From contig JAWZSP010000004.1 of the NCBI GenBank assembly GCA_034401135.1, positions 4,526,001 to 4,590,000 on the forward strand: 64,000 nucleotides of DNA. Direction: 5' to 3'. The notes beneath the pieces were generated by a model. The model was not told the origin of the DNA. It did no database searches and was given only the letters and a program-made list of their open reading frames with translations. Below, in pieces: positions 1-64,000 of this stretch (positions are counted from its first letter, which is position 1; the number at the start of each line of letters is the position of its first letter). The position numbers were made by a program, and so were the translations under genes. This stretch comes from Volutella citrinella (lineage: Eukaryota; Ascomycota; Sordariomycetes; Hypocreales; Nectriaceae).

Positions 1-3000
1 GACCATCTTGGTCGCCCGCCATGGTTGGGTGCATGTGCGACCTGCCTCAGCCCAGCTGACACGTCACACCAGGTGCAAATTCTCCCAGCATTTTCTGTTG
101 GATGAGCTCATGGATTGTGATGGTGTCGTTTGCCTGTCCAAAACCGCTCCTCGACGAGGAGCAAGGTCTGGCGAGCGACGGACGCTACCGGGCCCAAGTT
201 TTAGAGACCGGGTTTTTTCATGTAGACTTGACAGGGACGAGAATAGTCGGTCGACTACCATGCGCTAGTCAACTAACTGGGCGACCCATTAGCACAACTG
301 CCAGTGCATTGGGTCAGTTGGCGCCGGCGTTCGATAGCCTTGATCTGGTGAAATTGCCCGATCAACCTAGCGCAACTCGCCAATCCAATACGAGGGTCTA
401 GACTTCAGGAAACCCGTTCTCTCCATCCGTCAGCTACTAATTGTTGAATACGCTAGAAAGACCGCGACTGGGTTATCAGTAGATACACTAATACTGTGCT
501 AACGTCGTACTATAGGGTAATTGTTCATGCATTTCAACAGCGGCGACACATGAATATAATTGTTTAGCATAACTCACATCTCCTGGTAAATAACATCCTG
601 GTTAGGTTACTTGCGAGTAATTCATCCTTCCTTCCGATCTAGTAAAAAAGGATCCATTAGTCTGTTGGGTCAAGACTGCCTATCTCAAAGGGGACAAGAC
701 ATCTAACGGAAAGGTATACGTCCGTTGAAATCATTTCTGCCGGTTTCTAGCCTTGCTTGTCATGGATGTCTTGGTCGAACAGATCTTCCTTTTTAGAATG
801 GCTGGAACTGTGAGTGATGCGTGTTTCTTAGGTTCGCTCTCAGTCGTTGAATTATCTAGTCTTTGCTTCTCCCAAGCTTCAACTTGTTTCTCTGTTGGGC
901 CACAAAGCCCAGGCGGCCGATAACTTCATTTTGCAACAAGTTCTTCTCTAGCAAAAGATCAAACACCATTCGGCTGTATGCATGTTGAAGCATGTCGACG
1001 ATCAAGGAAGCATTCCCAAATAGGGAAATGACGCCGTATTGTTGCACCGTTCTCGGCCACCAGCATCAAGTGCACGATCAGGCTTCCTCGGACACGCTTG
1101 ACACGGAACAGGGTGCAGGGAAGCGAGCAACTCCGCCCGATTCCCCGATCATGTCTGGTAGCAGGGGTATAGAGATCACCCTCCGCCGATCAACTCAAGT
1201 TCTCCACATTTCAATCTCACAGGCCTCACCGATCAGGACGACTTGGGCCAAGCTTCATACTAGACGGGCTTACGTGCGGAAATATCCGAGGCTGGCAGCT
1301 GGCATACAGTACAGTTGGTGAAACCTGTGGATGCGGCGACGGCCTTCACTTTGGTGATCTCTGTGTCAGGGTGTCGAGATTGGCGATTGTTGATAATTCT
1401 TTCGCTGCGCCTAGCCTGGGTCGCATCCGCGTTTCGGCTTCCTGAAGCACCTACAATCACTCGCAAGTCTGAGATTCGCGACCGGTAGACAGACCCCTCT
1501 TGCCGGCATCATCGTCCCAGACACTGCGCACCATTTGATCTCAAAACAACACATGCATCACAGGCTGCCATCACTCCAAAAGCCTCGAGTCAGGTGTGGG
1601 GCTGACAAATTGCTTGCACAATGCCGATCTGGCGTTGCTGTCCTCCTTTCAGGCATTGCTCCGGCCACAGACGGCAGAACCCCGCAGGTCAAATTAAGAT
1701 CTGGCGGAGACAGCACCCGGCAAAGTGCTCCGAGCGGTCCGGGATGGTCGCCACTAGCGCGCGCGGTAGGTTTGGGACTTGACGTCTTGTGCTGTTTCGG
1801 GTGGGCAATTTCCCTGGGCGATCATACTACGGTGTGCGCTACCGTCGCTACGGCCTTCTGTTTGCGTCGTCGAATAGCTGTGATGATCGAAATTCATTAT
1901 ATTCAGGATGGTGAGGCAAAACATGGGCTTGACGAGATGGACGACGTAGCTGGTCATGGGAATGATATCAGGTTTGCATCCCATTCGAAGATAGTTTTTC
2001 CATGCATTGAATGTTCTAGCGCCGCGTGCTTCTTTCTAGAATCAATCTTTTTGCCATCATCATCGTCATCGTCACGCTGGATAGACTTTGCGTCTTCACG
2101 GCTCCCACGCGCATGCCACATGGTCCATCATTCTGATGCAACCCTGCCCACGCTCTCCCTCTCCATGCATCGACCAGCGGTCCGAGCGCAATCGGGCTGA
2201 CCAATCCTAGCTCTCTCGTTTACAGCCATCTCGTGGCTGTTGGGCTGCACAACTACAGGCAATAGCCGCGTTAGTCAGAGAAAGGGTTTCATCCCAGCGA
2301 CAGAGAGTCTCTGTAACAGGGCGTAATTTGTACGTAAAGGCCAGGCTTGGCAGGTGTCGAAGAACGGGAGATTCCTTGGGGAAATAGTTCTACGATTCGA
2401 GTCCTGCAGCCTCAAGGTTTCTCTAGCGCCGGTTAGCCACGCAGCCGACATGTCGTTTTCTTCAACAACGGCTTAGCCCTGCAAGCCACCAGAGTGCTGC
2501 CGGCAACCATCACGGCGGCAAGCCCTGCTTCAGCTCTAAATGCTGCAGAGTTTTTAGAAGGGCTGAGTCCCAAGAGCGCCAAGGGACAGAAATCTCGTTG
2601 GGCAGCATTTCGCTGTTTCACCCCCGTCGCAACACGGGCCCTCGGTGAGCCTCACCATGTCGTATCAAGTCTGTCCGAGATTTTCACGCTGTTTTGCCGC
2701 GTCCCAGAGGCTAGTTGAGGGCCGCTAGCCATCTCATCTCTCCACTGATCGCCCATCGGGGGGGACACCGACTGGCCCTGCACCCGGACAGTGCCGTGCA
2801 CATGCCTCGCACCAGTGGCGACCAACGCCGAGGATCTGGGTTGGCAGAGAGGGGCTACTTCTGATGAAGAAGTTGGCAGATCCATCACTGGTTCGGCGCG
2901 CGTTGCCCTTCCCAGCATAGGACATGACTACGCGTGGCTGACATATGGCCTCATTTCGCGCGCTTCGTGGCTGGCTGCTAGATAATAGTACAGTAGTTAG

Positions 3001-3921
3001 AAGCCTGCCAGAAACACGAAGCAAGCGTGGACGCCCAGACGATGGAGATTCTGGATCCCACGTGCATGGCGTTTTGTGGCGAAAAAAGTGAGAGCATCGA
3101 ACACGCCCAGAACCAGAGACCCTGGCCCGGCTTCGGCGAACGGTGAGGACGTGCCTGACTCGATCTGCATCGTGAGAGGCCAGCCACTGAGCTGAGGCGT
3201 CCAAGGCGTCCAAGCCCTGCAGGGGAGAGGGGGGAGCGTGCTGCCGGGGGTCCTGTCCGGGTGTGTCGATCCAGGCTTCCTCTTCCTCCTTCTGCTCCTC
3301 TTACTCTGCCCGAGTTTCCCCAGTCCCCGCAGTGGGCGCCGCTTGGCAAGTTAAACTTTGACGCGGTCGGACCTCGAAATTGCGAACCGGTGGTAGGGTA
3401 CGGGACTAGTCGCCCGTCTCGCAATCCGAGCACTGTCAACCAAGCAAAGCCCTTGTCTCGGCCGCCCTAGATGGAGTAGATGGAGCAAGCTGGGAGCATT
3501 CTGCTCCCCCGACTCGGCCGACCCAAGGCGCGGGCGCTCAGTGGCGCCGAACGAACGGCTCGAAAGGGTCAGTGTTGAGCATGGATGCCATGGACGGGGT
3601 CGACGACGTTCGCTAGCCCCGTCCGTGGCTTTTTGGCTGACGGATTGCCCCAGCGCTCAGGCCGTGTTCGATCGCCAGTCTCGGGAGAATCGAGCCCGGC
3701 AAAGGGGACGAGTTGGTCCCAAGGTTCGAGGCTAGCCCAAGCCATGCCGTTACTCCTAAGCGATGGATGCCTTCTTCTGTCATGTCTCGCATAAGGGGCC
3801 CAACGCCCGGTCTGCACACGCTCTCTCTTCCCGCTTCCTCTCTTAACCAGCGTCCCCCTGGCATCATTCCTTCCTGCGGCCAGGCTCCCCTGCGACTCGC
3901 TTCCTTGCATCGACCTGCAAG
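1..3921. other. No supported gene; intergenic
   Basis: Both strands were read. The open frames here (the longest about 220 codons, near 1535-2200 on the plus strand) lack recognisable domains, and overlapping frames on both strands are equally open, as expected for sequence of moderate GC content. Bases 420-720 are more AT-rich than the rest. The last few hundred bases should hold the promoter and 5' leader of the membrane-protein gene starting at 3922. No repeat, tRNA or transposon signature was seen. Confidence 0.6.
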
Positions 3922-5237
3922 ATGATTACGCTTTTGTCACCAAACTACGTGTACGAGGAGGTCACACAGGACGACCTGGTCCTGGCCTCGCTAGCATGGG
4001 GCTTCACGCTGGGCATCGGCTGGTTGACGACATGGACGGCGGCCAAGCAGACGGCTAATGTGTACCGGCGACATGGAATGGGCATCTTCCACAACGCCTA
4101 CATCTGGATGATCTGGCTCGAGATTCTCGTCTGTCTGGGTTTCGGCGTCATCTGCTTCATGTACCTGCTCGGTGTGATACCACCCAGGTAAGGACGCCCT
4201 CCTCTTGTGTTTGGATACCTGCTAACATACCTCTCCTCTACCAGCTTTGCTTTTTACTTTTGCATCCGTAAGTCGTCGCCTTGAGTCTCTTGGCATAACC
4301 CAAAGCTAACCGCCACTTGTTTGCAGTCACCCTATGGGCACTCCAAGTCCAGTTCCTCCTCCAGATTATCGTCAATCGATGCGCCCTCCTTCTCCATGAC
4401 CGCGCCTTCGTGTGGCGCCTCAAGTTTGGCGTGGCCGCCCTCATCACCGCAATCAACATCTCCGTCTACTGCATCTGGATCCCCGCCCGCCTGCAGATCA
4501 GCAAATCTTACATCCACGTCAACGAGATTTGGGACCGCTGCGAAAAAGTCATTTACCTCATTGTCGACGCCTGCCTCAACTTCATCTTTATCCGCATCGT
4601 CAAGAGCAACCTCATCGAACTGGGCTTGACCAAATACGACAACCTGGTCAAGTTCAACTTATTCATCATCTTCTTCTCTTTGTCCATGGACGTTCTCATC
4701 GTCTCCATGATGAGCCTCAAGAACACATTTACGTAAGGAAGCCCTTGAGCATCTGGTTTCATTCTCCGCTAACCTCCTTGCCTTAGATATATGCAATTCC
4801 ACCCGCTGGCGTACATCGTCAAGCTCAACATCGAAATGTCCATGGCCAGTCTCATTGCCAAGATTGCACGCAACGCCGACGGCCCAGATGGCTCCACCGA
4901 CTACGCCTCGCGATCACGGGGAACCAGGACAGGGACCGTAAGAGGACATGGAGACACGACCCTTGCGGGACGAGAAACCGTTACGAGCAATGGCAAGAAC
5001 GCGGGCTGGGCCACCGTCACCACCACGGTGGAAATGCACACCATGGCCGCCAAGGACCAGTCATCTCCCAAGCCGCAGCAGGCTTTCCATCATCAGGACA
5101 CGGACGTGCTACTGCACCAGCAGGGTGGTCCTTATTCTGTCAATATTGAGGCCACTACATCCGATGAGTATGGCAGGAGTGGGAATGCCTCGCTGAGCAG
5201 CCGCGATTCCAACGGCATTGAAGCCGTAACCCGATAG
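3922..5237 (+). CDS. Fungal seven-transmembrane integral membrane protein
   Basis: Four exons join in phase: 3922-4187, 4245-4267 (only 23 bases), 4327-4732 and 4787-5237, giving 381 aa. The micro-exon is supported because it alone joins the third hydrophobic stretch (PPS-FAFYFCI-LTLWALQ). Seven hydrophobic segments can be counted, roughly at residues 15-40, 55-85, 90-115, 125-150, 165-190, 205-230 and 235-260. A polar Ser/Thr/Gly-rich tail of about 120 residues follows and probably lies in the cytosol. The layout resembles the uncharacterised 7-TM, GPCR-like membrane proteins common in Pezizomycotina. There is no CFEM cysteine domain, so it is not a PTH11-type receptor. Substrate or ligand is unknown. 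It converges on the MFS gene downstream. Confidence 0.85.
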
Positions 5238-5948
5238 ACACACAACATTAGACCAATTACAACCTGTCGTCATTCGAAGCCCATCATCCTTGGGCCTGCC
5301 AGTCAAGACGACGCCATTATTAATTTTAATAGACGTATTAGATACCCGAGCTAAGAAATAAAAGCACAGACTGTGAACGGCTCACATCTTGCCGAATTCT
5401 CAAAGCATTGCGTTTACACATGTCCGAAGTGTAGTTTCGAGTCGTTCCATCATCCGAGGCTTGGATAAGCTGCCCCCCCACACAGCATTGCTGTCTGACC
5501 TCTCTCCGAGATCTTGAGATACTAGGATTCTGATGTGAAGAGCTCGTGCCGTCGTTTCGTTGGTTAGGCTAGGACGGAGCACCGATATAGGGCATTCTTC
5601 CAGTACCGAATTTGCGGGTGCTCGAGTTTCTTTATTGATAATCGTTGACGGTTTTGAGTTCTTGAACACGTTTTATCCATTGGATCTGCTGGTGAGATGC
5701 AATCAATTTGCAAGAGGAGGACATTGTCTATATTGATCCTGCCTGCTTGTCTCAGATGACCATGATAACTAGCCTCCAGAATGAGGAATATTAACTCCAC
5801 TACCTGTAGCTAGATATATCAGAGTAGCTAGAAAAACCGATTGCTGATGTCTATGTGCAGCCGCATCTTTGTCGGCTGATGCTCGCTCTATAATGCAATA
5901 TCGTGTGAGTCGTGAACCTGATGCGTGGTCCTCCGTTAATTCAGCCTC
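5238..5948. other. Convergent intergenic region (3' ends)
   Basis: This lies between two genes transcribed toward each other and should hold both 3' UTRs. An AATAAA-like stretch near 5355 could serve the upstream gene. No coding frame with a recognisable product was seen. Confidence 0.6.
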
Positions 5949-8226
5949 TCAGAAACCCTCTACCAGATTCTTTCGCACAGTCCACATCCGAAGCCTCTTT
6001 CCGAAAATAAACATTGGGATGGTAAAGCTGAGAACAATGAGTTGCATGACGCCAAACCAGATGTAGACAATCTTGGAACCGTCGCGCTCTATCCAGCTCG
6101 TGGCAAAGAAGCCAAAAACCAGGCCGTGGAAAATATTCTTGGAAAAGTTGAGCGTCACCAATGCCTCGCCTGCATACTGCCTGTAGCTATCAACGCAAAA
6201 CGTGATAGCCGTTGTGGATCCCAACGAGCAGCCAAACGAGATGATGCCAAAGAAAATGGTGGGCACCATGTAGTGGTCGCGGTTCTCTGCCGACCACCCG
6301 AAGCCCATGAGGCCGATGAGTGTAGAGATGGCAATGGGAATGACCATGACGAGCCGGAACTCGGGCTCATATAGGCCTCCATTCCGCTTGGCCATGGCCT
6401 TGACGATAATGTCGGATCCCTTGCCAGCAACGGCTGTGCCCAAGACTCCGCCGATAAAAGGGCTCAGATAGACCAGGCCGGTCTGCATCGCATCGAAGTT
6501 GTACGAGTGGGGGTTGCGATATATGACAGCCATAGACTCGGCAATGACAATGAGCCAGCCAACCGAACACGCATAAACGGCAGAGGACCAGAGAATGGCA
6601 GGGTAAGCAAAGAGGATCAGAGGGCGCAATGCTACATGTAGCCATTTATCGTGATTGAGCCTCCCATTGAATGGCTTGAGCTGCTGCACAAAGCCTTGGC
6701 GCGGTTGGTTACGCAGGGTTGTCGTGTACGCCCCACGATTTTCGGGCTGGTTCAAATCTTGTGCCTGTTTCTCCTCATCGACCGGCAGGGAAGGCAGCTC
6801 GGGTTTAGTTTCTGCATGGACATGGGCTGCTTCGGGAGTCTCTACTGATGCGCCAACATGAGCCAACGATGCAGAACCAGACGATGATGGCCTTGCCGTC
6901 GTGGGGGCCACATCATCGGTAAAGCCTACTCGGGTAGAATGCTTTACTCGGTCAAGCGCTGCAGATGTCTCGGGCTTCTCGGAGTTGGAAACGCCTGCCG
7001 GGGAAGCGGGCCGAGCTGCCTGCGGGACTGAGTGTCTGGAGGAAAACCTTTGAAAGAGGCCGGGTCTCTTGTGCTCCTTCGGCTTTGGCACAGGGGTCCG
7101 GTCCCAAAAGGTCTCGGGTACGAATAGGAACAGTAGGACGCCACAGAAGGCAACCACCATGGCAGTAACCCTATGCAGGAGCATGTTAGCAGCTTGAAAT
7201 CTTTGACCATCGATATCCACCCAGCATCTTTGAAAGGGTCAACAGCGACGTACCAAAACACCCAGCGCCACCCAAGACTCTGAGTGATGGCGGCGCTGAC
7301 CAGAGGCACCAGGTTCTTTCCGCCGAGGAGCAGCAAGGTGTAGATGCCGATGCGAAAGGCACGCTCGTGCAGGAAGTAGATCTCGGCAATGGTGGCAGAC
7401 GGCAGGCACTCGACGGGGCTGACAGCGATGCCCTGGAAGATGCGGCCCAGGATGAGCGATGTGAAGCTGGGTGACAGTGCGCACCAGACGGATGTGAGGA
7501 TGAACAAGACTGCCCCGAACAGGTAGACGGGTCGTTTACCCCAGAGGATTGCCGTTGGTGAGAAGATGACGGACCCGATGCCCATGCCCGTCATGAACAA
7601 GCTGGCCGTTAGCGACACCTGATGGACGTCGACGTGGTACTCCTCAGCCACGTCAGTAAAAGCAGCAGCCAATACAGGCGTCATGCCGCCGCCGAGCATG
7701 CAGAAGAGGCCGAGCGACACCAGTGCTGCGTCGCGGCGCCAGACGGGCCAGTTGAGGGGGTCGTTGGCCGAGTCCTCGGGCTGGGGCTGGAGGATGATGG
7801 CGCCGTCGGACGTTTTCTTGACAGTGGGCTCCTGCTCATCATGGCGAGGCCGGTGATGGTCCGGAGTCCCGGGGTGGTTGGACCCGGGCGTGGTCGGACG
7901 GCGCTGTACTCCCGTCGGCAGCGACGAGTGTGACGTTCGGGCTGGCAGATTGCTCAGGCCGAGAGGTTCATTGTGGTCCTTGGCCAGCAGTAAGACGGAT
8001 CCTGTACTAATGAGTCAGGGTATAAGGTTGGAAGGCGGACGCAAGACGTACCGGGCACCTCGATGGTTTGCTTGTCATTTAGGACGCCCATGCTCCATCG
8101 CGGCGGCTGGACCACGCCTTGAGGGGACGCGTCTTCACTGCCGGCATCGCTGACGGCGGTGGCCTTTGTCCCAAACAGGGCTCGCCAGCCGCCCGGGCGC
8201 GCTGATCCGGACTCTGGCCCAGTCAT
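5949..8226 (-). CDS. MFS transporter (drug/polyamine-type H+ antiporter-like)
   Basis: Exons on the minus strand are 8052-8226, 7254-8001 and 5949-7170, with clean GTACGT donors and phases 1 and 2. They give 714 aa. A polar N-terminal tail of about 120 residues precedes the first six membrane segments (start marked by VSLGLFCMLGGGMTP). The motif-A region reads SPTAILWGKRPVYL. Motif C is degenerate. A long charged cytoplasmic loop of about 150 residues separates TM6 from TM7, typical of fungal DHA1-like, Hol1/Tpo-like carriers. Six further segments follow and the protein ends at the stop at 5949. It probably sits in the plasma membrane. The substrate cannot be read from sequence. No biosynthetic cluster is adjacent, so general efflux or polyamine/cation transport are both possible. 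Confidence 0.88.
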
Positions 8227-10934
8227 CTTTGCCGTGACTGAATCCTGCGAAGCCCTCTGACCAGACGCGGGGTGATGTCAATGCAGGCGAAACAAGCGCG
8301 AGACAAGATCGGTAAGGCCGGACTTTGGGGGTCGATCGCAAACGCGTCGTGGAATCGAATTGGCCGTATCTCAGGGTCTGACCAGCAAGCCCGAGGAGAT
8401 GCGAGCGCGAAAAGGAAGTCACGGCAATATAGTCGCAGATGAGGGGAGATGCGGCATCAATGAGAGCGCTCGGCAATGCCGTCTTACCTTGATGGTGATT
8501 GAGGTTGAAGTCACTTGCCCGCCAATCCTGGCGTCGCCACGCACACCGTCCTGGGGCAGAGAGGGTCACTGGAGAGGGGGGGCGATGGAGAAGGGCCCAC
8601 TGGCGCTAAGCTTATCAAGGTTGTGTGGACACCTTTCGCGGCAGCTGCGGCCTCTGGACTGAGGCAGGATGGTACTTGGGAAGTCAAGACCCATCCCCCA
8701 TTCCTGCCATTAAAGTACGGATACAAGCCCGCAAATTCCCCACCGAAGCCACTTGTGCCATGCTCCCAACAAGCAACAAGGCTCAGGTTCCCTATGGCCT
8801 CAAACAGGCGGCCGGCTCTGCACATCAGCGTCATAACATCACAGGGAGCCCAGCCATCGCCATCACATGGCAACCCCGACGACCCTCCCGCGTGTGACTC
8901 TGCTGACCGCTGCTCGTCTATTCCCTGCCAATGCGACACTACTGTATCTCGGCAGAGCCTCTAATTGCCCCAGCTGAGCTAGCCTCTACGTCATGCTAGA
9001 TCACCCGCCTCGCTAGCAGCATCCTCACATGAACATTGATCCACAACAGAAAATACAGGGGACCCTTTCAGCTCAGCTTGGCTCAGCATTCCTGTCAATT
9101 GCTACGCCGGGTCCAATTAATATTATTCGTTCCAGCTTGGACACTTTTCTGCGAACCAATGGATCATGCGTTTTTTTTTCCTTTATCAGGACCAGCTTGG
9201 GGTCTCTAGACAGTCTCAGCGCACATTCTCCAAAATTCTTTGCCAGTTCCGCGATGCTTCAATGTCTCCAATGACACCGACAAGCTCTGTAGGCTGACGC
9301 ATTTGATGCTAACAAACCCGATTTAATATTTGCAGACATGCGCATTGCCCTGGTAATGTCTTTTCCAAGTATTCCAGACGCAAAGCCAAGCTCCATGTTT
9401 TTGGCTATCATTGGGGCCCTCGTCCGTTTTCAAGGCTTGACAACGCTGACTGGTCCGAAGACCTCGCTGTGGTAGATCGGCATCGCCAATTACGTTGAGA
9501 AAGACGGTTGAAGCATTGGGTTTCGTCATGCTGCGCGCCGTCGACAACGAGGCCCGCTTCCGCGTCTCCTCGCTAGACCATCTCCTTCGCGGACAGACTT
9601 CAGCTGGCCCACGTCTCCCATGAGCCGTTATTTGACAGATGGGTCTTGTGGATCTCCTATGTCGTTTACCGCTGGCTTCGTCTCCCCGCATATTCTCCCT
9701 GACTGCCATAAACATGTCTGTGAATGGAGTAATCTTCCGACGGGGGATGGTGCTGGTGAATGATTGGATACGGTATTTATTCTGGGCATATAAGCCGGGA
9801 CCATCACATGGCGCCGAACGCATTCGATGATGCGTGAGCGTGCCGACTCCCCCAGTGTCACTAAGCGCACACTCGTAGCACCCCGGATTCAGGAGTCTTT
9901 GCATTTCGGTCATAACTGCTCTGTGTGGCCTCTGAAAATAAGCCGAAAAGAAAAGATGAAACGTCGAAATATGTTCGAATCGATCTCTTTCAAGTGTCTG
10001 TACCGCCGAGTTTACCCGAATCCGCCTCTAGCTGAAGACTTCTTTGGAAATGCCCTCCGCTCAACTGTCAAGAGAGCTAACTTGAAGCAAATTCAACGGC
10101 ACCATTGACACCTACTTTAGACGATAGGGCCCAGCTGTCCATGCTAGGAGCCACCGGGACGAGGAGGGAAACGTCTTGGTGCTTTGAATTTCCTTTGGAC
10201 AGCGGCATCGCGCTCACCCTGAAGAACAACGAAGGAGGTGACTTCAGAATTTTTGAGGTCTGTCGCAACACAAGCGAGCTCTGGCATTCTTAGCGTGATG
10301 ATTCGCTGCGTTCGACTAGCTGCTAAGGCTGTTATGGTATCTATAAGGGCATTTACTGTGGTATCTATCAGGTTTTTACAAGGCCGCGTGTTGCACGACT
10401 CTTCGGACTGCCTTGATGTAGGATTGTCGCGAAGCCAATGAGAAGAAGTTGATACATCAGTCATTTTACCGAGGCACTTATCTTCAGCCGGTTCATACCT
10501 TGAATCAGGACGAGTCTCCGGAGCCAGGCCCGAATAATCAAGAATCGATATTGGACCACCGTCGAAGGTGATCCGGATCGTGGCGCGCGCATCCTGGTTA
10601 CCCAAGGCTAGCTGCGGCCCACACCCGCCCGAGACACTGCGGAAGGCCTACGGCACTAACCTAGACTGGGTCTCCGAGGTACGGCAACTCTACGGCAAGC
10701 TGGGGGATACGAACCAAATCTACGCTGGCCGATTGGGCAATTCTTTGCCGGCTCGGAGGCTATTCTACACACCGAACCCCTCCGAGGCCAGCCCCCAACC
10801 GAACTTCCATCCGCACGTATCACCATAATAGACGGGAGAGAACGACTCAATCTTGGAGCCCTATCCTGCGAAAACTGCAGATAGCCAACTCGGGACTTTT
10901 CCTAGATCACGATTGATCAGCGCATCGCACAATC
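8227..10934. other. Long intergenic region, no supported gene
   Basis: Divergent promoters for the MFS gene (left) and acetoacetyl-CoA synthetase (right) must lie here. A 196-codon minus-strand frame at 9323-9913 has no recognisable domain or transmembrane pattern and no splice partners, so it was not called. A single GGCCGATT at 10727-10734 resembles the element repeated further right, but one copy is weak evidence. Confidence 0.55.
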
Positions 10935-13431
10935 ATGGCTGCCACGAATGCGAGAGCCCCCGTCTGGGAGCCCACCAGGACCCACGAGACGGAAACGGCC
11001 AAGTTTATGAGCTTTGTCAACCAACGACATGGCCTGCAGCTCCGCACCTATGATGCCCTGCACGCATGGTCAGTGGCCCCAGACACGTTCCAGGACTTCT
11101 GGCAGGATGCATACACCTGGCTCCAGCTATCTCCCGCGGGATCGACCAAGTCTGGACCGATGATTGCGAAACAGGTATGCAATAATAATCTGCAGAATGG
11201 CTGGTCTTCTTCCACGCCGACATCCCATTGACTCGATGTACTAGGACAATTCGGATGTGCCAATGTTTCCCCCGCCACAGTTCTTCCCCGAGGCATCGCT
11301 CAACCTTGCAGAGATTATACTCAGGGACCGCCAAGACGGCGACAATGCAATCCACTTTGTACGCGAAGGCGTTCCAGGGATTGAGCACGTCACCTGGGGG
11401 CAAATCCGGGAGCGCACGCGGCGAGTCCGGTCTGCCATGGCCAACACGGGAGTCAAGCCTGGAGATGTCATTGCAGCAGTCATTTCCAACTCTGTCGATG
11501 CCATGGTCATTGCGCTCGCCACCATTTCCCTCGGCGCCATCTGGTCATCCTCATCCTGCGACCTAGGCTCTGGGGGCATCGTTGATAGGTACAGCCAGGT
11601 GAAGCCCAAGCTGGTGTTTGCCGACGATGGCTACGTCTACGCGGGAAAGACGATCAACCTGGAAAAACGCATCAGCCAGTGGTCGAGCGAGCTCGGAAAG
11701 GTCAATGAGCAACTGGAAAATGTTGTCGTCATTCCTTACTGCAACCAGAAGCCTGTCATCTCAAAAATCTATCGTGGCTGCACTTTTGAGTCCTTTCTGG
11801 CTCGGGACTCTGGAGATGTTCTTGAATTCAACATGGTGCCCTTCTCGCATGCCGCATTTATTCTCTATTCTTCAGGCACTGTAAGAATGCATTCAGCCTT
11901 CCTTCCTGGACAGCTAAATCTAACACGCAACAGACCGGCAAGCCCAAGTGCATCGTTCATACGATGGGAGTAGGTCTCACCAATCACACATTCCAAAGCG
12001 GAAACTAAAATCACTACAGGGAGTGGCATTGAAGGTCAAGGCCGACATGACGCTACAGAACGACGTTAGGAGAACAGATGTAGCGTTCCAGCACACAACG
12101 GTAAGAAAGCAGCAGACTTGCTTGAGTTGCTCCCCAGCTAATGCCGGGTAGACGTCTTGGGTGATGTGGGTCATCAACTTTGTCAATCTCTCCTGCGCTG
12201 CCTCCTTGCTCCTCTTTGACGGGTCTCCTTTCCATCCTCGGCCAACAATACTGCTGGAGCTTGCGCAAGAAGTTGGGTATGTTCATCTACTAACCCTGGG
12301 GTTCTACCGTCGGTGCTAACCCTACTCTAGCGTCAACGTCTTCGGTACATCACCAACCTATCTGAAGAAGTTGAAAACTCTCAACATTGTCCCTCGTAAG
12401 ACTGACGCGAGAAGCCCCTTTCATGTGAGCTAATGGGCCGTACAGGAACCCAATTTGATCTGAGGAACCTGCGAGTGGTGACGTCGACTGGCTCGGTACT
12501 CCCATCCGAGCTGTATGAATGGTTCTACGACACAGCGTTCCCGCCGGCGCATTTAGTATCGATGAGTGGAGGCACTGACATTGCCGGGGGCTGTAAGTGA
12601 CCACGTTCAGCAGTTGTGAGTTACCACTAATCGCTGAACAGTCGTTGGCGGCTCGCCTCTGTTGCCGGTATATGCTGGTGAGATCCAATGCAAGGTCCTC
12701 GGAATGGCCGTCGAGATCTTCGACTCGGTAGAGGACTCGGGCGTCTCTGTCGAGAAGTCTGGCCAACCCGGAGAACTCGTCTGCACCAAGCCCTTTCCGA
12801 GCCAGCCCCTCACGTTCGTGGGCAAGGATGGGCCGGCCAGATACAAGGCGTCGTACTTTGACAGATTTGGGCCCAACGTTTGGTGCCAGGGAGACTTTGT
12901 CCAACGGTTGACAGATACTGGTGGCTTGCTTATGCTTGGAAGATCGTGAGTCATCAAGCCTGATCATTTGCGTGGCTTCATACTTACTCCGACTCAAGGG
13001 ACGGCGTGCTCAACCCGTCAGGCGTTCGATTTGGCTCTGCAGAGATCTATGCAGTGACAGACACCATCCCAGAGCTCGAGGACTCACTATGCGTGGGCCA
13101 GAGACGCTCCATCGACTCAGACGAGCGAGTCTTGCTCTTCGTCAAGATGAGGCCTGGCAGCAAATTCACGGCCAGTGTAGAACAAACGATCCGGGCGGCT
13201 ATCCGGGATCGGTGCTCTCCCCGCCACGTGCCAAAGTATGTGTTTGAAATCGCCGACATCCCCTACACGGTCAACGGGAAGAAGTGCGAGATCAACGTCA
13301 AGAACGTGGTCAGTGGGCGAAAGGTTGCCGTCAGCGGGACGGTCGTCAACCCAGAAGCAGTGGAGCTGTACAAGAAGTACCAGGACCTGCCTGCAGAGGG
13401 GGCGGCAAAGCCACTGAAGGGGAAGTTGTAG
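10935..13431 (+). CDS. Acetoacetyl-CoA synthetase (acetoacetate-CoA ligase)
   Basis: Nine exons are in phase: 10935-11174, 11245-11880, 11934-11969, 12020-12100, 12152-12276, 12331-12395, 12446-12592, 12642-12945 and 12999-13431. They give 688 aa, normal for this ANL-superfamily enzyme. It activates acetoacetate with ATP and CoA to acetoacetyl-CoA in the cytosol, for sterol synthesis or salvage of ketone units. The ATP-binding A3 motif SSGT-TGKPKCIVHT is assembled across an intron. The family-typical HTTTSWVMWVINF is rebuilt across another. Also present are GGTDIAGG, the late WCQGDFV motif, and the C-terminal VNGKKCEINVKN with the adenylation lysine. All motifs are intact. The unusually dense introns (eight) explain why no long open frame marks this gene. 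It ends 173 bases from the convergent regulator gene. Confidence 0.95.
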
Positions 13432-13604
13432 TCAAATAGCCGGTAGGATTCATTTGGTATTTTTGTACTCTTTGAAATTGAGATTCGGACCATTTTAATA
13501 TAAGTGAACGGGGCGATGCCCAGCAGACGCCGTTCTTACAAACCGAGCCTCCTTGAGTTAGCAGCAACGTCCAGCTCCCGAATGCATTGGTGAACATCAC
13601 ATCA

Positions 13605-16052
13605 TTAATCATCAATCATACTAGGCTCCGTTCGGGTATCCATGATCCGCGACGCCTGCGTGAAGAGCGAGTCCATCCGCAGCAGAGCCGGCCGCAGCAT
13701 GGCGACGGCGTCCTCATTGTCGGCCAGCTCGCGACACCGGTTAAGAGCAGAATGCACGCTCTCCAGGAGACGGAACGTCGCCTGCACCCGGTCCGACGTG
13801 GGAGCCATGAGGAACAGGAAGACGAGGAAGTTTCCACACAGCACAAGCTGTGCACGGGCGTCTTTGTGCAATGTCGTCGGTCAGCTTCTTAGGGTGCGAG
13901 TGAGGCCCAGGGGGGTTGTTACGTACGAGCTCCCCAGAAGCGGTTTAGTGACGGCGCGTCTATGCTCTCGATGAAGTCGTAAAACTTGGCAAACTCGTTG
14001 AGCACCTTGTCGAAGAAGCGGCGCAGCGACGACTTGGGATCGAGCTTGGCCGTCATTGTGGTTGGCCACATGAGGGCGCGGAAGAGCAGCGCCTTGACGG
14101 CAAAGAAGGCGAGGTGGAGCGGCCCTACGAACTCGTCAGATCAAGAAAACCATGCATGAAAAGCCAGCGGGTCAACTACCGTTGGTACCAAAGTCTTGTG
14201 GATCGTCCGAGGACATGCTACTCACACAGCTCGGCCTCAGCAACAGCCAGCTGTCGAGCCGTCTCTCAATGTCGAGCAGCTTGGCCTCCCTGGCGGGCGT
14301 GTCGCCAATGGTTGACTTGTAGCCCTGGTCGGAGCTAACACAAAAAGGTGAGCCAGGCTGTCATGTCATAACATCTAGGTCGGGCGAGGACTCACTAGAA
14401 GTTATCCAGCAGCTCGTGCAAGATGCGGCCGAGCTTGACCGACTCGACGAAGCGGGCACTCGCGGTGATGCCACAGATGTCGTCGACCAGGTGCTTGAGA
14501 TCATCGTCGACGTGCTCGTCCTCGGCAACGTCGTCAATCTCGACGGGCGCCGTGGTGAAGGAATCGCTCGAGATGTGCGGCGGGTTGCCGTGACAGACGG
14601 ACGTCCACACGTCGGTTAGGTACGCAGCCCAGAACAGCTTGCGGCGCACCCGCTTCTCAACAGGCGCTATGCTCCACAGGCGGGGGTCCCGGTGCAGCCC
14701 GAGGATCTGGGCGCTGGCGGCGGCCTGGGCGGACAGGATCCAAGTGCGGGGCGTCTCGGTGGTGAAGTTGTCCCCCGGACGCTCGTGCAGCAACAACAGC
14801 GCGGCCTGGTGCGTCCACTGGTTGATTGCATGGCTCTCTGTGTGCAGCGACGCATGGGCCAGCCGAAACAAACGGTGCACACACGGCGGCGCAAGGCCCC
14901 GGCAGCGGGGGTCGCGACGCCACGACATTGCGCCGAGGGCGTAGACGGCGCCACGCAGCGACCCGGGGACGGAGGTCACGCTGGTGCGGTACGCGCGCAG
15001 GAACTGGCTCTTGGACACGACCAAGTTCATAGGGTGGACGTGTCTTAGGTACAGCGACACGAGCAGCGGGCCTTGGTCGCCGACGAGCGTCTCGATGGCG
15101 TCCGACGCCTCCTGCTTGGCCTGTCGGTCGCGCGGCGGGAGGTCGTCGGTGACGAAGTTGAAGTGGATGGGGGGTTCGCCGCAGGCTGCGTCGCCGGGGA
15201 ACACCTGGATCATGTCGGCGTCGACGACGTTGCGCTCGTTGACGATGACGGACCGTAGTGACGCTAGGAGGTTGGTGTCTTGCTCGCCGGACAGGCCCAT
15301 TGAGTGTGCGGTGCGCAGCTCGCCGTAGTGGAACGTCTGTGTTGTCCGTGGCCTTGCGGGGCTGTGGCCGGAGGTGCTGCTGTCGTGGTGGCTGCCGTTT
15401 GAGGGAGACTTGTGGGCGTCAAGGGCGGTTGAGGTCGAGTTGGACGCGGGGGACGGTATATGAGTCCCTGGGCTGGGGGAAAAGGACGACGGGGCGTCGT
15501 TGTCCTGTGTCTGTGTAGGTGCTGGTGGTGCTACATCCACTGGGTCGCAGGTAATTTCAAGTCCATCATCTTCGTTTGAGCCATAGTCGAGGCCAACGGC
15601 CTCTTGATCAACCGTTGCATCTTCAACTACGACTTGCTGCTCTTCCTCTTCTCCGGTGGGCGACAGTGGGAGTTGGTTCCTTTGCCGTCTCCGCCGCGGT
15701 GGTAGTCGGGAGCTAGACGCACACGGTAGACCTCTTGTCTTGCAAAACATGCCTGAATTGATCAGTTTCTAGACAAGCCCGCACATGAGTCGAACTGGAA
15801 GAACCCCACGACTCGGCACTTACAGGGCGGCGCAGTCTCAATGATGCAGGCCGTCTTGCGCCGTCGACACACATCGCACGGACGACTGGTGCGGCTTCGC
15901 CATTTCCGCGCGCCGCCAAAGTTGGACCTGACCCTGAAGGCGGGCTCGTGGCTGGACGGCGACTGCTCGTCTTGAGGGAGTAGTGAGGCCATGTCGGAAC
16001 CGGGCAGCAGAAGGTCGTTGGTTGCATCTAGGGGGGAATCCGGGGTACTCAT
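13605..16052 (-). CDS. Zn(II)2Cys6 fungal transcription factor
   Basis: The minus-strand exons are 15824-16052, 14396-15752, a short one ending near 14226-14334, about 13927-14124, and 13605-13861, giving about 715 aa. The first intron splits the fourth cysteine codon of the zinc cluster. After joining, the cysteines are C59, C62, C69, C77, C80 and C87 (spacing 2-6-7-2-6), a canonical Zn2Cys6 finger preceded by basic residues. A Glu/Ser-rich linker follows. A fungal-specific regulatory domain begins around residue 220 (LVSLYLRHVHPMNLVV) and includes RRKLFWAAYLTDVW. Splicing of exon 3 to exon 4 is ambiguous: a GTGTGA donor with the TAG acceptor at 14125-14127, or a GTGAGT donor with a GAG acceptor a few bases earlier. 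Both keep the frame. It could control the metabolic genes beside it, but this is inferred from position only. Confidence 0.88.
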
Positions 16053-16288
16053 CGGTTATCACTGTCACTCCAGCGCTACCCACCCTTATCTGCGCCATGT
16101 GACGCTAATCTACATGGATCGATTGCAGAATCTCGTAATTGCCCCTCTTGGATTGGCCTCGGGAGGCTTCTTATTCCCGGGATCCGGGGTTGTTGTGCGT
16201 ACCGTTACATTTGTATCTCCTCAATCGCCCAGGGAAATAATTACAATAAAATATCCAACACGCAGTCAACTGCCCTCTCCACCGTATC

Positions 16289-19200
16289 CTACTCCCTATA
16301 CACCTCAATCACACTCGGCGGCTCGCGGTGCTCGCCAACCGGCACATACCCAACCCCCGCAAACCCCATGGCCGCCGGCCCGCCCAGCGCCATGCCCCGC
16401 GCCGTGTCCGTCCACCGCCGCGACGCCGCCATGGCCACCACCACCACCCGCAGCCCGTACCTGTACTCGGGCGTGCCGAGCCCGCTGCCCGTCTCGGCGT
16501 CCAGCACCGCAATCAGGTCCGGCACCGCCGCCAGCGTCTTCACCTCTCCGTCCGCCGCCACGGCCTCGACATACGCGTTCTCGTTCTTGAACGGCACCCG
16601 CACCAGCGCCCGCGTGCCGTCGCCCAGCACACCATCCACCTCAAGCAAGCCGTACGTATGACCCGTCCGCAACACACGCTCCACGCCCACGACCTTGCCC
16701 TCGGCTAGCACCCGCGCGCTGCCCGGCCCACCCACCGCATCGATCATCGCCCGCGTCTTGTCCGCCATGCTCTTCTCCGCGGCGACGGCCCGTCCGATCC
16801 ACCATGCCAGCGACACCGTGTTCCCGACCGCCTGGTCCCTTACCACCTGCGCCGTCTTCGGCGGTCCGGCGTTTCCCGCGCGGCACCCCATGACGACGCA
16901 GGCAGCCCGCAGCGTCGAGTCGACCATCTCATCGGACCGCGTCTCCGTCAGCGTCACGAGCGTGCCGTCGCCGCTGGCAATCGTCGTCGGCACCAGCGCC
17001 TCGCCGCGCGGGCTGCCGTAGACGTTGGCCGTGAGCTGCCACATTGTGGGATACGCCCGGCCCATCCAGTCGGCGTCGACGCACGGCACGCCCTTGAGCG
17101 CCGCGACGCCCAGGTTGACGACGCCGTTGCCGCCGCCAATCTCGGCCGCCAGGAAGCCAGAGACGGCGGGGCTGCCCGTCGCTCGCATCAGCTCCTCGTG
17201 CGCCTGGAGGCACTCGTTGTTCTCGAGACGCTCCATGCTGACCTCGGGGCTGCCGATGCACGCCGTCCAGCCCACGAGGCTGTCTTTGGGGAGGGAGTGA
17301 GGGGACACGACTCGTATTGAGCCCGGTGCGCTCTCTAGGATGGACTTGGCCTTGAGATACTCCTGGTAAGGGTCTCCGCCGCCACCGCAGCCGAGTACTT
17401 TGCATCCGGCTGCGATGAACTCGAGATCGATGGCTGACACGATCCATTCGTCGTCCTTGATCAGTGGCTTGTATGTGGAAATGTCGGTTGGCCTGTCGCC
17501 GCTCGTCTTCGTAGGCGGACATCTGTCTTCAATGTGCCTCGACTCTTCTGTCACCTCCTCGAGCTCAAGGCCAATAACCCCAACTTCCACCTCCTCATCC
17601 GCCACCACAACGTCCAGCTCTCCAATTGCCCGTGCAATGATGCGCGCCTTGGAGTCGGCATACTGGACAGGCAGCATGGTGAACTCGGCAACCTCTACAG
17701 ACTCCTCCCTGGCGCCCTGCCGGACAGTCTTGTCCATGGCGAGCTGCCGAACCCTCTCCTGGGCCTGCTTGATCGTCTGGTTCGTCGTGTCCACCACCGT
17801 GTCCACCACGGCCGAGACCCGCGAGATTGCGGCACCGACGGCATTAGCTACCTCTCCCCCCTTGACTGTCCGGATCGCTCGCACGCCCTTCCACTCCTGG
17901 TCGGCGTCGACGATGAGAGAGCCTCCGCCGACGACAAGCACGTCCACTGCGCCCTTCTGGACCTTGGTCCTATCGATGAGCTCCTCGAGCATCTGGCGGA
18001 TCAACACCCGGGATTTCTGCAGCACATCGGGGGCCACATCGTCTAGGCGGCTCGGGTCGCCGCCCAGCTCCTTGAAGGGGTTGCGCTCCTCCCCGTTGGA
18101 AGCGACAGCAACGTCCGAGGTTGTCAGATATTCCCCCCCAAACATCTTCGCCTTGGTCAGCAGGTTGAGCGCGACGCTGTCTGGTCCAATCGACACCTGG
18201 CCGCCCTCTATGTCCCTCACAATGCTTCCTCCTCCCAAGCCGATGCTTTCGACGGCCGGAAGAGCAAAGTTAGTACGCACTCCGCCAACAAAGCTCGTCA
18301 CAGAGCTCATCATGGGCAGGCCATTCGCGAGAAGCAGGCCGCTGTCGGAAGTAGTTCCTCCAATGTCGACAACCACCAGAGCCTCGTCTCGATTGCCGTC
18401 GCTGTTACTGCCTTGGCCCTCCACGCCTGCACGCCAGAGGAACTCGCCGCCTCGGATCGAGTTGGTGGGACCTGAGTTGAAGGTGCGAATGGGAAGCTCA
18501 ATGGCATCCACTGCCTTGAGGATGCTGCCGTCGTTTTGTGTAAGATACAGAATGCACTGCTCGTTCTCAAAGATGTGCTTTATGGCCCTTTGGAACCCCC
18601 GGATCGTCTTCTCTGCCAGTGGTCGCAGCGTCGCGTTGAGGATGGCAGCATTCTCCCGAGCGAGGAAACCGAGCTGCGACACCTCATGAGACATTGTGAT
18701 GCGGGGCCTGGACCCTCTCGGCATCAGCTCGCCCATGCGTGACAGCATAATCTCCCGTGCGCGCGCCTCTTGCGTGTGGTTCATCGGCGAGTACATGCCT
18801 GAAATGACAATGTTGGAGGATCCCGCCTCGACCAGCTGCTCCGCCACGCGCGCAATCTCGGCCTCGTCTAGGGCGCTGATCTCCTCCCCAGAGATCTGGT
18901 AGCCTCCATGGCAAAAGTACGACGGCGTCTCGATTCTGCCTCGCAGGTCGGCGGGGAAGTCGATAAAGGGCGGCAGGTCGCGACCGAAGCCGTCGTCCGG
19001 CCCGCCGCAGAGCCGCACCAGGCTCACGCGACGCAGCGCAGAGGACCGCTGGATGACGGCATTGACAAAGTGTGTGGTGCCGATGATGACGCACGCGATG
19101 GAGGAGAGGGAGACTCCCGAGGCGTCAATCACGGTGCGCACGGCGTTGGTGATGCCTGTGGTGATGTCGGCAGTCGTGGGGGCCTTGTGCGACGCCAATA

Positions 19201-19379
19201 TAGACATGGGGTCGAGTGAGATGAGGACGGCATCGGTGTTTGTACCTAGACTTGAAGGGTAAGCTGTCCATCACACAAGAGGGAGCGCCATGCAGTGTTT
19301 GCGGCGTGGCTGGCTCACCTCCTACATCGACGCCGATGCGATACGTTGCACTCCCGTCGACAATCCTGGCTGGGGACAT
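16289..19379 (-). CDS. Hydantoinase A / DUF917 fusion protein
   Basis: Two exons, 19319-19379 and 16289-19245, join in phase 1 to give 1005 aa. The short first exon is needed because it completes the N-terminal phosphate motif IGVDVGGTNTDAV. The N-terminal half (about residues 13-540) is a hydantoinase A/oxoprolinase-type ASKHA domain. It has the second phosphate motif VVVDIGGTTSDSG near 311-325, SHEVS near 206, and the adenosine-side VLVVGGGSLIVD near 456-468. The C-terminal half (about 625-1003) is a DUF917 domain with GCGGGGDPY and AAEIGGGNGVVNLG. Known relatives cleave cyclic amides such as hydantoins or 5-oxoproline using ATP, but this fusion's substrate is not established. An upstream in-frame TTG at 19406 is not a credible start. 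It shares a divergent promoter with the dioxygenase gene. Confidence 0.92.
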
Positions 19380-19987
19380 TGTCTGGCTACAATTAGGCTT
19401 ATCCAATAAAGGACGTTGTGTGTTCCAGATGACTGCAGAGCGATGTCTGTGTCCTGGACGAGGGCGATTTTATGTGCATGTCGTTTGCCTTGATTGCGTG
19501 CCAAAGGTCAGTGTCAATTGATGTCGCTCAAGATACGCCGTCTGTTGATCCAGACACTTTGGCTTCACAGTAGCCCGCATGAAGTCGTAGCGATTAGTGG
19601 TGCACCGCTGCCCACGTCACCGTCGGCCTACCACGGCCGATGACTTGGCCGATGCACCTCGCCGATCCCCCTCTCGCTGCGACCTGGTGACGGATCGGCC
19701 TTTCCAAACGCTCTGATCTCGCCATCTCGAGTAGACGCACTCGAATGCATCGAATCCAATCGCTGGATGCAAGTCGGTAGTTGAAGGAACTGGCCGATGG
19801 CATCAGGCCAGTCTCACCCACGTCACCATCGCCAACTGCCGAGGCCGCCGCAGATGCTCACTTACAGACGACGTCGACAAGTATAATAGCGAGGTCTTGT
19901 GGCTCGTTCCTTTCTCTGAGAAGACGCCATTCTGACATCTTCATCTCGTTGAATTGAATCACCTCGAGCCGTCAAAAATCCATCACC
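19380..19987. promoter_or_regulatory. Bidirectional promoter, hydantoinase / dioxygenase genes
   Basis: This 608-base interval separates two divergent genes. It contains exact GGCCGATG at 19635-19642, 19647-19654 and 19792-19799, the reverse-strand ATCGGCC at 19694-19700, and partial copies (TCGGCC near 19623, GCCGATC near 19661). A TATA-like stretch (GTATAATA) lies near 19880, about 105 bases before the dioxygenase start. The density of the element points to binding of a specific regulator, which is inferred. Confidence 0.6.
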
Positions 19988-21064
19988 ATGGGCTCCGTGG
20001 CAGACCAAGACGTCCCCATCCCAATCATCGACTTTGAGCCATTGTTAGGTGACGACACCAAGCAAGAGTCGTATGAAAGGGCAGGCAAGGAGATTTACTC
20101 GGCATTCAAGAATGTCGGCTTCGCGTACATCAAGAACCATTCTGTGCCGCAAGAGGTGGTGGACGAAGCGTTTAGCTGGGTGAGTAAACATGTCACGGTT
20201 CTCTCACAGCCATGGCTAACTCGATCACAGAGCAAAAAGTTCTTTGATCTCCCCCAGAGCGAAAAGGACAAGGTGCCTCACCCGCCCGAGGGATGGTACC
20301 ACCGCGGCTACTCTGGCATCGGCCGCGAAAAGGTGACGCAGATGGTATTCGACGACGAGGGCATTGCACGCGAGCGCCAGAAGCCCGACGTCAAGGAGTC
20401 GTACGAGATGGGCCACGACAAGCCGGGTCTCAAGCTGCAGAACATGTGGCCGGCCGAGGAGGTCATCCCCGGGTTCCGCGCCTTCTTCGTGCGCTTCTAC
20501 GACGTGTGCTACGCCATGGAGCTCAAGCTGCTGCGGGCCATCGCCGTGGGCATGGGCCTCGACGACGACTTCTTCGTCGACTACCACCGCGACAAGCAGA
20601 ACCAGATACGGCTGCTGCACTACCCGCCCGTCGACGAGGAGCTGCTGACCACGGGCAAGGTGGACAGCATCGGCGCGCACACCGACTTTGGCACCATGAC
20701 GATGCTGTTCCAAGATGCTGTGGGCGGGCTCGAGGTTGAAGACATTCACAGCCCGGGCACGTTCATCGCGGCGCCGTACGTGCCGGGGACTATTGTCGTC
20801 AACATTGGCGACTTCTTGATGCGTTGGAGCAATGACGAGCTGCGGTCGACGCTGCATCGTGTGCGCACGCCACCGGCCGAGGCGTCACAGTCTGGGGGAC
20901 CGCGCATGACGAGAGCGCGGTACTCGATTCCCTACTTTGTGTCGGCTGACGAGCACCGCACTATTGACTGCGTGCCAGGCTGCTGGGGGCCTGACCGGCC
21001 CAAGAAGTATGAGCCGGTCAACAGCGGCGAGTACATTAACATGAGACTGAATGCGACCTACTAG
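19988..21064 (+). CDS. 2-oxoglutarate/Fe(II)-dependent dioxygenase
   Basis: Two exons, 19988-20179 and 20231-21064, give 341 aa. The family is isopenicillin-N-synthase-like 2OG-Fe(II) oxygenases, with an N-terminal DIOX_N domain (IPIIDFEPLLG ... FKNVGFAYIKNH) and a C-terminal Fe2OG domain. The iron ligands are visible as GAHTDFGTMT (His and Asp) and STLHRV (second His). The 2OG-binding Arg and Ser are in RARYSIPYF. These enzymes hydroxylate or desaturate small molecules using O2 and 2-oxoglutarate. Candidates include thymine-7-hydroxylase-like or secondary-metabolite oxygenases, but the substrate cannot be read from sequence. The intron is 51 bases with no stop, so the unspliced message is also open. 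Splicing is preferred because it joins FSW to SKKFFDLP, the usual family spacing. Third positions are very GC-rich. Confidence 0.93.
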   Translation: MGSVADQDVPIPIIDFEPLLGDDTKQESYERAGKEIYSAFKNVGFAYIKNHSVPQEVVDEAFSWVSKHVTVLSQPWLTRSQSKKFFDLPQSEKDKVPHPPEGWYHRGYSGIGREKVTQMVFDDEGIARERQKPDVKESYEMGHDKPGLKLQNMWPAEEVIPGFRAFFVRFYDVCYAMELKLLRAIAVGMGLDDDFFVDYHRDKQNQIRLLHYPPVDEELLTTGKVDSIGAHTDFGTMTMLFQDAVGGLEVEDIHSPGTFIAAPYVPGTIVVNIGDFLMRWSNDELRSTLHRVRTPPAEASQSGGPRMTRARYSIPYFVSADEHRTIDCVPGCWGPDRPKKYEPVNSGEYINMRLNATY

Positions 21065-21681
21065 TTGGAGCAGGGGGGAATGTATGGATAGTGTTTGTTA
21101 GGCAATTGACTGGTCTGCACACGAGACATGACGAAAACTACTTTGAGTGCATCGCTACATGATCAGTGTAACCGTTACCATGATTACACGGCTTCTGTTA
21201 TTGGTCATCTGAAGCTCTGGCTATTTCCGGTCCCACAGACGGCACAAGGGTCAACCATGAGGGGCTCACCGTCGGCCAATCCAGCAGAGAGACCCTATCT
21301 AGAGTAGGCCGATGCCAAAGTAGGCCGATGCAACATTGCCCATTCCAATATTGAAAGCTGGCCGACACCATGGCGACATCTAACCAACACGTCAAACCAG
21401 GATTCGAAACGTCACCAGGCCATCCGCCGCCCGCAGCTGCACACTGAACAGAGATTACCGACGCGCGCACCTTGTCCTGTTATGCTGTCATCATCAAGTC
21501 TGCCGTCTCCACCCAAGATATCCGCACCCCACAATCGCCATGTCCTGTGATGGTCCGAGACGTGGGTCCCGAGTCCCGATGTCGCCGTTCGCTTAGCAAC
21601 GGGCCGCGATGCGCTTAAAGGACGCACAAAGCGATCAAGCTCAAGACTCTCGGCCAACAGCGCAAAGCATATCCCAGAACA
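21065..21681. promoter_or_regulatory. Promoter region of the zinc alcohol dehydrogenase gene
   Basis: After the dioxygenase stop this 617-base gap holds two identical TAGGCCGATG blocks at 21305-21314 and 21321-21330 (exact GGCCGATG at 21307-21314 and 21323-21330). A TCGGCC is near 21272 and a GGCCGAC is near 21361. They are the same element found in the promoter to the left. No gene is seen in the interval. Confidence 0.55.
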
Positions 21682-23120
21682 ATGGCCGGTCAAGACGTCA
21701 TGAAGGCCGTCGTCTTCGACGGTCCCTACAAGATCTCCATCCAGGACAGGCCCGTCCCCAAGCGTAAGCCCGAGAAGCGAGAAACCTGCAGAGCCCCCGC
21801 TCCAGTGGGCTAACATTTTTTCAACAAGTCCAGGACAGTCAGGACATTATCATCAAGATCACTGCCACAGCACTATGCGGCTCGTAAGTTTGCATAATTT
21901 TGCACAACCACCCCTGCTGTGTTTCCCTGGGAGGGCGCCCGCAGGAGATACTAGTACTGATATCCATGCCTACAGTGAACTTCACACGTACCGTGGCATC
22001 GAGAAGCCCGAGCCCGGCTTCATCATGGGCCACGAGTTCACCGGCACCGTGGTCCAGAAGGGAGACGGTGTCAAGACAGTCGCAATTGGCGACCAGGTCG
22101 TTGTCCCCTTTACCACCTCGTGGTCAGTCACAATCATCCCATCTTTGCTGCTCCAAGACTAAATGCGATGCCCAGCATGGACTGCTTCTACTGCAACAAC
22201 GGATGGTCCTCGCGCTGCAAGAACTCCCTCCTGTTCGGAAGCCCTACCCTTGACGGCGGTCAGGCCGAGTACGTCCGCGTTCCGCATGCCGATGGCACGG
22301 CGCTCAAGGCCCCGACCAACATCCCCGAGGAGGCCCTCGTGCTCATGGCCGACATCTTCCCCACGGGATACTTTGGCGCAAAGAACGCCTTCAAGATGCT
22401 CGAGATGGATCCCACCGAAGCCACGGTGGTGGTCATCGGCTGTGGCCCGGTCGGTCTCTGCGCCATCATTTCTGCCCTCGAACACAAGCCGAAGCACCTC
22501 TTTGCCATTGACGGCGTCGACAGCCGCCTGGAGCTTGCCAAGTCACTGGGTGCTCAGCCCCTGAACTACCTCCATGGGAAGGAGGCCATGGTTCAAGCCA
22601 TCAGCGAAGCCTCTGGTGGTAGGGGTGCCGACGCTGTCATCGAGGTTGTCGGGTTGAGCTCTGCCCTGAGGACCGCGTATGACGTGTCCCGACCTTGGGG
22701 TGCCATTAGCAGTATTGGAGTCCACAACGCAGAGGTATGTTACCAGAACAGGGGACTATGCAGTTGAATGCTAATACTTGCCCCAGATTCCATGGTCTAG
22801 TGGCGAGGCCTACGAGTAAGTGCACAAAAGCCACGACCATGCGCACTCGCGAATTTGCTAACTGAGACGCAGCAAAAACATCCGCACGCAGATGGGCCGT
22901 TGCCCTGTCCGCTCCGTGTTCCCGGAAGCCCTGGAGGTGCTTGCCAAGAACCACCACAAGCTTGGGTACGTGAAACAATGAGATTCATGTGAGCAGCGCT
23001 GACGAGATTGGACGCAGATTCATGTTTGAGAAGATCATGCCTCTGACCGAGGCCGTAGAGGCCTATGAGATTTTCGACCAGATGAAGGTGCAGAAAATTG
23101 TGTTTAACCCCAACAAATAG
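21682..23120 (+). CDS. Zinc-dependent alcohol dehydrogenase (MDR family)
   Basis: Seven exons are in phase: 21682-21763, 21829-21883, 21976-22122, 22176-22734, 22787-22815, 22873-22965 and 23018-23120, giving 355 aa. It is a medium-chain GroES-like dehydrogenase. The catalytic zinc ligands are in TALCGS and GHEFTG. The structural zinc lobe is rebuilt across an intron as C-MD-C-FY-C followed by C seven residues later. The NAD(P)-binding Rossmann motif is VVIGCGPVGLC. It should oxidise an alcohol or reduce an aldehyde in the cytosol. Family resemblance is to the broad threonine/sorbitol-dehydrogenase-like branch and does not give a substrate. All zinc ligands are present, so activity is expected. 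The promoter carries two copies of the GGCCGATG element. Confidence 0.94.
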
Positions 23121-23539
23121 ACGTGTTGGAGGGTATTTGCATAGGTGAGCGGCGTTGCGAGGCAGGGATGGGCATTGGGAGGGTTGGTCGGCGTTGGGGC
23201 TTGGAGGCGTGAAGTAGTCGAAATAGAAAAGAAATAGATGAGACTAAGAAATCTGGTTTGGCCGCTACACTGTTTCTCTACATGATCAATTGGCATTGAG
23301 TAGGCGCATCAACTATTGTTGTTCCATGGAAGTATGTGAAAGGCGAAGTAGATGAGATACTGGTAAGCAAGGCAGCAAAAATCCATGTTCCCAGGCGGAG
23401 CAATGCAATGAGAAAGTAGGTTGTTTTCTTAAAGGGAGACGAAGCAGATTTTCTATTCACTTGGCACAGCTAAGCCGTAAGGAAACCGGGCTGTTGGAGT
23501 AATTCCCGGTTTCTAATGTCCGCGGTGCTTCGACAAGCA

Positions 23540-24682
23540 CTATTCATCATCGCCGAAAAACACCTTTATCGGCATCCAACCATCTCCCACAACCTTGCTG
23601 CGCGTTTTGACACCACTCAACTCAGCCTGCTCATCCTCAGTCAAGCTCCATCCGTCCAGGTCAAAGTTTGAGCTGATGCGCGAGGGAGTCACGCTCTTGG
23701 GGATCATGCTCGTGCCGCGCTGGAGACCCCATTTCACGCTGCCGTCGTCTTAGCTATGTCCATATTTTATTCGTCGGATCATCCATGACTTACAGAATCT
23801 GTGCTGGCGTCTTGCCCTTGGCCTCGGCAATCTTGAGTAGTGTGGCGTCGTCGCCTAGGTTTGTGTGGTTGTTGATGTCGGAGCTGTTGTGGCCGCCGAG
23901 ACACGAGTAGGCGGTGCAATGGATGCCCTTTGACTTGCAGAAATCAACAAGTTTTGTCCTTGACCGGGCATTAGTAATAACTCTCCACGGATTCTCATTG
24001 AGGCTTACGAAGGGTTGTAAGGGTGAAGCTGTGCCCGTGTTGGTTAACAATGAACTTCGTTTTCAGTGCGTACAAGTCAGGGAAACCCGACATACCTCGA
24101 GCTGGTTTACAGCGGGCACGATTTTGCATGAAGGATCACTCAACAGCTTCTCCAGGTGGCGAATCTGAAAGTTGGACACTCCAATGTTCTTCACCTTGCC
24201 AGTCTCAAGAAGCTTTTGCATCTCTTGCCTGAAACCGAGTTAGCAGCCCTCCATTGTGCTCAACCTAGATTACGCGCTCACCAAGTATTGACATAATCCC
24301 AGTCAGGCAGATGCTTGGAAGTGTCATCTGGATCTGTTGAGCAGGGGAAGTGAATTAAGAATAGATCCACATAGTCAAGGCCGAGATCGTTGAGAGACGA
24401 CTCCAGGCCCTCGGCCGCTCGATGGTGCCAGGTATTGTCCAGCTTGGTCGTCACCCAGATCTGCTCGCGGGGTACGCCCGATGCACGAATGCCCTCTCCA
24501 ACAGCCTTTTCATTCTGATAGTTGAGGGCGGTGTCAATATGGCGATATCCACTCTCCAAAGCATGCTTCACGGCCTCCTTTGTCTGGTCGTCGGCAGATT
24601 GCCAGGTACCCAGACCGATTGCCGGAATGGAGGAGCCATTGTTCAGCTTGAATGTGAGAGTGGATGAGTTGGTGTGGTCCAT
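23540..24682 (-). CDS. Aldo-keto reductase
   Basis: The minus-strand exons are 24282-24682, 24096-24228, 24009-24028 (20 bases), 23794-23958 and 23540-23738, giving 305 aa. The micro-exon encodes LHPYNP, a conserved AKR segment, so it is well supported. The catalytic tetrad is complete: D50 and Y55 (GYRHIDTALNY), K80 (VTTK) and H111 (LIHFP). The C-terminal NADPH-binding segment is SMIPKSVTPSRISSN. The family reduces aldehydes and ketones with NADPH, and glycerol-dehydrogenase-like AKRs are the nearest impression. An upstream in-frame ATG at 24715 adds 11 residues. The one at 24682 is preferred because it has A at -3 and gives the usual N-terminus. It is transcribed away from the permease and shares its promoter region. 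Confidence 0.92.
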
Positions 24683-24715
24683 GCTGGTCTGCGTATCTTG
24701 AGATCCAGGGGGCAT

Positions 24716-25379
24716 AAGTGAGATAGGTCAGATGGAGATACGAGTAAGTGCTCCAAACGCTTGGGTGAACAAGGGGAACCGAGATCAAATACGCGAGCCG
24801 GAGATGGCTGGAACTGGGGACAAGGGTGAATGCTAGCAGGCGCTCTCCACATGGGGCACGAGAGATCTGGCATATTCATCTGTCGTCGTCACATTGTCTC
24901 AGTACCAAGTGGAGCAGCCATCACCAGGAATTGAACTGAGCGACAAGGGGATGTCCGAAACGGCCTAGATATTACCCTTACCCCGCTAGCGTCGGCCTTC
25001 ATGACCATGCTATCTCGGCGTAGCTGCCGTGGTTGGTGCTGCCGATCATCACTGGCGTGCTATCGCGAGACACGATCGGCCTAGTTTGATACTCAGCCAT
25101 CGGCTTATCTATGTAGGTATCCCAATCCTTAGTCCGCCCCGCAGTGTCCCTATCCGACGGGCAACGACATCTCACGGCCGGTACATTATAGGCTTGCTGC
25201 CCCGACTTGCATCCGTCGTGGGGCCCTGGAGACAAATAAGAATTACGGCAACGTTTGCATTGATCTTTGTCTGACAAAAAAAAGCACGTTTAATTCGCGT
25301 CTTCACGGGTTTCGCGCGTATTCCCCACGTGGCTTGCCTGTGTCATTAAAAAGAAACGACCAGTCAATCATTCATCTAA
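24716..25379. promoter_or_regulatory. Bidirectional promoter, aldo-keto reductase / NCS1 permease
   Basis: This divergent interval holds ATCGGCCTA at 25075-25083, the reverse complement of the TAGGCCGAT core seen upstream of the dehydrogenase, and CATCGGCT at 25098-25105. GTCGGCC is near 24990. No gene was found in it. Confidence 0.5.
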
Positions 25380-27544
25380 ATGAAGCTGGATTGGGTCTCC
25401 GTCAAGCGGAGGCTTGAGTGGTGAGTTGCATCAATGCCGCTTCCGCTGTTTGGTTGATGCTGACTGCACGCAGCCCGAAGGATGAGGATGCCGACTACAC
25501 CAACACGCAGTGGTGCAACCGCGACCTGATTCCGATTCCCAAGGACCGCCAAACCTATGGCCAGTGGTCATATGTCGGTATGAGTTCACGATGCCCTTTC
25601 ACTAAGCGTCCCTGACCCGTCATAGGATACTGGACCGTCTCTGGCTCCTGCGTTTCAGCATGGTCGACTGGCAGCACACTCTTGGACTTTGGCCTTAGCC
25701 CCCAGCAGGCCATTGGCGTCGTCGTAAGCCATCCATCAGCCTCTTTTTGACGCAATTCTGACATGTTCCACAACAGATCATCGGAGCCGTCATCACCGGC
25801 CTTCTCGCCGTCGCCTGTGGATGGATGGGAGCCCATCACCACATCGGCTTCACCGTTTCGAGCCGATTTAGCTGGGGCATGAGGGGCTCATACTGTGAGT
25901 CTTGGAAGGTTTCATTCAACAGACACCTGCTAACTTATCTGCTAGTCCCGGTCATGCTTCGTGTCTTCGTCTCGTGCATGTGGTTCGGCATCCAGGCCTT
26001 TTGGGGCGGCCAAGCCACCCGAGTCTGCATTGGTGCCATCATTCCTGGTGCGGTGTGTCGAATATCCCATCTTCAGACGCGAAACTGACATCTTCAAGGT
26101 CTCGCCAACATGAAAAACTACTTTGACCCAGCCTCGCACCTCGAGACAAAGGACTTCATCGGCCTTGTCATCTGGATGTGCATCTTCATCCCCTGCGTCC
26201 TCATCAAGCCCGAGAAGCTCCAGATTCCCTTTGTCGTCTGCTTCTGTCTCTTTTGTGGCAGCTGCTTCGGCCTTCTAATCTGGTCAGTATCCACGTGGAC
26301 CAACAGCCCACCACATCACACAGACTAACACCTTAGTTAGGAGTACGTCGCAAGCCAGAGGAGTCGGCGACATGTTCCACCAGCCTGCCTCAACACCCAA
26401 CGTGGGATGGGCCTTTATCTTTGGCATCACATCGATCCTTGGCTCCTGGGGCGCTGGAACTCTTGGCCAGTCTGACTGGACACGCTATGCCGAGAAGAAG
26501 CGATCCCCGATTCTCTCCCAGCTCCTGGCTTCGCCGTTGACGATTACCATTACCGCTATTATTGGCATCATTGTCACCAGTGCATCCCGCAGAGTTCTCG
26601 GAGGTGAGATCATATGGAACCCCATCCAGCTCCTTGGTTCCATTCAACAGCACTACGACTCAACGCCGCGCGCGCGAGCGGCTGTCTTCTTCGGCAGCCT
26701 TGGCATGGTGGCATCCCAGCTTTCGGTACGTTTTATTCTATGTTCTGGACAGCGCAATGCCTAATTTTTCGCAGATCTCAGTTGTCCTGAACTCGGTATC
26801 CTGTGGTATGGACATGGCAGGTCTCTGGCCAAAGTACATCAACATCCGCCGTGGTAGCTACATCATGGCCATTATCGGAATTGCCGTGCAGTAAGTTCCT
26901 ATTGTTCATGCTTACGTAGCCTTACGATGCACGAGCTAATACTTCCCACAGGCCCTGGCAACTCATCACTACAGGGACCAAGTTCCTGCAAGTTCTCAGC
27001 GGATTTGGCGTTTTCATGGCCCCTGCCACGTAAGAAAGGACTCCCTTGCCATCAGAGAATCTTGCATACTAACGTTCGTAAAGTGGCATCATGCTGGCAG
27101 ACTATCTCGTCATCCGTCGACAGAAGCTCAAGCTGAACGACCTCTACGTCGGAGACGAGTCCTCCATCTACTGGTTCAAGAAGGGCATCAACTGGCGCGC
27201 CTTTGTGGTCTTCATCATGAGCATGTGGCCGTTCCTGCGTACGTATTCTGACCTGACCCGATGCACACACCAGACTAACGCGCAATGCAGCTGGCCTCGT
27301 CGGCACCGTCAATGCGCTTGAGGACAAGTTCTACGTCCCCTGGACCCGGCTTTACAACATGACGTTCCTTGTAGGCCTCTTGTGGAGTTTTATTCTTTTC
27401 TGGGCCGTCAACTACTTCTTCCCTGTCAACGGGTTGGGCGAGGATAGTCCGTTTGAGGGCAACGATGTTGTCATGGGCATCGACACCCTCGATGGCTCGA
27501 GCGAGTTGGATCGGGAGCGAGAGAAATTCGAGTCCAAGGTCTAG
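25380..27544 (+). CDS. NCS1-family permease (uracil/allantoin/hydantoin-type)
   Basis: Eleven exons are in phase: 25380-25420, 25474-25577, 25626-25723, 25777-25894, 25946-26047, 26099-26282, 26341-26725, 26775-26890, 26952-27029, 27084-27238 and 27291-27544, giving 544 aa. NCS1 marks include the N-terminal NRDLIPIPKDRQTYGQWSYV, ACGWMGAHHHIGF, WFGIQAFWGG, GQSDWTRYA, and DMAGLWPKYINIRRG followed by PWQL. About twelve membrane segments are expected. NCS1 carriers import purines, pyrimidines, allantoin, thiamine precursors or hydantoins (the bacterial hydantoin carrier Mhp1 is in this superfamily). The fungal Fur/Dal4 branch fits best. The donor of intron 5 (G-GTGCGG) was chosen because the nearby alternative breaks the frame. 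Its closeness to a hydantoinase-type enzyme suggests uptake of the same ring compound (inference). Confidence 0.93.
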
Positions 27545-28236
27545 GCGAGAGGGCCTAGGGCCTTTCCCACTGATCTATAAATACATCCATAGTATGAATT
27601 TTTGAAGGCTACGACTTGGACACAATGAAGTATTGTGCATCAGTCCAAGTTGAAACCCGTGAGTCACACAACCAAGATCAAGGGTCGCAGTACCAGCGGT
27701 CTCGGGAAGCATCAGCCACGATGGCTTTCCAAGGGACGAGGCTCCCAAGCTTGTTATATACGTGTTACTGCAGCTGGAGGCACTGGGTCCTCGAGATCAG
27801 GCTTAAATAGGACAAGGGATGGAAATAGTCGGCCTAAAAGAGGCACTTGTCAAGCGGTCGACTAAATGTTAGAAGTTGAATGTTCCAAAAATGAAGCAAG
27901 CCCCAGGTGATGTGTCAAGCAAAATGCGAATAATTTTACCTCAATTGGCTTTTGAGTGTCGTGATAGAACGGGTACATGAGCAGGGGAGTTGCTTCAGAT
28001 CTCAGGTTTATAAAATCCCCTCGTTTTCAGACGGCCTTTTGTATCACACAATGGAACGTGCTATTAGCCAGCATATGAACAGCACAAGAATGCTCAAATT
28101 GATTGGAAATACTACATGAGCGGGAACAAGGCTCGACTACATGTAACCAAGTGACAATGAAACCGTTTGTTTTTCGCTTTCTATCAAAACACAACGCCTG
28201 CAAGTTTAATTCCAAGCCACATGATGCACCTTTGCT
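27545..28236. other. Convergent intergenic region
   Basis: These are the 3' ends of the permease and the kinase-like gene. A TCGGCCTA lies near 27828, an isolated partial copy of the cluster element. Nothing else is recognised. Confidence 0.55.
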
Positions 28237-29376
28237 TTAATCAGACTGTTTCAGAGGCCCGTACGGAGGCTGAACGGGAGGATCCGGATCGGGCGGAAGG
28301 TCAACCACCGGCTCTCTCTCGTACTCGGGATCACTTATGAAGTATTCGGGCGGCAACTCTGTGTGATGGGAAAACTCGGGTGAGTTGTACCATCGACGCT
28401 TTGCCCATCCCCTCCAAGCCGCGGGATTCGACTGGTGAGGCTCAGGCACAAACGGCAAAAACTCAAAAGGCGCCCCGAGGTCTTTCTCGTACATGGGATT
28501 GACAGGCTTGGGAGCGTCATATGGCCCCTGCTTGCAGCCCGGTCGGAAAAGAGTCAGGGCGACGTTAAAGTCGAATAGGTAAACGCGTGGAGGCTTGTAG
28601 TTTTCAGGGTCAAGGCCCACGAGAAAAACATTCCTCGGGGCTACATCTCGGTGCCTGATGCCAGCATATTCCAGCTTTATTTCCATCTCTATCGCTTGTC
28701 CAATGATATCAAGGCGGTCGGCTGGCGGAATGCAAAAGGCCAGTTGTTTCCGGAGCAGTTTCTCGATTGTGTAGCCAACAAGCTCTTCGAGCAGAATAAC
28801 ATGGACACGGCGCATTGTCGCGGGAGGGCCAGGAAATGGAATATCCATTGTCCATGACCCGAAATACTTTGGTGTATATTTTCCGTCAAGGCCAGCGTAA
28901 CGGATGTCCTCATAGGCAGCCACTTCCTGGGTGTAACCAGCGAAGGCCTCGAATGTTACGTCGCCACCACGAAATTGATAGTATAGAGGGTCGAAGATTT
29001 TGGCGACGAGCTTTTGGTCAGGCATCTCTTTGACAGAGCACTTGAAGACCTTTGCGCCATGGACTTTCTTGGATGAAAGCTGCTGATGCAAATGCATAGC
29101 GCGCTTCTCTTGGCCGCTCCAGGGAGGGAGATTTGGGATCGGATTCTCAATACACCATTGGCTGTGTGTGTACTTTAGCCCCATCCTGTCCCAGTCCCAG
29201 CCCTTTGTCTTATAATCACGGGGCTTTAATGCCCCTTCGGGCTGGTGGTAGAAGCTCCCCAGAGGATCTGGTGGGATATCTTGTTGCAGGAGAGCCTCGA
29301 AGCCGTCCCCGTAAGGCATCGGCGGCCTTCGGGGGTCGGGAGGGAGTGGATCCCGGCGGAAGTCGACTTTTCCCAT
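28237..29376 (-). CDS. Protein-kinase-like protein with altered DFG motif
   Basis: A single exon encodes 379 aa. The first 100 residues are rich in Pro and Asp. A divergent kinase fold follows, with a VAIK-like lysine in QKLVAKIFDP (about residue 125), EVAAYEDI as a possible alpha-C region, the hinge-like HVILLEEL, and the catalytic loop RHRDVAPRN near residue 243. The metal-binding motif reads DFN rather than DFG (YLFDFNVAL). The C-terminal 100 residues are Pro-rich and tyrosine-rich. Such short, divergent kinase-like proteins are expanded in Pezizomycotina, and their activity is mostly untested. HRD aspartate and asparagine are kept, so catalysis is not excluded, but the Gly-to-Asn change suggests altered nucleotide handling. 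No introns or cofactor domains were seen. Confidence 0.82.
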   Translation of the reverse strand: MGKVDFRRDPLPPDPRRPPMPYGDGFEALLQQDIPPDPLGSFYHQPEGALKPRDYKTKGWDWDRMGLKYTHSQWCIENPIPNLPPWSGQEKRAMHLHQQLSSKKVHGAKVFKCSVKEMPDQKLVAKIFDPLYYQFRGGDVTFEAFAGYTQEVAAYEDIRYAGLDGKYTPKYFGSWTMDIPFPGPPATMRRVHVILLEELVGYTIEKLLRKQLAFCIPPADRLDIIGQAIEMEIKLEYAGIRHRDVAPRNVFLVGLDPENYKPPRVYLFDFNVALTLFRPGCKQGPYDAPKPVNPMYEKDLGAPFEFLPFVPEPHQSNPAAWRGWAKRRWYNSPEFSHHTELPPEYFISDPEYEREPVVDLPPDPDPPVQPPYGPLKQSD

Positions 29377-30603
29377 CGGTAAATGACGGATATCTGGGCC
29401 GCTAGCGATGGGTGTCGAAGATGGGGCGAGAAAATGTGTGTGAAGGCTGGAGGCTCAGGAACAAAGAGAGTGAATGTTGGGTGACTGAGAGGCAAGGTGG
29501 TTGGACGCCTTAGGCATCAGCTCTCCCATGCATAGCCGCCCAAGCGCCTAGCCAATGGCGCCAGACTCGCGTGGTATTGCCCCACCTTTCCTGGCCCGGT
29601 TCCTGCAGCCGCTCACCTGAACCGAAGTTGATGCAGTTTGCTGCATTCTGCCTTTCGTCGGAAGCCGATTTGCTAGTTCTGGCAAACAAGATTACGTCTG
29701 GAGATGCTAAAAAAAAGCCCTGGATGATCCGAGCAAGCGCTGAGCATGGGCTTGGGCTGGGTTTTTCCTCTGCGCAAGCCAAAAATGTCTCAGCACAATT
29801 CAGCGAGAGCCTGTCGATATGTGACTTGCAACCAACAGGTGGATCCTGGACCAGCCTGGTGCCTAGCCAGCAGACCATGTTCACGCAGTTCGCGCGGTTG
29901 GCACGGTCTTTACGCGAAGTCCACGAGCCCGTGCATGCGTCTTGGGCGATTCCTTCAGCTTCCAACGGCCCCCCAGGCGGCCTAGTCTCCATGGTCTGTC
30001 CAGTGTCTGCCCATTGACACCACGCAGAACCAATAGCAGCCAGGTTCCTCCCAACCAACAACCAACAACCAACATGGGACCCAGATCCTGACATCTACTA
30101 AGCGCCCGTCCGCTCACCTGGCCTACTAGTCAGGGGAATTCCTGGCCTTGTCACCTTGTGCAGCCGCGCGCCTCCATCGACGGCCGCGCAAGCGTACCCC
30201 CCCATGCAGCCATGAGCTTCCTCATCACACTGCGTCCTAGCGGGCTTCGGGTCTGTGTACGTCACTTCAACCCAAGCAATATTTTATTATAAGATTGGTT
30301 CATATCGCGCCTTTGTTGGAATGTTCACAGCAACCCCAATGTTCAGCACCGCTCGACCGTTTGATCTACCGCTTCCCCCGTCTACTCTTCTTCTGGAAAC
30401 AAAGTAGCCGTTTCTCACTCCTCTCAATTCTTTCCCTCTCCTAATCCCTTGCCGAACCCATCCCTCACCAGATCCATCTCTTGCCTGGCCTAACAAATCT
30501 CGATCAAAATCTCCATTTCGCTTCCGCTCCTTTGTCTCAATTTCTATCCCGCCTCTTGTTTCATCTTGTTCCCAATCCTTCAATCCGCACCGCAAGACCG
30601 AAA
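29377..30603. other. Divergent intergenic region
   Basis: This should hold the promoters of the kinase-like gene and of the gene at 30604. Two minus-strand frames at 29510-30117 overlap an open plus-strand frame and show no domain, so they were not called. A pyrimidine-rich stretch (about 30360-30600) directly precedes the start at 30604, typical of a fungal 5' leader. Confidence 0.55.
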
Positions 30604-31788
30604 ATGAGCACCTCTATTCTGGAAAGCTTCGACGATCCTTTGAAAAAGTCGCCCAGCCCAAGGCCACCGCGTGCCTCAACACACGAGTCCCTTACCACGG
30701 CAGGATGTGACTGCCCCCGGTCTGCTATTAAAGTTCCGGTCGGGAACTGGGAGGCCGTCGGCGAGTCCGTTCTAAGGAACCCTCGTGTTCGGAACGAATT
30801 GGAATGGGCGCGGCTTGCCAGCTGGGAAGCTACTAGAGCTTTGGTCAACGAGGGCGACATATCCGACGCAGCCTCACCCCATCTTATGAATCCCGTTGAT
30901 CTAGCGCTCTCCTCTCACACGAAAAGCAAGGTCAGGGTCAGGAATCAGGCTCACACCGACACTGCCGTAGCGGACAGAGTCTGGCACCTCTCTCGTTCCG
31001 ACCCCGAAGACATAGTACCATCTTCATTTGCCGTCTGGGACTATAAACGGCTCGGCACCATTCATGGATCGGACTTCACCGGAGCTTTCCGAGCTGGTGC
31101 AGATCTCAGCAGCACCGGAATAGCTCCCCGCTCGACGAGATTCCAGGGCAACGGGGAAATCTTAGGCAGGGTTGCCACCAACTATGCCCGCACGTATGGA
31201 ACAAAGTATGTGGCCTTTTTCGACTGGGAATTTTTGCTCCTTTTCGTGATGGAGGATGCAGAAGAGAACTCGGGTGGTGATTGGTGCTGGTTGACAGTGG
31301 TCAAGAACCAAGAAACTGCAAGAATGAGACTTGCTTGGCTTGGCTTTCTTGCTACAGCTTACGACGAAAAGATGGGTAAAACCGACCTGTTTCTCGGAGC
31401 CTATATCCCCCCAAGGCGGCAAGTCAAAAGAGCTAGAAGGAGCGACGGACCTGGCCAAGGGGGCACTAAATCTGAGTTTTCTGCCTCTTCCACGGCTTCC
31501 CAGGCCAGGTACCAGCAGTACCTTACACCTTCGGGAGGGCCCAGTTCGAGTTATGAGTTGACCCGAGACTACGCGAGTGGGCCTGCTGCTAGAGGTGCCT
31601 CCTCGGAAGATGTGGTCTATAGAATGGACCAGCTTTCTATCGACCCGCGCCGCTCAAACGAACCACGACGATTAAGCGACTCATCCCGCCCGCCGAACCC
31701 GTTTGCGCCCCAGCCCAGGCCGGATCACGGCCAGGTGCCTTATGCTGAGCGAGACGACCAGCTTCAGTGGGATTATGGGCGACGATGA
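30604..31788 (+). CDS. Hypothetical protein, possible nuclease-like fold
   Basis: A single exon encodes 394 aa. The sequence is not recognised as a named family. Residues 45-110 are acidic/helical (GNWEAVGESVL ... MNPVDLAL). The central part has a hydrophobic strand ending AVWDYKRLG, then later a helix-strand pair GEILGRVATNYARTYG and KYVAFFDWEFLLLFVM. A strand with D/E-x-K followed by a helix and another strand is reminiscent of PD-(D/E)XK-type folds in fungal effector or crinkler-like proteins, but this is only a pattern. The C-terminal 120 residues are low-complexity, rich in Arg, Ser and Pro. A degenerate, internally deleted copy lies at about 35449-35724. The start ATG is the first in frame after the pyrimidine-rich leader. 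Confidence 0.72.
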   Translation: MSTSILESFDDPLKKSPSPRPPRASTHESLTTAGCDCPRSAIKVPVGNWEAVGESVLRNPRVRNELEWARLASWEATRALVNEGDISDAASPHLMNPVDLALSSHTKSKVRVRNQAHTDTAVADRVWHLSRSDPEDIVPSSFAVWDYKRLGTIHGSDFTGAFRAGADLSSTGIAPRSTRFQGNGEILGRVATNYARTYGTKYVAFFDWEFLLLFVMEDAEENSGGDWCWLTVVKNQETARMRLAWLGFLATAYDEKMGKTDLFLGAYIPPRRQVKRARRSDGPGQGGTKSEFSASSTASQARYQQYLTPSGGPSSSYELTRDYASGPAARGASSEDVVYRMDQLSIDPRRSNEPRRLSDSSRPPNPFAPQPRPDHGQVPYAERDDQLQWDYGRR

Positions 31789-32181
31789 GATGGGGGGTCT
31801 TCACCTGGCTATGACTGACGTGAGGGACTCAAGCCCTACGTCAGCACTTCCTAACCCTAACAACTGAGACACTGGCATGATCCTAATCCGACAACTTCAT
31901 TTGCCTACACCTAAAGTCAATATTTTGTTACCAGTTTAGATAGGGGCACAGGCGTAATTAAGAGGCAAAGTGATGGTTTGGTTCACTGGATTGTAATACT
32001 AGGTTTTATAAATAAACCCTTAGGACTGCACAACTCTATCAACTCCAAGTCTATCATGCTGGAAATCTCTTTAGGTGCCCGTAACGGGGGGTTTCTGCTG
32101 TGATTCATGACGTAACAATCACAAACCAGGCAAATTGTGAAAGATGTTCATAAACTAAACCGCGTTCAGTCCAGAGAAAAT
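31789..32181. other. Intergenic region with 3' UTR homology
   Basis: The first 120 bases after the stop (through CCTAACCCTAACAACTG near 31852) match the sequence downstream of the degenerate copy at 35.7 kb. The rest lies between convergent gene ends with no recognised feature. Confidence 0.55.
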
Positions 32182-33881
32182 TTAGTTCTTGATGCTGGTC
32201 CCACTGTCTTCGACGTGGTCGGTCTCCTCGGCGGCCTTGCGCTCGAATTCGTTCTGTTCGTTGGAAATAAACGTCTTAGCGTACCCAACGGTGCCCATTC
32301 CAGAGGGAGACTCGCGGAACATGCGATCGATGTCCTCGAGGGAGCGACCCATGGTCTCAGGGAAGAAGAAGTATACAGTGGGAGGAATGACAGCGGCGAC
32401 GGCACCGTAGACAATGTAATATTTCCAGCCAATGCTGTTGATGGCAACAGGGGTGACCATGAGGACGAGGAAGTTCCTATTTATTACATGGTTAATCTTA
32501 TATCCTTCAGTGTTGACTCGAGGGGTGACAACATACCAAAGCCAGTGATTAGCAGTGGAAATGGCTGACATTTTCATGCGAAGGCGGACAGGGGCGATCT
32601 CGGTTGTATAGAGGAAGTGAGCACCGGAGAAACCGATCGGGACGAAGTTGTTGAACAGGTAGATGAAGCAACCGGCGGCAATTTGAGCACCCTTGTTTTC
32701 CTTGGGGAATGATGTTGCGACAGCGAGAGCAACCATGCAGATAGCCATACCAGTACCACTGATCATAAAAACAGCACGGCGGCCGAACCGATCAATGCAG
32801 AGGAAGCCGACAAAAGAGAAGACAAGTTTCCAAGTGAGGGCACCGCCGGCGAGGGCCTTGGATGCGGTGTTGCCGAGGTCGAGGTTCTGCTTGAACAGGA
32901 TCGGGGCGTAGGCGGAAATCAGGTTGGAACCACTGTCGGAGAAGATGATATGTCAGTAAGTTGAAGTGGGTCACGCAAAGACTGCACTCGAGTTTGGGTC
33001 AATACGTACGACATCTGCTGGAAGAATTGGATTAGCTGACAGATTGAGAAACGGTAAAGAAGCTTGTCTTCGCCATTTCGGAACATGTCCCTCCAGCGGA
33101 CGGCACCGCTACGGCTTGAGGCTTCGAGAGAGTATTCCATGGCGGCAACCTCGGACTCTACCACGATAGCGTCTTGAGGAAGACCGCGGAGGATGGCGGT
33201 GACGCGGCGGGCCTTCTCCTTCTGGCCCTTCAGGATCAGCCAACGGGGAGATTCGGGGAGGAAGAAGATGAAGGCCATAAGGACGAGAGAGAAGAAGATG
33301 GCAATAGCAATAGGGGGCCTCCAGGTCCTAGAGCCCCAGTGGTATTGAGAAAAGCCCAGGTTAATCCAATTCTCAAGCACATAGCCGGTGCAGATAAAGA
33401 TACCGTCGAGGACAACATGCTGTCCACGGTTCTTGGCACCGCTCGTCTCACTCTGCCAGACAGGCACGATAGTACTGAGCTGACCGACACCGAAACCGAG
33501 AAGGATACGACCGATCATGAATTGAGCGAGGTGGAAGGAGCTGGCGCAGAGGACCTCGCCGACAAGGGTGCAGAGGCCGCCACAGAAGATGACGGGGCGG
33601 CGACCGTACTTGTCACCGGCGTAGGAGCATGACAGGGATCCAAAGAGGGCACCGATGGTAAAGATGGCGACGACGAAGCCTTGCAGGGTGGCCTTGCGGC
33701 TCTTGTCGTCGCCTGTAGTATGGACAGTATCGATTTGGGGGAAGGTCTTGACCCAGTCGTCCGCGGTGATGAGGCCACCAAGGCCAGCTTGGTCATAGCC
33801 AAAGAGGATAAAGGCCGGAGCAACAATGGTAGCAATTTGCACCATGCTCAGGGCTCGCCCTGTGAGGCCCATGTACGCCAT
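32182..33881 (-). CDS. MFS sugar porter (hexose/lactose-type)
   Basis: The minus-strand exons are 33010-33881, 32537-32932 and 32182-32476, giving 520 aa. It has twelve membrane segments. Sugar-porter signatures are GDKYGRRPVI after TM2, GRILLGFGVGQLS, the PESPRWLILKG after TM6, FVGFLCIDRFGRR in the second half, and FFPETMGRSLEDID at the end. It imports a mono- or disaccharide with protons across the plasma membrane. Substrate is not deducible. The second intron (32477-32536) is 60 bases and has no in-frame stop, so retained-intron transcripts would still encode a full protein with a 20-residue insert in a loop. The start at 33881 was chosen over upstream in-frame sequence. The longer frame begins with TTG and includes a CTG-repeat that would encode a Gln run, so it is probably 5' UTR. 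Confidence 0.93.
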
Positions 33882-33933
33882 GGCGGCGGTTTGTGAATGT
33901 TTCCTCTTTCTTGTGTTTGTTTGCGCGTGTGGT

Positions 33934-33953
33934 TGCTGCTGCTGCTGCTGCTG
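33934..33953. repeat. CTG/CAG trinucleotide run in a 5' leader
   Basis: About six to seven uninterrupted CTG units lie 50 bases upstream of the sugar-porter start. On the sense (minus) strand they read CAG. Probably a polymorphic microsatellite in the leader. Confidence 0.7.
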
Positions 33954-35448
33954 ATAATGCAAGGGGGCAAAGATGGGGCTAATTTCCTGCTACTATTGAC
34001 TGGGAAGAAAGTAGTGTGAGACAGGGGGTTGTAAATGTATGGGAGGAGGTGAATTAGAGAGGAGAGATGAATGGGAAAAGATGATCGCGAGGGAATGTTG
34101 GAAGGGTCCGAGGACTGACTTCTTATGAAGGCGCTAGAGCAAGCGAACACGAGACTTTAGAAGGAGCCCAGGGCCGGAGAAAACGGTCACTTCATTCACT
34201 CACCCCATAAATTTATTACTCCAGGAGGGGCCGCTCTTCTTACGTACCGCGGAGTTTATCTGGCTTTCCCCATGGTCAAGCCATGTCGTGGAGCGGAGTT
34301 CCCCATGGGACGTACCTCCGGAGAAGCGCGTGCATGCATTATGGAGGTTTTTTTTTTTTGGGCGGAGCCCGGGTGAGGCCAGCGCACCATATCCAGCCGG
34401 AGAATGGTGCCTATGACGAGATGGGCGATGTGCGTGTGGGCGGCATGCTTGGATGCGACTGGAGAGCTGTGGTGGAGCTGGCGGAGGCGAAACGGCGGCC
34501 GAGTCTTGACCGAAAACGAAGGGACCACGAAGGAGTCCTAACTTGGTAAATACCTGCACCACCATAAATCCGGCCCATAGCAAAGGAGCTTTAGATGGGT
34601 TCTATTTTACACGGGCGGGGGCAGAAACACTGAGAGAGAGAAGTGTGGGAAACAGACGGCAGCAGCAGCAGCAGGCACCGTCATGTCTTGGGGCTCCATG
34701 ATGCAGCTGCCGTAGCCTCAAGGCAACGGAGGCGAAGAGCCGCATCAGTCTTCCAATTGCAGGCAATGAGTGACGGTCGCCCGGTTTTCCTGGTCGAATC
34801 TCCAGTTCTACGTACATAAGACCCAGCGGGCAAATCCGAGTGCACCTGACAATTCCGGGCGCGTTGTGTTTGCCTCAAGTGAGTGCTAGAACGGGTGCTA
34901 TGTGTGTTATAGGAGGACCCGTGGTCATGACGACCCTGGGTTAAGCTAGGCTTGGGAGGCTTGGCTGCAGGGCGGCCCTCTGGGAGGGCGGACTATGAGC
35001 GGGATTGGCTGCTTTTACTCTGAATCGACGGCTAGGCTTGTGCTTTTGCTTGACTTGGGGCTTGGCTGCGTGGCTTTTGCTTGGCAGACAGATCTTATTG
35101 CCCAAATACAGCATGGATTGATCTCATCAAGCCTAATATGTCGGTTTGCCTGTCAAAAATGCTCGCAGACAACATCACACTCTGCAGCATCAATCAAAGG
35201 ACACACAACCAACCGACAACATCACGACGTGGAAGAAGGGGTTGGGGGGGCAGAAACGGCATAATGACAGTGAAAAGAAAAACAAGAGTCCGGGTTTCCG
35301 GTTGGACAGACCCCGGAAAAGGCCCGGATATGTCATGTCACGCCGCCGTCACGGATAGTCGGCACAGTGGGTCGACCACGACAAGTCCGGCATAACAGGC
35401 CCCTATGTTCAACAGGACCTCCGGAAAACACAGCTTTCAGCTTTCAGA
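33954..35448. other. Intergenic region, no supported gene
   Basis: This holds the sugar-porter promoter and leader, then unassigned sequence. There is a poly-T run near 34350 and a short CAG run near 34662. Overlapping open frames on both strands around 34200-34880 lack domains. A stretch near 34925-35090 is rich in GGCTTGG/TTGG steps. Nothing codes convincingly. Confidence 0.55.
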
Positions 35449-35724
35449 ATGGGAAACAACATGGTTTTTATTAACAATGGCAATATATCTGACGCAGCAC
35501 CTGCGCAACTCATGAATCCCATTGATCTCGCCCTATGTGCCCATATTAGCAGTTCCGTCAAGGTCAGAAACCAGTATCACAACACGCCGCTTAACCGAAC
35601 CACGGCTACCAAACGACTCGTCCAGTCGCCGAACCTATTTGAACCCCAGCCCAGGCCGGCTTGTGGTCCAAGGGGCTATGCTGAACGGGATGATATGCGT
35701 CAGTTGGGTTGGGGACGACGTTGA
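35449..35724 (+). pseudogene. Internally deleted copy of the gene at 30604
   Basis: This short open frame aligns to two separated parts of the 394-aa protein encoded at 30604-31788. Its first half (GNISDAAPAQLMNPIDLAL ... KVRNQ) matches residues about 80-120 (GDISDAASPHLMNPVDLAL ... RVRNQ). Its second half (PNLFEPQPRPACG ... YAERDD ... GRR-stop) matches the C-terminus (PNPFAPQPRPDHG ... YAERDD ... GRR-stop). About 700 bases of the middle, including the putative core domain, are missing. Homology continues past the stop codon, including CTAACCCTAACAACTGA. The remnant has an ATG and stays open, so a 91-aa peptide is possible, but it lacks the core. I treat it as a decayed duplicate. Confidence 0.75.
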
Positions 35725-36377
35725 GCTGGGTTCTTCGACTCGGTATGATGTGAAGGACTTGGGCCCCACGTGCTAACCCTAACAACTGATACATTGTCAT
35801 GATCCTAATCCGAGAGGGCATTCGCTTGCAAAAACCCAAAGCTAGCCTTGTATCGCTTAATGAAGATGGGTAGAGGCTCAATTCGGGAGTCGAGTGTGGT
35901 TGGGTCGCCTAGATTGCAAGGCGGGCCTTGCAGCTGGGAAAATCTTCGGAGTTTGGCTTCTTTTGTGCTCTGGGCTATCTACTTTTGCGTCTTGACTTTG
36001 GTACTTCTCGTTTGATTGTACCCTTTGTCAGGAGACTTGTCGTAGTTGTGACAGGCAGCGTCGTCCAGGCGCAGATTTGTGCTGGCACTGCACCGCCCGC
36101 GACTCAAACACTGGGACATCGAACTTCACAGCGGAACCCTGTTGCTAGTAATTTATGTAGAATGCAATTTGATTTCGTCTCCATTTCCTCGGAGCCCTGT
36201 TGGCACTGTTCTCCGTAGTAGAAAAGCCTGGTGTTCAGTTTCCGTGCAATATGGAGGCACAGTGCCATACCTAGGCACACGGCCTGGGTGCACGGTGCCA
36301 GCAGTGCTAGGTGTGGAACAGGCGGATCTCAGTCTCGACAGGTCAGTCCCATTTGCCAACCACACCAATCATCACCC
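35725..36377. other. Intergenic region
   Basis: It begins with the part homologous to the 3' flank of the gene at 30604, ending near 35820. The rest precedes the 2EXR gene. The open frames here are continuations of neighbouring frames without domains. Confidence 0.5.
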
Positions 36378-37418
36378 ATGTCCCAGTCAGCAATTGCGCC
36401 TGCCTTCCGCTTCTGGGCTCTCCCGAAAGAAGTCAGGGACAATATATGGGACCTTGCGATCCAGAATCAAACCGGAGATCGGGAGGCCATATCCATATCC
36501 TTTGCGAAAAGCGAGCGGGGCAGCCAAATCGCTCGGGCCTTCGTGCACGGAGGGATATGGCTCTCGTGTTCCACGCTCGTTGCGCCAACAGACGAAGAGA
36601 AAGCCGATGCCGAGCAAGGAGGCCACAGCCAAGCCAAACCTTGGCGTCCGGCCTCGACTCTGCAGGACACGCCGTTGCTACTTGCAACCGCCGAGTCGCG
36701 TGCCGCGGTTTTTCGCCGATGGCAAAAGGAACTGCCTGGTCTGACCATGGGAGCGCCGACGGCACAGCTTGCCGCTCTCGATGGACTCCGGTTCACAAGG
36801 GGCCCAGAAACGGCATATATGTTTACACGCCCATCTTATGATCTACACTACTTCAACCTTGAGGATTTTGAGCAGGGCTTGCCTGGTTCTGAATACCCTC
36901 AGCTGTCCCTCACGAGTGACGGGATTCCAGAAATCCACAATATTGCCTTTGATTACAAAGACGAATTTTTCGACGACCTTGATGACCATGAGCAGAGCAG
37001 TGACGAGGAGCCTAGAGAAGGCATAAGCCCGTTCGAGAACCTCGTCAACGGTCCTAGCAAGCTAGCAACACTCATGAAGGTCCTTAGCCTCAACGGCAAG
37101 AGTAACCTATGGCTCATCGACCACGACATAACGCCGGCCAGTGAATCTAGCGTACAAGAGCTCCTGAGTAGTCCGAGCCCGCCGTTGGTCTTTCGCGCGA
37201 AGGGCAAGTTGTTTGTGAAGCTGCGCACGATACACGCCAATTTTTGGACAGCGCCAAGCTGGAAGAATACACACGATGAGTCCGTTCTCTTCCTGGAAGA
37301 ACAGGGCGAGGTGCTGGCCTGTATCAATCTGCATCGCGAGGTGGTGTACAATGACGGCGGTCACGATGACGAGTATTGTGTTCTCGGGGGTGGGATACTG
37401 GCATGCGTGACGTTGTAG
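36378..37418 (+). CDS. 2EXR-domain fungal protein
   Basis: A single exon encodes 346 aa. The N-terminus carries the fungal 2EXR signature as FWALPKEVRDNIWDLAI at about residues 12-28, equivalent to F..LP.E.R..IW..A. TPLLLATAESRAAVFRRW near 95-112 corresponds to the second conserved block (lL.v..EsR...l). The rest is a less conserved alpha/beta region with an acidic stretch DEFFDDLDDHEQSSDEEP. 2EXR proteins are numerous in Pezizomycotina and have no established biochemical role. The frame is open further upstream to 36231, but the ATG at 36378 places the conserved motif at its usual distance from the N-terminus. No signal peptide or membrane segment is seen. Confidence 0.83.
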   Translation: MSQSAIAPAFRFWALPKEVRDNIWDLAIQNQTGDREAISISFAKSERGSQIARAFVHGGIWLSCSTLVAPTDEEKADAEQGGHSQAKPWRPASTLQDTPLLLATAESRAAVFRRWQKELPGLTMGAPTAQLAALDGLRFTRGPETAYMFTRPSYDLHYFNLEDFEQGLPGSEYPQLSLTSDGIPEIHNIAFDYKDEFFDDLDDHEQSSDEEPREGISPFENLVNGPSKLATLMKVLSLNGKSNLWLIDHDITPASESSVQELLSSPSPPLVFRAKGKLFVKLRTIHANFWTAPSWKNTHDESVLFLEEQGEVLACINLHREVVYNDGGHDDEYCVLGGGILACVTL

Positions 37419-37935
37419 TGGTTCACTTACACGAGTCCTATTTTCAAAAGCATTCCTCTTTTAAATTGCAGTAGTCATTTCAATTTTTGCAAAGAAATGA
37501 AAGATGCCTTGGCAGAGTTACATAGTGCCAAGTAGACTTCATCGAAGTGTCTTAATGGAATCCATAGCATCAAAACTTCACAAGCACTGCTCGCGCATCA
37601 TAAGCAGACTCCATTCCGCATTGCGTCTCTATCAACGAAATCTACTTCATTTTAGCCTCTAGCCCGGCCCAATGGTCAAGACAGGGTGTGACAGCTCACA
37701 GAGATCCAAGCCCAACACCCTGATCCGTCACTTTACACGAAACCTCGAGCCCGACTGGGTACTGGCCTTCAAATAGCCGCGTACATCCCAATGGTCACGA
37801 CAAGGGTTACAAAAATAGTGTGAGAAGATGTTGTGGATATTGTCTCTGACTTGTTCAAGATGCAGGATTCGGGTTCGAAGCCACTAGCGCAGGCGAGTAC
37901 TGAACATAGAAGGTAAGACTCGCGAGACCGTCGTA
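37419..37935. other. Intergenic region between convergent genes
   Basis: No feature was recognised. A GGTTCGAAGCC near 37868 looks like a tRNA B box, but no matching A box or cloverleaf is present. Confidence 0.5.
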
Positions 37936-38520
37936 TTACCCCGTCGGGAGGCCATCATTCCCAATCACGGGGAGTACGAAATAGTATTTCGAAAACTCGT
38001 GTCCGCTCTCTATCAAGTCTGTGTAAGCGCTGAGGATCATCTGGCCCAGCTGCCCGTTTCCATTATTATTCACAGCGAGGCCCGCAAACACACGCCAGTT
38101 TAATGACCTAGTCAACCTGATCCTAGCCACCACGCGGGTTGCCGTATCCTGGAGCCTATGGCCTTGAAACAGACTGAATAGAGCTGACGGGTCGAGTTCA
38201 TCCAAGCTTCCGGCTTCTTCTATGTCAGGTCCCACCTCGAAGAGCTCACGGGGGGAACTGGCGAATGCGTCGTCCGCCAATTTGCGGACCTCTATTACGA
38301 TGGCCTTGAACATATTTGATGCCCCAAGCAGGACTGCTCTCTGTGCCCACAGTACATTCGCAACTTGAGCTGGTCTGGATGCTGCTTTTGCAAGGGTCAC
38401 TCGCCCACCACTGAAAATGACATTGGGGAGTGGCGGAGGAGCTGGTGCTGGGGGTACCGGGATAAGCGGAAAAGGCTGAAGGTCTCGCCTCGGAATCAAT
38501 CGTCTCTCGGGCTCAGACAA
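37936..38520 (-). CDS. Hypothetical protein, 5' end uncertain
   Basis: A minus-strand frame of about 194 codons ends at the stop at 37936. It begins with a Pro-rich segment (PVPPAPAPPPLP), then a predicted helix-rich region (ANVLWAQRAVLLGASNMFKAIVIEVRK) and a hydrophobic C-terminal part. No family is recognised. The leftmost in-frame codon is TTG, not ATG, so an upstream exon is likely. A GTAAGT donor at about 38587, preceded by an ATG near 38641 in an exon encoding MYLGSMTVMLTTALF, can be spliced in phase to an acceptor just upstream of 38535 (…GGAG). That would give a signal-peptide-like start. Treat the first exon as a suggestion. Confidence 0.45.
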   Translation of the reverse strand: MSEPERRLIPRRDLQPFPLIPVPPAPAPPPLPNVIFSGGRVTLAKAASRPAQVANVLWAQRAVLLGASNMFKAIVIEVRKLADDAFASSPRELFEVGPDIEEAGSLDELDPSALFSLFQGHRLQDTATRVVARIRLTRSLNWRVFAGLAVNNNGNGQLGQMILSAYTDLIESGHEFSKYYFVLPVIGNDGLPTG

Positions 38521-38649
38521 TCTAAAATCTCCAAGTCAGATTTTCAGACTCGAGCGCTTTGTGCTCCAGTGACGACGGTACTTACTCTGCTGCTTGAACA
38601 GAGCTGTCGTGAGCATCACTGTCATGGAGCCCAAGTACATGTCTAGCCT

Positions 38650-41600
38650 GGCGTATCAGCACAATTACAAGACCAACACTCAAAGAGTGAATCTAGAGCG
38701 TAGGGCCACATAGCCGAAGAGCAGCAGAGACGTGGGTGAGGGAACATGGCCCAATATCATGTATTGGATGCCATTGCAAGAACGAACAACCCGGGAGCGG
38801 CTGCTTCTATTTTCTAGGCAACCCAACATTGGTTCCGCGTTTTGCTAATTGGGAGTCGCGATGTGGTGTACAGATACGCAAATGCGGACTCACTACGATC
38901 AGGTACCCGGCGGTTGGGCTATCCAACTGTCATGGACTGGAGACTTGACAAACACGCCCTTGTTTAGGGTCGATAAGACGCGGACCATAGTCACGGGGAA
39001 CTATAATCAGAGCGTACCACAACATGACGATTCGATATAGGCACAACTTATTTGAGCCCATAGATTGCGCCATACTAGGGCACCTCGAGCACAGCCGGAA
39101 AGGTTGACTCTGTTATCTTTTTTAAATTTAAAACAACAACAACAGTGAGAGTTACTATCATCGTGGACTTTGATACTGAGTGGGACTTGATCAGAGATGG
39201 CAGAGGTTGGGGAAAGAGAACTGTGCTACAAAGGCATACGCTGTGAAGACGTGAGAAAGATGACGACCTCTGATAGTCCACTGTAGGCTCCTTGTCGGAT
39301 TTGAGAGTTTGGGGGCTTCCCCAGCCTGGGTGAGTCCATGGCCTTTCTCAAATTGAACCAACATTCACAGGATGCAAGTGGACTCGGAAAGCGAATGCCT
39401 AGAATGGTTAGAGAACTGACCGCCGCAGCCGATGCGAATTCTCTGGTTACCGAGCCCTGTCCCCACAGATGAGGTCCACGAGATTGTTTTGATTATTTGT
39501 TTATCTTGTTTGACTGTTTACTTTCGATGGTGAGTGGCTGAGGGGACAGGGACCAGGACGAAGCAAATGTGAGGGAATCTTGGGCGTCCTGGGGGCAACT
39601 GTTGTTTCAAGGGCAGGGGCTTGTTTGTTTACACTCATTATCCGTGCGTCCATGTATTATCACTCATTTTTCTTTCTTTTTTTTTTTTTTTGATGGGTGT
39701 ACAGACATGATCACAACTATCGATTCCCGCTGCGACGCTGCAAGCTTCGCGCACGGATGTCGCCTCGGGCAATGCATGGTACCTGCATTCAAGACAACTA
39801 TTGATCGAGGCTGGCGGGAGAGCATCCTGCACCCACTTCCCGCGGCGATTACAAGGGTGGCACTGCGTCGCATCGCACTGCCATCGAAGATTAGGCTGCT
39901 CCCTAGCCTGTGCAAGCAAGTGAGGCACAATGCACGAAATCCTCTTCTCTGGGGGCCTTTGTTACTCGCCTAGCCACCCCATTTTCCTGATTACCCTGCA
40001 CTTGAAAAAAAAAGATGGCGCAGGTGCTCCTTACAGTGGGGGTTCGTGGCGCTGATGTGGCGTCTGATTGGTTGACGCCACAGCCGCGCACCAGCGTAGC
40101 ATCGGCTGGCCTGTTTCGGGTTGTCCAGCCAGCCATGGTTTTTTGCTTCTCGGGCTTCTTGGATCTTGGCTTCACTCGTTTTCTGCTTCAATGTAGGCTT
40201 TTTCCCCGGTTGCAAGGGAATCCCTCCCAGCCATGCGGGTTTTTTCCTCATCTGCTTTCTCGTGTTGGGTCCCTTGCGAGATGTAGCGATGCCAGTGCCG
40301 AGATGGTATCCGTGCTGTAATTGGGGAGTCTCCACTGCTAAAGGGCTGCTGCCATGCGGGACATTGCCGTGTCCTTGTCCCATACGCGTCCGCATCTCAA
40401 TGGCATCATCAGGTCGTAGGGCATCCGTTATAGGGCAGGCAGCGACAGGTCACGGCCATTCCCGCCCCTTGCAGCACCCGTCATCGCTGTCCATGTCCAT
40501 TGACGCCAGGCCATCCCAGGGCGCTCTCAGTTATGATCCAGGTTTCGGCCCCGGCGCATGACGACGTCATCTTGTTCTGGAGATTGGACTTGGCTGATGC
40601 TCCTCGCCACCAACAGCCCTGGCGGAGACACAGGTCGACGTTGGCGCACGACAGCGAGATGTGGGCATGGACGCTCTACCCGTCCACGTTTGGTTGCCGC
40701 CCAATGGATTGACTTGGCCGCAAAGCTGCGCAAGGTGCAAGCAAACTGGGCACAACCCTTGCTTCTGCCTCGTATGCGCATGCCCACCCCAAGATTCTGG
40801 TTCTGGGCACCGGCTCGGTCTCGCCTTGATTGACCCCAGCCATCCCCAATGCCCCCGCGCCGTTACAGAAGCTCCTCTAGCCGTCATAGTGGGAGAAGGC
40901 AGCGGCTCTCTTTGAGCCTGGCGTAGACTCCAGCCATCCAACTTTCTCTGCCCAGGCCGTTGAAACGGCCTCTCCGGCTTCCAAGACCACCCCTGTCGCT
41001 CTCCGTATCCTCCAGCGCCCACCAAACGGATCCCCCCAGCCAGGCGCTAGGCCGTGACACCCCTGTCCACGGACCGGGCTAGGGATCGAGCATCATCCAT
41101 CCACACATCTGCCCAACCACCTCGGCGGGCTCTTGTTGCCGGCGCCCAGGCCCGAGACTCAAGTTCCAGCTGCAGTCGAGTGAGAAAAGGGTTTGTGAGA
41201 TGGGCAAGCGAACGGCCTGCAAGCCATGCACCCACCCGACATGCACACACACACACCCGCACCCGCACCTCAGCCAGGCCTCACCCATGCTCCGCGAACC
41301 AGGCCTGAGCAAGCCCCAACCTGGCCAATATTTCCTCCATTACAAAAGTCTATCGTCCCGCCCTCCCTCCCGCGCGGTGGTCTGCTTGACTCTCTCTCCC
41401 CCCATCATCACCACTTGCCATCCACACCAATCTCGCCCTTGGGCATATACGTCGACTATACTATAACGTAGTCCCTCTCGGTCCAGTTCCAACTTGGCTG
41501 ATCCCTTCAACCGGCCGCGTCTTGGATCCTAGTCCCAATCCTCGGAGTCCTCGCATACGTCATTGTCGCATCGCAAACCGTCTGGCGCATTGCATCGCAA

Positions 41601-41759
41601 CCCCGCCCTTCTCACCATCAGCAGCGAAAAGCGCATCATCCGCATTTGGCGCAAATCTCACCACCTCGCCCCATTGCGACGCAGTACTCGGTCGCACATC
41701 CTTTTCTCTCCGGTAACCTCTCGTCGAGTGACCCAGTCGCTCGCCCACCGCCGCCCATC
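38650..41759. other. Long intergenic region, no supported gene
   Basis: Both strands were read. Open frames of up to about 150 codons (for example 40567-41025 minus and 40121-40561 plus) overlap each other and have no domain or splice partners. Features seen are a poly-T run at about 39679-39692, a CA run at 41243-41256, and a C/T-rich leader from about 41350 leading to the gene at 41760. A transcribed non-coding RNA cannot be excluded. Confidence 0.5.
41243..41256. repeat. CA dinucleotide microsatellite
   Basis: About seven CA units are followed by CCGCACCCGCACC, in the upstream region of the MARVEL-like gene. Confidence 0.6.
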
Positions 41760-42430
41760 ATGTTCTTCGCATTCTTCTTCGTCTTCAACCGGATCCTCCA
41801 GATCATCACCCTCGTACGTCCCTCGCCAAGTGTTTGTCGCTTCTCCTCGCTGACTCGAACCCTCAGATCCCCACCATGGGCATGCTTGCCTGGTTCGTCG
41901 ACGGCTTTGTGCGGCAAAACGCCCTGACGCCCGACTCCATCCTCGTGCTCTTCATCGTGTCGGTGCTGGCCCTCGCCTGGGCCATGTTCACCCTCTTCTC
42001 GTACCATCGGTCGTCGGCTAATGCGCTCTTCGTCGGCATCATCGACCTGGGCTTCGTCGGCGCCTTCATCGCCTCTGTCTGGTACCTTCGCGGCATCCGC
42101 AACGCCGACTGCATCAACGTCTCGCGCTCCCGCGACTGGTACGTCAGCATCGGCGACGTGCGCGTCACGGGGCCCGACTACGACTGGAGCGCCGACAAGC
42201 CCTGCATGATGCTCAAGGCTTGCTGGGCCTTTGCCATCATCAACGTCATCGAGTTCTTCGTCACCTCCGTCGTCGCATTCATGCACGGCGACCGCCTGAG
42301 TGCCTACGACAACCACAAGCGCAGCCGCTCCCACCACTCCAGCCGTCACCACCACCGCAGCAGCCGCAGCCGCTCCGGCTCGCGATACAGCGGCAGCCAC
42401 CGCTCCCACTCGCGCCGCGTCTACGTCTAA
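41760..42430 (+). CDS. MARVEL-like four-TM membrane protein
   Basis: Two exons, 41760-41813 and 41867-42430, are in phase 0 and give 205 aa. The four hydrophobic segments are the N-terminal MFFAFFFVFNRILQIITL region continuing into the exon junction, ILVLFIVSVLALAWAMF, ALFVGIIDLGFVGAFIA and CWAFAIINVIEFFVTSVVAF. Charged loops separate them, as in fungal MARVEL-domain proteins. The C-terminal 45 residues are a His/Ser/Arg-rich tail (RSRSHHSSRHHHRSSRSRSG), probably cytosolic. MARVEL proteins act in plasma-membrane domain organisation and vesicle traffic. No specific role can be assigned here. A long, pyrimidine-rich leader precedes the ATG. It converges on DPH2. Confidence 0.85.
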
Positions 42431-43422
42431 GTGTCGCCCGCCGACATCCCAGAGACGTGGACCGGAGACTGCCTGGGCTGACAGAAGCTTCCCGGTCCGC
42501 TCCGCCAAGCTAGCGGCCGTTGGGCACTCCTTGTGTGTTGCATTCCAGCAGTGTTCGGCGACCCGCCCCGGCGGGAGTGTCCGAAACCCTCCCTCCACTC
42601 GCTCACCCGTCCCTAAAACGAAACCTAAGCGCCGTGCCGCGCCATCACGAGACACACATTCCTCTCCCTCAGCACGATGGAGAGGATCCTTTAGCTGTGT
42701 CTCGTGTGCTCAGGCGCACCGCTACACCCCTGCTTTCTTTAGCAACCTACATCGCACACACCCCCAAGCAACACTAATACCCCCCAAACTGGCGCGACTC
42801 ACGTCGCCTGCCAGACGACACCCCATCACGGCCGAATGTTTGCTATGAGTAGATGGATCACCAGCTGTTCCTATGTCTGTACCTGATGTGGAAATGATAT
42901 CTCTCACGGTCCCTGGTGCCTCGCCGTTCGCTCGCACTGGTCTGGAACCTCTTGCGAGTAAGGTGGCGCCAGGAGTGCCGGAGAGAGAGACGGAGCCAAG
43001 AGACGACGACTCACGACAGAGCGCACGCAGCCTTTCTTCTTTTCTTTCATGCTCCCGCTCGCTGCTGTTTATTCCCTAGACCGGTTCCTTTTCTACGTGG
43101 TAACGCTTACGGAGGATGGCGCTATGTGTTTTTGCATCGAGTCCAGGGATCACAGAACATCTCCCCATAGTAGGAGATTGGGGGCGGAACGAGAGAGAAA
43201 GGAAATGAGAGACGATAACCAATCAATGAAGCTAAGCTTTTGAAAAGAAGGAGAAAAAATAATGCATTCCTCTCTTCGCCCATTTTTGCCTTTGTATCGT
43301 GCTTTTGATTGACCTTCCATGCTACCCAACGCCTACTTTGATATGATGTTAAATGTGAGATGCCAACTTACCCGGCCCAGATCATTCCTCGGTCTAGCTC
43401 ACTTTCCACTGCCGACCTGTCT
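42431..43422. other. Convergent intergenic region
   Basis: This almost 1 kb interval holds the 3' flanks of the MARVEL-like gene and DPH2. It is partly C-rich on the plus strand near 42580-42800. No coding or RNA feature is supported. Confidence 0.55.
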
Positions 43423-45009
43423 TCAGTGCCTGCTTCCCTCCTCGCCGACCTGGTACCCTCTCGCGATGCCGTTGCGGCCCTCCTCGACAAGAGTGCTCGC
43501 CTCGTTGTCGAAATCGGTGCCCAGACCCTGCCATGTCCGGTTGGACCGAAGGTACTCTGCTCCGGGGCTCGCGACGCCGTTGATGCTCGCCACTTCTCCC
43601 ACCGCTCGCTTAATGAGCGAGTCGGACTGCCGACTGGCACCCGCGCCGCTTCCGTTCGTAGTCGGCTCGCTGGACTTGGGGCCTCTCACAGGGAGTCTCA
43701 TCGGCCTGCTGTGGCTGACAAGCTTGCCGGTTCGCAAGTCAAACTCGGGCGCTTCTGACTCTTCACCCTCTACTCCGCCCTCGACCTCATTCACGGCCTC
43801 TTCTTGCGCGGGTTCCTCCTCTGCGTCCTCCGACTCCTTGATTGCGCTCAGCTTCTCGATGCCTCCCCACCAGTCACCGCCCCACGTCCGCTCCTCTTCG
43901 CTCAGCAGAGCCACTTCCAGCTCGAATGGGGTAATTACTGGTCGCCAGTAGCCCACATCGTCCTCGATGAGGCCGCTCTCCCAGCACGCCACGACGACCC
44001 ATCCCTCAATCTCGGAAAAGTTGGCCAGCTTGGCGGGGTTCAGCTTGCCCACAACTACGGTATAGCTCTTCTTGTCGGCCTTGGAAATCTTTTCGCGGAG
44101 GAGGTTGATCGAGGAGAGGTAGTTGGCGACGGATAGCGTGTTGACGAGGATGCCAATGACGCCGGCCGATGCTAAAGACAGCACCTTTGCAAATCGCCGT
44201 CGAAGAGCGCCGGCGGTGCGCATTGTCGGGTTCTCAAGGGAGGGGCTGGAAGTGGAGGATGTAGAGAGGATGTGAAGAGAGGCGAATCGGGATTGCAGCG
44301 CGAGCAGTAGGGCGGCCGGAGGATCGGAAATGTGCACGAGCGAGTATGACCTCCAGTGCTCGTCATCGGCTGCTTCGCCCAGGATCTTTCTGTTGGGGAT
44401 CAGGGCCGCTGGGTCCCTCACAACATCCGTCGCCACCACACTCGTATATCCTCGCTCCAGCAGCTGTTTTACTAGAGGCTCGACATGGTTCTGGTACGTC
44501 AGGTCCGCCATGACGACGATCCCGGCAGCCTTGTCCGAAAATTCCTTCTCTAGCTCGGTAATCGTGGCGGCGTAGTCGAGCTCGTGAGTCGTGTACACAT
44601 AGAGGGCGGGCAGGCGACTCGTCGGGCTCAGGCATGTCCGGCCGTAGTGCACCACAACGTCGGCACCGACGTGCTCAGCGGCGATCTCGTCGACGCAGCA
44701 CGCGCTGTAGCTGCTGTCGGCCAGTATATAAATCCTCCTCGGCTTGGATCCCTCGGGCGCGGGGCCCAGCTCCTTCTCGAGCAACTCAGAGACTCGCGGC
44801 GCATCGACGAGCATGAAGTCAGGGAACTGCAGCCCGACGCGGGCCCATCCGCCGGCGCGGATGTCGTCGGCGGTGCGGCGGATCTCGTACGTCGTCAAGA
44901 GGGCGTCGTCGGAGAGGGACGACTTGGTCTCGGGCCCCGCGACAGGGACCTCGAGGATATTGTCGTCCGGCGTCGAGAGGACGGGCGCGGCGGCGAGTTC
45001 GGACGCCAT
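43423..45009 (-). CDS. DPH2: Diphthamide biosynthesis protein 2
   Basis: A single exon encodes 528 aa. Dph2 partners with Dph1 in the radical-SAM-like Fe-S complex that transfers the 3-amino-3-carboxypropyl group to a histidine of elongation factor 2, the first step of diphthamide synthesis in the cytosol. Conserved blocks include GLQFPDFMLVDAPRV, YILADSSYSACCVDEIAAEHVGADVVVHYG and TSVVATDVVRDP. Cysteines in the conserved positions are C104/C105 and C126 in the first domain, and C342 in VVVACWESGLI, which is the Dph2-type arrangement. The C-terminus has an acidic linker then FDLRTGKLVSHSRPM. The frame is open upstream to 45162, but the ATG at 45009 gives the usual N-terminus and is chosen. 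It lies head to head with MSH6 across about 1.2 kb. Confidence 0.95.
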   Translation of the reverse strand: MASELAAAPVLSTPDDNILEVPVAGPETKSSLSDDALLTTYEIRRTADDIRAGGWARVGLQFPDFMLVDAPRVSELLEKELGPAPEGSKPRRIYILADSSYSACCVDEIAAEHVGADVVVHYGRTCLSPTSRLPALYVYTTHELDYAATITELEKEFSDKAAGIVVMADLTYQNHVEPLVKQLLERGYTSVVATDVVRDPAALIPNRKILGEAADDEHWRSYSLVHISDPPAALLLALQSRFASLHILSTSSTSSPSLENPTMRTAGALRRRFAKVLSLASAGVIGILVNTLSVANYLSSINLLREKISKADKKSYTVVVGKLNPAKLANFSEIEGWVVVACWESGLIEDDVGYWRPVITPFELEVALLSEEERTWGGDWWGGIEKLSAIKESEDAEEEPAQEEAVNEVEGGVEGEESEAPEFDLRTGKLVSHSRPMRLPVRGPKSSEPTTNGSGAGASRQSDSLIKRAVGEVASINGVASPGAEYLRSNRTWQGLGTDFDNEASTLVEEGRNGIARGYQVGEEGSRH

Positions 45010-46227
45010 GATGCGATTTTGTTCTTGCAGATTTTGGGCTGTGAGTATTTCGAGGTGCTCGGAGTTTTTGGAGACTCCAAATCGCGGGGCAGCGCCATGT
45101 GCCAAGGTGGGGTGCAAGTGCGAATAATTGTATGTGTGCGGTGGGAAATTTGTAATCCGCACATGGTAGTTATCCGGACTGGATGACGCTCCCGATTGCC
45201 CGTGGCAGCCCTGGTTAAGAATTTAATAAATAAAATATCTTTTAGTTCTCGCAAGTCGTAGAATGAAATAATTTGTTGAGCGAGGCCCGCGTTGTCTCGA
45301 TCGCTTTTTGACACATCCTCGGGTTGTGTAGGACTGGCGAATCGCAAAGCTCGGATTACATACCCTACCGCTGAGGACGAGGAAAAGCAGAGCTTCCTGT
45401 GGCATTGGATGAAGGTATTTTACATAATGAATAATTGCGTTATCTTTGCTCCAGATGTATCCATCCGACCCTGTCGCAGTGATAGTTTTCGTATTGTTTG
45501 GCTTCTCTTCTTCTGTTATGTAAAATGCAGCGAGGGTCTGAGCGTGAAACAATTGGGTTCGCTGCACTGGCATTTCTTGTGCTCGGCGCTCAGCGACTTA
45601 TGCATTTAGGAAACGCCTGCTGGATGGTTACGCCAGCCAACAAGCATAGGGAACTTAGTAAGTTTGCTTGGACTTCTCCCGATACTACTGGCTGGCTGAC
45701 TGGAAACCCCCTCACGAAGTATTGTTTTCTTGTGTTTATCTTTCCTTGCTTTTTCTTCTCTCGAAACCGCGCCCGCTGAGCGTGTGTAGCTTATTAGCGA
45801 CGGCCTCGCACTGTATCTTCCTAGGTACCTTAGAGAGTAGGTGGGGCGCCACCGCCAGTGCCGGTCTTCGGGAGCCCCTTCCCCCAGTATTTAGGTGGGG
45901 CCCCCCTGTCCTTTACGCGTGAACGCGCACGCGCCGTCCTGCCGCGTCGCGCTCGATCGACAGTGCAGCTGGTCCTCCGATATCTAATTTAGACATTCCC
46001 TGATTCCCTGCTCCAGTTTCGTCCTCGACAATTGCTCCCCAGTGCTCCTCTCTTGGGTTTACTAGACTCATTCTCGTTTTCAACCGCGCCTTGTTTCTAT
46101 CTTACTGCTAGAGCCCTCTAGTGTCTGTTTCGGCGTTTTCTGCCTGGAGTGAATCACCCAAGCACTGCTCAACTCCCGGCCCGTCTGCATTTCATCTCTG
46201 CACGACAGAGCGTCCTGTCCTCGCATC
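45010..46227. other. Divergent promoter region of DPH2 and MSH6
   Basis: No gene is seen. The 5' leader of MSH6 probably starts somewhere after 45935. MluI-type boxes are described in a separate entry. A pyrimidine-rich stretch lies at 46000-46190. Confidence 0.55.
45915..45933. promoter_or_regulatory. MluI cell-cycle box cluster upstream of MSH6
   Basis: ACGCGT at 45915-45920 is followed by ACGCG at 45923-45927 and 45929-45933, so three ACGCG cores fall in 19 bases about 300 bases before the MSH6 start. In yeasts the MBF complex binds ACGCGT upstream of DNA replication and repair genes, including MSH6, giving G1/S expression. The same control is inferred here. Confidence 0.55.
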
Positions 46228-49200
46228 ATGGCGGGAGACAAGTCCGCCGCGGCGCGCACGCCCGCCCGGGCCCCCAAGGCAGCTGCTGCATCGTCGTCGG
46301 CCAAGCAGCGCTCCATTGTATCCTTCTTCCAGAAGGCCGCACCCTCATCCACCCCAGCCAAGCCCGCTGCTTCGTCGCCTGCCTCAGTCTCAAAGGTCAC
46401 TCCCGATACCAAGCACTCTTCCTACCTCAAGGAGACCACAAAAGCCAACTCGCTTCCCAAGGCCAAACCCGCCACCAAGCTCTCCACGCCTGTGCCCAGC
46501 AGCGACGCCCTTGAGCCCCCGAGCTCCCAGGAGAATATGGATCTGCCCCAGGTACTTGCCGAGACATGCCCTCGTCGAATGCACCCGACTGATCCCAAGT
46601 CCAAGCAGATTTCCAAGACATCCACTGCACTCGAAAGCAGCCCTTCTCGCAAGGTACGCTTGCCTACACTCCCCGTCTTTTGCTATTGCTAATCCAGCTC
46701 CAGGTGAGGAAAGTCGTTAGTTACGCCGAATCCTCCGACGATGAGCAGCCATTCAAGTACGGCGGGCGAGCCAATGGCAGAAGGCGCGCCAAGATTCGTC
46801 AAGTGATCAAGGAAGATGATGACGATTACGATGAGGATGCCAACGACGCACCCGAGGAGGACGCTGGTAAGATTCAGTGACACTCTGTGGAAGCGCGTTG
46901 CCTAACGACCCTAGATGAACTTGACGATTTCGTCGTATCTGATGATTCCGATGAGGACAACTCCCGTTCCAAGAAGCGAAAGCGATCAACAAAACCCCAA
47001 TCCTCCCGAAAGCGATCGAATGTATCATCACCGGCCGCCAACCTCAATATCGACGACGAACTCCTGGGACAGGATGAGCTGATGGATGAGATGATGGAGG
47101 ACCTCCCTGAGGGTTCAACGGCCGCTCAGTGGAATTATGATCCCAAATCCACAGAGAAGCATCCCGTCTCAAAGCCTGCTCAGCGATCTGCCCGAGACCC
47201 CAACAGGAAGGAGAAGGCTCACACCAAGGAGCCCGAGGACAGGTATCCCTGGTTGGCCAAAATTATGGACAAGGAGAAGCGCACACCAGATCACCCCGAA
47301 TACGACCCAAGGACCATCTTTATTCCTCCCATGGCCTGGAACAAGTTCTCCCCTTTCGAGAAGCAATACTGGTCAATCAAGCAGAACCTCTGGGACACGA
47401 TTGTCTTCTTCAAGAAGGGCAAGTTTTACGAGCTGTATGAGAATGACGCAACCGTCGGTCACCAAGAGTTCGACTTCAAAATGACGGACCGTGTCAACAT
47501 GCGCATGGTCGGTGTGCCCGAGAGCTCCCTTGATTACTGGGTCAATCAGTTCATTGCCAAGCAGTACAAGGTGGCGAGAGTCGACCAGAAGGAGACCAAT
47601 TTGGGCAAGGAGATGAGAGAACGTGAGGAGAAGAGCGGAAAGAAGGCTGACAAGGTCATCTCTCGCGAGCTCGCTTGCATCCTCACCGCCGGCACTCTGG
47701 TGGACGGTGGTATGCTCCAAGACGACATGGCGTCGTACTGCGTGGCCATCAAGGAATCAGTCGTCGACGGCGTGCCATCCTTTGGCATTGCGTTCGCAGA
47801 CACGGCTACCGGACGATTCTTCCTCTCGGGCTTTGAGGACGACGTAGACCTGACCAAGTTCGAGACACTCATCGCCCAAACGTGTCCCAGAGAACTCCTG
47901 CTGGAGAAGTCTCACCTGTCGACCAAGGCACTCCGAATCCTGAAGAACAACACCAGCCCCACCACCATCTGGACGCACCTGAAGCCGGGTGCCGAGTTCT
48001 GGGACGCGGACACCTCGCGACGTGAACTCGACTGTGGAAAGTACTTTGCCACGGAAGGGGAAGGCGAGGAAGTCTGGCCTGAGGCTCTTCAGCAAGCAAA
48101 GGATGATGATTTGGTCATGTCTGCCGTCGGCGCCCTGTGCTTCTACCTTCGCTTCCTGAAGCTCGAGCGACCTTTGCTGTCACAGGGCAACTTCGAGACC
48201 TACAGCCCCATCCGAAAGAACGGCACGCTGGTCCTGGATGGCCAATCTCTGATCAACCTGGAGGTGTTTTCCAACTCCGTTAACGGCGGCTCCGAGGGGA
48301 CTTTGTTTGGCCTACTTAACAAGTGTGTCACGCCTTTCGGAAAACGTCTCTTCCGCCAGTGGGTGGCCCATCCGCTTTGCGACATTGAGCGGATCAATGA
48401 GCGCCTGGATGCCGTGGAGATGCTGAACGCCGATCAGACGGTCCGCGAGCAGTTTGCTTCCCAGCTCGTCAAGATGCCTGATCTGGAGCGACTGATCTCT
48501 CGCGTCCACGCAGGAGCGTGCAAGCCCGAGGATTTCGTTCGAGTGCTGGAGGGTTTTGAGCAGATTGAGTACACAATGGGACTTCTCGGCGCCTACAAGG
48601 GCGGCAATGGTCTGGTGGACCGACTTATCTCGTCGATGCCGGACCTTGAGGAGCCTCTGAGCTACTGGCGAACTGCTTTTGACCGCCACAAGGCCCGCGA
48701 CGAGAAGACTCTTATCCCAGAGAAGGGTATTGATGATGACTTTGATGCAAGTCTCGAGCGCATTGACGAGATCAAGGAAAAGCTCATGGAGCTCCTGGCC
48801 GAGAAAAAGAAGGATCTCAAATGCAAGACGCTGAAGTATACCGACGTTGGCAAGGAAATTTACCAGGTGGAGGCCCCCAAGAGCCTCAAGGTGCCCTCGA
48901 GCTGGCGCCAGATGTCTGCCACCCAAGCAGTCAAGCGATGGTACTTTTCAGAGCTGACGCAGCTCGTGCGCGAACTGCAAGAAGCCGAGGAAATCCACTC
49001 GCAGCTTGTCCGTGAGGTCGCCCTGAGATTCTTCCGCAAGTTCGATGTCGACTACGAGACCTGGCTGCAGGCTATCAAGATTATTTCTCAACTCGACTGC
49101 CTTGTGAGCTTGGCTAAGGCATCAGCATCCCTTGGCCAGCCCAGCTGCCGTCCTCAATTCGTCGACGAAGAGCGCAGTATCGTCGAGTTTGAGGAGTTGC

Positions 49201-50059
49201 GACACCCATGCATGATGCACACCGTCGACGACTTTATTCCCAACGACATCAAGCTCGGTGGCGAGCAGGCCAAGATTAACTTACTGACTGGTGCCAATGC
49301 GGCCGGTAAATCTACAGTCCTTCGAATGGTAAGATTCTTGTTGTTCTCCTTGACGGCTTTGACGCGTGCTAACATGGGACCTAGTCTTGCATTGCTGTAA
49401 TCATGGCGCAAATTGGATGCCACGTCCCGGCAATTTCGGCCAAACTGACACCAGTCGACCGGATCATGTCGCGGCTTGGTGCCAACGACAACATCTTTGC
49501 GGCACAATCGACATTCTTTGTCGAGCTTAGTGAGACCAAGAAGATCCTGTCTGAGGCTACGCCGCGATCTCTCGTGATCCTAGACGAGCTTGGACGAGGC
49601 ACCAGCTCCTATGACGGTGTCGCCGTCGCTCAGGCGGTTCTCCATCACGTCGCCACACACATTGGCTGCGTGGGCTTCTTTGCAACGCACTACCACTCTC
49701 TGGCCACCGAGTTCGAGAACCACCCGGAGATCCGAGCCCGCCGCATGCAGATCCACGTCGACGAGGAGGAGCGTCGGGTGACATTCCTCTACAAGCTCGA
49801 GGACGGGGTTGCCGAAGGAAGTTTTGGTATGCACTGCGCGGCCATGTGCGGCATCTCCAACCGCGTTATTGAGCGAGCCGAGGTGGCTGCTCGCGAGTGG
49901 GAGCACACGAGCAGGCTGAAGGAAAGTCTGGACAAGGCCAAGACTGGCTGCTACATTCCTCTTGGGATTCTGAGCGATGTGGGATCACTGCTGGGAGATA
50001 AAGGAGACATGGGACCAGACGGAGTAGATGTCCTCTTGAGGGCGATTGAGGCGTTGTAA
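46228..50059 (+). CDS. MSH6: DNA mismatch repair protein Msh6
   Basis: Four exons, 46228-46653, 46704-46866, 46915-49328 and 49385-50059, are in phase and give 1225 aa. Msh6 pairs with Msh2 as MutS-alpha, which recognises base mismatches and small loops in the nucleus. The N-terminus has a PCNA-binding PIP box with Q27, I30, F33 and F34 (QRSIVSFF). A disordered basic/acidic linker follows, with KKRKR-type nuclear signals around residue 215. The mismatch-wedge motif GKFYELYE (Phe-X-Glu) is near residue 367. The clamp and lever domains follow. The MutS ATPase has Walker A TGANAAGKST near residue 990, immediately before intron 3, and Walker B LVILDELGRGTSS near 1065. The length is normal and all motifs are intact. 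Confidence 0.98.
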
Positions 50060-50419
50060 TAGAACAGGGTTTGTTTCACGATGGAAGAAGACTAGGAGGA
50101 GTCAGTGGCAATGGGAATAGGAATGGACAGGTATGGGAATGGCGTGTTGGAACATTTGTAATTCTAAAGGGCTACCGGATCTCCAGCCAGATATGCGTGC
50201 AGGAAGCGACTGTTGATGGATTCTCTCACAAAGGGCTATTCGGAGCTTCTATATGAACCAATCGAATGCTATACAGGGCGAAATACTAATTGAATGCTAT
50301 ACAGGGCAAAAATAAAGCAACGCCATGAACAAACTCCAGACTCGTCTATAACAACCACCCATGTTCAATGACAAAGCCCAAAACGACACCCTGACCAAAC
50401 CAAGTACTGTTACACAAAT
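50060..50419. other. Convergent intergenic region
   Basis: The 3' flanks of MSH6 and the zinc-finger-like gene lie here. A short direct repeat, GAATGCTATACAGGGC, occurs at about 50265 and 50293. Confidence 0.6.
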
Positions 50420-53400
50420 CTACTTCTTCCTCGCCCTGGACCTCAGGTTGGCCGCCGGAGGGCCTTCTCCTAGAATGGCATTAGAATCAGACTCATTATG
50501 CGCTGTGGGACCATAACATACCTGGGAGTGTGTGTGCCAGCCCCTCCAGCTCCTCGGACTCCTCCCGCGCCCGTGCCGTCCTCCTGGCCCTCTTCGGGGC
50601 CGGCTGGGCCTCCGGACTGGCAACCGGACTACCAGACTCGGCGTTGGCGGCCGCTTCCTCTTCCCGGCGCCTCTTCCGCTGGGTGGACTCCGCCGTCTCG
50701 GGCAACGGCTCACGACCCTGCATAGGCGGCCAGGGCAGGTCCCAGTTCTCCTCGTTGGCCTCGTTGTTGGGATCACCCGCCCAAAGGTTGTGCTGGTCGT
50801 ACTTGCCATTGAAGGAATATAGGGTTCCCGCGTAGAGGGGATACTTCGACTTGAAGTCCCTCTTGCGCTTTGTGAGTCGACCACGGTCCGCCTTGAGGTA
50901 AGGAGCCGCCTCCCTCTCGCTGGTCAGGATCCAGCCGCTGTGGTTGGGCAGGCTGCTGACGCTACCCTTTCGATGGGGGATCCTGCAGCTTCGTTTAGGA
51001 TCCTCGTGGGTCTGCGTATCAAGTTAGCACTTGCGGGTAGCCGTTGTGGGCGGGGGGTTTACATACAATCCACTCTTCGTCGGGGATCAACTCGCGATTC
51101 TTGGCGCCGGCCTTTTTGGTCCCGGCCCTACGACCGCAGGCGGAACACTCGTAGTCGGCCTCCAGCGCAAAGCTGGGGTCGCCTTCGCCCCAGTCGGGTG
51201 ACGATGCCCGTCGCCGCCGCCTCAATTCCTCATCGTAGGTATCGACGCCGGCGTACAAATCTGGACGCGAGGTTGGCGGCACTGCCGGCAGCGGTTGTGT
51301 AGCTTGCGGCAGTGGGGTCGCTCCTGGCACTGGCACTGGCACTGAAACTGGCACTGGTGGCAGCGGTTGTGTAGCTTGTGGCAGTAGCCCGAGAGTTTCC
51401 AACTCACGGCGGTGATTCTCACGCATATGCTCCCGCCTCTGGTCCTCGTCTAGCGCGTCCCAGTTGGCTTCACACCAGATACACCGGCGGAATATATGGC
51501 GAGCTTCGATGTGGTTCGCCAACTCATCGTGGCTCCCCAAGGTGTAGGTGAACCCACAATCTTTAAACAAGGGACACTTGCTCACGGGGCCTGGTAGCGG
51601 GACTCTCGGCCCCCAGATGTTGTCGGCCGGGATCCGGGCTACCCACTCCATCTCCTCGTGCCTCCCAAACTCCATGCGAAGATCCCACTGCGGGATGGTC
51701 GGGTAGATACTCCGCCACTCCTCGACCGACGGGGTATCTCGCCCGATCAGAACTTCGTGGCTGACTTGGAGATAGTCAAGAGCCGGATCAAGTCTGCGGG
51801 CAGGGTGTGCGTTGCGGTGATAGATTGCTGCTGCCTTGACGAGATCTTCCGGGGTGCAGCTATTCGAACCCACCGGAATTGCGACCCCGGAAGCACCAGC
51901 TACCCTTATCCTTCGCTGGCCTTCCCATATGAGGTTCAAGGCCACACATGGCCTGTACGCATCGACCAGTGACCTCAACCTTCTACCTTCCCGGGCACGA
52001 TCCTGTTCAGAGAGACCCGAGTTGCCTCTCACGTCCAAGACCATGTGTCCGCCTTCGTCGTAGTTATCCTCTTCTCGTGTATTGCCGGGAACCAGCTTGA
52101 CGGAAGGAATTTCGGGGTTGTCTCTACTCCTCAAGTGCCTTGATAGAATCTCCTGAATCGTCTCGCGAGTCTCATCATAGTACCGGATGTCGTCTCTGTC
52201 TCTGTCGTCATATACGTAGCGGTTTGGGTCCGGGAGTACCATATCTTCGGCGTGGTCGCTCTCGAAGGGCAGGAAAGGGATTGTGCAGGCAATCTCTTGT
52301 CGTTTATAATCTGTAGCGTGTAGTCGCCAGCGACGTACCACACCGGGGATCCTCAGCGCCATTTGATCCCGGGACGCCGCATCAATGGCCGCTCCACCGT
52401 ACGACATGAACGGCGGGCGGCGTCCTATCCTCTCGCCAGTCTCATCCCGGAAATAACAGGCGGCGTGGTGGAACTGCCTGTCCGTTCGTCCGAGGAGAAC
52501 TTCGGCACACGCCAGCAGGTGCTGTCCCCACTGACGCGCCGCGAACTTTTGGCCAGCCGTGTTTGGCTCGGGCAGTGCAAGATATGCGCGGCACTCGAAA
52601 GTGTCGTCCCCCAGTGTGCCCCAAGGGCATACTACAATTGTCACCAAGTCTCGTTCGAAGGTCTCCTGCGAGGGCTCCCAGTGCGGCGGGATATCATCCG
52701 CTGAGAACTTCACAAAGAAGACCCCCTTTGACGAGTTGGCCCGGAGGTAGGCGAGTGCGTGGCCCCCCTCGGGGGGAGGGAACAATTCCTCGATAACGTG
52801 AATCTCCTCGCTGGTTTCTTCGTTGAAATGGACGAGCTGATACCCGTATTCGGTCGTGTCATTCTCCCTGATTCGCAGCAGGTTCCTCACTGTGTCAGAG
52901 TACCAGCCTCGGCTTGTGAGCTTGACTGGGAGGCGGCCGTTGAAGCTATAGAGATGAATAAAAGAGCTGCCATCTTCGGAGGGGGGATGACTGTTGTCAC
53001 CGATATCCGGATTTTCGTGATTGTCTCCGTTATCTGCATTACAATGGGAACTGTCCTCTTGTGGCACTTCGGTGTCGGTGGGGGGATGACTGTTGTCATT
53101 GATGCCCTCGGCTTGGTTGTTGTCCCTATCATCTACATTGCAACGGGAATTGCCCCCTCGTGGCACTTGGGGGCTGAGGATAGTGCTCAAGTAGCTAGGG
53201 CCCCCGGATGCAAGAGGAGAATCGCTACCTTGCCACTGGGGGGACCTTGGCTCTTCTGATGCGTCACTATCGTGGCCATTCGTTGGGGCTTGCTCTTCAT
53301 CACCTGCCTCGCCGTTGCCTGCGATCAAATTAGTATCCCAATCCTCATCCGACCGTGATGACCACGTCCGAAGAACATCTTGATTCAAAGTCAAGTGTTG

Positions 53401-53731
53401 ACTACTTACCATTATTAGGCGTATTCCAGAGGGGATCCCAATTGAGGCGATGCTCCAGCGAACATCCCCATTCTGCGAGCCATAAACGCTCTAAGCTCGG
53501 GCTTACTCTCTGCTGCTCTCGAGGCCTGTAGTAACTATCGTCCATCATTCCTCCGTAATCTGGTAGCTGTTCGTCCTCCTCGTCGTATTCTGTTGTTACT
53601 GATGAATCCCTTGAAACTGAATCCAAGGAACCAGAGCCCGGAGGAGCTGGAGGGGCTGGAGAAGTTGACACACTCTCTCTTTCTATTTTAATGGGTGTTG
53701 TTTCTTCGCTCATTAAAGATAATGGCCACAT
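50420..53731 (-). CDS. Large hypothetical protein with C2H2-like finger region
   Basis: The minus-strand exons are 53410-53731, 51067-53318, 50522-51011 and 50420-50469, in phases 1, 0 and 1, giving about 1037 aa (1031 if the ATG at 53713 is used). No named family is recognised. Residues 110-175 hold two imperfect copies of a roughly 33-residue acidic repeat, each ending DNSHPP. A central region of about 500 residues looks globular (VVCPWGTLGDDTFECRAYLALPEP, FMSYGGAAIDAA). About residue 745 is a paired C2H2-like segment, KCPLFKDCGFTYTLGSHDEL ... HIEARH, then RRCIWCEAN ... HMRENH. A PVPVSVPVPVP linker flanked by two QATQPLP copies follows. CSACGRRAGTKK is a possible CxxC knuckle. The tail is basic (RKRRREEE, KRARRTAR), so nuclear localisation is plausible. 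Presumed DNA/RNA- or protein-binding. Confidence 0.8.
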
Positions 53732-54914
53732 ATGTGTTCAATGGGATGCTAGTGGTTTGCAAAGCAAAAAAAGATTAAGTATGGATGGGTGTCGGGAAGC
53801 GGTTGTCGCTGTTGTTTCTGCTGGAGGGAAGAGAAAACAACAACAGAGAAGCCGCAATAAATATACGTACAAAACATCCCGAGTCGGTTGTTGAAAGGGA
53901 AAGCTTGTATCTTGTGCTCACAAGAGGTTGGCAAAGAGTTGCCCTCATGACAAAGGGTTGTGGCTTTTGATGAATACAAAGCAACAAAGGGGGACAACGA
54001 ATAGTGTTGAATGCGGGTAATTTTATATTTGGAGTTCACATTGTATGTAAAAAAAGAACTCATTTGCAAATATGACACTGCCAGAACGCAACTAGCCTCA
54101 TCTTTAGCTGCTTGTCACTGTGAAATACGCATCAGAAACAGTCGCTTAGCTGTAAATTGTAATTTGACGGCAGTCGAGCGGATCACGAAGACATGGCACA
54201 AGCGCCAGTCACGGCTTGGGAGTTATGAGCGGAACGACAGTAGTTGCATGTAGTCGTCACTGAAACCACGAATGAAAAGGAAGCACCGAGATGTGATGTG
54301 ACTGGGTCAAGAATTCAAGAAGTGACAAGAAGGTGTTGGGGAATGGTTGCACGCATTGACTGACTGGTGGTCCGGTCACAGCATAACTGGAGTTGCTGGC
54401 TCTTTGTCTGCGTCACAGTCCAAGAAACCAATTACACTCCTATTTTAGGGCGGCTAGTTACTGTACAAAGCCCCCGCAAAAAGCTATTCTCGATTTAGCT
54501 GGCGGACAATGGCCCCTTGTCAGCGCCTTTGTTGTCTCAGAGCCCAATGCCATTGTGAGTCGGTGCTATTTTCGGGCAGGCCTTGGTAGTTGAGGAGGCA
54601 AAATCCACACTAGAATAGATTCTATTGATATTGAAGAAATGCTTTGAGAGAAAGAAATCGTCTGGATGAAGCTGTCGGTCGGCAGTGCACTCGTTGCTTT
54701 GGAGGTGGGAGGAACCAGCTGCTAGAAGGTGTGGCAATGGCATCCTAGCGCTGGTCACATCATTCACGCCATGTAACGTATGTGAAGGAGTGAACCGAGG
54801 AAATTCGTTACGGCCCACGGTATAGTAAGGAGGGTAAAAAGGAACATCATAGTCAGTCTGTCAGAACATATCCAGAGGCCCAACAGTCCGCGTCGTCATC
54901 GCCGAGTCCACAGT
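53732..54914. other. Intergenic region, no supported gene
   Basis: This is comparatively AT-rich around 53750-54150. It holds the promoter of the zinc-finger-like gene and the 3' flank of the transaldolase gene. No coding frame with a domain was seen. Confidence 0.55.
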
Positions 54915-56194
54915 CTATGCATGCTGGCGAACCAACTCCTCGAGCTTCTCCTGAAAGTCACAAAAGTAGTTGATGGCCTGGATAATCTTGCCCTCGCTCG
55001 CCCCAAAGCCGCTGCGCGTGAATGCAATCTTCCACTTATTCTCGTCCTTGACCATGTCGTCGTAGTCGGTCGTCTCCCAGCTCTTGTTGTCTGGGCCTTG
55101 CTCAAAGTATTCGCCAAGCTTGCTCTCCCATGTGGATGCATCCTGGCTTGCCAGTCCCCTGAGCAAATTGGGAGAGACCGTGATGTGCTGGATCCCGGCT
55201 GGCTTGAGGGCTTCCTCGACACAGGTGAGGGATGCGGCCAAGACCTGTGTCTTAAATGAACGAGCAAGATAGTACGCCTGGGCTGCACGGCAAAAGTCGA
55301 AGGCCTTGTGCTCGTCGACATAGCTATGTTGGTTAACACAGGTTCCTGTCCGTGTTTTTGGGGCATGCGTTACCCTTGCTCAAAGTGAACCTTGAGTTCG
55401 TTCACATAAGGGGCAATGTAGGTGCACTCGGCATCTGCTGCCAGTGCGGCCTGCTCCATGCAGAACATTGTCGTCGCAAGCGTGGCAATGCCTTCTTTCT
55501 CCAGCGTGCGACAAGCCTCAAGGCCCTCCCAGGTGGCTGGGATCTTGATACACACTCGCTTGGAGTCAAAGTCCGGGGCGAGAACCTGGAAGATTCTCAC
55601 GATGCCTGACGGATGGTTAGCACATGTCCATAGCGGAATTTTTCGGTAGAGGCCTACGCCGGGCGTTGACAATGGTGCCATATTTGGAGTAGGATAACAA
55701 AGGATTGGTCTGGACATGGACGTATCCCGTCACATGAGGCACGATCCGTAGTTGGAGTTTGACCATCTGTCTATAGTCAGTACACGGCATCTCGCGGAAG
55801 TTGCCCATCGCACCAAGATTTCCACAATAAACTCCTCAAATGGCGTAGCCATCTGCACCTCCCTCAAGGAGCCTTGGGCGTCTGCAATAGCTTCCTTGAT
55901 GAGGACATCGTGGTGGAGGAGAGTGTCGCCAGGGAGTAGCCGCGACAATTCGCCATAGGCAATTGCCGAGGATGAGAATGGTAAGTGCGTGATGCTAGAG
56001 CCGCGAGAGAGACGATCCCCGTACTTGGTTAGATGTACAATCGACGAATGGCCCCAACCCCTTGGCGACTGTGTTGATCATCTATTTAGCGCGCGAACCG
56101 CCTATGTATTAACTGAGAATGGCGTACCTTCAGCGTCAAGGGTGTCACAGTCAACCTGCGTCAGTTGGCGGAGCGCGTCGAGCAAATGAGGCAT
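54915..56194 (-). pseudogene. Transaldolase gene with a damaged splice acceptor
   Basis: The coding blocks on the minus strand are 56128-56194, 56025-56068, about 55814-55966, 55658-55766, 55374-55605 and 54915-55323, which would make 337 aa, the normal transaldolase length. Transaldolase moves a dihydroxyacetone unit in the pentose phosphate pathway. Visible marks are LGPFVDCTSNQ, AIAYGELSR, ATPFEEFIVEIL, VPHVTGYVHVQTNP, VCIKIPATWEG with the Schiff-base lysine, and TVSPNLL. All junctions are in phase except intron 2 (56024 to about 55967). There the conserved text resumes after ...CATCCTCG with no AG, and the only nearby AG (in CTCTAG, about 28 bases earlier) shifts the frame. Either the acceptor is lost by a one-base change, or a non-canonical site or sequence error is involved. 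If spliced correctly it is an ordinary non-orthodox transaldolase paralogue. Confidence 0.75.
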
Positions 56195-57281
56195 GGTGCG
56201 GCGACAATGAGGATAGACTAAGTAGTAACCTGAATCTTCTTGTAAGTGTTGCAGAGCTGGTTACAAACGTCGTCTCGCCGTCTAAAATCACAACGAAAAA
56301 TGGGGTGTTCATGATGCCAAAGTGGTCACCTCCGATATCCCCGCCCCCAACGCAACATCACCTGTTCGCATAATCCCTGATCAAGGTAACCCTCCATTCG
56401 CTTCTAGCGTCTTAGGTGTCATCGGCTGGCTTCCCGACGACCCATTCGTCTCCAGGCTGCGGCTCGACCTGCCAGTATCGGCACATTGTGGGGAGGTCAC
56501 CTTATCATTCTCCACTAGATTCTAGGCTGCCATATTTCGGCACTATCAGAGAATGTCTGCGGGTGCAGTCATGGGGCAACAGGGGGGATGTAGCATGTCA
56601 TCTCATTCGTGCCTGTGGTGGTTCCAACAATATGTGCCAATGCGAGCGTAATGCGACTGGTGTTGCTTGGCGAGGCGGGCTTTAATGGTAGCCATTGCTG
56701 CTGTGTTGCTGTAAGACCTTTGGCCTGCTACTTGAAGGCTCGAACTGATGGGAATCTGAGCGTGGTGGTGTGCAGCCATTGTGCCAAAAAAAAAACATAG
56801 CATAATTATACAAGCTATGTCATTTTCACATCAACTGGTTTATTCAAGACTACGTACCAGCACGTACTTACCATCTCGCCGCAAGTTTTCATATGACAGA
56901 TTGGATAGGGCCTTCCTTGCTTTGCATGTAGTTGGAATGGCGTTGGAGGCGGCCGTTCAAAGGTTTTGGGCTCAGGTAGAGCAAGACTGCATGCCACGAG
57001 CCAAACTCTCCGCTGTGTACCTTGCGTTCAAACAGTTACTGGGGTATTTCTGGGTTATTTGCTGGTTTGCCTGGGTTTTAGAACAAACGCAGTATCGTTT
57101 CTAGTATTGTGGTGGAACTTAGCTCGGTAGATGGAAATCTTGTCCTATATCTGGCACAGATTATGACACACATATGACCGCAACGAGAGGTTTCGATAGA
57201 GGCGAGAAGGTGGTCTAATATCGTGAAGATACTCGAATGATTGTCACCGTCTGTTCTTCTCTTTTCAGGTCTACGAATATC
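56195..57281. other. Intergenic region
   Basis: This holds the transaldolase promoter and the 3' flank of the Dal5-type permease. CATCGGCTGG near 56426 and TATCGGC near 56474 resemble the element repeated in the 19-25 kb promoters. A 107-codon plus-strand frame at 56781-57104 has no domain and was not called. A poly-A run is at about 56787-56796. Confidence 0.5.
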
Positions 57282-59008
57282 CTAATAACAGAACCTGAAG
57301 TGTGCGTTTTCCTTGTCTGTGAAATCTCCCTCCGCTGCTTGGGATTCTGCCTCGAGCTGCTCGTCAATGCTCATTCCCTCCCGGAGTCGAGCAAGATCGG
57401 CATCCTTTTGCTTGTTGGCCCTGAAAAGGTAGAGAGCAAGGACAACAAAAAGGGCAATCTGAAGACAGAGGCAGGCAAGCACAACATTGATTCCGGTCTT
57501 GTACACCGGGGCCTCTTTCTCAAGGAAAGCAAATGGGCCGACGATGTTTCCGGCACAGTAGGCGATGAAAAAAGTGCCGTTTACAGCAGTTCTCTTGGTA
57601 GACCCGGTGAAGTTGGCGCTCAGGAGCGACATGATCATGGTGTATGAAGCAGCGAAGAATGATGTGAGCTGAAGGAGGAGTTAGTACTAGGCTAATTCGG
57701 CATAGAGAATAGTGCTTACATAGAAACAGACCAATCGTGCAACCTTCTTTTCAAGGGGGATGGCGTACATGCCAGCGGCTCCAGCAACCGCCGGGATAGT
57801 GTACAGGACGCCCGTGAGACAGCGGCCTCGGCCTGGCCATAAGTTCTGCAAGTGGCCGGCAGTGACTGTTGCGAAGAGGATGAGGAAACCGGAAGGGATT
57901 TGCAGAAGGAGGGTAGTCAACTGTGAGAAGCCGAAACCTTGGACAATGAGGGGGCCAAAGTTGCTGCTGAAGGCGTTGAACACCATGCTCGTTGTTCCCA
58001 GGAGGAAGAGAAGCCAGGTCTTAATATCCCAAAGGGCCTCAGACACCTGGTACCACTTGAACTCGGTGGACTGGGCGCCGGTTTGCTCCTGGCGTAAACG
58101 CTGGACCGCAACGACACGCTCCTCTGGGGTCAGCCATTTCCTATTCAGCAGCAGATTAGCAAGGGTCAAGGGGCTTTGACTGCCGTGACAGCTTTTGCAG
58201 GCAAACTTACGCAGTTTCTGGACTGCTGGCGAGCGTAAAGAACATGAAGAGGCCCCAGGCGGCCGAAATGGCACCAATGACGATGAATTGATAACGCCAG
58301 TTCTGCACGAGGGCACCCTCGATGTGGCCGACGCCAAACCCAAGCAGACCACCGAATGCAGTGGCAAGACCGAGGAAGATAGACCAGTAACCGATTCTGA
58401 CTGGCTGCTCAGCTCGCGTGTACCAGGTTGCGGTGATGATGAGGAAGGCTGGGTTGGCACAAGCCTCGAGGGCTCCGAGGACGAAGCGAAGACCGAGGAC
58501 GGCAGAGAAGGTCTTGCAACCGCCGAGGGCCATGGTGACGCCACTCCAGAGGAAGAGACAGCCGGCGAGCCACTTGGGGACCGAGGTCTTTTGCATCGCA
58601 TAGCAGGACGGGTACTCGAACTGTAGTTGATGGTCAGATCCGGCGCTGATGCATCTGTTGAATCTTGGAAAGACATACCGCGAGATAGCCAAAGTAGAAA
58701 ATGCTGGACACCCAGCTATACTGGTTTCCGACCAGGCCAAGATCTTTCTTCAGACCAAACACGGCGGCGTATCCCAGCATGGCCTTGTCGAGGTAGGTCA
58801 TCAGATATGATATGCAGATGTAGGGCAGCACGCGCGTGTCAATCTTTCGGATGACTCTCTTCTCAATTTCGGGGTCGATGAAGACCTGGCCGAGGCCAAA
58901 GTCCTCCTTGGACTGGTAGATACCTGTTAGCTGTCGCTTCTTCGTCGAACGCATTTCAGGCCATACCTTGGTGTCGGTGCCGACATGCTTCTCTTCCGCG
59001 GAAGACAT
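57282..59008 (-). CDS. MFS permease, allantoate/Dal5-type anion:cation symporter
   Basis: The minus-strand exons are 58679-59008, 58211-58620, 57720-58140 and 57282-57668, giving 515 aa with all junctions in phase. It belongs to the MFS anion:cation symporter family, marked by KRVIRKIDTRVLPYICISYLMTYLDKAMLGYAAVFGL before TM1-2, GNQYSWVSSIFYFGYL, GLRFVLGALEACANPAFLIITATWYTRAEQPVRIG, and LTPEERVVAVQRLR in the central loop. Twelve membrane segments are expected at the plasma membrane. Fungal Dal5/Tna1/Liz1-like members import allantoate, ureidosuccinate, nicotinate, pantothenate and small carboxylated or amide compounds. The start at 59008 was chosen over an upstream frame to 59131. It is divergent from an amidase gene, with which it probably works in uptake then hydrolysis of an amide nitrogen source. 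Confidence 0.93.
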
Positions 59009-59863
59009 GACGATGCGAATGTCTGGTAACGTCTGTTGGTGAAGAGGGAAGCTGCTTGTCGTAGAGTTGGTGAGGAACTGGTTGGTGACAATCTCAAAAA
59101 GGAGAGACCTCGATGCCCTTCTTAAGGACATCTGAAATGAGCCCAGCAGTTCGGATGATGCATCGCGGAGTGTCTAGATTGGCGACAGGACACCCGACTC
59201 GCGGGTCAGTAGCCTCGCATTGGCTGGACTAACCCTGGACGTCATGGCTTGGAGATAAGATACCCCCCGGTCTGCCCTGCAGCGATTGGTAGAAACCCGC
59301 CGGTCCCACTGTATTCACTAGAGACTGTGGAGTCGCTCATGCGTGTCAGTTGAGAACCCGAGGAGGCGGTATCATGGACGACAGCCGGAGGCCGAGGAAC
59401 TGGACGGTCCACAAATGGCACTATTGCTCATCGGCCCTTGGCCGCGCCGCCATCGGTTGGGCTTTTTCTTTTCTTGAGGCAATTGGCTCGCTCCAGATTC
59501 ATCTAACTGTTGGAATGTGTGGTGTTGGTGGGTGGTGGTGGGTCTGCCCCGCCTCCACACGACGAGTTTGGCGAACCACCCACCACCATCCAACCCCCCT
59601 CACTGCCGAATTCACGAGGTTCCTGATGGGTCGACCGGCGGGATGGCTGAGAAACCGGCCGGCCCAACTCCATCGCGGGGAACCGGCCCACGCACCCAAT
59701 GGCCTATCGCCATGGCCACCCTGGCCCAGAGAAACCCGCCGGTCAATCTATTCCCGTTTCCTCCGCGGCGGCTAGTGTCTGTGTATAAGAGCACTTGACA
59801 TATCGCGACTCAAGTTCCCGGCTCGCTTCCAACATCGCATCAAGCCACTCATCCAAGACAACC
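59009..59863. promoter_or_regulatory. Bidirectional promoter, Dal5-type permease / amidase
   Basis: This interval carries GAAACCCGCCGGTC twice as identical 14-mers (59292-59305 and 59731-59744), the reverse-strand core GACCGGCGGG at 59633-59642, and related GAAACCGGCCGGCC (59651-59664) and GGAACCGGCCC (59679-59689). The CGG/CCG content suits a Zn2Cys6 regulator. A TATA-like TGTATAAG near 59780 lies about 80 bases before the amidase start. One exact GGCCGATG on the reverse strand is at 59429-59436. An imperfect GT/CA-rich inverted repeat spans about 59524-59594. Confidence 0.6.
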
Positions 59864-61798
59864 ATGACCCTTATCAACCAGGACTGGAGGCAGCGTGCCG
59901 AGGCCAAGTTTGCCGCGTGCCAAGAAGCTATCCCCAAAGATTGGATGCTGCCCGCTTCAATCTGGGAGTCGCTGAAACTACCGCTCGAGGAACACAAAAA
60001 CGATGTGACGGACGTTCCGCGCCGGTCTGGGATCCTGACCGAGAAGGAGCTGCAAATCACCGAGGGCTATGACACCTTGACTCTCCTGCAGAAGCTGTCG
60101 ACTGGCGAGTTGACTTCGAAAGATGTTACCGTCGCCTTCTGCAAGAGGGCAGCGATTGCTCAGCAGCTTGTAAGCGCCCACGTGCTCGAATTGTGTCACA
60201 TATACTCACATGATAGACCAATTGCCTGACGGAGATGTTCTTTGATCGGGCCATTGCACGCGCAGAGGAGCTCGATGCACAGAGAGAGTGTGGCAAGCTC
60301 GCTGGCCCTCTGCACGGCCTGCCCGTCAGCATCAAGGACAGCTTCAAGGTTGCTGGAATCGAAGCCACCATTGCAATCGTGGCATATATCGGAGAAGCCG
60401 CTGACAAGAACTCTGCTTTCGTTGACATGCTGTTGGAAGAGGGCGCAGTGCTCTATGTCAAGACCAACGTACCCCAGACAATGATGGTGAGCAGAAGCCA
60501 ACCCTCTCATGCGCTTGCTTGCTGATTGATGGTGTATTACAGTCCGCTGATTCCCATAACAACATCTTTGGTCGGGTCCTGAACCCTCGCAACACGCTGC
60601 TCGGTGCTGGAGGCTCAAGCGGTGGAGAGGGTGCTCTCGTGGCACTCCGTGGATCCCCTCTTGGCATTGGAACTGACATCGCCGGTGACTTGCTCCTGTT
60701 CAGCCAAATCTGTTCGTCCATGGCCTAGCTAACCCAAGTCCCATCTAGGCTCCGTCCGAATCCCCAGTCTATGCTGTGGAGTGTATGGATTCAAGCCTAC
60801 TATTGGCCGAACGCCATATGGTGGTCAGAGAGGCTGCAGCACTCCAGGAATGCAGTTCATCAGAGCCTGTGCCGGCCCCCTTGCCAACGACATTGCGTCT
60901 CTCGGATTCCTGGCCAAGACCATTATTGATGCCCGTCCCTTCAAGCATGACTCCCTCGTTTTCGACATCCCGTGGAGGGATGTATCTGCCCCCAAGGGCC
61001 GCAAGCTGAGACTCGGCGTCCTACCAGAGGATCCCTCCATGCCTATCCACCCACCAGTCAAGCAGATTATTTCCGAAGCGGTCGAAAAGCTAGCTGCAGA
61101 GGGGCACGAGATGGTCCAGCTCAGCGCTGAGGAATGCCATCTCGCTGATGCTGTGGAAGTTATCTATGCCTTCTTTGGCTTGGATCCAAACGCCAGGAAG
61201 GTCGTGGCCTCTACCGGGGAGCCACTCATCCCTTCGATAGTGACTGGTGATGCCTGTTACAAGCAATGGAACCGTTCATTCCTAGGCGAGCTATCACAGT
61301 TTGAGGGCATCAGCAAACTGGCATACTTGAACAGGAAGCGAGACGAGATCTCTGAGATTTGGCGCAAAATCTGGCTCGGCCGCTCTCTTGATGCAGTCGT
61401 TGGTCCTGGGGCACACTGCACTGCAACCGAGCATGAGAAATACGGCTGTCCTCCCTATACATGCTTTCTGAACCTGCTTGATGTTGGTCTCGTCCTAGGA
61501 ATGGCCCGACTGCTTGCTGACATTGATGTAGTACCCTGCCTGCTCCGTCCCATATGGAACGGCATCTGGGTCTTTTAGTGCCCTCAAGCTGCAACCTGGA
61601 CAGTTTGGAACTGACTGTGAGTTACGCTACATTGTGTGGGGTTCTGTCCGTGCAATGTTCAAGCCTGCTAACATGGTTGCAGACGAACCCGGTCCTGCTG
61701 ACGGGGCTGCTGGGTCCCTCCAGATTTTTACCAACCGGATGAGGGACGAGGAATGCATTTCAGTGTCCACATTGATTGATGAATGTCTTCGAAAATAG
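59864..61798 (+). CDS. Amidase (amidase-signature family)
   Basis: Six exons, 59864-60169, 60217-60486, 60543-60684, 60749-61482, 61532-61616 and 61683-61798, are in phase and give 550 aa. The amidase-signature triad is complete: K142 (PVSIKDSF), S217 (GAGGSSGGEG) and nucleophile S241 in GTDIAGSVRIPS, whose glycine is split by intron 3. The spacing (75 and 24) is that of the family. It hydrolyses a carboxamide to acid and ammonia, as in fungal acetamidase-like enzymes. The exact amide is unknown. Intron 4 uses a GTTGGT donor, less usual, but skipping it reads into a premature stop and loses CSVPYGTASGSF, a conserved C-terminal block. No secretion signal is seen, so it should act in the cytosol on amides brought in by the divergent permease. 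Confidence 0.93.
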
Positions 61799-62326
61799 GC
61801 AACCGGTCTCTCCGTAGTAGCATTTCTCACTAGGACCAGATAGTCATTCAGCCAGGAATATCGGGCTTCAGCCAGCTCAATACATGCTGCGCCGGGGTGT
61901 TTAGCGAACCCCATATGCGCTTACGATATGTTCTTCTTGCTAGCACTATAACTTACTCTGGGCCATCGAGTAGCGAGGTAAATAAACATGGTTAATCTGA
62001 GTGAGCCGCGAAGCTTCTACTCAGATGCAGGTGCCGACCAAGAAGCCGACAATCGGTATAACGCTAGTGGCTCGCTATTTTGCGGGGTAACAGCCCATCA
62101 GCACTCCACCACTCTAGCGCTGCAGGGCTTGTCCGGCGCTGATAACGCCCTCACGTGTGCCCGGTAGACCTGCCGGGGTCGCATCCGAGAATCTCCACCT
62201 CATCAGAGAGCGACGATAAGCACTCTCCGTCATCAATCGACGAAGAGCGAGTGCCCAGACGGGTGCAGAAACCGGACTTCACCAGGGAACAGCACCTCGG
62301 GGGCGAGTCGGCGGCCAACTAGAGGA
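61799..62326. other. Intergenic region
   Basis: The amidase 3' flank and the promoter of the regulator lie here. CCGG-containing words (near 62135 and 62160-62180) are present but not the full 14-mer of the upstream promoter. Confidence 0.5.
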
Positions 62327-63736
62327 ATGACGGCGTACAACGACTCCACCAAGTCCATGGCGGGCATCGCCTGCAAACAAGGGCCGCCCCGGGCCTGCGA
62401 CCGTTGCCACAGCCTCAAGGAGCGCTGCCAGTGGCGCCAGGACTGCAGCGCCTGCTCGCGCTGCCTCCGCCTCTGCATCCCGTGCCTCAACCAGCGGCCC
62501 CTCAAGAAGAACGGCCGTCCGCGGGGCGGCCTCGCTCGACTGGTACGGCCGGCGCCCCTCCTCAGCCCAACGAACCCCGGCTCGCTCGCCGTCGTCGCCG
62601 ATGGGGACTTCCAGGTCGTCCACGGCGTCATCATGAGCACCAAGATGCTCGAGGTGTTCCTCATTGGTCCCAGCTTCTGGGCCAGCCACCGGGACATACT
62701 GGCCACGCACATGGTCGCGTCGGCGACGCTCCTCCAGGACGCGTTCCTGGCCGCCCTCAAGGCCTGGGTTGTACATGCGGGCGGCCGGGCCGTCGCCGTC
62801 ATACCCCCCGGCCCCGGCCCCGGCGCCGTGTCCGCACCCACTCCGGCGTCAGCGTACGGCCACGCGTCAACCGCCCTCGGCCACCTCCGCAACTTCCGTC
62901 TCCAGCATCGCCGCAGCGTCGCCTACTGCATGACCCTGTCGGTGTTCCTCATCACCTTTGCCTACTTCCTGCGCGTCCAAGACCTGCCCCTCATCAGCTG
63001 CCAGGCCCTCAGCCTGATCAAAGCCGAGTACGAGTCGGCCAACGACCTTGACAATGACGACTTCATCTTTCTGGGAGCCCTTATTCTGCATCACATCATC
63101 CCGTCGCTGCTCATTGGATCAGAGCCTATTCTCCGGTTCAGGATCCAGCGGGTCCCAGAAGCTTATGTAGACCGATACATTGGCCTCTGCCTACCCCTCC
63201 TGCCGCATCTTCATGATGTGTGCCAGATCAATCACTCCATGGCCCATGCATCATCCGACGACGAACGCATCGAATTGAACTCGAGGCTGAACACGGTTGA
63301 AGATTCCGTGAGAGAATGGCAGCCAGACCTCCCCACCGGCTTCACAACAAGCTTCACCAGCCCGGAAGTCGCACACATGCTGTGTCAAGTGCAGGTCATG
63401 CGTCTTGGTACTCTTCTCGCCATCCACCGGCTACGGTTCCCATACGGCGTCAACGACGATGCCGCCGAAGCACTGGCCATGAGTATACTTCCACAGCTCA
63501 AAACAACGTTTCAGGCTACTGGCAGGGCCCCGAGGTGCATTTTGCTGCCAGTCCTCTTGTCACTCTTCGAAATGCGGAATAGCGTGGACAGGACTAAATG
63601 GCACTCGCTCGTTCCAGAGCTTGCAGGGTACCCTCTGCCATATATAAACCATATTCAACAAGCCGTCTTATCATTTTGGGTTCGCCGAGACGCCGAGACA
63701 CACCTGCGGTTGCGCGATGTTGGTAGCATCTTGTAG
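62327..63736 (+). CDS. Zn(II)2Cys6 transcription factor
   Basis: A single exon encodes 469 aa. The N-terminal finger (residues about 23-53) reads ACDRCHSLKERC ... CSACSRCLRLCIPC, followed by KKNGRPRGG, a typical basic linker. It has extra cysteines, so two ligand registers are possible. The C-x2-C-x6-C then C-S-R-C-x6-C reading matches the family best. The rest (about 90-469) is a divergent regulatory domain, with a Gly/Pro/Ala-rich stretch near 160-180, hydrophobic helices such as VAYCMTLSVFLITFAYFLR, and LQDAFLAALKAWV; no clear Fungal_trans motif was recognised. Third positions are strongly GC-rich at the start and less so at the end. Position next to the permease-amidase pair and CGG-type sites in their promoter make it a candidate pathway regulator (inference). 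Confidence 0.87.
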   Translation: MTAYNDSTKSMAGIACKQGPPRACDRCHSLKERCQWRQDCSACSRCLRLCIPCLNQRPLKKNGRPRGGLARLVRPAPLLSPTNPGSLAVVADGDFQVVHGVIMSTKMLEVFLIGPSFWASHRDILATHMVASATLLQDAFLAALKAWVVHAGGRAVAVIPPGPGPGAVSAPTPASAYGHASTALGHLRNFRLQHRRSVAYCMTLSVFLITFAYFLRVQDLPLISCQALSLIKAEYESANDLDNDDFIFLGALILHHIIPSLLIGSEPILRFRIQRVPEAYVDRYIGLCLPLLPHLHDVCQINHSMAHASSDDERIELNSRLNTVEDSVREWQPDLPTGFTTSFTSPEVAHMLCQVQVMRLGTLLAIHRLRFPYGVNDDAAEALAMSILPQLKTTFQATGRAPRCILLPVLLSLFEMRNSVDRTKWHSLVPELAGYPLPYINHIQQAVLSFWVRRDAETHLRLRDVGSIL

Positions 63737-64000
63737 TATTTGGCTTCAGCCCTGGATATGCTAAAGGGACCCCTTTACAATAATAAACTGAAAACCGAGC
63801 CGTCTGTAATTCTCTATCTGGCTTCTTCCTGCCTCGCTTCAATCAAACCTAGTATCGGTACTCCAGACAACTACCATGTATGTCCATCGACAGGTTTGCC
63901 CTGTCCGAGCTTTCCCGGTCCAACTTCACACAAAGCCAGTTATTTACAGTGTCGGTCACCGAATTGGTAGATATTATCAAATCAATTCCTTCTGGCTCAC
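63737..64000. other. Right-hand flank of the window
   Basis: This is 3' sequence after the regulator gene, with an AATAA-type signal near 63780. No gene start is recognised before the window ends. Confidence 0.5.

Follow-up and report, generated by a model that had tools for sequence, protein, structure and literature searches.

Which compound might be broken down where a hydantoinase-like enzyme, a dioxygenase, two redox enzymes and a permease are encoded side by side in a fungal genome? The question is raised by a stretch of 64,000 nucleotides from Volutella citrinella (GenBank assembly GCA_034401135.1, contig JAWZSP010000004.1, positions 4,526,001 to 4,590,000), referred to here as the window. 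No description of this five-gene set appears among the titles and abstract openings listed by searches of the open-access PMC literature, and passages of PMC5371717 and PMC5737690 proved not to be relevant to it.

A five-gene locus

A first-pass annotation of the window described five adjacent genes at positions 16289-27544, and spliced models, in which all five read as intact, together with Pfam assignments bear this out: HydA-DUF917 (HYD), a 2OG dioxygenase (2OG), a zinc alcohol dehydrogenase (ADH), an aldo/keto reductase (AKR) and an NCS1 permease (NCS1). The gene models also reproduce the layout it gave, in which HYD and 2OG are divergent and are followed by ADH and then by AKR and NCS1, again divergent; ADH and AKR lie tail to tail, and no further gene was seen between the five in the sequence or the list of open frames. 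The Pfam families cited here were found on long open frames rather than on the spliced models, all with scores above the cut-offs.

HYD (16289..19379, minus strand; 1005 aa, one intron at 19246-19318) encodes a HydA-type amidohydrolase fused to DUF917 (S-Me-THD); this model was preferred over an equal-scoring one because its start agrees with that of a homologue (P0001). Its 993-aa open frame carries Hydant_A_N (96.9 bits against a cut-off of 25.2) and Hydantoinase_A (83 against 22.9), which place it in the HydA family, together with S-Me-THD_N and S-Me-THD_C (DUF917). In an alignment of 14 HYD homologues the glycine-rich motifs DVGGTNTD, DIGGTTSD and GGGS, which we take to be the ATP site, are invariant or nearly so, a few columns aside. 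Residues 9-369 of the 993-aa frame match N-methylhydantoinase in a sequence search, and the HydA part is related by sequence and, in a fold search with an orthologue model, by fold to N-methylhydantoinase (7hk5/9h03), caprolactamase (6yra) and acetone carboxylase subunits. HYD differs from all of these in that DUF917, its C-terminal half, stands in place of the HyuB domain, and no Hydantoinase_B (HyuB) partner was matched in the ten window frames scanned with Pfam. DUF917 proteins were described in 2024 as lacking experimental characterisation, and cyclodipeptide-oxidase clusters as enriched in DUF917 genes (cited passages of PMC11055893). An identity as S-methyl thiohydantoin desulfurase (NF058532) was rejected, the Fusarium orthologue (P0002) scoring only 75.4 bits against an equivalog cut-off of 450. 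The HYD gene family occurs in fungi, bacteria and archaea. In the V. citrinella genome itself, an NCS1 gene divergently adjoins HYD at two of the four HYD paralogue loci, and one paralogue adjoins a gene that encodes KR and ACP domains of the polyketide-synthase type.

The two redox genes are assigned at the family level. ADH (21682..23120, plus strand; 355 aa, six introns) is a zinc-dependent medium-chain alcohol dehydrogenase by Pfam and PDB matches, with ADH_zinc_N on a 262-aa frame; its model is one of several equal-scoring ones and was chosen because it retains the conserved core. AKR (23540..24682, minus strand; 305 aa, four introns) carries Aldo_ket_red on its first exon, and is termed DkgA-like from an NCBIfam match below cut-offs.

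Co-location in other fungi

The expectation that these neighbours would be found together in other fungi was borne out, by locus tags, for HYD, 2OG and NCS1; for ADH and AKR the basis is tag spacing, which is indirect. Among the matches listed, HYD and 2OG lie no more than five tag numbers apart in five of six same-genome pairs, HYD and NCS1 in seven of eight, and 2OG and NCS1 in five of seven, the linkage being seen in Aspergillus, Penicillium, Exophiala-group fungi and Clonostachys. This tally covers 42, 40 and 41 entries from three sets, each the best 120 of 2726, 2962 and 293 matches; the entries are representatives of 90% clusters with plain numbered tags, a few numbered ones (e.g. DTO271D3, YB2330, A8136) being omitted, and tag numbers are presumed to track gene order. 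The single unlinked HYD-NCS1 pair involves a 42%-identity paralogue (A1O1_05325), the linked copy in the same genome being A1O1_07659. In Clonostachys and one Penicillium, three tag numbers separate HYD from NCS1, the same as in the window. All three genes are joined by tags in Aspergillus nanangensis only, the other genomes yielding pairs; there the three tags are consecutive, and therefore neither ADH nor AKR lies between them. HYD, 2OG and NCS1 are read as the core, and ADH and AKR may be additions in certain lineages. Homologues also occur on short contigs of equal size, namely HYD and 2OG at 15,297 bases and 2OG and NCS1 at 20,639, 45,237 and 49,526 bases; if equal size is presumed to denote the same contig, these suggest further linkage. 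They were drawn from entries already known to match and are therefore given as instances rather than as a proportion.

A common promoter motif

The five gene starts face three intergenic regions totalling 1,922 bp, which hold ten copies of RTCGGCC(T/A) against 0.4 expected from a background of 9,766 in 45.1 Mb, the motif having been picked post hoc, on inspection. Four copies lie between the divergent HYD and 2OG genes (19380..19987; at 19622, 19646, 19694 and 19791), four upstream of ADH (21065..21681; at 21271, 21306, 21322 and 21359) and two between AKR and NCS1 (24683..25379; at 24991 and 25075, with a near-match at 25100). In a chance control whose background included coding DNA, some 6-mer was shared as often by 30 of 4000 segment triples, and some 7-mer by 57 of 4000. 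The paralogous NCS1-HYD gaps hold one copy in one of two cases and none in the other. A single regulator is probably the common binder at all five genes.

Two left-hand neighbours had been put forward as possible members: a Zn2Cys6/Fungal_trans regulator (14395..16052, minus strand, its 3' end outside the model; assigned by Pfam, the zinc cluster read by eye) and an acetoacetate-CoA ligase-like gene (10935..13431, plus strand, ends read by eye; 163-173 bits from one exon, under full-length cut-offs). Each is at most a candidate member: the motif is missing from the gap between the regulator and HYD, as it is from the tail-to-tail gap between ADH and AKR, and occurs in a single copy upstream of the acetoacetyl-CoA synthetase.

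The permease and the dioxygenase

NCS1 (25380..27544, plus strand; 544 aa, ten introns) encodes a Fur-type permease of the nucleobase/allantoin/hydantoin carrier family. Transp_cyt_pur was found on a 161-aa frame at 69.5 bits, the match to the Mhp1 structure in the PDB scores 69 bits, and a Clonostachys orthologue (P0241) scores 354.8 against the TIGR00800 cut-off of 353.1. Six positions were compared with Mhp1, of which W220, N314 and N318 are presumably substrate-site positions; Q42, W117 and Q121 were taken as such from passages of the literature. Four of the six are kept (W117, Q121, W220 and N318), and Q42 and N314 are replaced by Cys and Ser in the window permease. The hydantoin permease Mhp1 and FurE belong to the same NCS1 family (cited passages of PMC3951388 and PMC10788122), and uracil and allantoin are among the substrates of the A. 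nidulans carriers, as given in passages of the latter.

The dioxygenase gene, 2OG (19988..21064, plus strand; 341 aa, one intron at 20180-20230), encodes an Fe(II)/2-oxoglutarate enzyme with DIOX_N and 2OG-FeII_Oxy on a frame read through the small intron. Its best PDB match is the thymine dioxygenase of Neurospora crassa (thymine-7-hydroxylase, T7H; 5c3p, 246 bits), to which it is 42% identical. The metal triad and 2OG ligands are kept (H214, D216, H271, R190, Y194, R286 and S288), as are two thymine contacts, the ring-stacking Phe292 and Glu122 (compared with T7H as presented in passages of PMC4787775). The window enzyme differs from T7H in N87H, Y217F and N294S, and also in having a hydantoinase as gene neighbour. 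Among the matches listed, His occupies the Asn87 position in 111 of 120 homologues and Phe the Tyr217 position in 113 of 120. According to passages of PMC4787775, Asn87 bonds thymine O2, and Tyr217 is replaced by Phe in some T7Hs; with His at position 87, the ring contact therefore differs from the thymine case.

Prokaryotic relatives

Four prokaryotic loci, selected for an NCS1-like frame adjoining a HydA match and for clean-looking frames, resemble the window in that an NCS1-like permease adjoins the HydA-DUF917 homologue. Their orders are NCS1, DUF917, HydA and CN_hydrolase (L110); CN_hydrolase, NCS1, DUF917 and HydA (L093); NCS1, HydA/DUF917 frames, ornithine carbamoyltransferase and carbamate kinase (L116); and HydA/DUF917 frames, an NCS1-like frame assigned by HMM hit alone (26.9 bits) and an Asp/Glu/hydantoin racemase (L083). 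Unlike the window, they carry HydA and DUF917 on separate frames (scanned in L110 and L093, by frame layout in L116 and L083) and add a carbon-nitrogen hydrolase, carbamoyltransferase/carbamate kinase or racemase; a search of all 80 prokaryotic loci with the fungal 2OG HMM gave no hit at E<=1e-5. The company of carbamoyl-handling enzymes or a racemase at these four loci points to a cyclic ureide.

The wider neighbourhood is more varied. The neighbours comprised 252 frames, some spurious, around 69 of the 80 loci, and two hand-chosen sets of 60 sequences were scanned, the counts covering the 25 commonest families. Transp_cyt_pur was found in 8 of the 60 in one set, two of which (L083:6995-8323 and L120:6585-7982, the latter outside the 252) had been included for an NCS1 HMM hit; most of the neighbours scanned are not NCS1. 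These Pfam counts were used because the fungal-NCS1 HMM is weak on prokaryotic frames, with hits in 2 of the 80 loci at E<=1e-5 and on 17 frames at E<=1. ABC_tran in 24 of 60 and oligo_HPY, of oligopeptide transport, in 15 of 60 make peptide-like rings possible, and Hydantoinase_B in 2 of 60 indicates that some prokaryotic relatives do adjoin HyuB.

A proposed pathway and its alternatives

With moderate confidence, the locus is read as a cluster of co-regulated genes for the catabolism of a substituted cyclic ureide, with a hydantoin-, dihydropyrimidine- or pyrimidine-like ring. To the observed co-location of three genes and the motif common to all five we add an inferred chemistry. The NCS1 symporter, judged by its family and retained residues, would import the ring compound. 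The T7H-like dioxygenase, whose catalytic residues are in place, would then stack the flat ring on the conserved Phe and oxidise a methyl or similar side group of the putative substrate; ADH and AKR, going by family, could interconvert whichever alcohol, aldehyde or ketone this yields. HydA would activate a ring carbonyl with ATP and, together with the DUF917 half in place of the HyuB that the cluster lacks, would open the ring by hydrolysis, giving an N-carbamoyl (ureido) compound; both families are present in HYD, and the DUF917 role and product are suggested by analogy with the prokaryotic loci. Several points count against this reading: none of the five genes was seen to encode an N-carbamoylase or ureidase, the ring contact of the dioxygenase differs from the thymine case, most of the scanned prokaryotic neighbours are not NCS1, the fungal 2OG HMM found no prokaryotic counterpart at E<=1e-5 in the 80 loci, and the promoter motif was picked post hoc. 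Of the substrates guessed earlier, hydantoin- and pyrimidine-like compounds gain from the prokaryotic loci and the T7H-like dioxygenase, and lactams are less favoured.

That the five genes are chance neighbours without joint function is extremely improbable: ADH and AKR do come from large families, but tag-number linkage and the common promoter motif count against chance, and for HYD, 2OG and NCS1 this reading is largely refuted. That the compound broken down is a lactam or a cyclic dipeptide (5-oxoproline-like, diketopiperazine) instead of a ureide is unlikely but far from negligible, given caprolactamase among the HydA relatives, the frequent oligopeptide ABC genes at prokaryotic HydA-DUF917 loci and the enrichment of DUF917 in cyclodipeptide-oxidase clusters (passages of PMC11055893); however, the partner permease, both in this cluster and beside two of the HYD paralogues, belongs to a nucleobase/ureide carrier family, and the four prokaryotic loci detailed carry carbamoyl-handling enzymes or a racemase. 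Thymine salvage, with a true thymine-7-hydroxylase, a thymine/uracil permease and a hydantoinase acting on a downstream pyrimidine product, would suit the T7H match with its kept metal/2OG site and Phe292, and the uracil and allantoin carriers of A. nidulans. It is nonetheless rather unlikely, and a true T7H is retained merely as a rival because of the His at Asn87, the residue that bonds thymine O2. The Phe at Tyr217 also speaks against it, though reported in some T7Hs; an isoorotate decarboxylase-like gene is absent from the five; and T7H alone takes thymine to 5-carboxyuracil, so that ADH and AKR would be superfluous.

2OG dioxygenases, ADHs and AKRs are common tailoring enzymes, and the locus could detoxify or tailor a nitrogen-ring compound, be it a secondary metabolite or a plant metabolite, rather than serve growth. 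The HYD paralogue beside the polyketide-synthase gene and the T7H-like HxnY of A. nidulans, proposed as detoxifying in passages of PMC9304392, would agree with this. Such a role is quite improbable, however, as no backbone synthase lies among the five genes or scanned neighbours, an uptake carrier and ring opener suit catabolism, and the linkage extends from Aspergillus and Penicillium to Exophiala-group fungi and Clonostachys, a wide range for a tailoring cluster. At the family level, and from passages of PMC9304392, the hxn nicotinate cluster of A. nidulans is likewise a fungal nitrogen-ring catabolic set with a T7H-like enzyme (HxnY) and a ring-opening hydrolase; its ring opener is the cyclic imide hydrolase HxnM, whereas that of the window is HydA-DUF917, and the word NCS1 is absent from the main text of that paper.

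Implications

Returning to the cyclic ureide reading, we tentatively propose that the ATP-dependent opening of a substituted cyclic ureide forms a eukaryotic pathway so far undescribed. In it DUF917 would serve in place of HyuB as the hydrolytic partner of HydA, a new Asn87-to-His class of T7H-like enzymes would oxidise the side group first, a small RTCGGCC(T/A) regulon would control the genes, and the HYD-2OG-NCS1 core would be kept in Eurotiomycetes and Hypocreales. To our knowledge, little is known of fungal cyclic-ureide pathways beyond the allantoin and uracil routes. A conserved set with its own promoter motif offers a small, genetically tractable system for naming the substrate of the family, and the cluster could establish thymine-hydroxylase-like enzymes of a new class.

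Gene content and conservation

Spliced gene models show that five complete genes occupy positions 16289 to 27544 of the window, which lies on contig C4 of a 45.1-Mb source genome assembled in 26 contigs, and a Pfam run on long open frames supplied their domains. The hydantoinase HYD (19379-16289, minus strand; 1005 aa) carries Hydant_A_N, Hydantoinase_A and S-Me-THD_N/C, and its nearest relatives among the matches listed are from Fusarium (77%) and Clonostachys (71-72%), which probably places the source in the Hypocreales. The dioxygenase 2OG (19988-21064, plus; 341 aa) has DIOX_N and 2OG-FeII_Oxy, the zinc alcohol dehydrogenase ADH (21682-23120, plus; 355 aa) ADH_zinc_N, the aldo/keto reductase AKR (24682-23540, minus; 305 aa) Aldo_ket_red, and the permease NCS1 (25380-27544, plus; 544 aa) Transp_cyt_pur. 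To the right, the long open frames at 28240-29454 and 30445-31785 gave no Pfam match at E 0.01.

The first-pass annotation, which had proposed these neighbours as a catabolic cluster, asked for conserved co-location as a check, and locus-tag linkage bears this out for three of the five genes: HYD, 2OG and NCS1. Numbered locus tags from the same genome were paired (42 HYD, 40 2OG and 41 NCS1 tags, from 120 listed rows each), and tags lay no more than five numbers apart in five of six HYD-2OG pairs, all five differing by one, in seven of eight HYD-NCS1 pairs and in five of seven 2OG-NCS1 pairs. In Aspergillus nanangensis, HYD, 2OG and NCS1 are FE257_005916, 005917 and 005918, a numbering that leaves no place for ADH or AKR between them in that species. 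Three tag numbers, matching the three genes that lie between the two in the window, separate HYD from NCS1 in both Clonostachys chloroleuca (V2G26_015518 and V2G26_015522) and Penicillium argentinense (N7532_008729 and N7532_008733). Two of the three genes are also closely linked by tag in Exophiala, Cladophialophora, Fonsecaea erecta and Capronia; the pairs found unlinked are HYD-2OG in Fonsecaea nubica, 2OG-NCS1 in both F. monophora and Ophiocordyceps sinensis, and one that involves a 42%-identity paralogue of Capronia coronata. Among basidiomycetes, the 2OG and NCS1 homologues of Amylocystis lapponica are both on contigs of 20,639, a shared figure which suggests that this pair may be more widespread than the trio, and those of Dacryopinax primogenitus are likewise on equally long contigs. 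The 120 HYD rows listed, of 2726, include neither species, so 2OG and NCS1 may occur as a pair without the hydantoinase.

Four other HYD loci, with 39-44% identity over their best stretches, are present in the same genome. At two of these a divergent NCS1 gene adjoins the HydA-DUF917 paralogue, on C9 near 222 kb (stretch 217000-226999) and on C7 near 3190 kb (stretch 3183000-3192999); both stretches lack a 2OG match at E 1e-3, and the same threshold yielded no NCS1 gene in the regions retrieved for the remaining two paralogues. A third paralogue, on C9 near 442 kb, adjoins a gene that encodes KR and ACP domains of the polyketide-synthase type. A luciferase-like monooxygenase gene is also nearby, and this stretch (436000-451000) is possibly a secondary-metabolite cluster.

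A shared promoter element

The five gene starts face three intergenic regions (19380-19987, 21065-21681 and 24683-25379), in which GGCCGA/TCGGCC occurs 5, 5 and 2 times, against a maximum of 4 among 437 overlapping 640-bp segments drawn from ten 10-kb stretches at round coordinates and the remainder of the window. Within these 1,922 bp the extended form RTCGGCCW was observed 10 times with 0.42 expected (9,766 genome copies), and RTCGGCCTA 4 times with 0.017 expected (388 genome copies); the Poisson tails of 3e-11 and 3e-9, respectively, must be discounted as the motif was picked on these same sequences. Backward-read controls number 4,410 and 518 in the genome, indicating that RTCGGCCW is a common genome word and RTCGGCCTA is not. 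As for close pairs, two copies of GGCCGATG no more than 25 bases apart are present at 8 places genome-wide, 2 of them in this cluster, and same-direction RTCGGCCW pairs 2-32 bases apart at 53 places, with 2 overlapping ones in this cluster. In a test free of motif selection, none of 916 noncoding-like triples, which came from only 40 overlapping segments, shared a 6-mer as often (30 of 4000 with coding segments included); for 7-mers the counts were 1 of 927 and 57 of 4000, and in the noncoding-like set 18 of 904 triples did so for 5-mers and 15 of 922 for 8-mers.

Neither the gap between the tail-to-tail genes ADH and AKR nor that between HYD and the Zn2Cys6 regulator (14395-16052, minus) contains RTCGGCCW. 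Single sites lie upstream of the acetoacetate-CoA ligase-like gene (10935-13431, plus) and downstream of NCS1; the latter, at 27828, is a perfect RTCGGCCTA and stands away from all five starts. This placement, as read from sequence, favours a five-gene regulon and leaves the choice of regulator undecided.

Possible substrates of the encoded proteins

In sequence searches, residues 9-369 of HYD, counted on the 993-aa frame, align with N-methylhydantoinase, and there are weaker matches to caprolactamase and to subunits of acetone/acetophenone carboxylase; no HyuB domain was found in HYD. A fold search that started from the AlphaFold-predicted structure of the Fusarium orthologue (mean pLDDT 74.9, pTM 0.72; weak at 566-602 and 758-812) recovers the same families, without residue ranges, followed by 2o3i, a structural-genomics protein of the DUF917 family. 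Entry 6yra is named 5-oxoprolinase in the sequence search and caprolactamase in the fold search. A lactam or diketopiperazine is among the possible substrates.

Neighbours of 80 prokaryotic HYD relatives were scanned as two sets of 60. The first contained Transp_cyt_pur 8 times (two of the 60 having been included because of an NCS1 hit), ABC_tran 24, oligo_HPY 15 and Hydantoinase_B 2; the second contained SBP_bac_5 7 times, Asp_Glu_race 5 and CN_hydrolase 2. The oligopeptide transporters suggest that the HydA-DUF917 family serves more than one substrate class. Of four NCS1-like loci read in detail, which we infer to be functional units, two (L110 and L093) have CN_hydrolase, and one (L083) has a racemase and a permease assigned from a 26.9-bit HMM match. 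In the fourth, from a Thermotogota MAG (L116:6537-12731), an NCS1 permease, HydA/DUF917 frames, ornithine carbamoyltransferase and carbamate kinase stand in a row, the last two above their equivalog cut-offs, an arrangement suggesting that a cyclic ureide is broken down there with a gain of energy. Carbamoyltransferase and carbamate kinase form the usual route for harvesting a carbamoyl group; the NCS1-like loci thus point to an N-carbamoyl product and hence a cyclic ureide substrate.

At E 0.001 the sole NCS1 relative of known structure is Mhp1, recorded as two sequences and scoring 69 bits. We take W220, N314 and N318 to be substrate positions in its numbering. Others, in the extract of the Mhp1 study, include Q42, W117 and Q121 (PMC3951388). 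Of these six, the window permease keeps W117, Q121, W220 and N318, whereas Q42 is replaced by Cys and N314 by Ser, the majority residues among 120 listed homologues.

The best solved relative of 2OG is Neurospora crassa thymine-7-hydroxylase (246 bits, 42% identity), and thymine is a possible substrate. Extracts of the structural work on that enzyme give H214, D216 and H271 as metal residues, R190, Y194, R286 and S288 as 2-oxoglutarate ligands, and F292, Y217, N87, E122 and N294 as substrate residues (PMC4787775). The window protein keeps the metal and 2-oxoglutarate ligands, F292 and E122, but has Y217 changed to F, N87 to H and N294 to S; the same extracts report F or W at position 217 in some thymine-7-hydroxylases and N294A as harmless (PMC4787775). 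Among 120 listed of 2962 homologues F292 is invariant, His occupies position 87 in 111 and Phe position 217 in 113. These residues suggest that 2OG is not simply a thymine-7-hydroxylase but represents a distinct specificity class that acts on a flat ring.

ADH is similar to 4cpd/5yln and, to a lesser degree, to formaldehyde dehydrogenase and dismutase, and AKR resembles DkgA-type reductases, scoring below NCBIfam cut-offs; neither set of matches points to a particular substrate. Speculatively, if the dioxygenase were to demethylate its substrate at N or O, ADH could process the formaldehyde released.

An open-access literature search found no description of this gene set, for which a detoxification role is also possible. 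The set is real and conserved, and probably co-regulated. HYD, 2OG and NCS1 very probably belong together, and confidence in the membership of ADH and AKR is lower. Cyclic-ureide catabolism is the best-supported chemistry, with roughly an even chance of being correct.
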